The notes: generated by a model not told the origin, from the sequence alone. 37,555 nucleotides of DNA from Candidatus Zhuqueibacterota bacterium (GCA_029262035.1 JAJDAE010000241.1:1-37555); one strand, 5' to 3'. Numbered from the stretch's first letter, positions 1 through 37,555 are shown. A program made the numbers and translations.

Positions 1-1
1 T

Positions 2-1168
2 GAATTTTCAGCCTCAGATAAAAGTGGCGCTAACAGCCAATCTGTCACAACAATTATGTTGATTCGTGCCGGCATAGGTGAATCAGCGCCTGTTATTTTA
101 GAAGTAATCGCCTCACCCACAGCGCCGGTTGATTCTTCTGCCTTTTTATATAGAATTGCGGCGGCAGTCAGCGATGGTGATGGCTTGAGTGACATCGACA
201 GTGTCTTCGTGGAATTTTTCCCACCCTCAAATCCAACGCCGACCATAACCAAACATCTCTATGATGACGGCACAAATGGTGATGGCATTGCGGGCGATGG
301 TGTGTTCACAAATTCATTTGATTCCTCCATTTTTAAAAATTTAGGAAGTTATTTTTTCAGGGTGCAGGCTATCGACAAAGCTGGGAACACCAGTACCAGG
401 AAAGTGCAAACGGTTAAAGGCAGATTGAAAATAAGCCAGGATCCAATTGTGACGACTGCATCGGTTCCTAAAATTATTAATGTAACGAACACAAATGAAA
501 TTTTTGTTTCCGCTGATGTTTTTGATCCCGAGGGTTTGGCGGATATCGATTCTGTTTTGGTCATGATCGAAAACAACAATGTTCAGGCTGTAAACAGCCC
601 CCGTCAGCTTTTTGACGATGGCGATACCACTAACTCCGGCGATGTAACTGCAGGCGATGGCAGGTTCAGTACTATCTTCCCTTTGTCTGTTGCATTTAAC
701 ATGTCTCCGCTGGAAATGCAAATTAAATTTAAAGCTGTGGACAAATCAGGAGTTTCATCAAACGTACTGGAAGAAAAAGTGGTTTTTGCATTTAACGATA
801 GGCCGTATATTTCAGGTTTGGTGGCACCATCTGTGATTACGCCGGACCTGAATCAAGACCAACTGTTCTTGATTACGTTGGATGTTCGTGATCCGCAAGG
901 ATTACAAAGTATCGCCCTTGTTCAATTTAGAAGTTTTAGGCCAAATGGAGATGAAGACGATAGCAGCCCCATTATCCTACGTGATGATGGGGATCAAGAG
1001 AAGGGCGACATAACTGCCCGTGATGGAATTTATAGTAGAATTATTTTCTTAAAGGCAGGTCCAATTGATCCCGGAGACTTTCGGTGGATTTTCCAGGCAA
1101 CAGATAGTTCCGGAAATTTGAGTAATATCATTGAACATATAGTAACTCTAGAAGCGGAAAGTAATTGA
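2..1168 (+). CDS. Exported repeat protein with Asp-rich loops (5' partial)
   Basis: The reading frame is open from base 2, so the N-terminus lies outside the window. The visible part holds three copies of a domain of about 110-120 residues, preceded by the tail of a fourth. Each copy has a 'DP.GL..I..V' strand, an Asp-rich loop of the type DDG...GD..A.DG.(F/Y), and an ending like 'A.D.SGN'. The loop resembles calcium-binding DxDxDG loops and the NCBI 'choice-of-anchor X' type domains; the overall look is Ig-like beta-sandwich repeats of a secreted or surface protein. No sorting domain is seen at the C-terminus, which ends in EAESN. The next gene begins within a few bases, so the two are probably co-transcribed. 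Function is unknown; a structural or adhesive role is an inference. Confidence 0.75.
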   Translation, partial: EFSASDKSGANSQSVTTIMLIRAGIGESAPVILEVIASPTAPVDSSAFLYRIAAAVSDGDGLSDIDSVFVEFFPPSNPTPTITKHLYDDGTNGDGIAGDGVFTNSFDSSIFKNLGSYFFRVQAIDKAGNTSTRKVQTVKGRLKISQDPIVTTASVPKIINVTNTNEIFVSADVFDPEGLADIDSVLVMIENNNVQAVNSPRQLFDDGDTTNSGDVTAGDGRFSTIFPLSVAFNMSPLEMQIKFKAVDKSGVSSNVLEEKVVFAFNDRPYISGLVAPSVITPDLNQDQLFLITLDVRDPQGLQSIALVQFRSFRPNGDEDDSSPIILRDDGDQEKGDITARDGIYSRIIFLKAGPIDPGDFRWIFQATDSSGNLSNIIEHIVTLEAESN

Positions 1169-1176
1169 AAACTAGA

Positions 1177-2631
1177 ATGAAAACCAAACTAATTGCCTAT
1201 TTTACGTTTTGCATGACTCTTGTTTTTTATAGTTCAGGCATCTCACAAGTCTTGCTAAAATCTTTCAAAATGGAAACCGAGCCACCGGAAGAAAGACTCA
1301 CCAGCAATACAGTTCAGGATATTGTCCCTGTCGGCAATACCATTTGGTTTGGTACCGGGCAGGGCTTAAGTAAAACCTCTAATGCCGGTCTTAATTTTTT
1401 ATCTTATGGCAGAGAACAGGGAATTGGCAATGGGGGCGTTTCAGGGCTTGCCGCTAATGATGAAATTATTTGGGTTGCAACCGGGTTCGATTCGTTGACA
1501 GTGTTCGGGTTTGAACAAGCAGGAGGAGGCCTCGCCTATTCGCAAGACGAGGGAGCCACTTGGCATTTTATTGAGCAGCCTGGTGGAACGCCGGTTCAAA
1601 ATATTACTTTTGATATGGCCATTCGCGATGATGAAATTTGGATAGCCAGTTTTGGTGGTGGCCTGAGAAAATCAAGCGACCTTGGCGAAACCTGGTCCAT
1701 CGTACCACCCGATTCTTTTATTTTTGATCCGGGCGGAAGACTAAATCATCGTGCGTTTGCTGTAACCAATGCCGATGGTGTGCTTTGGGTTGGCACAGCG
1801 CTTGGCATTAATCGTTCCGTGGATGGTGGTGTAACCTGGACAAATTTCAATCGGCAAAATCAGCCCGAACCCATCTCAGGAAATTTTGTAGTTTCATTGG
1901 CAAATCAGAAAATAAATGGAAAAAATATAATCTGGGCATCCACGCGAGAAACAACGGTTGAGTCAGGTGATACTTCTGAGTTCAGAGGTGTATCCTGGAG
2001 TGAAGATTTTGGCTTTTCATGGAAAACAGGTTTACGTGGTGAAACAGTCCACAACATTGGCTTTATGGATTCTGTAGTTTTCGCTGCATCAGAAAAGGGA
2101 CTGCATATTTCAGTTGACATTGGCGAAACGTGGCTGTTAATGCCACCAATAGAAAATGGGCTAGGCACTCGTCAGATTCTGGCAGAGGAAGTTTTTTTCG
2201 CAACTGCGGATGAAAATAACAATCTGTGGGTATCTACCTCAAATGGACTCGCTAACACCGCAAACTTCGGAGCCACCTGGGAAGTGTTTCAAGTATTTGA
2301 AAAAACCGGCCAAGATGGAGAACCGAGAACTTATGCTTATCCAAATCCATTTTCACCAAATGTACACAACCAACTGCAGGGTGATGGCTTCGTGCGGTTT
2401 CAATACAATACGAAAAGTGATACAAGAGTAACATTAAAAATTTACAATTTTGCGATGGAAGATGTTTATACCGTTGCTAAAGATAAAGCCCGGACTGCTG
2501 CCGGGGATTTTTATGAAATTTGGAATGGCCGGGATTCTAATAACGAAGTCGTGGCTAACGGCGTTTACTTTTATCAAATTGAGCTGGATGGAGATGGTTC
2601 CTTCTGGGGCAAACTGATTGTAATGAATTGA
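1177..2631 (+). CDS. BNR-type beta-propeller protein with C-terminal T9SS-type sorting domain
   Basis: This is a secreted protein of about 484 residues. An N-terminal signal peptide of about 23 residues ends ...SGIS before Gln. The body carries six (S/A)x(D/N)xGxTW-like motifs (SQDEGATW, SSDLGETW, SVDGGVTW, SEDFGFSW, SVDIGETW, TANFGATW), the signature of BNR/sialidase-like propeller blades. The last 100 residues start with 'YAYPNPFSP' and contain 'VTLKIYNFAMEDV', 'WNGRDSNNEVVANGVYFYQ' and a final 'GKLIVMN'. That is the FlgD-like Ig fold used as a type IX secretion sorting domain. I prefer the ATG at 1177 because it gives a standard signal peptide; a TTG at 1165 overlapping the previous stop is possible and sits closer to a GGAAAG. 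Substrate or ligand is unknown, and BNR motifs alone do not prove glycosidase activity. Confidence 0.85.
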   Translation: MKTKLIAYFTFCMTLVFYSSGISQVLLKSFKMETEPPEERLTSNTVQDIVPVGNTIWFGTGQGLSKTSNAGLNFLSYGREQGIGNGGVSGLAANDEIIWVATGFDSLTVFGFEQAGGGLAYSQDEGATWHFIEQPGGTPVQNITFDMAIRDDEIWIASFGGGLRKSSDLGETWSIVPPDSFIFDPGGRLNHRAFAVTNADGVLWVGTALGINRSVDGGVTWTNFNRQNQPEPISGNFVVSLANQKINGKNIIWASTRETTVESGDTSEFRGVSWSEDFGFSWKTGLRGETVHNIGFMDSVVFAASEKGLHISVDIGETWLLMPPIENGLGTRQILAEEVFFATADENNNLWVSTSNGLANTANFGATWEVFQVFEKTGQDGEPRTYAYPNPFSPNVHNQLQGDGFVRFQYNTKSDTRVTLKIYNFAMEDVYTVAKDKARTAAGDFYEIWNGRDSNNEVVANGVYFYQIELDGDGSFWGKLIVMN

Positions 2632-2639
2632 GCTAAATA

Positions 2640-3653
2640 GTGATAAATAAATTGAACAAAACCGGATTAAAATTTCTAATTATTACACTGCTTGTTTGTG
2701 TAAACAGCACAGCTTTTTCTCAGGCTGGCAGAGCCGGTGCTTTTTTACGGCTTGGTGTTGGCGCAAGAGCAAAAGCCATGGGCAGCGCTTTTACCGGGCT
2801 CGCTCAGGGAGTAGAGTCAAGTTATTATAATCCGGCCGGATTACCCTTTCTGGAAAATAAGCAATTACAATTATCCTATCGAGCGCTTTCTTTGGACAGA
2901 CAATTTAATTACATTGGTTTTGGCTTGCCAATTCGCCCCAAAGTAGCGGGTGGTAGTGGAGAAAAAACACTTAATGGCGGGTTTGCACTAAGCTGGATAC
3001 ACGCCGGCATTAGTGATATCGATGGTCGAAATTCGGACGGTCAGCATTCTCAGACTTTATCAAACTCGGAAAATGCCTTCAACTTTGCATTTGGGCTTCA
3101 TCCGACACAAAAACTCGCGATTGGTTTAACAGTTAAAGTTGTTTTAAATCGTTTTCCGGATTTAGGTATTGAAGATAAAACGGTTTCTGCGAATGGAGTT
3201 GGTTTTGATTTTGGTTTACTTTACTTTGCAGCAGAGGGCGTTACTTTCGGAGTTACCTTCAAAGATATCAACGCGAAGTATCGCTGGAACAGTCAGGATA
3301 TTTTTGATGAGGATGGCTCTGAAACTATCGATGAATTTCCCAAAATTGGACGGTATGGAGCTGCTATAGATGTTCCACAAATTGACAACTTACTCGTTCT
3401 TTTTGACTATGAGCAAATATATAAAGAAAGCCTGTTTAAAGATAGAGTTGATGATCGGTTTCACTTTGGAGTTCAGTACGGTGTGAGAGAAAATATAAAG
3501 CTTCTCGGCGGTTTCGATGACGGCTCCGTTACTGCTGGCGCCGGTTATCAGTTTCCGATTTTTGGGAAAAGTGGGCAGTTATATTATGCCTATGTAGCTT
3601 CAGGTGATAAACCGGAAGAAGAACATGTTTTCACATGGGCCATCGAGTTTTAG
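2640..3653 (+). CDS. PorV/PorQ-family outer-membrane beta-barrel protein
   Basis: The 337-residue protein has a signal peptide ending ...NSTAFS before Gln. It then shows the family hallmark: GVGARAKAMGSAFTGLA followed by SSYYNPAGLPFL. Alternating hydrophobic strands and many aromatic residues continue to a terminal 'FTWAIEF', typical of an outer-membrane barrel. PorV-like proteins (FadL-related UPF0164 group) act as shuttle or attachment factors for T9SS cargo in Bacteroidota, and many FCB paralogues are annotated only as PorV/PorQ family. The gene lies directly behind a sorting-domain protein and ahead of a second PorV-like gene, so a role in secreting or anchoring that neighbour is a reasonable inference. 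The start codon is GTG, with no in-frame ATG near the signal peptide. Confidence 0.85.
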   Translation: MINKLNKTGLKFLIITLLVCVNSTAFSQAGRAGAFLRLGVGARAKAMGSAFTGLAQGVESSYYNPAGLPFLENKQLQLSYRALSLDRQFNYIGFGLPIRPKVAGGSGEKTLNGGFALSWIHAGISDIDGRNSDGQHSQTLSNSENAFNFAFGLHPTQKLAIGLTVKVVLNRFPDLGIEDKTVSANGVGFDFGLLYFAAEGVTFGVTFKDINAKYRWNSQDIFDEDGSETIDEFPKIGRYGAAIDVPQIDNLLVLFDYEQIYKESLFKDRVDDRFHFGVQYGVRENIKLLGGFDDGSVTAGAGYQFPIFGKSGQLYYAYVASGDKPEEEHVFTWAIEF

Positions 3654-3676
3654 ATAAATAAGAGAGAATTTAGTTC

Positions 3677-4588
3677 ATGAGCAGAATTACAATCAGTGTT
3701 TGCATCAATCTTTTAATTGTTTCTATTTTATGCGCTCAGTCCGGCTCAGCAGGTTCTGCGGGGCTTTCCTCACTAAAGCTTGGTGCGGGAGCCAGGGCAG
3801 GTGCTATGGCAAACGCTTATACCGCAGTCAGTGAAGATGCGGCTTCTACTTACTGGAATCCTGCAGGGTTGGCTTCCATCAAAAATGTAGAGTTGTTTTT
3901 TACGCATACCACATGGGCTGAAGATATCTCCCATGAATTTTTAAGTGCTGCTTTACCTGCATTTAACGGCGCTATTGGATTTAGCTTGTATTCAACAAAT
4001 ATTCCTGAAATTGAACGTAGAGTAGGGCCGTCCGAGCTACCGCTTGAGACAATCGAAGCAAACGATATTTCAGCCAGTTTATCTTATGGGCGTTCAATAA
4101 ACGATAAGTTGAGTGCCGGTATCTCGGCTAAGTACGTTTATCAAAAAATATTTGTGGAAAGTGCTTCCGGTTATGCTGTGGATTTAGGGATTGGGTATAA
4201 GCCTTTTCAAAACCCACTTCGAATTGCAGTTGTTGTCCAAAATTTGGGTTCTCTAAAAAAGTTAAAAGAGGAAAAAATTGAATTGCCGCAGACCTTGAAA
4301 TTTGGGGGCGCATATGAAATAAATTTTCCAGGTATAGGTGGTTCTTTGTTGCTGGCTTTAGATGCTGTCAAAGTTAAGGATTCTGACTTTCGTGCATTTG
4401 TGGGCGGTGAACTTAACTTCAAACAAAATTTCTCTCTTAGGCTAGGTCGGCAAACGGGAGAGAGCGCTAAATCTTTTTCTGCGGGTGTTGGGTTTAAGTT
4501 TGACAAGTATCGCCTTGATTATGGCTATACTCCACTGCAATTTGATTTGGGAAATACTCATAAGTTTTCAATTAGTCTTAATTTATAG
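3677..4588 (+). CDS. PorV/PorQ-family outer-membrane beta-barrel protein (second copy)
   Basis: The 303-residue protein has a short signal peptide (ends ...VSILCA before Gln). The same N-terminal hallmark as the previous gene follows: GAGARAGAMANAYTAVSEDAASTYWNPAGLASI. The rest is beta-barrel-like and ends 'HKFSISLNL' with a terminal hydrophobic residue. A GAGAGAA-like ribosome site precedes the ATG at a suitable distance, and the gap to the previous gene is 23 bases, so the four genes from the left edge look like one operon. It differs from the first copy in length and lacks the acidic insert around its residue 220. The two may have separate cargo, or one may be an assembly (PorQ/PorP-like) component; the sequence cannot decide. 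Confidence 0.85.
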   Translation: MSRITISVCINLLIVSILCAQSGSAGSAGLSSLKLGAGARAGAMANAYTAVSEDAASTYWNPAGLASIKNVELFFTHTTWAEDISHEFLSAALPAFNGAIGFSLYSTNIPEIERRVGPSELPLETIEANDISASLSYGRSINDKLSAGISAKYVYQKIFVESASGYAVDLGIGYKPFQNPLRIAVVVQNLGSLKKLKEEKIELPQTLKFGGAYEINFPGIGGSLLLALDAVKVKDSDFRAFVGGELNFKQNFSLRLGRQTGESAKSFSAGVGFKFDKYRLDYGYTPLQFDLGNTHKFSISLNL

Positions 4589-4610
4589 ACACTTATGAGT
4601 CAAAAAAGTA

Positions 4611-4639
4611 TTGACTTTTAAACCAAAATTATTTATTAT
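4611..4639 (+). promoter_or_regulatory. Sigma70-like promoter of the exbB-exbD-tonB operon
   Basis: TTGACT (4611-4616) and TATTAT (4634-4639) are separated by exactly 17 bases. They lie about 80 bases upstream of the ExbB start, which has its own GGGAGGAAC ribosome site. The box comes just after the stop of the PorV-like gene, separating the two operons. Confidence 0.6.
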
Positions 4640-4716
4640 CATGCATTCATTTTCTAAATGCAAATCGACATACACTCAATCATTTTACATTATTTCGTAA
4701 GGGAGGAACAAACGTA

Positions 4717-5340
4717 ATGAACTTTTTGGATATGTTTATCAAGGGTGGTTGGGCCATGTGGCCTATTCTTTTGGCATTGGTTATTGGTCTTGCTGTAAGT
4801 TTAGAAAGGTTTTATACTCTGTCCCGTGCATCCGTTAATACTCGTAAATTTCTTGAAGATATCAAACATGCATTAAAACAAGGTGGCGTTTCAAAAGCGA
4901 CTGAAGTTTGTGCAAATACACGCGGCCCGGTTGCTTCTATTTTTCACGCCGGACTTTTGAGAGTCGACCGTGGTGTTGAGCACGTTGAGAAAGCTATTAT
5001 GAATGCCGGTTCTATTGAAATGGCTTTTCTGGAAAAAGGTTTAGTATGGTTAGGTACCGTAATCAGTACTGCTCCGATGTTGGGCTTTCTAGGTACTGTA
5101 TGGGGTATGGTTGAAGCTTTTGAAGCTATCGCAGCTGCAAACGATATTTCACCTTCAATTGTTGCGGATGGTATTTCTACCGCTCTTCTGACTACAATGT
5201 TTGGTCTTGTTGTTGCTATTATCATTCAGATCATGAATAACTACTTCATCTCCAGAATCGATAGTTTGATTGTAGATATGGAAGAAAGTTCAGTTGATTT
5301 CGTTGATACACTGATTGAAATGGAAAAGAAAGCTGCTTAA
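4717..5340 (+). CDS. exbB: ExbB/TolQ/MotA-family proton channel protein
   Basis: The 207-residue inner-membrane protein is the proton-channel subunit that powers TonB. Three membrane segments are visible: around residues 14-32 (WPILLALVIGLAVSLERF), 108-130 (GTVISTAPMLGFLGTVWGM) and 152-172 (TALLTTMFGLVVAIIIQIM). The conserved LGFLGTVWGM and the Thr-rich third helix are typical of the MotA/TolQ/ExbB family. The length is normal. A strong Shine-Dalgarno precedes the ATG. Two ExbD genes and a TonB follow at short spacing, which identifies it as ExbB rather than TolQ. Confidence 0.93.
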   Translation: MNFLDMFIKGGWAMWPILLALVIGLAVSLERFYTLSRASVNTRKFLEDIKHALKQGGVSKATEVCANTRGPVASIFHAGLLRVDRGVEHVEKAIMNAGSIEMAFLEKGLVWLGTVISTAPMLGFLGTVWGMVEAFEAIAAANDISPSIVADGISTALLTTMFGLVVAIIIQIMNNYFISRIDSLIVDMEESSVDFVDTLIEMEKKAA

Positions 5341-5376
5341 TTACTTTTAATTTCAATCGGATAACGGAGAAACAAA

Positions 5377-5778
5377 ATGTTAGTTGAAAAAAAGAAATCA
5401 CGTAAACAAGAAATTCCGATGGCATCGCTTGCGGATATCGCATTTTTGCTCCTTATCTTTTTTCTCGTTACTACTACCATAGATGTGGACAGGGGGATAG
5501 GTTTAACCTTGCCTGCAAAAGGCGAGACAACTGAGGTTCGGAGTAAAAATATATGCAATATTCTCATCAATGCTGGGGGCGAGGTAGCCATTGACGGAGA
5601 ACTTGTGGCGCTTAATGAAATTGCCAGAGTTATTCGTGAAAAAATTGTTCAAAATGAGAATTTAATTGTTTCTATGAAAACCGACAGGCTTACTCGATAC
5701 GATGTGTTTGTTCAAGCTTTGGATGAACTGAAAGTTGCTAATGCAACTCGAATTTCAATCGCAGAGCCAGAAAAGTAG
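5377..5778 (+). CDS. exbD: ExbD/TolR-family biopolymer transport protein (first)
   Basis: The 133-residue protein has a short cytoplasmic N-terminus with IPMASLADIAF, one membrane helix (about residues 19-37) and a periplasmic domain. The conserved Asp of the ExbD helix, which carries protons, is present at residue 20. It would form the stator with ExbB and transmit force to TonB. A CGGAG ribosome site lies seven bases before the ATG. A second ExbD gene follows directly; the two share the helix signature but differ clearly in the periplasmic part. Confidence 0.92.
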   Translation: MLVEKKKSRKQEIPMASLADIAFLLLIFFLVTTTIDVDRGIGLTLPAKGETTEVRSKNICNILINAGGEVAIDGELVALNEIARVIREKIVQNENLIVSMKTDRLTRYDVFVQALDELKVANATRISIAEPEK

Positions 5779-5802
5779 AATTATTTTGGAGGGTGATAAA
5801 AA

Positions 5803-6216
5803 TTGAAGTTTCAATCAAAGCAAAAAGTGGAAGCTGGAATTCCCATGTCATCATTGCCAGATATTGTATTTCTACTTTTGATATTTTTTATGGTATCCTC
5901 AGTTTTTAAAGAATTTCAAGGTTTGCAGGTTACTTTGCCTGAAGCCCGGAAAATTGAAAAACTTGCGGGGAAACGAGATGTAGCCTATATGTGGGTAAAT
6001 AAAGGCGGAGAAATATCTATTGATGACAGGTTTGTTAGCTTAGGTGCAGTGTCAGGGATCGTATACAAGAAGAGGGTAGATCCAATGCATCCATTAAAAC
6101 TTGTTTCTATGAAAATAGATAAAGGTACTGAAATGGGTGTTATCACTGACATTCATGAAGAGTTAAGAGAGGCAGATGCCTTGAATGTAAATTATTCGAC
6201 CAAACTAGCAAATTGA
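5803..6216 (+). CDS. exbD: ExbD/TolR-family biopolymer transport protein (second)
   Basis: The 137-residue protein has the same layout as the gene before it: N-terminal IPMSSLPDIVF, one helix (about 19-37) with the conserved Asp at residue 20, then a periplasmic domain. The start is TTG, decided by a strong GGAGGG nine bases upstream; no ATG is available before the helix. Paired ExbD genes behind one ExbB are common in Bacteroidota and relatives and probably build a hetero-oligomeric ExbD dimer. The periplasmic part contains basic stretches (KKRVDP) absent from the first copy. Confidence 0.9.
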   Translation: MKFQSKQKVEAGIPMSSLPDIVFLLLIFFMVSSVFKEFQGLQVTLPEARKIEKLAGKRDVAYMWVNKGGEISIDDRFVSLGAVSGIVYKKRVDPMHPLKLVSMKIDKGTEMGVITDIHEELREADALNVNYSTKLAN

Positions 6217-6226
6217 GGTGTAAGCT

Positions 6227-6865
6227 ATGAGGAAAAATCCTGAAGCAGATCTAAAATTGAAGTACAAGAAGGCACTGGAAATTGGCATCATGTCAAGCCT
6301 TGGTATTCTAATTCTTGTCTTTCAATTATTTCGGGCGATTAACTTAGAAGCTACTGAATCTAAAACTAAAGAGATTAAGATCGAAGTGGCTGATATACCA
6401 CCAACAGAACAATTTAAGAGACCGCCACCCCCGCCAAAGCCTTCCATTCCTGTCCCTTCAGAGAGTGAAGATATTCCGGAGGATTTAACAATCGAGGCTA
6501 CAGATCTTGATTTATCAGATATTCCGCCACCGCCACCGCCACCAGAGGAAGATGATGGAATGAATATTTTTGTTCCTTTTGATGAACCACCATCACCAAT
6601 TGGAGGTTTTAGATCGATACAGAAGGCGCTAAAATACCCTGAAATCGCACGTAAAGCAGGAATTGAAGGTCGAGTAATTATTCAAGTTCAAGTTTCTGAA
6701 AAAGGTAAAGTTTTAAATACGAGGGTTATTAAGTCTCTTGGACATAGTGGTTGTGATGAGGCTGCTGTAAAGGCCATTAAAAACGTAAAATGGAAACCTG
6801 CATTACAGAGAGATAAACCCGTTAAAGTTTGGGTTGCTATACCGGTTATTTTTAGATTAAAATAA
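6227..6865 (+). CDS. tonB: TonB-family energy transducer
   Basis: The 212-residue protein has a cytoplasmic N-terminus, one membrane helix (about residues 18-37), a proline-rich periplasmic linker (about 55-115, with runs of five and seven prolines) and a C-terminal TonB domain (about 125-212). The TonB domain shows the classic 'YPEIARKAGIEGRV..QV.V.EKG' and 'GCDEAAVKAIKNVKWKPA'. It would couple the ExbB/ExbD proton channel to outer-membrane TonB-dependent receptors; no receptor gene is in the window. A GAGGTG site precedes the ATG, and the gap to the second ExbD is ten bases. The linker is short, so it spans the periplasm less easily than E. coli TonB. Confidence 0.93.
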   Translation: MRKNPEADLKLKYKKALEIGIMSSLGILILVFQLFRAINLEATESKTKEIKIEVADIPPTEQFKRPPPPPKPSIPVPSESEDIPEDLTIEATDLDLSDIPPPPPPPEEDDGMNIFVPFDEPPSPIGGFRSIQKALKYPEIARKAGIEGRVIIQVQVSEKGKVLNTRVIKSLGHSGCDEAAVKAIKNVKWKPALQRDKPVKVWVAIPVIFRLK

Positions 6866-6885
6866 CTCATTATTTGATTTATAAG

Positions 6886-6918
6886 AAAGCGGTGCTAGAT
6901 TATAGTACCGCTTTTTTT
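6886..6918 (+). terminator. Rho-independent terminator after tonB
   Basis: A hairpin with arms AAAGCGGTGCTA and TAGTACCGCTTT (one G-T pair) around a five-base loop ends in a run of seven or more T. It lies 20 bases behind the TonB stop and closes the operon. Confidence 0.85.
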
Positions 6919-6939
6919 GTATAAACTATTTTTTTGATT

Positions 6940-7461
6940 ATGAAGCAGTTAGTTACACTAAAGAGCGTTATATTTTTACTAGGCTTTATAGAGTTTTCCT
7001 GCTTTAATCCATTTGCCCCTGAGCTAAATAATAAAATCGATCTTAGCAACGTTATTACTGAGCAACAGTCTCCCGATGAAGTCTTGCAAAATTTTCGATT
7101 TGCTTACACATTTAAGGACTCCCTTCTTTATAGTGATGTACTCGACGAATCTTTTGTTTTTGAATTTTTTGATCCTAATTTAGAACCGTCCGGTGGACTA
7201 CGTACTTGGAGCCGTGATGTAGATCTAAAAACCACCGGGAGTCTCTTTCGTACATTTGATGTGATAAATTTAATTTGGTTAAACACACTCTTTGAGGAAG
7301 GTGATGACGAATTCGAACGCAGGTTTTTAAGGTTTAATCTAAATTTGTTTAGTTCAAATGAAAATTTTATTGTGACAGGAACTTCTATTTTCACTTTTAA
7401 AAGGAGCACGTCAGATAATAAATGGAGGCTGGTACGGTGGAAAGATGAGTCAGATTTCTAA
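6940..7461 (+). CDS. Hypothetical lipoprotein
   Basis: The protein has 173 residues from the ATG at 6940; a TTG six bases earlier is less likely. The N-terminus is a short lipoprotein-like signal with a candidate lipidated Cys at residue 21 (FIEFSCFNPF). The rest is a single compact domain with 'SPDEVLQNFRFAYTFKD' and, near the end, 'FTFKR....KWRLVRWKDES'. This pattern resembles the NTF2/SnoaL-like fold seen in other FCB lipoproteins, but the match is by eye only. It stands alone behind the tonB terminator and about 100 bases before the next gene. Function unknown. Confidence 0.65.
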   Translation: MKQLVTLKSVIFLLGFIEFSCFNPFAPELNNKIDLSNVITEQQSPDEVLQNFRFAYTFKDSLLYSDVLDESFVFEFFDPNLEPSGGLRTWSRDVDLKTTGSLFRTFDVINLIWLNTLFEEGDDEFERRFLRFNLNLFSSNENFIVTGTSIFTFKRSTSDNKWRLVRWKDESDF

Positions 7462-7567
7462 TATGTGGAATAATGGTTTCCATTGTGTTGTTCAAAGATT
7501 TAGTTTATGACATCATTTGTTGATTTTAAATCTATCAAATGCAATCATTAAAGGATAGGTGACGTAT

Positions 7568-8188
7568 ATGAAACTTGATAAAACTGAAATAAAATCATTA
7601 ATTACAGGTTACATTGACGGGGAACTAAATGAGGTCGATGTGAAAAAAGTTAAGGAGCTTTTAGAGAACTCTAAAGAATTTAAGAATCTGTATGAAGCCG
7701 AAATGGAGATAAAGGGGTTGGTGACACAACGAGTACAAAAGGGAAAAGCTCCAGTTGAATTAAAAAGACGAATTAAGAGGCAAATTTCCAGACAAAATGG
7801 GAGACCCGGTTTTGCTCAATTAGTTAGTGAGCTCTTTGAGTTTCGCCCGATGACAAGTTCATTTGCGATGGCAGCGATTGCTATTCTTATACTTTTGCCA
7901 AATTTATCCAAGTTAAGTTCCCCCAACGCCGTTGAGTTTATGCAAATAAGTGGTGAAGTTGTTTGTCTTGATTGCAATATTCTTTCAAAACATATTGATG
8001 TCCCTGAACACACAGATCAAGTGCATAGACCAGGTATTAGGGGTGATGATGGTTCGATTTGGACAATCATTCAAAACAGTCAGGGACTAAATGTAGATAT
8101 GAGTTTTTTGAGAAAAAAAATACAGATATCAGGTTTAGCTTTTAATGAATTAAGATACATAAAAGTAGAAGAATACCATTTACTCTAA
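7568..8188 (+). CDS. Anti-sigma-factor-like membrane protein without zinc motif
   Basis: The protein has 206 residues from the ATG at 7568, with an AGGTGA site five bases before; a GTG at 7559 is possible. The N-terminal 75 residues resemble the cytoplasmic domain of zf-HC2/RskA-type anti-sigma factors ('LITGYIDGELNEVDVKKVKELLENS'), but the HxxxCxxC zinc ligands are missing. One membrane helix follows (about 94-112, SFAMAAIAILILLPNL), then an extracytoplasmic domain of about 90 residues with a C-L-D-C pair. No sigma factor gene lies beside it, so the partner is unknown. It could also be an unrelated membrane-anchored sensor. Confidence 0.55.
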   Translation: MKLDKTEIKSLITGYIDGELNEVDVKKVKELLENSKEFKNLYEAEMEIKGLVTQRVQKGKAPVELKRRIKRQISRQNGRPGFAQLVSELFEFRPMTSSFAMAAIAILILLPNLSKLSSPNAVEFMQISGEVVCLDCNILSKHIDVPEHTDQVHRPGIRGDDGSIWTIIQNSQGLNVDMSFLRKKIQISGLAFNELRYIKVEEYHLL

Positions 8189-8244
8189 GACTATTATTTT
8201 AAGTATCTCCCCAAATCATTCAACAATTTTGACTTTGTTAAAGA

Positions 8245-8273
8245 TTGACAAATACTATTTATTTAGCTATCTT
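8245..8273 (+). promoter_or_regulatory. Sigma70-like promoter of the dagK-WbqC-glycosyltransferase operon
   Basis: A perfect TTGACA (8245-8250) and TATCTT (8268-8273) are 17 bases apart, about 50 bases upstream of the kinase start. It is the only good promoter in the 137-base gap after the anti-sigma-like gene. Confidence 0.55.
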
Positions 8274-8325
8274 TAGCTCGCCAAATAAAATTATCAACAC
8301 CCAAATATAGCTATTCTTAAAACTT

Positions 8326-9225
8326 TTGATCTTTAATAAAGTACATATAATTGTTAATCCCATTTCCGGTGGAAAAAATAAGAAGGAAGTAGGGAGCTTA
8401 ATCCAAAAGTCTATTTCAGATGCTTGCGTAACCTCAAAACTATTTTTTACTTCGGCTCGAGGTGATGCTTCTAAGCTTTGTAAAAGCGCTTTAATTAGTA
8501 AATGTGATTTGGTTATTGCGGTAGGTGGTGATGGAACCATAAATGAAATTGCTTCCGAATTAGTGAACTCTAACACAACTTTGGCTATTATTCCAATGGG
8601 TTCAGGTAATGGTTTTGCCAGAAGCCTGGAGATACCTTTAGAAGTAGAAAGCGCATGCGAGCTGATTTCATCAGGAGTGGTGCAAGCAATTGATGTTGGC
8701 AAAATTAATGATAGGTTTTTTTTTCTGATTGCTGGCGTTGGGTTTGATGCTGTGGTGGGTGAGGCGTTTGATGAACACAATCATAGGGGGCCTTTACCAT
8801 ATTTTTATTTAAGTGCTAAGGAATTTTTTAGCTATAAGCCTGAAAATTTTCAAATTATTTGTAACGGGAAAAGCTTTGCTATCTCACCATTTCAATTTAC
8901 AATTGCAAACGGGAAACAATATGGGAATAATGCTTATATTGCCCCTGATGCGTTAATGAATGATGGGCTGTTAAACATCTGCATTATCCATCGCCTACCA
9001 CTATATAGAATTTTCACTCAGTTACCTAAAATGTTTCTCGCCAGATTGGACAATGTCCCAGACACAGAATTTTTAACAACATCACATTTGAAAATAATTA
9101 GAGATAGTGATGGTACTATTAATGTCGATGGTGAACCAATTAAGGAGAAAGCTGTTTTAGAAATCTCTGTTTTACCCAAAAGTCTAAAAATGATAACTCC
9201 AAAATTTTCTAGCAGTCTTTTATGA
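8326..9225 (+). CDS. Diacylglycerol/lipid kinase family protein (DagK/YegS-like)
   Basis: The 299-residue protein has the DagK catalytic domain. 'IVNPISGGKNK' (about 9-20) and 'AVGGDGTINEIASELV' (GGDGT at about 67-71) form the nucleotide site. 'IPMGSGNGFARSL' follows at about 89-101, and a late 'DGTINVDGEP' belongs to the second domain. The family phosphorylates lipids such as diacylglycerol or related alcohols with ATP. The start is TTG, since an in-frame stop lies just upstream and no ATG precedes the first strand; there is no clear ribosome site, so the start is weakly supported. It heads an operon with a DUF2064 transferase, a WbqC-like protein and a family 2 glycosyltransferase, which suggests glycolipid or envelope-polymer work. 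Confidence 0.9.
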   Translation: MIFNKVHIIVNPISGGKNKKEVGSLIQKSISDACVTSKLFFTSARGDASKLCKSALISKCDLVIAVGGDGTINEIASELVNSNTTLAIIPMGSGNGFARSLEIPLEVESACELISSGVVQAIDVGKINDRFFFLIAGVGFDAVVGEAFDEHNHRGPLPYFYLSAKEFFSYKPENFQIICNGKSFAISPFQFTIANGKQYGNNAYIAPDALMNDGLLNICIIHRLPLYRIFTQLPKMFLARLDNVPDTEFLTTSHLKIIRDSDGTINVDGEPIKEKAVLEISVLPKSLKMITPKFSSSLL

Positions 9226-9231
9226 AATATC

Positions 9232-9891
9232 ATGAATGACCTAATTATTTTTGCCAAATATCCCGAGCCTGGGAAAGTTAAAACAAGGCTCGGAAAAACT
9301 ATTGGATTTGAGCTTGCTTGTGAGTTTTATAAAGTATTTTTGAAACTCACATTTGATATGGCTAAAAATAGCAGCATTAATTCTGTAAAAATTTATTTTG
9401 CTCCAGAGGACAAAAAAGATGAATTTGGAAAAATGATACCTGATGAATTCAGCTTGTTTCCACAAAGCGGTGGTTCCCTTGGTACAAAATTGCATAATGC
9501 TTTTAGGGATTCTTTTAATAGTGGCGCAAACAAAACTGTAATTATAGGGAGCGATAGTCCGACTCTGCCCTCAACAGTTATTAGAGATGCAATAAATCAT
9601 TTAAACGATAATGATCTGGTACTTGGCCCTGCGGATGATGGTGGTTATTATTTAATTGGTACTAGTGTCCCATATGAGTTTCTATTTGAGGATATCGATT
9701 GGAGTACGACTTCAGTATTAGCTCAAACTTTGAGCAAAGCGAAACAAAATAAACTTAAACATTGTCTTTTACAGGAGTGGTATGATGTTGACGATTTACC
9801 ATCTTTAAAAAAGGCTAAAAGTGATGATACTTCCGGAGTCATTGCTGAATTAATGAATAAACATTCTGCCATGTTCCCACATACCTTATGA
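9232..9891 (+). CDS. DUF2064/TIGR04282-type glycosyltransferase
   Basis: The 219-residue protein is a GT-A-like nucleotidyl/glycosyl transferase. The N-terminus 'IFAKYPEPGKVKTRLG' is the family signature. A central 'GSDSPTLP' and 'LGPADDGGYYLIG' supply the nucleotide- and metal-binding parts. Families of this kind are called rSAM/selenodomain-associated transferase 1 or arsenosugar-biosynthesis transferase in databases, though the real substrate is mostly unknown. It starts six bases after the kinase stop and its own stop overlaps the ATG of the WbqC-like gene (ATGA), so it is translationally coupled. Confidence 0.85.
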   Translation: MNDLIIFAKYPEPGKVKTRLGKTIGFELACEFYKVFLKLTFDMAKNSSINSVKIYFAPEDKKDEFGKMIPDEFSLFPQSGGSLGTKLHNAFRDSFNSGANKTVIIGSDSPTLPSTVIRDAINHLNDNDLVLGPADDGGYYLIGTSVPYEFLFEDIDWSTTSVLAQTLSKAKQNKLKHCLLQEWYDVDDLPSLKKAKSDDTSGVIAELMNKHSAMFPHTL

Positions 9892-10586
9892 TTTTAGCAG
9901 CTCACCAGCCTTGTTATTTACCTTCAATATTTTTTTTTGAAAAGCTCGCCGCCGCCGACGTTTTTGTTTTGGCCGACGACTATCAATATACAACCAATAA
10001 TCAAATAAATCGTACCAAAATTAAAACAACAATTGGCTGGAATTGGATGACTTTACCGGTTTTAACCAGCGGCTATAGCGGCCAACTGATTAGGCATGCA
10101 AAACTAAATAGTGATTACAATTGGCAAGATAAACATATTAGAACAATCAATAGTAATTATTCGTATTCTGCTTATTTTGACCAGTACATCGACCGTATTG
10201 AAAACATTATACAAGCGAAGAAAAAATTTTTGTTTGAACTAAATCTTGATTTTATTTCGTTTGTTATTAATGAGTTAAATTTATCTACGAAAATTATGGT
10301 TTCTTCTGAGCTAAACTTACCACAGAAGTCCAAGGATAAACTTTTGGCAATGTTGGATAAAACAAATTGTAATACTTATTTAGCGAATTCCGAACTAACT
10401 AATTTTTTGAAAAAGGAAGAATTCGAAACAAAAGGTTTATTGTTGAAGTTTGTTAAACCAGCCGTCAAAAGGTATCATCAGTTGTTCGGTGAGTTTATCC
10501 CTAATCTTTCAATAATAGATTTGCTACTTAATGAGGGATACGAATCTATAAATTTTATGACATTAGAATATAAAGATGAAAAATAG
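9888..10586 (+). CDS. WbqC-like family protein
   Basis: The 232-residue protein begins with the WbqC signature 'AHQPCYLPSIFFFEKLAAADVFVLADD' (about 4-31), followed by 'QYTTNNQINRTKI' and 'WMTLPVL'. WbqC-like proteins occur in O-antigen and other polysaccharide loci, with proposed but unproven roles in amino-sugar or amidation chemistry. The start codon overlaps the previous stop by four bases and the end overlaps the next gene by eleven, so the operon order is tight. The middle part (residues 100-170) is rich in Lys, Asn and Ile like the neighbours, giving no sign of transfer. Confidence 0.85.
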   Translation: MILAAHQPCYLPSIFFFEKLAAADVFVLADDYQYTTNNQINRTKIKTTIGWNWMTLPVLTSGYSGQLIRHAKLNSDYNWQDKHIRTINSNYSYSAYFDQYIDRIENIIQAKKKFLFELNLDFISFVINELNLSTKIMVSSELNLPQKSKDKLLAMLDKTNCNTYLANSELTNFLKKEEFETKGLLLKFVKPAVKRYHQLFGEFIPNLSIIDLLLNEGYESINFMTLEYKDEK

Positions 10587-11268
10587 TACGAAAATTATAG
10601 TAATTATACCTGCCTTTAATGAAGAAGATTCTATCGGGCTTGTCCTAAATGATATACCGAAAAACTTAATAGATAAAGTAATTGTCGTTGATAACAACTC
10701 ATCTGACAGAACAGCTGAAGTTGCGAATGCAGCCGGTGCAGTAGTTGTTGAGGAAAAGCAGAAAGGATACGGAAAGGCCTGTTTGACAGGAATCACCCAT
10801 GCTGCTCAATATGAGCCTGACACTATAGTTTTCATTGATGGAGATTATAGTGATCATCCGGATGAAATGACTCTCTTAATTGATAAGCTGCAAAGTGGCT
10901 TTGATATGGTAATAGGTTCTCGAGCCCTTGGTGATGCGGAAAAGGGAGCCTTGTTACCTCAGGCACGATATGGTAATATTTTGGCAGTAACGCTGATTAA
11001 ATTGTTTTTTGGTTTTAAATACACAGACCTCGGACCTTTCCGAATTATTAAATGGCACAAACTGATTGAGCTTGGCATGATAGATGAAAATTTCGGCTGG
11101 ACTGTTGAAATGCAAATTAAGGCAGTTCAAAATGAATTACGGATTGCAGAGATTCCTGTGAGTTACAGAAAACGTGTTGGGGTTTCTAAAGTAACCGGAA
11201 CAATCTCCGGAACGATCAGAGCTAGTTATAAAATTATATATACCATATTTAAATATCTTTTTGTTTAA
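10576..11268 (+). CDS. Family 2 glycosyltransferase (dolichyl-phosphate-mannose-synthase-like)
   Basis: The 230-residue GT-A enzyme starts 'IIVIIPAFNEEDSIG', then 'VIVVDNNSSDRT' and 'FIDGDYSDHPDE', where the DxD metal motif is. 'GSRALGD', 'DLGPFRII' and a basic C-terminus ('YRKRVGVSKVTGT') follow. It lacks C-terminal membrane helices, which matches short GT2 enzymes of the DPM1/UDP-glucose type in Bacteroidota and Archaea. It is the last gene of the operon and its stop slightly overlaps a minus-strand coding remnant, so transcription converges here. The acceptor lipid is unknown. Confidence 0.9.
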   Translation: MKNSTKIIVIIPAFNEEDSIGLVLNDIPKNLIDKVIVVDNNSSDRTAEVANAAGAVVVEEKQKGYGKACLTGITHAAQYEPDTIVFIDGDYSDHPDEMTLLIDKLQSGFDMVIGSRALGDAEKGALLPQARYGNILAVTLIKLFFGFKYTDLGPFRIIKWHKLIELGMIDENFGWTVEMQIKAVQNELRIAEIPVSYRKRVGVSKVTGTISGTIRASYKIIYTIFKYLFV

Positions 11269-11402
11269 TAATTTTGGCGGTATTTTTCAGACATGTCAAA
11301 CCACCAGGTTTCTTCCATTGTTTTAGTATACCATATAAATTTGTGCAAAAATAAGCTGTAAAGAGCATGTTTTTTCCCCCGAAGGTAGGTATTGTGGGGC
11401 AC
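11265..11402 (-). pseudogene. Short coding remnant or small ORF downstream of the DUF6913-like gene
   Basis: On the minus strand a frame of 45 codons runs from a GTG at 11402 to a TAA overlapping the glycosyltransferase stop. The translation looks like protein rather than chance: it has three Trp, many Tyr/Phe and a charged tail (around 'MEETWWFDMSEKYRQ'). The frame stays open a further 90 bases upstream, but there it overlaps the end of the next gene in another frame and has no ATG. The ending faintly resembles the C-terminus of NodB/PuuE-type polysaccharide deacetylases (FL..I...WF...E.A), so it may be the tail of a lost gene. Confidence is low. Confidence 0.35.
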
Positions 11403-11430
11403 ATTATTAAACTCGAGTATAAAAATCGTA

Positions 11431-12024
11431 CTAGTTAACTTCTTGTTGTTTCTTTGGGGTTTTACTTTTTTGTGGAGAGGGTTTGGAGTCTGCTATGGTA
11501 GTAATGTATTTAACCATGGAGTTATATTTATTCGTTAAGGATTCAGATGGATTAATGCGGATTTCAAAATTGTAAAAATCGGATTTTTCCTTATTGTTAA
11601 AGCATGCTCGAAGAGGAGCGCCACTTTGCATTAATAACAAGACACAGAGAACGTCAAATTTCAACTTAAAATCAAGAAAAAGATCATAGGCTTTGTTTTG
11701 TATTAGGCCTTTTAAGGATGATTTTGGTAATCCAAAAAAATTAAGATCTTCATTTGAATAGGGAATTATGTCAACTTTTAGCTTACTATCTAAAAAACTT
11801 ACCATTTCAAGCTTGGTGATTACCGTAATTTCCCATTCGGGTTGTAAGCTACGTAAATTTTCGAGTGACTTAAGAGCTGCTCCGAATTCTTCAACCCGAT
11901 TGGGCATGTAAATGATAATCTTGTTAGATTTAACTAATTGGTCACAGACATTAATTGCACGTGTTCTTATGAATATTTTTTGTCGCAGGCGTAACCACCC
12001 ACCTATAATTTTTTTTGCTATCAT
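11431..12024 (-). CDS. Hypothetical protein, DUF6913/GT9-like Rossmann domain
   Basis: The 197-residue protein has a basic N-terminus, a Rossmann-like core ('KIIIYMPNRVEEFGAALKSLENL', 'WEITVITKLE') and 'AYDLFLDFKLKFDVLCVLLLMQSGAPLRACFNNKEKSDF'. That pattern recalls both the N-terminal half of heptosyltransferases (GT9) and the Bacteroidota family DUF6913. Only one domain is present, so a complete GT9 enzyme is excluded. The tail is low-complexity (Pro, Lys, Ser, Gln). An AGGTTGAA site precedes the ATG and a separate promoter-like box lies 45 bases upstream. Function unknown. Confidence 0.6.
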   Translation of the reverse strand: MIAKKIIGGWLRLRQKIFIRTRAINVCDQLVKSNKIIIYMPNRVEEFGAALKSLENLRSLQPEWEITVITKLEMVSFLDSKLKVDIIPYSNEDLNFFGLPKSSLKGLIQNKAYDLFLDFKLKFDVLCVLLLMQSGAPLRACFNNKEKSDFYNFEIRINPSESLTNKYNSMVKYITTIADSKPSPQKSKTPKKQQEVN

Positions 12025-12066
12025 TTCAACCTAATTTACAGTTTTTGAGCCTGATTGCGTAAGTCG

Positions 12067-12094
12067 AATATAATAAAAAATAAGTATCGATCAA
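12067..12094 (-). promoter_or_regulatory. Sigma70-like promoter for the DUF6913-like gene
   Basis: Read on the minus strand, TTGATC (12094-12089) and TATATT (12072-12067) are separated by 16 bases, about 43 bases upstream of the start at 12024. It lies in the 102-base gap behind the HhH-barrel gene and would allow independent expression. Confidence 0.4.
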
Positions 12095-12126
12095 GCAAAT
12101 TTACTTTTTATGATAAATTGCAGTTA

Positions 12127-14106
12127 TCAAAATTCACCTTGGAGCTGCATGCTAAACCGCTGGTCTACATTGTTGTCAATTAAGTCTGCACCGCTGCCCA
12201 ACTGGCTGGCGTCTTTTCGGTATAATTCTGAAAATTTGCAAAATAAATTTACCCGATTTGTTAAATGATACTTAACGAGAAAATACCACCTTGTGCCTTG
12301 TCCAAAGAGAGCTCTATTTGTTAGCACTCCAGGCATATCATTTTCGTATTGATATACCCGGGAATCAAAAGAATCTGTTCCAAAAAAACTTATTCGTGTC
12401 CATAGTTTGAGTTTTTGAGTAACTTCCAAGCGGATGTCCTGGTAAATAAGTACACCGTTTTCTTGTTTATTTGAAAGATTTTTGGATGTAGAATTATAAT
12501 TGATTTTAGTGAAATTTACACGGCTCCGAATAAGTAAGTTTTTGATACCCCGGAAGTCAACCTGGGCACGATATTGTCTTTGTTGGCGCTGAAGCAGTTC
12601 ACTTTTTTCACGATCGTAAGAATCATGGAAATTTTCTGTAGATTGTTTCGATTTTTGTTTGTATAGCAAGGTAAATAATATTGTGCTGGAAAATTTGTGC
12701 TGTATTTGGGTTAACATGTCATTACCAGAACGGGGCAGCGGTTCAAAAAAACTGCGCCATGGGAATTTGTAGATATCAAAATAGGCGGAAAATTTTGTAC
12801 GACTCTTAATTTGATATTCTATGCCACTATAAAAACCTGTTTCATTTTGTGTCTCACTTGACTCTCCAAAGCCAAGACTATGAAAATTTTGAAAATCCTT
12901 ATCATACTTTCTAAATAAAAATGCGAGCTTGAGAGGATTTTCATAAATTCTGAGACCTGTTATTGATGCAGTGCCGCCATTTTGGGATTGAGCAAATTCT
13001 CCAAAGAAATCAAATTTTGAATTTGAGTATTCCCAGTCAAATCCTAACACATGATTCGACTTGCCTCTGAAATCAAAGTGATTTCTTATTAAGTCTGAAT
13101 TGTTGAAATTCTTTTTGAATTTTGACAAATATGCAGTTCCTCCAAAACGGAGTTGAGAACGAGCAGAGTATTGAATGCGCCCACCGGCAATTGACTCAAT
13201 TTGGCCATCTTTTCTCAAAATTTCAGATTCAGTTCGATGGAATCCGGATGTAGGAATACTTGATATTTCATTTTCGGAAATTGGCGTTGCGTCTAACTTA
13301 GATCGCGAAACAAACGGTATAAATTTAAATTGATTGAATTGAATTGTTGCAGCAAATCCCAATAATCCGGCATTTTCATCTACCGATAAATATTTTTTAA
13401 ATCCAGGCCCTCTTTTTTTTATTGGATAAGTAGTGCTGGTGCCTTTTGAATAGCCATATGGTCCCCAAAATGATAAACCCTGTCCAAACTGTAGTTGATA
13501 ATTCCCAGCGATGAAATGAATATTATTTGATGCTTTCAAGGACAAATAAAATAAAGTTAAGTCATTATATTTTTTTTCACCTGCATCTTTTTCCGTTAAC
13601 AATCCACCAGAAATGCTTTTGCCTAAATTAAATTGAAGGCGGTTGTAAATCTTATTGGCATTAGATTTATATGTGCCGTTATTGTATCCAACAGGCTTGT
13701 TTAGTTGTCTGGAAATTCTTGTTCTGTAGTTAACGGTTATAGGATTATGTATATATTTTTGAGCTGATTCAGTCGTGATAAAATGGTTGATCTTTTCAAA
13801 CAACGTTAAATCAAACCCTTGTAGGAAAAGCAATCCGAGTGTCGACTTAAACAAACCACTCTTTTTGCGATGCTCAATTATTTGGAGTGCTTGTTGTTCC
13901 GAAATAAAGGGGAGCGACGCGAGTTCTGTGGCAGAAGCCTGGTTAATATTAATAGGGTTTTCTCTCAGGAACTCTATATTTTCCAGTAACTCGGATTGCT
14001 CAGATTCATCAGAAAGAGATTCAAGTAAGTCCTCATCTGTGTTGTCCTGCGCAAAGGACCAGCCAAATACCAACAAAATCAGGGTTGCGATAATGGATTT
14101 GCTCAT
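12127..14106 (-). CDS. Outer-membrane barrel protein with N-terminal ComEA-like helix-hairpin-helix domain
   Basis: The 659-residue protein has a signal peptide (1-19, ends WSFA before Gln20) and an acidic linker. A helix-hairpin-helix domain at about 50-110 starts 'NPININQASATELASLP' and continues 'QALQIIEHRKKSGLFKS' and 'LFEKINHFI'. About 540 residues of beta-barrel follow, with many amphipathic strands and an aromatic end (MQLQGEF). The HhH domain matches soluble ComEA, which binds DNA during natural transformation. However, both hairpin GIG motifs are altered (FIS and GFD), so DNA binding may be weakened or shifted to another ligand. The start lies three bases behind the stop of the PorV-HhH gene, so they are coupled. 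The layout is known in Bacteroidota sequences, but I know of no assigned function. Confidence 0.8.
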   Translation of the reverse strand: MSKSIIATLILLVFGWSFAQDNTDEDLLESLSDESEQSELLENIEFLRENPININQASATELASLPFISEQQALQIIEHRKKSGLFKSTLGLLFLQGFDLTLFEKINHFITTESAQKYIHNPITVNYRTRISRQLNKPVGYNNGTYKSNANKIYNRLQFNLGKSISGGLLTEKDAGEKKYNDLTLFYLSLKASNNIHFIAGNYQLQFGQGLSFWGPYGYSKGTSTTYPIKKRGPGFKKYLSVDENAGLLGFAATIQFNQFKFIPFVSRSKLDATPISENEISSIPTSGFHRTESEILRKDGQIESIAGGRIQYSARSQLRFGGTAYLSKFKKNFNNSDLIRNHFDFRGKSNHVLGFDWEYSNSKFDFFGEFAQSQNGGTASITGLRIYENPLKLAFLFRKYDKDFQNFHSLGFGESSETQNETGFYSGIEYQIKSRTKFSAYFDIYKFPWRSFFEPLPRSGNDMLTQIQHKFSSTILFTLLYKQKSKQSTENFHDSYDREKSELLQRQQRQYRAQVDFRGIKNLLIRSRVNFTKINYNSTSKNLSNKQENGVLIYQDIRLEVTQKLKLWTRISFFGTDSFDSRVYQYENDMPGVLTNRALFGQGTRWYFLVKYHLTNRVNLFCKFSELYRKDASQLGSGADLIDNNVDQRFSMQLQGEF

Positions 14107-14109
14107 GAT

Positions 14110-15267
14110 TCATTTCACTGTTATAAGTGGTAAAATCTTTTCCAGTTTATTTTTCCCTATTCCTTTTACTAAGCCTAAGTCCTCTTTCTTTTTAAATTCA
14201 CCATTCTTTTTTCTAAAATTAATTATAGCAGATGCCGTTTTTTTACCGATACCCGGTAAATTCACCAGATCTTTAACTTCTGCTGTGTTGATGTTAATGG
14301 GATTATTGTCAGTTTTCTCTACTTCTATTTTTTTAGATTGAGATTGTTTTTTTTGAATGAGGGGAAGACTATGCTCTTCAGGAAGCGTCAGGTTTTTGGA
14401 ATTTAACTTACCAAATTTTATCGATAGCGAAACTTGGTGTGTCAATCCCAAATCATTGTGCGAAAAAAAAGCATAATCTATCAAAAAGGGGTTTATAGTA
14501 ATTCCAAATCCGGATGAAAACCTGTCAGGATTGCTTGCTGTACCTAATCTGAGCGATAAGCTTGGAATAAGTTCGTACTCTATACCGAATCTAATTTCCT
14601 CGGCAAATTCAATTTCTTTGAAGATTTCAAGGTTTAGAATAAGTTCAGGTGTTGGCGAAATAGATACTCCCGACTTTATGGATTGCGGCATAGTTTCTTT
14701 TGTTTTCCCAATGTTCGACCTATTTAGATTTTGCGCTTGAAAACCCAATCTCATTTTGTTGTTAAGGTGCATAAGTAAGCCGATGTCTAGTCCAAATGTA
14801 GATGTTGAGCCATAATTTTTTATTTGTAGAGAACTATAATTAAGAGCTAGCCCATAATAGAATTTTTGTTCCACCTGCTTGCCAATAGCAAATTTTAAAG
14901 TTTGTTCGCTTAACAGTCCATTGTTTAAACTAATGATGCCAATCCCTGTACTAATTTTTGAAAAAGGTAATATGAAAGCAGCTGAACCAAAATTCACATC
15001 CTCAAGCCCAAACGGCTTTTGGTAGAACACAAGAAGCTCTTTTCTTTCGATTTGTGATAAACCACCGGGATTTAGAAAAATGGCATCTGCTGAATTGGCA
15101 AGAGCAACATAGGTAACACCCATTCCCAATGACCTTGTTCCAATCGGCAGATTGCTAATTTGCGATAATATTATTTGTGGGAACATTAAAAGAATTATAC
15201 AGGTTGGTAAGGTGGTTAATTTTCTACTTTCCACTGAAATTAAACGTAGTATTAACTTGACAATCAT
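14110..15267 (-). CDS. PorV-type outer-membrane barrel fused to a C-terminal ComEA-like helix-hairpin-helix domain
   Basis: The 385-residue protein has a leader with a hydrophobic stretch that ends ...IILS before Gln. A PorV/PorQ-type barrel follows: 'IGTRSLGMGVTYVALANSADAIFLNPGGLS', later 'IDYAFFSHNDLGLTHQVSLSIKFG'. A Lys/Ser/Gln linker (about 285-320) leads to a HhH domain at 321-385 that starts 'NPININTAEVKDLVNLPGIGKKTA' and ends 'LVKGIGKNKLEKILPLITVK'. Both GIG hairpins are intact, as in DNA-binding ComEA. The 'NPININ' opening is shared with the HhH domain of the next gene, three bases downstream, suggesting one origin for both domains. The HhH domain would hang in the periplasm below the barrel. 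A DNA-handling role is inference. Confidence 0.85.
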   Translation of the reverse strand: MIVKLILRLISVESRKLTTLPTCIILLMFPQIILSQISNLPIGTRSLGMGVTYVALANSADAIFLNPGGLSQIERKELLVFYQKPFGLEDVNFGSAAFILPFSKISTGIGIISLNNGLLSEQTLKFAIGKQVEQKFYYGLALNYSSLQIKNYGSTSTFGLDIGLLMHLNNKMRLGFQAQNLNRSNIGKTKETMPQSIKSGVSISPTPELILNLEIFKEIEFAEEIRFGIEYELIPSLSLRLGTASNPDRFSSGFGITINPFLIDYAFFSHNDLGLTHQVSLSIKFGKLNSKNLTLPEEHSLPLIQKKQSQSKKIEVEKTDNNPININTAEVKDLVNLPGIGKKTASAIINFRKKNGEFKKKEDLGLVKGIGKNKLEKILPLITVK

Positions 15268-15286
15268 GGCGATAATTTTCTATATT
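15257..15286 (+). promoter_or_regulatory. Sigma70-like promoter of the PorD-like gene
   Basis: TTGACA (15257-15262) and TATATT (15281-15286) are 18 bases apart and lie about 33 bases upstream of the ATG at 15319. The -35 box overlaps the first codons of the divergent PorV-HhH gene, so transcription of the two could interfere. Confidence 0.5.
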
Positions 15287-15318
15287 TTGTTAATATTTGA
15301 AGTTTTGGAGTCAATTTA

Positions 15319-16197
15319 ATGAACTATTTAAAAATGAATATAATTTGTCTTTTAGTATTTTCTCTTTTGACTTTCCATGAAAGTCTTTCTGCGGAGGTAA
15401 AGGCAAAAGTCGAAGTGATAATTGACAAACTTCCCGACGAAAAACAAGAAAAGATGAAAGATTTTCATAGTGTTATTCAAGAGTATGTTAAAAGTGTTAA
15501 ATGGCTTGAAGACGACGACGAAATGCCAATTGATATCTCCTTTCAATTTTTCCTAAATGAGAAAAGATCAAGCTTTGAAGACCGCTACGCCTGTGAGTTT
15601 TTGATTTCGTATAAAGATGTACAATATTTCGATCGCAGAGTAATTTTTCCATATAATCCCAGTGACCAGCTTATTTATAATGAACAGTCCGTTGAACCAT
15701 TAACCGGCGTTTTGAATTTTTATATCAACATGGTACTTGGAAATGAACTGGATAAATATAGAAATTTTGGTGGTGACGTTTATTATAAGCGTGCACTTAA
15801 TTTTGCTGCTATTGGAAAATTTGTTCGAACAGAATTTATTCTTGGTTCAAATGAACGTGAAGAACTGGCAAAACGTATTTTCATTGAACCATTTATCACA
15901 TTTCGTACCATGAAAGATTATTATTTTTATGGCTTATTTGCTTTTCAAACCGATAAAAAAATTAAAGAAGCCAGAGGCAACATAAAAAGAGCTATTGAAC
16001 TCCTTGACAAGGTTTTTCAAATAACTCCTACATCTAAAATAGAACTGACCGAACCCAAACAATTTCTTGACGCCCACTATGTTGAAATAGTGGATTTATA
16101 TAAAGATTATGTTGATAGAGACAAAATATTTGAGACTTTAATAAGATTAGATCCGGAACGAAAAGAACAGTATGAAGAATATTTAACCGGATCTTAG
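15319..16197 (+). CDS. DUF4835/PorD-like exported protein
   Basis: The 292-residue protein has a signal peptide of about 25 residues (ends ESLSA before Glu; the only predicted signal-peptidase-I substrate here without Gln at +1). The body fits DUF4835: 'VIQEYVKSVKW' near the start, then 'VEPLTGVLNFYINMVLGNELDKYRNFGGDVYYKRA', and a helical C-terminal half with 'LFAFQTDKKIKEARGNIKRAIELLDKV'. DUF4835 includes PorD, a Porphyromonas gingivalis protein needed for type IX secretion. A GGAG site precedes the ATG. The assignment is by eye; the length agrees with the family. Confidence 0.7.
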   Translation: MNYLKMNIICLLVFSLLTFHESLSAEVKAKVEVIIDKLPDEKQEKMKDFHSVIQEYVKSVKWLEDDDEMPIDISFQFFLNEKRSSFEDRYACEFLISYKDVQYFDRRVIFPYNPSDQLIYNEQSVEPLTGVLNFYINMVLGNELDKYRNFGGDVYYKRALNFAAIGKFVRTEFILGSNEREELAKRIFIEPFITFRTMKDYYFYGLFAFQTDKKIKEARGNIKRAIELLDKVFQITPTSKIELTEPKQFLDAHYVEIVDLYKDYVDRDKIFETLIRLDPERKEQYEEYLTGS

Positions 16198-16201
16198 TTT
16201 T

Positions 16202-16229
16202 TTTAATTTAGACAAAGAGTTAAATTAAA
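16202..16229. terminator. A/T-only hairpin between convergent genes
   Basis: Nine-base perfect arms TTTAATTTA and TAAATTAAA surround a ten-base loop between the convergent stops at 16197 and 16242. T-rich bases lie on both sides. The stem has no G-C pair, so termination would be weak. Confidence 0.3.
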
Positions 16230-16241
16230 TCAACAATAAAT

Positions 16242-17312
16242 TTATTCATCTTTAAAAATTTTTATTGACTGATTTCCGTTTTTGTCTATTGTTGCCCGAT
16301 ACATACCCTTTGTGTTAAAAGGCGTTGCGATATTACCTTTACTATCAATGGCTATAACTCCTCCGGTTCCATTAAATTTCGACAATTTGTCAATAACAGT
16401 ATTCGCAGAGAGTTCCAAATCAAGTCCCCCATAAGCCATTCGGGCATGGATGTCATAAGCAATTGCAAGCCTCATAAAAAATTCCCCCTGGCCGGTGCCG
16501 GAGACTGCACAAGTTTTATTGTTGGCGTATGTACCAGCTCCAATTATGGGGGAGTCACCCACTCTTCCATAAAGCTTGTTGGTTAGACCACCTGTTGACG
16601 TACCGGCAGCAAGATTACCATTTTTATCAAGTGCCACAGCACCTACCGTTCCTTTTTCAATTTCTGTTGTTTTATCTTTGGCCATTTTACCTTTGGCTTT
16701 TACAAGGCTTTGCCATCTTCTTTCCGTATAAAAATAAAATTGAGAAACTCGTTCAAGGCTGTGTAAAGCGGCAAATTCCTCAGCGCCAGCCCCTATCAGC
16801 ATAACATGCGGCGATTCATCCTTTATCAATCGGGCAAGCTTGATGGGGTTTTTTATATGCTTTATACCCGACACAGCACCAGCCTGAAGGGTTTGCCCAT
16901 CCATAATTGAAGCGTCTAGTTCATTGGTTCCGTCACTTGTAAAAACAGCTCCTTTTCCGGCATTGAATAATGGTGAGTCTTCTAATACCACAATTGCTCT
17001 TTCAACAGCTTCCAAGCTTGTCCCGCCTTGTTTTAGGATATTATAGCCTGCCTGTATAGCCTCTTTTAACTTTTCCTTGTATTCAATTTCAAGTTGAGGG
17101 GTAAATTTAGATCTTTCTAAAGTTCCTGCTCCCCCGTGGATTGCAATTGCAATTGGACTATTAGTAGAGTCGCCACCTGCCTGAGCCGATAATCCTGGTG
17201 AAGAAAAAAGAGAAAGTATTGAGAGCAGAAGAATTAATGAAATACTTTTTTTGTTGATAATTTTCACTAAAAAAGTTAAGTGTTGCCCGTGAGTATTTAA
17301 GAATTTTGTCAT
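16242..17312 (-). CDS. Exported isoaspartyl peptidase/L-asparaginase (plant-type Ntn hydrolase)
   Basis: The protein has 356 residues from the ATG at 17312. After a basic segment, a signal peptide ends ...SPGLSA before Gln. The mature part starts 'IAIAIHGGAGT'. The autocleavage site is visible: 'KGTVGAVALDKNGNLAAGTSTGG', where Thr of GTVGAVA becomes the N-terminal nucleophile of the beta subunit. The substrate loop 'RVGDSPIIGAGTYA' and 'CAVSGTGQGE' are also present. The enzyme cleaves iso-Asp dipeptides and may deamidate Asn. An in-frame TTG at 17390 would add 26 residues, but the ATG gives a more standard start. Export suggests use of external peptides or repair of envelope proteins. Confidence 0.88.
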   Translation of the reverse strand: MTKFLNTHGQHLTFLVKIINKKSISLILLLSILSLFSSPGLSAQAGGDSTNSPIAIAIHGGAGTLERSKFTPQLEIEYKEKLKEAIQAGYNILKQGGTSLEAVERAIVVLEDSPLFNAGKGAVFTSDGTNELDASIMDGQTLQAGAVSGIKHIKNPIKLARLIKDESPHVMLIGAGAEEFAALHSLERVSQFYFYTERRWQSLVKAKGKMAKDKTTEIEKGTVGAVALDKNGNLAAGTSTGGLTNKLYGRVGDSPIIGAGTYANNKTCAVSGTGQGEFFMRLAIAYDIHARMAYGGLDLELSANTVIDKLSKFNGTGGVIAIDSKGNIATPFNTKGMYRATIDKNGNQSIKIFKDE

Positions 17313-17486
17313 GATTAGTATTATAGTCCTAATTAAATTTCTGGGATTGAGAATCGAACTAAATGTAATAAATGCATAGCTTTCTGTCAACAGTTAGGAA
17401 CAAATATTTGTTGAAATTGTATGAGGTTAATACTATATTAAAAATTCCAAATTGGTTTTAATAAATTAGACAGGCTTATAATATAT

Positions 17487-19148
17487 ATGTTATTTCTGGT
17501 AGTAATAATCATCTCTTTTCTATTGCAATTCCCGCCGACCCTATCGTCGCAGACCAAAACAGAGGCGCACTTCAATTCTAAAGCAGCAGAACTCGTGATT
17601 CAGGGTTCCATATTTGAGTTAAACGGTCAGTTTGAAAAGGCACTTAATTCGTATAGCGAGGCTTTGATATATGAACCTGAATCCGGTTCTATTTGTTATG
17701 CTTTAGCCAAAGCCTATGTCCTTTTGGGCAAAGTAGAAACCTCCGAACAAATGCTCGTACGAAGCCTTGACAAGGAAGGTGGATTTATTGAAAGTCGCCT
17801 GCTTCTCGCACAGATCTATTATCGAAAAGGGAATTTGGATGAAGCGGCTATTCAATTTGAAAAAATAGTCGAGTTATCTCCTGAAAATGTTGATGCTCAT
17901 GTAAATCTCGGCGCTATTTATCTGGCTCAAAACAAACACAAAAAAGCAGCTGAACATTACGAGGTCTTGGTTAAAAATGGACAGGCTGGAAGTGATATTA
18001 AATTTCAACTCGGGAATTTGTATTTTCAAAGTAAAGATTATGATTCCGCTTACGCGACATTTAAAGGTTATACAAAAGAATATCCGGATCTTGAGCAAGG
18101 TTACCTTGCTGTTGGCGCTGTTTTAATTGCAAAGGAAGACACAACCGGCGCAGTAGAATGGTACACACGAAGCTATAATGAAAATTCTCAGTTTCGTGGA
18201 GTCTGGGACGAGTTGGCAAATCTTTTTGTTTCCACCAAGAGCTGGGATGAAGCAGCCAATTTATATGAATCTGCTATTGAGAACGATTCATCCAATGTCT
18301 TGGTTCGTCTTCGTTTAGGCGATCTATATATAACGAAAGGTGACACTGCCAACGCAATTTATCTTTTTGAGAAACTCGTTGAAAAGTATCCTCAGGAATG
18401 GCGTGCACCGTACAAACTTGGAATGATTTTTTTTAATGGTGGAGATTTTGAAAAAAGTGCTCCTTACTTTGAAAAAACGGTTAAGCTCAACAAAGTTTAC
18501 CCGGATCCCTGGTTCCGTTTGGGTTTAATTTTTCAACAGGAGGGGGAGTTAGATAAAGCTGAAGAAAGCTACCGTGAAGCTCAAAAATTGGCTCCTGCAC
18601 ACCCGGGTACAAACTTTTATTTGGGCAATCTTCTGGTGCAGAAAAAAGAATATTCTGAGGCTATTGAATATTTGGAGAAGTCGGTTAAGGCAGCACCCGA
18701 TAATTCTATTACACTGAGTACAATTGCTGCCGCATATGATGAAATAGATGACCATGAGAAAAGCGAATCCTATTATTTGAAAGCGCTAGAAGTTGATCCG
18801 GAAAACCCAACCGTTTTAAATAATTATGGTTACAGCCTGGCACAACGTGGGGAAAAGCTTGAGAAAGCCCTTGAAATGGTTGAAAGCGCAATTAAACAAG
18901 ATCCTGAAAATGGCGCTTTTCTGGATACTATGGGCTGGGTTTTCTTTAAGGTAGGAAACTATGATAAAGCGATAGAGTTTATTAAAAAGTCTCTTTCAAT
19001 CAGAGATGGTTCAGCTGAAGTTTATGAGCATCTTGGCGACGTTTACCACAAGTTAGGGGAGCTGGAAGTTGCCCACAAGCACTGGCAACAGGCCAAAGAC
19101 CTTGAACCAGACAGACAAAGCGTTCTGCTCAAATTAGGCATCAATTAA
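17487..19148 (+). CDS. Exported tetratricopeptide-repeat protein
   Basis: The 553-residue protein has a signal peptide (1-20, ends TLSS before Gln) and then about 14 tetratricopeptide repeats to the C-terminus. Clear repeats include 'GSIFELNGQFEKALNSYSEALIYEPES', 'YRKGNLDEAAIQFEKIVELSPEN' and 'YKLGMIFFNGGDFEKSAPYFEKTVKL'. Such proteins scaffold complexes in the periplasm. It lies 18 bases before a DUF4292 lipoprotein gene, a pairing common in Bacteroidota, often with a murein hydrolase activator that is absent here. A TTGGTT and TATAAT pair (17452-17482, 19-base gap) ends only five bases before the ATG, which would make the mRNA nearly leaderless; no better start exists downstream. Confidence 0.9.
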   Translation: MLFLVVIIISFLLQFPPTLSSQTKTEAHFNSKAAELVIQGSIFELNGQFEKALNSYSEALIYEPESGSICYALAKAYVLLGKVETSEQMLVRSLDKEGGFIESRLLLAQIYYRKGNLDEAAIQFEKIVELSPENVDAHVNLGAIYLAQNKHKKAAEHYEVLVKNGQAGSDIKFQLGNLYFQSKDYDSAYATFKGYTKEYPDLEQGYLAVGAVLIAKEDTTGAVEWYTRSYNENSQFRGVWDELANLFVSTKSWDEAANLYESAIENDSSNVLVRLRLGDLYITKGDTANAIYLFEKLVEKYPQEWRAPYKLGMIFFNGGDFEKSAPYFEKTVKLNKVYPDPWFRLGLIFQQEGELDKAEESYREAQKLAPAHPGTNFYLGNLLVQKKEYSEAIEYLEKSVKAAPDNSITLSTIAAAYDEIDDHEKSESYYLKALEVDPENPTVLNNYGYSLAQRGEKLEKALEMVESAIKQDPENGAFLDTMGWVFFKVGNYDKAIEFIKKSLSIRDGSAEVYEHLGDVYHKLGELEVAHKHWQQAKDLEPDRQSVLLKLGIN

Positions 19149-19166
19149 AAAAGAAAGAAAGTTACT

Positions 19167-20003
19167 TTGCCATTAAAGTCAGAGGTACTTACCAAAGCTG
19201 CCATAGTCGTAAATATTATCAGCCTATTTTTTTTGAATGGGTGTGCCGGCAAGAAAGCCACACTCAATCTGTCAAACATTACTCCCGACTTAATTCGATT
19301 CAAAGTGTCCAGAAATTTCACAAGAATAACATCTTTTGAAGGTAACGCCAAAGTTATCATTGAATTACCTGGTCAGGGCTATAAAGGTAGTTCGAAAATA
19401 TTGATCAACAAACCCGATTCAATATTTGTTAAAGCCGAAGCCATTTTGGGCATCGATATAGGCGCTTTGTTTTTGGATGATGAATACTTTGCTGCCTTTG
19501 CACCTCGTGATAACATACTTTATTATGGCGAAACAGGTATTTTAAATCTAAAGGATTTTCTTCAAATTGAAATTGAAAAAGAAGAGTTAGTTGAAACTTT
19601 GACCGGTCTGGTACAAATTCCTAATGAAGACAACTTAAAATTAGAGATTGACGATGAGCAATTTGTGTTAACAAAAGAATTTGATAAAGGAAAAATCAAA
19701 CATTGGATTGATCCCCAAAAATATACAGTCACTCAAACCAAGAGACTTGATCAATTTGGGCGTGTGATCTTATTGAAAGAGTTTAGCCGTTTCAAAAAGA
19801 AAAAAGGTGTATACTTGCCTCAAACGATAAAAATAACCAGACCTCTGGCTCGTGAACGTTTAACCCTTTTTTATACGAATCAAAAAATAAATGGACAAAT
19901 TGCATCCAGCGAGTTTATAGTCAAAGTTTCTAAGAATGCAAAAAAAGTTTACTGGGGCAGAGTTCAAACCGAACAAAAACTAAAAAGTGAAGGCGATAAA
20001 TAA
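19167..20003 (+). CDS. DUF4292 family lipoprotein (LolB/OM lipoprotein-like fold)
   Basis: The 278-residue protein begins at a TTG, with a purine-rich GAAAG-type site before it. The lipobox is FLNGC with Cys26. The mature part has 'FEGNAKVIIELPGQGYKGSSKILINKPDSIFVKAEAILGIDIG', a LolA/LolB-like half-barrel pattern of long strands, and ends with a Lys-rich tail. DUF4292 members are predicted outer-membrane lipoproteins of the LolB type in Bacteroidota, so a role in lipoprotein or lipid transfer across the periplasm is plausible. It is four bases before the glycosyltransferase leader region and likely co-transcribed with the TPR gene. Confidence 0.75.
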   Translation: MPLKSEVLTKAAIVVNIISLFFLNGCAGKKATLNLSNITPDLIRFKVSRNFTRITSFEGNAKVIIELPGQGYKGSSKILINKPDSIFVKAEAILGIDIGALFLDDEYFAAFAPRDNILYYGETGILNLKDFLQIEIEKEELVETLTGLVQIPNEDNLKLEIDDEQFVLTKEFDKGKIKHWIDPQKYTVTQTKRLDQFGRVILLKEFSRFKKKKGVYLPQTIKITRPLARERLTLFYTNQKINGQIASSEFIVKVSKNAKKVYWGRVQTEQKLKSEGDK

Positions 20004-20012
20004 GAATTGATT

Positions 20013-20963
20013 ATGGAAGCCAAACAACAGAAAATATCAATAGTAATCCCATTATTGAACGAAGAAGAATCTTTAAAGGAATTGCACCAACAGATAATAT
20101 CTGTCTTGAATCCCCTTAACTGTCCCTATGAAATTATTTTTATTGACGATGGTTCAACTGATAATTCTCTGCAAGTACTCAAGGATTTACACAAGAGTGA
20201 CACAAGTGTCCAGATAATTTCATTCCGGAAAAATAATGGTAAGTCCGCTGCCTTGGCAAAAGGATTCAATGAAGCATCCGGTGATATAATTATAACCATG
20301 GATGCTGATTTGCAGGATGATCCAACAGAGATCCCTCAACTAATTGAACAAATCAATTCTGGCTATGACTTGGTTTCCGGTTGGAAAAAAAACAGAAAGG
20401 ATCCTTTCATAAAACGCCACACATCAAAAATTTACAATGGTGTGACAAGCAGTTTGACGGGTTTAAAAATCCATGATATCAATTGCGGGATTAAGGCATA
20501 TACACGGGAAGTTACGGAGACCCTTAACATCTATGGTCAACTTCATAGGTTTTTACCGGTAATGGCGCGGTGGGAAGGGTTCAAGGTTGGTGAAATGATT
20601 GTTAAACATCATCCCAGGAAATTCGGCAAAACCAAGTTTGGTTTGAGTCGATTTGCTGCCGGTTTTTTTGATTTGATAACCGTCTTGTTCATAACCAGAT
20701 ACACCAAAAGACCCTTGCACCTTTTCGGTTCCGTTGGTATGCTCTCCTTTCTTTTCGGAATTATAATTTCTGTTTATCTTGCATATGAACGTATTTTTCT
20801 TGAGAAATATTTAACCAATCGCCCGCTTTTGTTCTTAGGTATTTTGGCGATCATTGTCGGCGTTCAATTTATTTCAATTGGTTTGTTGGGAGAAATGATT
20901 ACCGAAAGCAAAAAGGGGGAAATTGATTACCCTGTGAAATTAATTTTGAAGAAGACATCGTAG
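20013..20963 (+). CDS. Family 2 glycosyltransferase, polyprenyl-phosphate type (GtrB/DPM-like)
   Basis: The protein has 316 residues from the ATG at 20013; a TTG at 20007 is in frame. The catalytic domain (about 1-225) has 'ISIVIPLLNEEESL', 'IFIDDGSTDNSL', 'NGKSAALAKGF' and 'TMDADLQDDPTEIP' with the DxD motif. Two C-terminal membrane helices follow (about 237-262 and 270-295). This is the layout of GtrB, ArnC and DPM-type enzymes, which place a sugar on undecaprenyl phosphate for use on the outer face. The neighbours (sulfatase-fold enzyme, DUF4292 lipoprotein) suggest envelope glycan modification. Confidence 0.9.
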   Translation: MEAKQQKISIVIPLLNEEESLKELHQQIISVLNPLNCPYEIIFIDDGSTDNSLQVLKDLHKSDTSVQIISFRKNNGKSAALAKGFNEASGDIIITMDADLQDDPTEIPQLIEQINSGYDLVSGWKKNRKDPFIKRHTSKIYNGVTSSLTGLKIHDINCGIKAYTREVTETLNIYGQLHRFLPVMARWEGFKVGEMIVKHHPRKFGKTKFGLSRFAAGFFDLITVLFITRYTKRPLHLFGSVGMLSFLFGIIISVYLAYERIFLEKYLTNRPLLFLGILAIIVGVQFISIGLLGEMITESKKGEIDYPVKLILKKTS

Positions 20964-20964
20964 A

Positions 20965-21168
20965 ATGAGCCGCACACAGGTGAAAATAAAATCTGAACAT
21001 CTTGATGAAATTAAAAAAGTGATAAAGCACTCAGTGTTTTTCAATAGTCCTGAAGAATACTTGGATCATGTTTTAGATGAGTTGCTGCTTTCGCCATCCG
21101 AAAGTTTGGAACAGAAAAATGAAAGTGAAATTCTTGAAAAACGTTTACGGGATTTAGGATATCTCTAA
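20965..21168 (+). CDS. Small RHH/CopG-like acidic protein
   Basis: The 67-residue protein starts one base behind the glycosyltransferase stop and ends 12 bases before the sulfatase-fold gene, so it is part of that operon. The N-terminus 'TQVKIKSEHLDEIKKVIK' plus 'SPEEYLDHVLDELLL' has the strand-helix-helix rhythm of ribbon-helix-helix proteins. The end 'EKRLRDLGYL' matches small proteins often encoded beside sulfatase-like genes in other phyla. Whether it binds DNA or the enzyme is unknown; its coding nature is supported by tight spacing on both sides. Confidence 0.65.
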   Translation: MSRTQVKIKSEHLDEIKKVIKHSVFFNSPEEYLDHVLDELLLSPSESLEQKNESEILEKRLRDLGYL

Positions 21169-21180
21169 TTTACTTAAAGC

Positions 21181-22542
21181 ATGAATATCGTTTTAATAAC
21201 ATGCGATTCTCTAAGGTATGACCGCTTAAGTTGTAATGGTTATTCGCAGTTAACCTCTCCCAATATTGATCTATTTTCAAAACAGGCACATCAATTCTCT
21301 CACGCTTTCTCAAATGGGCCGAATACTCCTCATTCCTTCCCGGCAATTTTTGCATCGAGGTGTTCTTTGCTGTCGAACCGATTTGGCCTTTTCGATGCGC
21401 CAAATACATTCCCGGAAGTTCTTCAGGAACATGGCTATCAAACCTATGGATTTAATGCAGCGAATCCTTACATCTCCCGCCATTTTATGTATAATCGGGG
21501 GTTTGATGTCTTTCAGGATTACTTGAATTTTGATCTATCTACAGAAACCTCAAATGCCCCAAATAGTAATAATTCTGATGATTCTTTTATCACCATACCA
21601 GGTCTTGACATGGAACATTATTTGGTTTCTGAAGAGAACGTCAGAGCCAAGGCCGAACTTGAAAGTACCATCAACTCTGATATTTTTAATCATTTGAAGC
21701 CTGTTCAAAAGAAGCCATTTTTTTTGTGGGTTCATTATATGGATACGCATTATCCTTATTTACCTCAAAGGGAGGCTCAGGAAAGCCTGAAGATGGGGAG
21801 TATTTCCAAAGAAGAAAACCTTAAAATCAATCAAGCTGTGCGTGAAAATATACCGCTATCTTCAGAGTTATTGCAGAAGACGAATAATCTTTATGATGCT
21901 TCAGTCAGGCAATTGGATTCAAAAATAGGTGAGTTATTTGAGTTTCTCCACAGGAAAAATTTATATGATGACTCTCTGATAGTTTTTACCGCAGACCACG
22001 GTGAGGAGTTTATGGAACATGGGGATTTGCAGCATAAATCAAAACTGTTTGACGAATTGCTTCATGTCCCGCTATTAATTAAAAAGCCGTTTCAAAAAAT
22101 GCCAATACTCAACTCCACTTTAGTCAGTTTGTTACAGCTCGGCCCAACAATTTTGTCAGAGTCAAATTGTGAAAGTCCATTTTTGCTCAGAAGCATTTTC
22201 CCGGGACTGAATGAGGCAGAGGAATTAGAGAGTGCGTTTGTTTTTAGCATGGCAAGTTTTGGTGCCGGGAATGGTACGCCTGTCGGAAAGGATATGTCCA
22301 GATTAAACTTTATGCCAAAGCGATTTTCTTGCAGATCTAAAACCCATAAAATTATATTGGAAACCGGAGGCATAGAACGAGGGTTTAATTTGTTAAATGA
22401 TCCTGAGGAGCAGGTAAATATTGGAATTGAAAGTGTAGGACTTGAAAAAACAAGAAATACACTTATTGAGTACACCAAAAGTATCGAGAGATTCCAAGTG
22501 AGTCACCAGGTAGCTCGGCTTAGAAAGAACCTGGAATTTTAA
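21181..22542 (+). CDS. Sulfatase/alkaline-phosphatase-superfamily enzyme (cytoplasmic form, no leader)
   Basis: The 453-residue protein is a sulfatase-fold hydrolase. Metal ligands are seen in 'ITCDSLRYDRL' (Asp9) and 'FTADHGEEFMEHG' (Asp272, His273), and 'VHYMDTHYPY' supplies His190. At the usual nucleophile site there is 'NTPHSFPAIFASR': Thr49 in place of the formylglycine Cys/Ser of C/S-x-P-x-R. So it cannot be a formylglycine sulfatase; it fits phosphodiesterase or phospho-transferase members that use Thr. No signal peptide or membrane helix is seen, which is odd for an envelope enzyme. It follows a GtrB-like transferase, suggesting substituent transfer or removal on a lipid-linked sugar. 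Confidence 0.85.
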   Translation: MNIVLITCDSLRYDRLSCNGYSQLTSPNIDLFSKQAHQFSHAFSNGPNTPHSFPAIFASRCSLLSNRFGLFDAPNTFPEVLQEHGYQTYGFNAANPYISRHFMYNRGFDVFQDYLNFDLSTETSNAPNSNNSDDSFITIPGLDMEHYLVSEENVRAKAELESTINSDIFNHLKPVQKKPFFLWVHYMDTHYPYLPQREAQESLKMGSISKEENLKINQAVRENIPLSSELLQKTNNLYDASVRQLDSKIGELFEFLHRKNLYDDSLIVFTADHGEEFMEHGDLQHKSKLFDELLHVPLLIKKPFQKMPILNSTLVSLLQLGPTILSESNCESPFLLRSIFPGLNEAEELESAFVFSMASFGAGNGTPVGKDMSRLNFMPKRFSCRSKTHKIILETGGIERGFNLLNDPEEQVNIGIESVGLEKTRNTLIEYTKSIERFQVSHQVARLRKNLEF

Positions 22543-22554
22543 TTAAGAAGGTAT

Positions 22555-23760
22555 ATGGTAAGACATTTCACATTTTCAGTTCTGCTTTTTGGGGCTTATT
22601 TACATGCACAAGAACCCCGTTTTAGTAAACAGATCAATTCCGGCTTTGTTGAATCGGATGATATCTCTGAAGCATCTGGTATTGCAGCAGGTCAAAAAAA
22701 TCCGGGTGTTTTATGGGTGCATAATGACTCTGGTGGGTCGCCAATAGTTTATGCGATGTCCACAAACGGAAAACATTTGGGTGAATATATTATTCAAGGT
22801 ATAGCAAATCGGGACTGGGAGGACATTGCTGTTGCGCCGGGGTCGATATCAGGTCAATCTTATATTTATATCGGTGAGATTGGTGACAACGATGCTAAAT
22901 TCAATACCAAATATGTTTATAGAATTCAGGAGCCGCAAGTTGATACGCTTACAGCGCCGGCATCTTTCATGTTATCCGGTGTTGAAACTATCAGAATAAA
23001 GTATCCGGACGGCAACCGTGATGCTGAAACGCTATTAGTTGATCCGACAACCAAAGATATCTATATTATCTCCAAGCGTGAAAGCAATCCAGTGGTTTAC
23101 CGTATTCTTTATCCACAATCTTTGGATGAAGAAAATGTTGCTGAGAAATTGGGTACTCTAAATATTTTGTTTCCGGTTGCGGGCGATATCTCAATGGATG
23201 GCAGTGAAATTTTAGTTAAAAATTATCACCCGCTTCACACCAATGAGAATATTTATTATTGGTACCGAAGGGCTGGACATACAATTTGGGACGCCTTGCA
23301 AGATACAGCGAGAATTGTGCCGTATGAACCAGAAATTCAGGGTGAAGCAGTCTGTTGGGATTCTGATGGCCTGAATTACTACACAGTTAGTGAGGAACAG
23401 GATGTTTTCGGCCGTCAAGAGCCTGCACGCCTTTATCGCTATGAGCGTTTAGGTGTCACCTCGGTGCAATCAAGTAAAAATATGCCAAAATCTATTCTTC
23501 TAAATCAAAATTACCCCAATCCGTTTAACCCGACAACAACGATTACGTACACAGTTTCTGTATCCGGTTATATTGAAATTGATTTATTTGATGCCATTGG
23601 GCGCTACATTGAAAAGTTGTCTGCCGGATATAATTCTGCTGGTACGCATAAAATTCAGTTAAATGCCGGGCATCTTAGGAGTGGCGTTTATTATTATAAA
23701 CTATCCAGTCAAGGGGTTCAAAGTAACGATATGGTGAAAAAAATGATAATACTTAAATAA
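22555..23760 (+). CDS. Secreted beta-propeller protein with T9SS type A sorting domain
   Basis: The 401-residue protein has a short signal peptide (1-18, ends YLHA before Gln). The propeller body (about 30-300) has 'DISEASGIAAGQKNPGVLWVHNDSGG', 'NRDWEDIAVAPG' and 'YIYIGEIGDNDA', typical of phytase-like or esterase-like propellers. The C-terminal domain (about 320-401) begins 'NYPNPFNPTTTITY' and ends 'VKKMIILK', the standard T9SS type A sorting domain. An AAGAAGG site precedes the ATG. It would be exported by type IX secretion and probably anchored at the cell surface. Substrate unknown. The glutaminyl cyclase gene lies ten bases downstream. Confidence 0.88.
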   Translation: MVRHFTFSVLLFGAYLHAQEPRFSKQINSGFVESDDISEASGIAAGQKNPGVLWVHNDSGGSPIVYAMSTNGKHLGEYIIQGIANRDWEDIAVAPGSISGQSYIYIGEIGDNDAKFNTKYVYRIQEPQVDTLTAPASFMLSGVETIRIKYPDGNRDAETLLVDPTTKDIYIISKRESNPVVYRILYPQSLDEENVAEKLGTLNILFPVAGDISMDGSEILVKNYHPLHTNENIYYWYRRAGHTIWDALQDTARIVPYEPEIQGEAVCWDSDGLNYYTVSEEQDVFGRQEPARLYRYERLGVTSVQSSKNMPKSILLNQNYPNPFNPTTTITYTVSVSGYIEIDLFDAIGRYIEKLSAGYNSAGTHKIQLNAGHLRSGVYYYKLSSQGVQSNDMVKKMIILK

Positions 23761-23769
23761 TCTTTCTTT

Positions 23770-24594
23770 ATGGGCGTCCAAAAATTGAAAACGTATTTTA
23801 TTTTTTGCTTATCATGCTTGTTAGGTCTGTTTGCTTGTTCAAAGTTTCCATTCGAACCAGATCAGAATTCCGGTATTATCATTTCCGACGATGTCCCTTC
23901 ATATACATTTAAAATTCTGAATAAATATCCCCATGATCCCGGTGCATTCACACAGGGGTTGGTTGTTGACGAGGGGGTTTTCTTTGAAGGAACCGGACTG
24001 CGTGGTGCTTCCTCCTTAAGAAAAGTTGATCTCGAATCTGGTGAAGTACTCCAAATCAAAGAGATAAGTAAAAGTTTGTTTGGAGAAGGAATTGTACTTT
24101 ATCAGGATAAAATAATTCAGCTTACCTGGACCTCAAATATTGGCTTTGTCTATAATAAAGATACTTTTGAGAAATTGGGGCAATTTACATACCCGACACA
24201 GGGTTGGGGAATTACTCATGATGGCGCTGAACTGATTATGAGCGATGGTTCTTCCAATCTTTATTTTCTTGACCCAGAGACATTTGAACGAACACACGAA
24301 ATAAGTGTGCGCTACAATAATCGAGCGATAAGGCGTCTCAATGAATTGGAGTATATCCAGGATAGAGTTTTTGCGAATGTCTGGCAAACCGACAGCATTG
24401 CTGTAATCAATCCTGAAAATGGATTGGTTACGAACTGGCTTGACCTTACACGCTTATTACAGCCGGAAGATAGAGATGGCCGCAGGGTAGATGTGCTTAA
24501 TGGAATCGCCTATGATGAAAAGAATAGCAAACTCTATGTTACAGGAAAGTTGTGGCCTACAGTCTACCAAATTGGCTTGATACCCTGGGAATAA
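23770..24594 (+). CDS. Glutaminyl-peptide cyclotransferase, lipoprotein (plant-type five-bladed propeller)
   Basis: The 274-residue protein has a lipoprotein signal with candidate lipidated Cys23 (GLFACSKF). The rest is a plant/bacterial-type glutaminyl cyclase: 'KYPHDPGAFTQGL', the catalytic 'FFEGTGLRGASSLRKV' with the Glu of EGTGL, 'QLTWTSNIGFVYN', 'TQGWGITHDG', 'ANVWQTDSIAVINP' and 'LNGIAYDEKNSKLYVTGKLWP'. The enzyme turns N-terminal Gln into pyroglutamate. Lipidation places it in the periplasm, where exported proteins carry a new Gln N-terminus after signal-peptide removal. Eight such substrates are encoded in this window. It is probably co-transcribed with the sorting-domain gene ten bases upstream. 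Confidence 0.9.
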   Translation: MGVQKLKTYFIFCLSCLLGLFACSKFPFEPDQNSGIIISDDVPSYTFKILNKYPHDPGAFTQGLVVDEGVFFEGTGLRGASSLRKVDLESGEVLQIKEISKSLFGEGIVLYQDKIIQLTWTSNIGFVYNKDTFEKLGQFTYPTQGWGITHDGAELIMSDGSSNLYFLDPETFERTHEISVRYNNRAIRRLNELEYIQDRVFANVWQTDSIAVINPENGLVTNWLDLTRLLQPEDRDGRRVDVLNGIAYDEKNSKLYVTGKLWPTVYQIGLIPWE

Positions 24595-24640
24595 CAGGAA
24601 TTTGGTTCCCTTGAAAAAATAGTTTCTACCATTTTGAGAC

Positions 24641-24668
24641 TACCGCCAAGCTAACTAGCGTGGCGGTA
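24641..24668. terminator. Bidirectional hairpin between convergent genes
   Basis: Perfect eight-base arms TACCGCCA and TGGCGGTA enclose AGCTA-AC-TAGCG, which can extend the stem. It lies between convergent stops at 24594 and 24695. No T-run follows on either strand, so it may act with Rho or as an mRNA 3' end stabiliser. Confidence 0.45.
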
Positions 24669-24694
24669 TAAATCCTCACTATTAAAAAGATACC

Positions 24695-25675
24695 TCACAT
24701 AGTTAATGCCATCAACGCTTTTGCGGTGTGCAGCCTGTTCTCAGCTTCCTGGTAGATCACCGAATGTGGCCCATCAATTACGTCATCCGTTACTTCATAA
24801 CCCCGATCGGCTGGTAAGCAGTGCATGTAAATGCTATCCTTTTTTGTCAGCCCCATTAGCTTGTCATCACAAATCCAATGCTGGTATTTTTTTGAAATTT
24901 CAAGCGCCTGTTCAGGTACATGGAAAAGAGATTCAATGCCCCAGCTTTTTGGGTAGACGATGTCGGCATCTTCAAACGCGGCGTCCATGGAATTAACTAT
25001 TTCAAACTTTGTGCTGGATTGCTCGGCATTCTTTTTTGCGATATTAAGGGTATCTTCCATTAGTGTGTACTCTGGTGGATGAGCTAGTGTGACATCCATC
25101 CCGAACCGGGTCATCAACATGATTAGCCCCTGCGGTACCGACATTGGTTTGGCGTAGGAGGGAGCGTATGCCCAGGAAATCGCTATTTTCTTGCCGCGCA
25201 AATCATTACCAAAAGTTTCACGTATGGTCATTAAATCTGCAAGAGTCTGACATGGGTGATCCACATCACATTGCATATTAATGACAGGTTTGTTAGCATG
25301 TTTTGCAATTTCACGCATGTAGGTGTTGCCCTCGCCCGGCACCAGATCATGCCTAACCGCAAGGCCGTGTCCATAAGAGGATAAAATAATACCCATATCT
25401 TTTGGACTTTCCCCATGGGCGATTTGCGAGGTGGATGCATCAATGAAATGAGCATGTCCTCCTAATTGCGTGATACCTGCTTCGAAAGAGTTACGTGTAC
25501 GCGTGGATTTATCAAAGAAAAAGAGGAAGATTGTTTTATCTGCCAGATAACGATGTGAGTCGCCATTCTTGAATTTAATTTTTAGATCAGAGGCCGTATC
25601 AAGAGCAAGTTCAATTTCTTCGTTGCTCCAATCTTGAGTCGAAATATAATCTTTGCCTTTAAGTGTTTGATTCAT
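24695..25675 (-). CDS. ygeW: Knotted carbamoyltransferase, YgeW family
   Basis: The 326-residue aspartate/ornithine transcarbamylase-fold protein has the carbamoyl-phosphate loop STRTR (57-61), HPCQ (140-143) and 'HCLPADRGYEV' near the C-terminus. The stretch 'ISWAYAPSYAKPMSVPQGL' is typical of the YgeW family with its trefoil knot. The E. coli YgeW substrate is not settled; oxamate- and ureido-compound carbamoylation have been discussed for relatives. It lies last in a cluster with YgeY and xanthine dehydrogenase, as in E. coli, pointing to purine-ring degradation. It is about 70 residues shorter than E. coli YgeW as I remember it. The start overlaps the preceding small gene by four bases. 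Confidence 0.88.
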   Translation of the reverse strand: MNQTLKGKDYISTQDWSNEEIELALDTASDLKIKFKNGDSHRYLADKTIFLFFFDKSTRTRNSFEAGITQLGGHAHFIDASTSQIAHGESPKDMGIILSSYGHGLAVRHDLVPGEGNTYMREIAKHANKPVINMQCDVDHPCQTLADLMTIRETFGNDLRGKKIAISWAYAPSYAKPMSVPQGLIMLMTRFGMDVTLAHPPEYTLMEDTLNIAKKNAEQSSTKFEIVNSMDAAFEDADIVYPKSWGIESLFHVPEQALEISKKYQHWICDDKLMGLTKKDSIYMHCLPADRGYEVTDDVIDGPHSVIYQEAENRLHTAKALMALTM

Positions 25676-25896
25676 AAAGTGTGTCCCTTATTTTTATGTG
25701 GTCTTAATTTCCCTGTTTTTATGATAACGTTCCAGCACTTCTTACAAGTTACAGCTTTCGGGTTTTTTGTTGCAATCCCTTCCATTTCGGCGCGATGAGC
25801 AGCTTCACGGTCACGTGGATTACAGGCGACCAAGCCGTCATCATTTAAGAAATGTAGGTCTCGTTTCCCAAGCCTTTTTTGACTTCGTGACTTCAT
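25672..25896 (-). CDS. Small Cys/His-rich protein between ygeY and ygeW
   Basis: The 74-residue basic protein starts five bases behind the ygeY stop and overlaps the ygeW start by four bases (ATGA), so it is translationally coupled. It has Cys25 (VACNPRD), His34, a CKKC pair (51 and 54), and His67 and His72, a plausible zinc-ribbon-like set. The spacing is not that of a named zinc finger I know. 'HFLNDDGLVACNPRDREAAHRAE' is well-structured and unlikely to be chance. Function unknown; metal delivery or regulation within the purine-catabolic operon is a guess. Confidence 0.7.
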   Translation of the reverse strand: MKSRSQKRLGKRDLHFLNDDGLVACNPRDREAAHRAEMEGIATKNPKAVTCKKCWNVIIKTGKLRPHKNKGHTL

Positions 25897-25901
25897 TTAA
25901 T

Positions 25902-27083
25902 TTAAAAATTCAAAATAAATTCAGTATAAAATGCTACAGCTTTATGTAAATGATCTATGGGAATATGTTCATTGGGAGCATGCGCCTGCACCTCATCACC
26001 CGGTCCAAATCCGAATGTTGGTATGCCGAACATGCCCATAATCCCTACGCCATTAGTTGAAAAAGTCCACTTGTCAACTTTTGGAGATTTGTTGAAAAGA
26101 TTTTCATAACTTTTTTTCGCGGTTTGCAAAAAGTCGTGGCTCTCTTCCAAAACCCATGTTGGAAAATAAGATTGCATGCTGTAATTAAGACCGGTATAGC
26201 TGGGTACACTATAATCCGGCACCCAGGCTTTACCTGCACCAGTTTTAAATGACGGTAAATTTCGAATTTCTTCCAAAGCCGATTCAATGGTTTCGCCGGC
26301 AGTTAAGCGGCGGTCAAGGTGGATGGTGCATGAATCAGCCACAGCGCAGAGTGAGGGCGAGGTTGAGGTTACATCTGTCACTGTGATGCTGCCTTTGCCC
26401 AGGAATGCATCATCTTTTAAGCGCGTATGAAGCGCTTCAATTTCACGAATTATCGGAGCCATTTTGTAAATTGCATTAACTCCGCGTTCCGGTGCCGAAC
26501 CATGACTTGAAATGCCATCTACTTTTACTTTCATTTCCAGGCGGCCGCGATGACCACGGTAAATATTCAAATTGGTTGGCTCAGTAATTAGAACAACGTC
26601 AGGTTTGAATTTGTCCTCTTCAATAATGTATTTCCAACACATTCCATCGCAATCCTCTTCCATTATGGAAGCAACAACCCAAAGTGTTACGTCTTCAGGA
26701 ATGCCAATTTGTTTGAGGAGCTTGCCGGCATAGATTGCCGAGGTCAGGCCACCTTTTTGATCGGTTGTTCCCCGCCCATAAAGAAGGCCATTTTTAATTT
26801 CACCGGCAATGGGGTCAACGTCCCAGTTATCAAGATTTCCGATGTCAACCACATCACAATGACCGTCAATTGCTACAACCCTTTCACCATTTCCAATACG
26901 GCCAAAGAGGTTGCCTAAAGGATCAACCCTCACTTCATCGTAACCGATTTTTTCCATTTCGGACTTCATTCGAGCGATTACTTCGCCTTCATTTTGGCTG
27001 CCATGTGGAAGTTTTACGCAGTCCTTTAAAAACTCTACCAGATTAGCTTCTTCGTCTTTTGCCATTTTCAATATGTCGCGCAT
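25902..27083 (-). CDS. ygeY: YgeY-type M20 peptidase (selenium-metabolism-linked hydrolase)
   Basis: The 393-residue M20/ArgE/DapE metallohydrolase has metal ligands in 'AIDGHCDVVDIG' (His75, Asp77) and 'LYGRGTTDQKGGL' (Asp108). The catalytic and metal Glu pair is in 'SIMEEDCDGM' (142-143), and a late 'GFGPGDEVQAHAPNEHIP' provides the final His. Together with 'SHGSAPERGVNAI' this matches YgeY, the family of di-zinc hydrolases that travels with selenium-dependent molybdenum hydroxylases. The reaction is unproven; hydrolysis of a ring-opened purine product is usually proposed. An AGGAG site stands eight bases before the ATG. A palindromic repeat separates it from the PLP enzyme upstream. Confidence 0.9.
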   Translation of the reverse strand: MRDILKMAKDEEANLVEFLKDCVKLPHGSQNEGEVIARMKSEMEKIGYDEVRVDPLGNLFGRIGNGERVVAIDGHCDVVDIGNLDNWDVDPIAGEIKNGLLYGRGTTDQKGGLTSAIYAGKLLKQIGIPEDVTLWVVASIMEEDCDGMCWKYIIEEDKFKPDVVLITEPTNLNIYRGHRGRLEMKVKVDGISSHGSAPERGVNAIYKMAPIIREIEALHTRLKDDAFLGKGSITVTDVTSTSPSLCAVADSCTIHLDRRLTAGETIESALEEIRNLPSFKTGAGKAWVPDYSVPSYTGLNYSMQSYFPTWVLEESHDFLQTAKKSYENLFNKSPKVDKWTFSTNGVGIMGMFGIPTFGFGPGDEVQAHAPNEHIPIDHLHKAVAFYTEFILNF

Positions 27084-27133
27084 TCAAAATACTCCTATCA
27101 AATTATTTATTTACATGTAATTGCGAAAATATT

Positions 27134-27160
27134 TGCCAGGCACTTTTAAAGTGCCTGGCA
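27134..27160. repeat. 27-base interspersed palindrome, copy 1
   Basis: Arms TGCCAGGCACTTT and AAAGTGCCTGGCA are perfectly complementary around one central T. It lies 12 bases behind the stop of the PLP enzyme (minus strand). A near-identical copy stands at 30367-30393, again 12 bases behind a stop. It may end or stabilise mRNA like REP elements. Confidence 0.85.
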
Positions 27161-27172
27161 CATTGGTAAAAA

Positions 27173-28633
27173 TCACATTCCTACTTTCTCATTAAATTTT
27201 TCTATAAGCTCATCAATTTTGCCAACCTGCTTTTGGATAGATGTCCAGTAATCCGGATAATCGTACCACTGTGCATTAAGTTCCTCAACATCTTTTCCTT
27301 GCTGCTCAATCCATGTAAAATATTTTAAGTTGTGAATTCGTTTACGTTCCGGATATGTGAGTTCAAGCATATTATCTGTGGTCGTGCCTTGCAGATGGCT
27401 GTGATAATCCCTGATGGCGTTCTCTCGTGTATATTGCCCATATTCTTCATTTAGCTCAGAAAGCCTGCTGGCATACAAGTCCATGGAATCTGTGAAGATG
27501 GTAAAAACTGTATCCTGTTCGCTGAGTTCATTATATTTTGCAAACTTGATGGCTGAAAGTAAATTACTAACCCCGGATATCCCAAGCAAGGGCAGCCATT
27601 TTATCATTTCATCTGCAACGCCAACTCCTGCAAGATACTCCTGGCCAGCGGGTTCGTTAAACAAGCGAATTAAATTCATACAGAACTCATCATTTATAGC
27701 AACAACAAAATCAGTATTGCGCACATTGTGGATCCAGGGAACATGCTTATCGCCAATGCCTTCGATTCGATGCCCACCAAAACCGTTTTGAAGCAAGGTT
27801 GGACATTGCAAGGCCTCGCTGGCAATGATTTTACTGCCAGGGTATTTCTGTTTCAGATAATCACCACAGGCGATGGTTCCAGCAGAGCCGGTTGAACTAA
27901 CCACACCCGCAAACCGATCACCCTCTTTGGAGGTATTTCTAAAAACTTCCTCGATAGCGCGTCCCGTTACATGGAAATGCCAAAGGTAGTTACCAAACTC
28001 TTCGAATTGATTAAAAATCATAATGTCATCCCGCGTCTTGCGCAGCTCCCAGCATTTGTCATAAATTTCTTTGACATTGGATTCACAGCCGGGGGTGGCA
28101 ATAACTTCTCCTGCGATTGAACTTAACCATTCGAATCGTTCCTTGCTCATATCTTCTGGCAGAATCGCAATTGAGTCGCAGCCCAAGAGTGCCGAGTTGT
28201 ACGCACCGCCACGGCAGTAATTGCCGGTTGACGGCCATACCGCTTTGTCCTCAGAAGGATCAAACTGACCGGTGACTAACCTTGGCGCCAGGCAGCCAAA
28301 ACTTGCACCAACCTTGTGAGCGCCGGTAGGAAACCATTTTCCCACCAGTCCAATAACTCGAGCCTTCACACCGGTTAATTCCGAGGGGATTTCCAGGAAA
28401 TTAACATCAGCATATTGTCCGCCTTTTTCTGAGGGTGCATTCTTCCAGGAGGTACGAAATAAATTGAGTGGATTTACCTCCCAAAGGCCAACATCCTTCA
28501 ACTTTGTTTTTATGTCAGATGGGATTTTCTCCGGGTTAGTCATCTGTTCGAAAGTCGGCAGAATAACCTTACGCTCACGTGCAAGCCTGATGTTGCTTTC
28601 CAGTATTTTGGTGTCAATTTTGAGATCAATCAT
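27173..28633 (-). CDS. PLP-dependent beta-family lyase of the ygeY/xdh cluster
   Basis: The 486-residue fold-type II PLP enzyme (tryptophan synthase beta/cysteine synthase superfamily) has its PLP lysine in 'FPTGAHKVGASFGC' (Lys107), a substrate loop 'WPSTGNYCRGGAYNSALLGC' and a phosphate cup 'SSTGSAGTIACGDYL'. It is longer than cysteine synthases because of a C-terminal extension of about 130 residues ('FTIFTDSMDLYASRLSELNEEYGQYTREN'). It differs from YgeX, the diaminopropionate ammonia-lyase of E. coli, although it takes the same place in the cluster. Homologues I associate with it are annotated only as PLP-dependent protein subunit beta. It starts five bases behind the threonine-synthase-like gene, so the two are coupled. 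Confidence 0.8.
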   Translation of the reverse strand: MIDLKIDTKILESNIRLARERKVILPTFEQMTNPEKIPSDIKTKLKDVGLWEVNPLNLFRTSWKNAPSEKGGQYADVNFLEIPSELTGVKARVIGLVGKWFPTGAHKVGASFGCLAPRLVTGQFDPSEDKAVWPSTGNYCRGGAYNSALLGCDSIAILPEDMSKERFEWLSSIAGEVIATPGCESNVKEIYDKCWELRKTRDDIMIFNQFEEFGNYLWHFHVTGRAIEEVFRNTSKEGDRFAGVVSSTGSAGTIACGDYLKQKYPGSKIIASEALQCPTLLQNGFGGHRIEGIGDKHVPWIHNVRNTDFVVAINDEFCMNLIRLFNEPAGQEYLAGVGVADEMIKWLPLLGISGVSNLLSAIKFAKYNELSEQDTVFTIFTDSMDLYASRLSELNEEYGQYTRENAIRDYHSHLQGTTTDNMLELTYPERKRIHNLKYFTWIEQQGKDVEELNAQWYDYPDYWTSIQKQVGKIDELIEKFNEKVGM

Positions 28634-28638
28634 ATTCG

Positions 28639-29892
28639 TTAGCCTTTGGTTTTTATTTGTTGCGCCACACTGTTTATATCATTTTCTACAAGAATTGGCT
28701 GTTGGTTCACTGCTTTCATCGCGCCCTCAACATCTTTTAATCCATTACCGGTTATGAAAACTGCAGCTTCATCGTCTTGCCTCAGGCCGCCTGTTTCACA
28801 CAGTTTCCTCGCTCCCGCCAATGCCGTGGCTCCTGCGGGTTCCGCGAAAACACCAACCCTTCTTGCCAGTATGGACATTGCTTCCAAAATTTCCGCGTCC
28901 GAGACTGGTACAAACTTGCCATCGGATTCCCGAACAGCACGCAATGCTTTCACCTGGTCGCGGGGTATACCAACCGAAATACTATCCGCCACAGTTTTTG
29001 CTTCAAGAGGTTCACATTGCATAGCACCTTTTTGCCAGGCATGAAAAAGTGGTGCAGCACCTTCTGCCTGAACACCGACAATTTTAGGTAATTTATCGAT
29101 CAAGCCAAGTGCATAAAAATCTTTAAATCCTTTCCAGGTTCCTTGCAAAATACAGCCGTCGCCAACAGAGACAAAAATATAGTCCGGAATTTTCCAGTTC
29201 AGTTGTTCACAGATTTCCAGTGCCCCGGTTTTCTTGCCCTCGCCGAGGTAAGGATTGATGGCCGTGCTGCGGTTATACCAGCCCCATTTTTCTGCAGCCT
29301 GGCAACACAAATCGAAAGCGTCATCGTATGTGCCCTGTACCTGAAAAACCTTCGCGCCATATAACAGCAGTTGTGCGAGTTTAGCTTTTGGCGCATTCTG
29401 CGGCACGAAAATAATAGCTTCCAAACCTGCCAATGCTGTAAATGCAGACCAGGAAGAAGCCGCGTTTCCGGTGGAAGCTGCGGTTACAGTTGTTACACTT
29501 TTTTCAAGAGCTTTTACGACAGCTACAGCGCTGGCACGATCCTTAAACGAAGCTGTAGGGTTGCGGCCATCGTCTTTTATGATCAAAGATTTTATCCCCC
29601 ATTCTGAAGCTAATTTTTTAGAATTATAAAGAGGCGTCCAGCCAACAGAAAGCGGTTGGATAAAGTCCGGGTTTAAAATAGGTAGAATGGGTAAATAGCG
29701 CCAATGATCTTGTCGCTTATTTTCGGACAGGATGCTGCGGGTTAACGTTGGTTTGATTTTTTCGTAATCGTAGATAACATCAAGCGTGCCGAAGAGAGGG
29801 CCGCATGTTGGACAGGTGTAGTCGATTTGATTGGGTTGGTATTCATTTCCGCAAGTAGCACATTTTAAACTGAGAATATTTGAGGTTTGCAT
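28639..29892 (-). CDS. thrC: Threonine synthase-like PLP enzyme
   Basis: The 417-residue protein has an N-terminal zinc ribbon (Cys11, Cys14, Cys27, Cys30) and then the threonine synthase core: 'VGWTPLYNSKKLA', 'IIKDDGRNPTASFKDRAS' with the PLP Lys117, and 'AASTGNAASSWSAFTALAG'. It would make threonine from phosphohomoserine. However, threonine-synthase-like genes next to ygeW/ygeY/xdh clusters may serve catabolism, and no other threonine-pathway gene is nearby. The gene symbol is therefore provisional. It starts six bases after the lipoprotein gene's stop and is followed closely by a second PLP enzyme. Confidence 0.82.
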   Translation of the reverse strand: MQTSNILSLKCATCGNEYQPNQIDYTCPTCGPLFGTLDVIYDYEKIKPTLTRSILSENKRQDHWRYLPILPILNPDFIQPLSVGWTPLYNSKKLASEWGIKSLIIKDDGRNPTASFKDRASAVAVVKALEKSVTTVTAASTGNAASSWSAFTALAGLEAIIFVPQNAPKAKLAQLLLYGAKVFQVQGTYDDAFDLCCQAAEKWGWYNRSTAINPYLGEGKKTGALEICEQLNWKIPDYIFVSVGDGCILQGTWKGFKDFYALGLIDKLPKIVGVQAEGAAPLFHAWQKGAMQCEPLEAKTVADSISVGIPRDQVKALRAVRESDGKFVPVSDAEILEAMSILARRVGVFAEPAGATALAGARKLCETGGLRQDDEAAVFITGNGLKDVEGAMKAVNQQPILVENDINSVAQQIKTKG

Positions 29893-29898
29893 ATTGTC

Positions 29899-30327
29899 CT
29901 AATTTATTTTGATAATAGGGCAGCCAATGTCTTTTGCCCATTCTTCTTGCAAAAGAAAAAAATCAATAACTGTTGTTTGATCTGTTGCAATAACAAGATT
30001 TTTGAAAATTTGTTTTTTATAGCCTATGAATTGAACTTCTAAGCTGTAATTTCCAGGCGTAAGACCCTTAATTACATAAAACCCATAACGATTGGAAGCA
30101 GCGCCTAACTTGGTATCTTTTAGAATGACATTCGCATCTGGAATGAGTGTTTTTGTTTCTGCATCCATTACTCGACCTGTTATTGAGCACTTTGCCCCCT
30201 GAGTATGCCGAAATTGTGATAATAACTTTGAGTAGCCAGAAATGTTTTTGGCACATGAAGATAATATGAAAATGGTGAACAGTAGAAACAAAAGGCAAAA
30301 TTCTATAGATTTTAATTTATTAAACAT
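29899..30327 (-). CDS. Small lipoprotein with carboxypeptidase-regulatory-like (CarboxypepD_reg) domain
   Basis: The 142-residue protein has a lipobox 'ILSSCAKN' (candidate Cys25). After a linker, one Ig-like domain reads 'GRVMDAETKTLIPDANVILKDTKLGAASNRYGFYVIKGLTPGNYSLEVQFIGYKK', the typical CarboxypepD_reg fold. In FCB bacteria this domain is usually the N-terminal plug-side part of SusC/TonB-dependent receptors; here it stands alone as a lipoprotein. It lies inside the purine-catabolic cluster between xdh and the threonine-synthase-like gene, which is unexpected. It could anchor or assist a substrate-uptake receptor encoded elsewhere, but that is speculation. Confidence 0.8.
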   Translation of the reverse strand: MFNKLKSIEFCLLFLLFTIFILSSCAKNISGYSKLLSQFRHTQGAKCSITGRVMDAETKTLIPDANVILKDTKLGAASNRYGFYVIKGLTPGNYSLEVQFIGYKKQIFKNLVIATDQTTVIDFFLLQEEWAKDIGCPIIKIN

Positions 30328-30364
30328 ATTAGTTTAAATTACAACTTTTGTTTTTAATTTGCAA

Positions 30365-30395
30365 TGTGCCAGGCACTTTTAAAGTGCATGGCACA
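30365..30395. repeat. 27-base interspersed palindrome, copy 2 (one mismatch)
   Basis: Arms TGTGCCAGGCACTTT and AAAGTGCATGGCACA pair except for one base. The core (30367-30393) differs from copy 1 at one position only. It lies 12 bases behind the xdh stop. In this copy the flanking TG/CA also pairs, making a longer stem. Confidence 0.85.
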
Positions 30396-30405
30396 TCATA
30401 ATGTT

Positions 30406-32961
30406 CTATCTTTTCTCCACTTTCATCGGTAACTTATATCGCTTTATCCCATCGAACTGATACAACGCATTCGCAACTGCTCCTGCAGTTGGCACCAGAC
30501 CTATTTCACCAACACCTTTGGCGCCGAATGGGCCGTGAGGGTCGGCTACTTCCACGCCGATGACCTCCATATCCGGGGTTTCCTTTGCGCGTAGAATGCC
30601 GCACTTGCGCAGTCGCGTACTCTTGGGGCGACCATCGACCTGAACAAAATCCTCCGTTAAAGCGTAGCCAAGCCCCATGTGGATGGAACCTTCAATCTGG
30701 CCTTCGAAAAGTGTTGGGTTGATGATTTTACCCGCATCGTGGGCAGCGATAACTTTTTCAACTTCACCCGCATCATTCAAGATGACAACCTGTGACGCAT
30801 AAGCGTAAGAATAGTGGGTTAAGATTTCGTCAGTTGCTTTTCCCGGTTTTGTCGTCCAGTCGCACGTCCATTCACCGGCATATTCGCGACCGGTGAGTTC
30901 GCTCAAGCTGTGAATTTTCAAATCAGTTTTTAACTTAACACAGGCTTCGCGAATTGCATTTCCGACAAGGGATGTTCCGCGGGAGGCGGTTGTCATGCCG
31001 CAGGCAGCGCCATCGGTGGTTTCAACACGAACTTTTATTAGGTCAGGGGAGAGACCTGTTTCTTCACACAACATTTGCACCGCCATAGTATGCACACCTT
31101 GCCCCATTTCAGTCCAGCCATGTTGGATGGTAATTTCCTCCGGTGAATTAATAACAATTTTAGCTCGCCCAATATCCGGCATACCGTTGCCAATACCGGT
31201 ATTTTTTATACCACAAGCAAGACCGGCATATTTTGCTGATTTAAAGACTTCTTTGACTGCCAGCAAGGAATCTTTAACCCCGGCAGCGTTCGTGATTGTT
31301 TGACCTGTCGCTGTAGTTTTTCCATGATCGATGGCATTGTCGTAACGAAACTGCCAGCGGTCAAAACCACCTTTTTCACAAAGTTCATCGATCAGATTTT
31401 CAATTGCAAACGTAACCTGGTTTACGCCAAAACCGCGCATAGCGCCGTTGGGGATATTGTTGGTGTAAACTGCCCGGCTTTCGACATCGACAATGGGTAC
31501 GTAGTATGCACCGGTTGAATGCCCGGCGGCGCGTTCCAGAACTTTCATACCGACGGAAGCATAAGCGCCGGTATCGCCGATGATATTTGCTTTAACCGCA
31601 GTCAGCTTGCCGGCTTTGTCACACCCCATTGCGTAATCCATCTGCAAAGGATGTCGTTTGGGATGCATACAAATCGACTCATCCCGGGTAAGCGTGATTT
31701 TTACCGGGCGCTTTAATAGAAAGGCAAACAAAGCAGCGTGTCCCTGAATCGATAAATCTTCTTTGCCGCCAAAAGCGCCGCCATTCGGCACCAGTACAAC
31801 TTTTACTTTTTCGAGCGGCAAACCTAGGATTTTTGCAATTTGAATCTGATCTTCATAAATACCCTGACCCTGAGAAAAAACTTCGATACCGTCTTCCCAT
31901 GGCCTGGCAATACTGCTTTCCGGTTCCATAAAACCGTGTTCGATGGTTTGTGTCTCAAAAACGCCCTTGGCCACATATTCAGCATTTTTTAAAGCAGAAT
32001 CGGCATCACCGCGCTTAATCAAGGTGGTCGAAAGCAAATTACCTTTTGCATGAATTTTGGCACTGCTGTTTTTTAAAGCCTCATGCGGGTCTGTAACCGG
32101 CGCCAGAACTTCATATTTCACTTTTATGAGTGAAACTGCCTCACGCACGATGGCCTCGGTTTCCGCAACCACACCGGCAAGCACATCACCGATGTAACGG
32201 GTTTCTTCCCCGATTTTAACCATTGTCGGCCAATCCTGAACAATTAACCCAATCTGCCTGTCTCCGGGAATATCATCTGCCGTGAATATTTTTATCACGC
32301 CGGTGAGTTTTTCGGCGTCGGCAATATCCATCGATATAACTTTAGCCCGAGGGTAGTCGCTGTATTTAAGTGCACCGTAAACCATGCCCTCAAATTTCAT
32401 GTCGCAGACAAAGGGGCGTTGGCCGAGCACGACATCGTGGGAATCATATTTGGGCAGACGTTCGCCAACTTTCCCGGAATATGTTTTAATTGGCTGGGAA
32501 CTATCATTGCGCTTCAGTTCGGCTGCGTACAAAATTGCATCTTCAATTTTTTTATAACCGGTGCAGCGGCAGAGATGTGGATGGAGTGCTTTTTGAACTT
32601 CATCTCTGGTGGGACTGGGATTGTTATCCAGTAAAACCTTACTTTGTACTACAATCCCCGGAATACAAAAACCACACTGCACGCCGCCTTTTTCCAGAAA
32701 GGCATTAGCAAATAAATCCTGAGTTTCCCGGCCGTAACCCTCGATGGTGCAGACATCCCCGTCTTCGACTTTTTTCATTGGGATCGCACAACTAAGCACA
32801 GCGCGTTGATTGAGTTCCACCACACAACAGCCGCAAGCTGCTTGAGGTGCGCAACCATCTTTGGGGGAAATGATATTTTCGTGCTCCCGGAGATAAGTTA
32901 GTAGAGGCAGTTCCGGGTCGCCGGTATATGTTTTATTCGAGCCGTTCAAAGTGAACTTCAT
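30406..32961 (-). CDS. xdhD: Selenium-dependent xanthine dehydrogenase-like molybdenum hydroxylase
   Basis: The 851-residue protein fuses the small iron-sulfur unit to the molybdopterin unit. Cluster one uses Cys37, Cys43, Cys46 and Cys58; cluster two Cys96, Cys99, Cys131 and Cys133 (CGFC and CRC). The catalytic part has 'GGAFGGKEDLSIQGHAA', 'GAMRGFGVNQ', 'MTTASRGTS' and near the end 'GAKGVGEIGLVP', where Glu819 is the base. There is no FAD domain, so electrons must leave through another partner. The family is called selenium-dependent because relatives carry a labile selenium ligand, not selenocysteine; no in-frame UGA is present. It begins the ygeW/ygeY-like cluster and acts on purines such as xanthine or hypoxanthine by family inference. 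Confidence 0.9.
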   Translation of the reverse strand: MKFTLNGSNKTYTGDPELPLLTYLREHENIISPKDGCAPQAACGCCVVELNQRAVLSCAIPMKKVEDGDVCTIEGYGRETQDLFANAFLEKGGVQCGFCIPGIVVQSKVLLDNNPSPTRDEVQKALHPHLCRCTGYKKIEDAILYAAELKRNDSSQPIKTYSGKVGERLPKYDSHDVVLGQRPFVCDMKFEGMVYGALKYSDYPRAKVISMDIADAEKLTGVIKIFTADDIPGDRQIGLIVQDWPTMVKIGEETRYIGDVLAGVVAETEAIVREAVSLIKVKYEVLAPVTDPHEALKNSSAKIHAKGNLLSTTLIKRGDADSALKNAEYVAKGVFETQTIEHGFMEPESSIARPWEDGIEVFSQGQGIYEDQIQIAKILGLPLEKVKVVLVPNGGAFGGKEDLSIQGHAALFAFLLKRPVKITLTRDESICMHPKRHPLQMDYAMGCDKAGKLTAVKANIIGDTGAYASVGMKVLERAAGHSTGAYYVPIVDVESRAVYTNNIPNGAMRGFGVNQVTFAIENLIDELCEKGGFDRWQFRYDNAIDHGKTTATGQTITNAAGVKDSLLAVKEVFKSAKYAGLACGIKNTGIGNGMPDIGRAKIVINSPEEITIQHGWTEMGQGVHTMAVQMLCEETGLSPDLIKVRVETTDGAACGMTTASRGTSLVGNAIREACVKLKTDLKIHSLSELTGREYAGEWTCDWTTKPGKATDEILTHYSYAYASQVVILNDAGEVEKVIAAHDAGKIINPTLFEGQIEGSIHMGLGYALTEDFVQVDGRPKSTRLRKCGILRAKETPDMEVIGVEVADPHGPFGAKGVGEIGLVPTAGAVANALYQFDGIKRYKLPMKVEKR

Positions 32962-33077
32962 AAACTTCCCTTAAAAAAATTGCATGGGATTATCCGCTTA
33001 CTCTCTTGCAGGAGAATTGCAGGACTGTTTTTAGCCTATCTTGGCTATTAACTTTACTTGAGTTTTCAAGACTTTAA

Positions 33078-33377
33078 TTATTCAATACCGAGGTCTTCAG
33101 TCGGCAGTATTTGTTTTCCGTGGCGAACTGTAAAAATTTTAATTTGCTTTTTTTCGATTCCGTATATTATTCGATAATCACCAAAAAAAATTTCTCTGAT
33201 TTCATCCTTCCCAACTTCTGGAACCACTCGGCCACTTTCAGGAAAATCCATTAACCTTCTTACGTTATCATAAATGGAATTAACCCATTTATCAGCAGCC
33301 TCCAGATTGTCGGTAGCGATGTAATCAGCAATTTCGTTAATTCTCTGGTGGGCAAATGGCGACCAAATTAGTTTCAC
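33078..33377 (-). CDS. RelE/ParE-family toxin
   Basis: The 99-residue protein has the RelE/ParE fold signs: 'MKLIWSPFAHQRINEIADYIA' at the N-terminus, a central 'LMDFPESGRVVPEVG', and 'IREIFFGDYRIIYGIEKKQIKIFTVRHGKQ' with basic residues (Arg in GDYRI, Arg/His in VRHGK) that act in toxin members. Its start overlaps the antitoxin stop by four bases. It lies between xdh and a decayed xdh copy. Whether it cuts mRNA (RelE) or hits gyrase (ParE) cannot be told; the sequence looks more ParE-like. Confidence 0.88.
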   Translation of the reverse strand: MKLIWSPFAHQRINEIADYIATDNLEAADKWVNSIYDNVRRLMDFPESGRVVPEVGKDEIREIFFGDYRIIYGIEKKQIKIFTVRHGKQILPTEDLGIE

Positions 33378-33661
33378 TTTTTTTCTCGAAGGCGTGATAA
33401 GGATTGCTTTTTGGCCTCCTCATGCTCAATACCTAAGCCTTGCTGAAACTGAGATTCTGCAATTTGGATTTCCTGCAAGAGTTCTATTTTTTCAAGCAGC
33501 AACTCGTACTCCTCAACATCTAAAATGACCGCAGAACTTTTGCCATGCTGGGTAATAACCATTGGTCTTTTGGTTGAGCGTACTTGTTCTATTAAAGTCG
33601 CCGCATTGGCTCGAAATTCAGATAGAGGGCGTATATCTTGATTAAATACGATTCTTTTCAT
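33374..33661 (-). CDS. Phd/YefM-family antitoxin
   Basis: The 95-residue protein has an N-terminal DNA-binding Phd/YefM domain ('IRPLSEFRANAATLIEQVRSTKRPMVITQHGKSSAVILDVEEYE') and a charged C-terminal tail (LLQEIQIAESQF...) that should wrap the toxin. It is transcribed first, with the toxin ATG overlapping its stop. A tandem 12-base repeat over its promoter is a likely operator for autoregulation. Confidence 0.9.
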   Translation of the reverse strand: MKRIVFNQDIRPLSEFRANAATLIEQVRSTKRPMVITQHGKSSAVILDVEEYELLLEKIELLQEIQIAESQFQQGLGIEHEEAKKQSLSRLREKK

Positions 33662-33691
33662 GGTTTAAACTCCGACTTGATACTCTTTGCT

Positions 33692-33729
33692 GTATTAAAT
33701 AAAGTACTAAATAATGTATCTACATGCAA
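33692..33729 (-). promoter_or_regulatory. Promoter and tandem operator of the toxin-antitoxin operon
   Basis: On the minus strand TTGCAT (33729-33724) and TACTTT (33706-33701) are 17 bases apart, 40 bases before the antitoxin ATG. Over the -10 lies a tandem repeat read on the plus strand as GTATTAAATAAA (33692-33703) and GTACTAAATAAT (33704-33715), ten of twelve bases the same, as expected for a Phd/YefM-bound operator. Confidence 0.5.
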
Positions 33730-33743
33730 CTGAAAACTTTTGT

Positions 33744-33820
33744 AGCTGCCTGCGGTGGCAGCCATCTTTGGGGGATATGATATTTTAGTAGATGATTTCG
33801 GGTCGCCTGTATAGTTTTTA
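33744..33820 (-). pseudogene. Decayed duplicate of the first part of xdh
   Basis: This stretch copies the xdh segment at about 32836-32932 with about 20 bases deleted. Shared blocks include CCATCTTTGGGGG, TGATATTTT, TTCGGGTCGCC and a 'TATAC.GGCGACCCG' block on the minus strand. Translated, 'YTGDP' is kept and the frame is then lost. It is not functional. The left part has drifted into a small hairpin GCTGCC-TGCGGT-GGCAGC. Confidence 0.75.
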
Positions 33821-33837
33821 TAAAACTGGTTAATTGC

Positions 33838-34020
33838 TTATTGGTAAGCAAGGGTTTTTGGTTTTATTGGATTAGGGCGAATAATGTTACTATTTTTATG
33901 ACACTTTTTATTGCGGTTAAATTTTCTAAACACTCCATCTATTCCAATTATGGCCATTGCTGTTAAAGCGTCCAGTGCTTCAGGTAGAGCATCAAGTAAA
34001 ATCTGGAACAAATCAGTCAT
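33838..34020 (-). CDS. Small hypothetical protein
   Basis: The protein has 60 residues from the ATG at 34020; a TTG six bases upstream is also in frame. A GAGG ribosome site lies eight bases before the ATG, the main reason to accept it. The first half is amphipathic ('LFQILLDALPEALDALTAMAIIGIDGVF') and the second is basic (Lys, Asn, Pro). It has no known relative that I recognise. It lies in the roughly 500-base stretch between the toxin-antitoxin operon and msrA, which otherwise holds only the xdh remnant and a hairpin. Confidence 0.45.
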   Translation of the reverse strand: MTDLFQILLDALPEALDALTAMAIIGIDGVFRKFNRNKKCHKNSNIIRPNPIKPKTLAYQ

Positions 34021-34101
34021 TTGCAAACCTCTATTCTATAGATAGAGTAGCTTTAAAGCAAAGCAACTTATAATTAAGTAACCAGAAACTGAATAGAAAG
34101 T

Positions 34102-34123
34102 CAACCTTCTTAAGGCAAGGTTG
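34102..34123 (-). terminator. Weak hairpin behind msrA
   Basis: Arms CAACCTT and AAGGTTG enclose an eight-base loop, about 40 bases behind the msrA stop on the minus strand. A short pyrimidine stretch follows rather than a full T-run, so termination is uncertain. Confidence 0.35.
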
Positions 34124-34159
34124 TTCTTTACTTGAGTTTTTGTTAAAATTCAGTAGTCA

Positions 34160-34699
34160 TCAAACCAATTTATCCCCAAAATCTCTTTTCAATTTTTGAA
34201 TTTTTGGATCGATAATCACCCGGCAGTACGGCTGATTTGAATTGTTGCTGTAATAACTTTGGTGGTGAATTTCCGCTTGGTAAAACACAGTCAGGGGCTC
34301 AATTTCAGTAACAATCGGGTGAGGGTAAAGCCCGGCTGTATCAGCTTCGTGCCTAGATTTTTCGGCAATCTCTTTTTGTTCCGAGGAATGGGTTAAAATA
34401 ATTGAGCGATATTGCGTGCCGCGGTCGGCTCCTTGCCGATCCAGTTGGGTAGGGTCATGCAAGCGCCAAAAAATATAAAGAATTTCCTCATACGAAATTA
34501 CATCGTGCTCAAAGGTGATTTGCACAACCTCTGCATGGCCGGTCATTCCGCTGCAAACCTGCTCGTAAGTCGGGTTGTCGGTTTTCCCTGCGGCGTAACC
34601 CGATTCCACTTTTTGCACGCCTTTTAGATTCTGGTAAACAGCCTCGATACACCAAAAACATCCGCCGCCGAGCGTTGCTTTTTCTATTTTATTTGACAT
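34160..34699 (-). CDS. msrA: Peptide-methionine (S)-S-oxide reductase MsrA
   Basis: The 179-residue enzyme reduces methionine-S-sulfoxide in proteins. The active-site motif GGGCFWC (catalytic Cys14) opens the protein, followed by 'VESGYAAGKTDNPTYEQVCSGMTGHAEVVQI', 'LHDPTQLDRQGADRGTQYRS' and a C-terminal 'HHQSYYSNNSNQPYCRVIIDPKI' with the Tyr-Cys. Length and order are as usual for bacterial MsrA. An AGGTGA site lies six bases before the ATG. It has no leader, so it acts in the cytoplasm. No msrB is adjacent. Confidence 0.95.
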   Translation of the reverse strand: MSNKIEKATLGGGCFWCIEAVYQNLKGVQKVESGYAAGKTDNPTYEQVCSGMTGHAEVVQITFEHDVISYEEILYIFWRLHDPTQLDRQGADRGTQYRSIILTHSSEQKEIAEKSRHEADTAGLYPHPIVTEIEPLTVFYQAEIHHQSYYSNNSNQPYCRVIIDPKIQKLKRDFGDKLV

Positions 34700-34842
34700 T
34701 TAATTCACCTTTTTTTTGTAGCCTATCTATGTACAATTATTCTGACGGGATAACAGGATGTGATGATTTTCTGATTGATGATACATTCAAGATTTGAAGA
34801 CTGTTCTTGAAAATTTTGTTCATCATTTCAAAACTTGATGCC

Positions 34843-35280
34843 CTATTTTTCAATTTCAAAATCATCCGTTTTACTCATCAAGTCCATCAAGCTATATAGT
34901 GCGAGAGGTGGGGTAATCGTTCGCCGCGTCTTAAAATCCAGCCAGGTGCCATCAACAGTCAGTTCCGCAGCCAGTTTGCCCTCTTTCAGAAATTGGTGCT
35001 GCATGCTCCAACGCTTACCGCTTCTTTTAACCGCCGCCAATTTTAGGGTCACGGTTATTTCTTCCTGTATTAGAATTTCCCGTCTATATTTAATTGCTTC
35101 ACGTAATAAAATTGCGCCAAAACCCAGTTCTATAAACTTAGAAGGCGGGTAGCCATTGTCGGTTAGAAAGCTCATGCGCACGTGGGCTGCATATTCAAAA
35201 TAAGCGCTGTGTGTCATGTGCCAGTTTGGGTCCGCATCTGCCCAGCGAACTGGAAATGTTTTTGAATAAATCGGATCCAT
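34843..35280 (-). CDS. Acyl-CoA thioesterase, 4-hydroxybenzoyl-CoA thioesterase fold
   Basis: The 145-residue hot-dog-fold protein has the 4HBT/YbgC signature near the N-terminus: 'VRWADADPNWHMTHSAYFEYA', with Asp of DPNWH as the active-site acid. The core 'KYRREILIQEEITVTLKLAAVKRSGKRWSMQHQF' and 'GTWLDFKTRRTITPP' follow as in the family. It hydrolyses acyl-CoA thioesters; the acyl chain is not known. It stands between an inverted repeat upstream and msrA downstream, with no clear operon partner. Confidence 0.88.
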   Translation of the reverse strand: MDPIYSKTFPVRWADADPNWHMTHSAYFEYAAHVRMSFLTDNGYPPSKFIELGFGAILLREAIKYRREILIQEEITVTLKLAAVKRSGKRWSMQHQFLKEGKLAAELTVDGTWLDFKTRRTITPPLALYSLMDLMSKTDDFEIEK

Positions 35281-35320
35281 AATTTGCTTTTTTTGTAACT
35301 ATTCAATAGTATAGAATTTA

Positions 35321-35389
35321 AGGCTTGTAGTCAGAGCTTGCTCTGAAAAAACATACAAGGCAAGCAGAGCAAGCTCTGCCTATAAGCTT
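35321..35389. repeat. Imperfect 25-base inverted repeat
   Basis: Arms around CAGAGCTTGCTCTG (35332-35345) and CAGAGCAAGCTCTG (35365-35378) extend to about 25 bases with three mismatches, spaced by about 19 bases. Each core is itself nearly self-complementary. It lies 40 bases before the thioesterase start, behind the transglutaminase-like gene. Confidence 0.6.
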
Positions 35390-35427
35390 GATTGTTTTTT
35401 TTGAATGGAAGCTGAATAATTACCTTT

Positions 35428-36522
35428 CTACAGTATTCTCTCCAACTCTTTAAGAGCTCTTTTTCGCCCTTTGTTTGTTAAGTATTTTTTCCAGCTTCTC
35501 AGCAGCGACTTTACTTTCCGTAATTCGTTATCATCCAGAATTTCAAGTGCGTATATTTCTTCAGTGACCTTCTTAGTTCGCGACCAATTTTTTGCTGACC
35601 AATTATTTGACAATGTGTTGAAAAAAGCCACCTTACAATTTTTCAGGAAATGTTTATCATCCGGATAGCGGTAAGTGGCATCGGCAAATACCTCAAATGC
35701 ATCGTAATACCGTCGAGCATCGAAGTTTTGTTTCCCCCATTTGTAGTACAGGTTTCGCTCAAACCGGACGTTTGAACGCGAATCGCGGTTGAAATCCTGT
35801 GCAACCAGAACAAGCTCATACGCACGCTCATATTCTTTCCGCTGCATGGAAAAGTAAGCCTGATTGTATGCCAGAAGCCCCAGGAGTTCTGTATTAGTGA
35901 TGACCCGACCGTTCTGGTTTTCGTGGGCGTAAAGTCGATCCAGACCGATTTTATAGACATCGTTTTGCGGGTAGAAACTGGCGAGATATTGTGTGTAAAT
36001 ATGCAGGTTCTGCATAATATTAAAACCCATTGGGTGCGTATTTTCTACAATAACTTTTTTATTGATGTCGCTGAAAATGGTATAAACATGGGTTGGCGTT
36101 TCGAATGCTTCACTGCGCCAACTGAGTTCCTCACAAACGAGATTGTATAAAATAGTGCCCGAAACACAATTATATTTACCACGGTTTATGATGTCCAGTA
36201 GTGTAGTCGCCTCTAATTCATATTTTCCGTATTGCGTGTTGCGCAGGTAGTTGAAAAGTTTTTCGGCGGAAGTTACCCGATCGAAATCATCAAAATGAAA
36301 GCCCTTAATCGTTTCCGTCAAATCGTAAAACCAGTCGGTGTAAAATTTTAGGCTGTCCGGATTATCGACATCCGACAAAATAAATGCGGCCTCAATAAAT
36401 GAGAACTGATTCAGTTCGCCATCACGGATATCTTCAAACAACTTTCGTTTTAAACCGGAAGTTTCCGCAAAAGCAGATGTGAACAGAACCAGGTTGAGGA
36501 GTAGGAGATATAAATATTGCAA
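35428..36522 (-). CDS. Exported transglutaminase-like protein with TPR-like C-terminus
   Basis: The protein has 364 residues if begun at the TTG at 36522, directly before a signal peptide (LQYLYLLLLNLVLFTSAFA). The frame stays open to an ATG at 36663, but those 47 residues come from an A-rich repeat, so I prefer the shorter form although no ribosome site supports it. The domain at about 75-200 is a papain-like transglutaminase fold: 'GKYNCVSGTILYNL' (Cys), 'THVYTIF' (His) and 'VENTHPMGF' (Asn/His). After it 'NQAYFSMQRKEYERAYELVLVAQDF' and 'RRYYDAFEVFADATYRYPDD' are TPR-like. Likely periplasmic; substrate unknown, peptide cleavage or cross-linking possible. Confidence 0.75.
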   Translation of the reverse strand: MQYLYLLLLNLVLFTSAFAETSGLKRKLFEDIRDGELNQFSFIEAAFILSDVDNPDSLKFYTDWFYDLTETIKGFHFDDFDRVTSAEKLFNYLRNTQYGKYELEATTLLDIINRGKYNCVSGTILYNLVCEELSWRSEAFETPTHVYTIFSDINKKVIVENTHPMGFNIMQNLHIYTQYLASFYPQNDVYKIGLDRLYAHENQNGRVITNTELLGLLAYNQAYFSMQRKEYERAYELVLVAQDFNRDSRSNVRFERNLYYKWGKQNFDARRYYDAFEVFADATYRYPDDKHFLKNCKVAFFNTLSNNWSAKNWSRTKKVTEEIYALEILDDNELRKVKSLLRSWKKYLTNKGRKRALKELERIL

Positions 36523-36529
36523 AGAGCGG

Positions 36530-36700
36530 CGCGGCCGCAAATAATAAATAGCAAAAAGCAAATGACAAATAAATCTCAAAATACAAGAGCCAAACTTCAA
36601 ACCGTTTGCCTTTGAGGTTTTTCTATAGGGTGGGTTGGGGTTTTGTATATTTGAGTTTGTCATTTAGGATTTATTTGAAATTTGTCGCTTGAGGTTTGAT
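36530..36700. repeat. A/C-rich 'CAAAT'-type inverted repeat element
   Basis: The two flanks of this stretch are loosely complementary: the minus strand has CAAATTTCAAATAAATCC and ACAAACTCAAATATAC on one side, and TTTGAGATTTATTTGTCATT on the other. They enclose a G/C-richer centre with CCCCAACCCACCC. CAAAT/ATTTG-rich pairs of this kind are often dispersed between genes. It fills the gap before the alkB-like gene stop and includes the spurious N-terminus of the transglutaminase-like frame. Confidence 0.55.
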
Positions 36701-36703
36701 TTT

Positions 36704-37555
36704 TCAAGGTGTGGCGTTACGAAAAGTGAGTACGCGTTTATCCATAATTTTATGCCAGAGCGGTGGAAAAAATACAAGCACAAGCATTCCGGCATATCCA
36801 GTGGGTAATTGTGGGCTATCATCAAAACTGCGCAGCGTTTGATATTCGCGGACAGGATGAATGTGATGATCTGCGTGCCGCTGCAGTTTAAACAAGAAGT
36901 AATTTGTCAGCCGTTGGTTTGCATTCCACGAATGTGCTGCGGTGACTTTTTCATATTTTCCACTCGCAAGCTTTTCTCTTTCGAGGCCGTAATGCTCAAG
37001 ATAGTTTACCGCCTCCAAAAGTGAAAAAGCAATAATACTTTGTGAGAAGAAAAAAACAACCGCCGGCGTGCCCCAAAGCCAGCCGAGAATCGCGGCAAAC
37101 AAAACCGGCAACGCAGTAAACCAAATCATCTGATTTTTAATGTGGAGGGCAGGAAGTCCCATGTACTTAAGTCGTCCGGCTTCAATTTTCCAGGCGCTGA
37201 TAAAGCTGCCGGAAACCGTTCGCCAATAAAATTTGTAAAAAGATTCTCCGAACCGTGCAGTCGCCGGATCGTTTGGCGTGGAAACATTTGTGTGGTGACC
37301 GAGATTGTGCTCGATGTAAAAATGCATGTAGCTAACGCTCGTTAAAAGAATTTTGCCAAGGGTACGATCGAGCCATCGTTTTTTGTGCGCCAATTCATGC
37401 GCGATGGTAATGCCCAATCCACCGGTACTTATGCCAACTGAAAGTACGATTCCGATTTTTTCAATCCAGCTAATGTTTCCCAGAGAAAAAAGATTTGCAC
37501 CCCAGAAAATTAGGGTGAGCTGTACCGGTACAAAAATATATAAAACCAGTCGAAA
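36704..37555 (-). CDS. alkB: AlkB-type alkane 1-monooxygenase/fatty-acid-desaturase-family protein (5' partial)
   Basis: About 283 residues are visible; the frame stays open to the window edge, so the N-terminus is missing. The di-iron histidine boxes are clear: HELAHKK, EHNLGHHTNVS and QRHADHHIHP, plus 'NYLEHYGLERE', which is the HYG motif typical of AlkB hydroxylases. Membrane segments lie between the boxes ('FTALPVLFAAILGWLWG', 'VVFFFSQSIIAFSLLEAV'). AlkB hydroxylates the terminal carbon of n-alkanes or similar chains with O2, using rubredoxin as electron donor; no rubredoxin gene is in view. AlkB implies an aerobic or microaerobic lifestyle. The C-terminus ends shortly behind 'VLVFFPPLWHKIMD'. 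Confidence 0.88.
   Translation of the reverse strand, partial: FRLVLYIFVPVQLTLIFWGANLFSLGNISWIEKIGIVLSVGISTGGLGITIAHELAHKKRWLDRTLGKILLTSVSYMHFYIEHNLGHHTNVSTPNDPATARFGESFYKFYWRTVSGSFISAWKIEAGRLKYMGLPALHIKNQMIWFTALPVLFAAILGWLWGTPAVVFFFSQSIIAFSLLEAVNYLEHYGLEREKLASGKYEKVTAAHSWNANQRLTNYFLFKLQRHADHHIHPVREYQTLRSFDDSPQLPTGYAGMLVLVFFPPLWHKIMDKRVLTFRNATP

Follow-up and report, generated by a model that had tools for sequence, protein, structure and literature searches.

A conserved large outer-membrane barrel and its PorV-like partner in Candidatus Zhuqueibacterota and related bacteria: a candidate module for DNA uptake

Background

Two adjacent genes in the 37,555-nucleotide stretch of DNA analysed here (hereafter the window; Candidatus Zhuqueibacterota bacterium, GCA_029262035.1, JAJDAE010000241.1:1-37555) encode a large outer-membrane barrel protein with a degenerate ComEA-like helix-hairpin-helix (HhH) domain and a smaller PorV-like barrel protein, and the conserved module to which they belong is the large barrel together with its PorV-like partner rather than a double HhH arrangement. 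Since this is the conserved unit, the pair is more important than the window alone suggests. In some relatives the pair shares an operon with comEC and may therefore account, in those bacteria, for the missing step of DNA uptake at the outer membrane. No published function or description of such a pair was found in the literature, in agreement with an initial reading of the window made from the sequence alone (the sequence-only reading).

For the passage of DNA across the outer membrane of the Bacteroidota, the one screen found in the literature named proteins reported mainly from the Flavobacteriaceae. A family that is near-universal, lacks a Pfam model for its barrel, co-occurs with a partner and in some lineages is abutted by comEC makes a candidate that can be tested directly. 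Should the cargo not be DNA, a multi-phylum module located beside porD would still belong to the core of the outer membrane of these bacteria and have gone unrecognised.

Materials and methods

Genes were called as mechanical open reading frames (ORFs). Protein domains were identified with Pfam and NCBIfam models, structures were predicted with AF2 from alignments of 62 relatives for the large barrel and 51 relatives for the PorV-like protein, and the models were compared with known structures using Foldseek. Homologues were sought in genomes of the window's phylum and in a Bacteroidota-type sample of 198 genomes, all from the same phylum as an Emticicia genome. The tree of the large barrels was inferred with FastTree.

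Results and discussion

The two genes and the predicted folds of their products

Both genes lie where they were originally read, on the minus strand, and are separated by 3 nt (14107-14109), a junction at which a 4-nt overlap of stop and start codons is frequent in the relatives. The distal gene (12127-14106) encodes a protein of 659 amino acids, for which the signal peptide, HhH domain and barrel first read from the sequence were all recovered. The predicted Sec signal peptide, read directly from the sequence, covers residues of about 1-19 (14050-14106; MSKSIIATLILLVFGWSFA followed by QD), the degenerate HhH-like domain residues 49-110 (13777-13962) and the 24-strand beta-barrel, predicted by AF2, positions 12133-13740, all on the minus strand. 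The model (pLDDT 90.5, pTM 0.88) shows 24 long strands and an HhH bundle, the latter folding over residues 38-110 with block pLDDT values of about 84-94. Beyond the HhH domain, the long C-terminal part of the protein has no significant Pfam match, and the Foldseek search returned no close structural relative, the best PDB matches being MtrB-type proteins, PirA, BtuB and FimD with a query TM of about 0.4 (best about 0.41).

The upstream gene (14110-15267, minus strand) encodes a protein of 385 amino acids (pLDDT 88.6), which comprises a predicted N-terminal export signal region, read directly from the sequence (residues about 1-36; 15160-15267), a PorV/FadL-type barrel of 14 strands (residues 76-285; 14413-15042), a disordered linker (residues 298-320; 14308-14376, with pLDDT below 50 over residues 298-313) and a well-formed ComEA-like HhH tail (residues 321-382; 14122-14307, pLDDT about 96, and about 93-98 over residues 321-385). 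In the Foldseek search the barrel groups with FadL and the PorV of the type IX secretion system (T9SS) at E-values of 1e-11 to 1e-10. However, the protein scores 70.5 bits with the NCBIfam PorV/PorQ model NF033709, below its cut-off of 90, and the designation 'PorV-type' is therefore right as a fold class while the protein stands outside the curated family.

The HhH domains and the loss of the DNA-contacting motif

The matches to PF12836 (HHH_3) at residues 49-110 of the 659-residue protein (E 2.8e-13) and 321-382 of the 385-residue protein (E 2e-19) both exceed the Pfam cut-off and hence are not due to chance; spurious matches are excluded by these scores, by the AF2 models, in which both regions fold as HhH as had been anticipated, and by the family-wide conservation. 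The domains open with NPININQ and NPININT in the two window proteins, bearing out the shared opening reported earlier, and the tail carries both GIG hairpins intact (LPGIGKK and VKGIGKN), again as first read, at the places where the large barrel has PFIS and GFD. With TIGR00426 the tail scores 59.8 bits, above the cut-off of 53.1, and the barrel domain 25.3, below it; the whole-length model TIGR01259 (cut-off 152) is missed by both proteins (33 and 63 bits). The best matches to the HhH part of the large-barrel profile include the B. subtilis-type ComE operon protein 1 and Thermus ComEA-related structures, and the profile also matches GspK and PsbU, HhH-fold proteins for which we know of no DNA binding.

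Among 125 relatives of the large barrel, the GhG motif is present in hairpin 1 of none and in hairpin 2 of nine, typical forms being LPWLT and LPFIS, and the net charge of the domain is near neutral (0 in the window, mean -0.5). As GhG is missing from hairpin 1 and the charge is near neutral, the conserved domain, judged by its sequence, keeps the HhH fold but has probably lost the canonical ability to bind DNA. The window tail, with both GIG hairpins, is positively charged, and GhG occurs in hairpin 1 of 9 of 19 PorV-like tails. Among adjacent PorV-like partners, a tail is carried by those of the window, of 5/7 relatives of the same family and of single genomes of three other families, a distribution that needs four changes on the barrel tree, which has several long branches; most such tails retain GIG. 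With its GIG hairpins intact, the tail is a patchily distributed addition within the window's clade; because few PorV-like proteins have an intact one, the description of two barrels each with a ComEA domain holds for that clade and fails for the conserved module. In a second, distant lineage (loci L119-L128), unlinked PorV-like proteins with varied neighbours carry C-terminal HhH tails with hairpins of the GMT/GMS type.

Both ends of an outer-membrane barrel normally lie in the periplasm, and both HhH domains should therefore face the periplasm.

Several motifs of the large barrel are near-invariant in the alignment of relatives (EKD-GE, GQGL, E244, HR---E and DA). Many of the invariant residues are acidic and aromatic ones are also near-invariant, the net charge of the large barrel overall being positive. 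These residues, together with the family-wide degeneracy of the HhH domain, the FadL-like partner, the GspK and PsbU matches and the occurrence of the large barrel in nearly all genomes, would suit a general transporter pair in the outer membrane that handles a small or hydrophobic solute. The HhH domain would then serve as a structural periplasmic cap or protein dock, as it does in GspK or PsbU, the GIG tail being a later add-on. The barrels of one family (f8; six loci), which have neither an adjacent PorV-like gene nor a recognisable HhH domain, also agree with such a function. This explanation predicts neither the abutment of comEC described below nor that PorV-like partners of two distant lineages should carry HhH tails, and we consider it less likely than DNA uptake, though a serious alternative. 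Several of the f8 loci have a possible lgt (prolipoprotein diacylglyceryl transferase) gene upstream.

Conservation and co-occurrence of the pair

The large barrel was identified in 28 of 30 relatives, including all 23 of those that are at least 90% complete. Its profile matches 82/82 genomes of the window's phylum, a few of them as fragments or in the HhH part only, and about 163 of the 198 genomes of the Bacteroidota-type sample (E below about 1e-25); relatives are also present in Ignavibacteria and in named Bacteroidota (Emticicia and Chitinophaga-type genomes). With homologues in hundreds of genomes, an oddity of the window or an assembly artefact is ruled out.

A PorV-like gene lies directly upstream of the large barrel in 48/61 loci of the window's phylum and 41/72 loci of the Bacteroidota-type sample, counts that vary slightly with the method; the stop and start codons of the two genes often overlap by 4 nt. 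Of the 163 genomes of that sample with the barrel, 109 also have a strong PorV-like orthologue (E<1e-30), as against none of the 35 that lack the barrel (Fisher p 7e-15, with shared ancestry ignored). The conservation of the pairing in other genomes, for which the sequence-only reading had proposed a search, is thus borne out, and in this sample the PorV-like gene never occurs without the barrel. In three cases where the two genes are unlinked (two Ignavibacteria and Emticicia), one strong PorV-like orthologue is located elsewhere in the genome, and small Bacteroidales-like genomes mostly have the large barrel alone. At two Ignavibacteria loci (L006 and L007, about 6600-12000) the barrel is preceded by genes for a TlpA-like thioredoxin, an exported protein of ~550 aa and a lipoprotein-like product, which suggests that the Ignavibacteria barrel belongs to a different operon.

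Linkage to porD and the type IX secretion system

On the other side of a 51-bp divergent intergenic region (15268-15318), an arrangement that is conserved, the PorV-like gene faces a PorD-like gene (DUF4835; 15319-16197, plus strand), a conserved neighbour that matches PF16119 at E 9e-28 and scores 94.7 bits with NF052317 against a cut-off of 170. The divergent PorD-like gene recurs in 41/48, 29/42 and 2/2 loci of three groups, the last being the Ignavibacteria, where the large barrel is located elsewhere, and the PorV-like gene is linked to porD far more often than to any com gene. At one Ignavibacteria locus (L116, 9878-11416) a gene of largely masked sequence lies between the PorD-like gene and an apparent recA.

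PorD binds SprE/PorW of the T9SS (PMC10994853, PMC8754138). This binding, the divergent porD and the PorV/FadL fold of the smaller protein raise the possibility of a T9SS accessory, in which the PorV-like protein would be a cargo shuttle like PorV, the large barrel would be the site dedicated to its docking or release, and PorD would be co-regulated from the shared promoter region, with the HhH domains binding T9SS proteins and not DNA. Consistent with this, the PorV-like gene is commoner in genomes with SprA (in a hand tally of barrel-positive genomes, confounded by lineage, about 101/119 with SprA and about 8/44 lacking it), T9SS-type genes are present within the window, and SprA_N is found in the window genome. 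However, the large barrel is present in 20/20 SprA-negative genomes among those listed and missing from 35 SprA-positive genomes; its presence does not track SprA, a pattern that does not fit a strict T9SS component. Moreover, the abutment of comEC is unexplained by such a role, and the available portions of the literature on Sov/SprA complexes (PMC10994853, PMC8754138) name no such barrel. A T9SS accessory is regarded as somewhat less likely still than a general transporter, but it too is a serious alternative.

Linkage to comEC and the possible role in DNA uptake

ComEA is the DNA-catching protein, and comEC encodes the channel for DNA import. In four genomes comEC lies directly downstream of the large barrel on the same strand, with gaps of -1, +3, +2 and -10 nt. 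In the first (L139) the order is PorV-barrel-comEC and the barrel stop and comEC start share TAATG; the next two (L140 and L141) have the same order with gaps of 3 and 2 nt; in the fourth (L142) barrel and comEC overlap by 10 nt and are followed by an apparent recQ. The three comEC neighbours that were scanned encode full ComEC (PF03772 at E 4.7e-54 to 3.6e-60, plus PF13567). A rough estimate of the number of comEC neighbours expected by chance, taking one gene in about 3500 per genome over about 160 genomes, is ~0.05. The linkage is confined to one part of the barrel tree (4/77 loci), on which the comEC label needs two changes, implying at least one and perhaps two events. A likely dprA, recognised by eye from the sequence, occurs five genes away (-5) in four Chitinophaga-type loci. 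The search for linkage to com genes had been set beforehand, and its outcome is divided: comEC adjoins the barrel in four genomes, with overlaps of 1-10 nt or gaps of 2-3 nt, but no linkage to comEC, dprA or comF was seen in the window's phylum.

ComEC is present in 197/198 genomes of the Bacteroidota-type sample and 75/82 of the window's phylum. At 197/198 a presence/absence test is uninformative, though near-universal ComEC fits a core large barrel. In 20/20 genomes checked, a ComEA-like protein is encoded separately; it has a membrane anchor at the N-terminus and mostly intact hairpins (the second in 19/20), and in the loci inspected its gene lies beside dnaJ. The copy of the window genome (contig C325) has 147 aa, an N-terminal anchor and the same dnaJ neighbour. 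In the window's phylum, the standalone gene belongs to a conserved cluster of dnaJ, comEA and unknown envelope genes (six loci), possibly a locus for competence or pili. Three secretins are encoded in the window genome, and these, with the separate ComEA-like protein, indicate that other routes for DNA exist.

Because the test for comEC linkage that had been set beforehand gave a positive result in some relatives, and because both domains belong to the ComEA type, DNA uptake is ranked first among the explanations considered, and the pair is quite possibly an outer-membrane module for DNA uptake or docking. Periplasmic topology, complex formation, DNA binding and DNA passage are what we infer here. 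The pair would help double-stranded DNA to enter the periplasm for natural transformation, the 24-strand barrel acting as the outer-membrane conduit or receptor and the PorV-like barrel as its membrane partner. The HhH domains of both would hang into the periplasm. That of the large barrel would dock proteins; the tail found in the window's clade, with its GIG hairpins intact, might grip the incoming DNA and hand it over to the inner-membrane ComEA and ComEC. Of the DNA capture, transport or anchoring originally proposed, the comEC linkage favours uptake, but the more frequent divergent porD linkage, which had been overlooked, weighs against the proposal. Against DNA uptake are also the HhH domain of the barrel, which is near neutral and in 125/125 relatives lacks from hairpin 1 the GhG that contacts DNA, and the acidic invariant residues of the barrel, which are not expected of a DNA pore.

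An outward role, in which the pair would anchor or secrete DNA (biofilm or vesicle DNA) instead of importing it, would draw on the same domain anatomy and outer-membrane position. As ComEC is an importer and no DNA-export or biofilm genes are among the recurrent neighbours, this role is considered very improbable.

Transformation of Riemerella anatipestifer requires both an HhH protein and an outer-membrane protein, neither resembling known machinery, and the latter has been reported only from the Flavobacteriaceae (PMC8459023); this parallel speaks for DNA uptake by the pair. The transformation genes found in that species include no recognisable member of the pair, which counts against it. 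It is a tempting candidate idea that the 35 barrel-negative genomes are those of flavobacteria using the Riemerella-type protein instead. The fuller proposal, that the large barrel and its partner form a secretin-independent outer-membrane pore for DNA uptake in Bacteroidota and relatives, which passes DNA to ComEA/ComEC and has been replaced in the Flavobacteriaceae by the Riemerella-type protein, is put forward tentatively.

Other genes of the window

Downstream of the large barrel, a DUF6913-like gene (11431-12024, minus strand; Pfam) is conserved only inside the phylum, a related gene being at +1 in 34/68 loci. Two tandem PorV/PorQ-family genes (2640-4588; 85.7 and 171.8 bits with NF033709) are followed by TolQ/TolR-like and TonB-like genes (4717-6865). 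A protein with a T9SS type A sorting domain is encoded at 22555-23760 (TIGR04183, 34.1 bits, cut-off 23), and a purine-degradation-like cluster at 24695-32961 includes a YgeW-like carbamoyltransferase, a YgeY hydrolase and a selenium-dependent xanthine dehydrogenase (TIGR03311, 965 bits, above cut-off).

Comparison with known systems

In pilus-based uptake, secretins such as PilQ are the outer-membrane route for DNA; PilQ and other secretins thus share a location with the proposed conduit, whereas the secretin domain PF00263 is absent from both proteins of the pair in the Pfam scan. The FadL-family BamG of the Bacteroidota BAM complex (PMC12611786) resembles the PorV-like protein in being a FadL-family barrel that is a subunit of a larger outer-membrane machine; BamG was not among the profile matches in a PDB sequence search at E<=1, and no BAM genes recur at the locus. 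The Riemerella proteins RA0C_RS04915/04920 (outer membrane/fimbrium) and RA0C_RS02645 (HhH) likewise combine outer-membrane and HhH components that are essential together with ComEC (PMC8459023), but they are separate proteins there, RS04915 is reported only from the Flavobacteriaceae, and the likeness is one of description only.

The PorV/PorQ family and the SprA-PorV complex are similar to the pair in that a 14-strand FadL-like barrel works with a large barrel, and a PorD-like neighbour is present; the large partner here, however, has 24 predicted strands and not 36, and its presence does not follow that of SprA. ComEA of B. subtilis, V. cholerae and Thermus shares with the pair an HhH domain with a [D/N][I/L]N-A opening, and the window tail has both GIG hairpins. 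Whereas ComEA is a short periplasmic or transmembrane-anchored protein, the HhH domains of the pair are fused to outer-membrane barrels, the one on the large barrel being degenerate.
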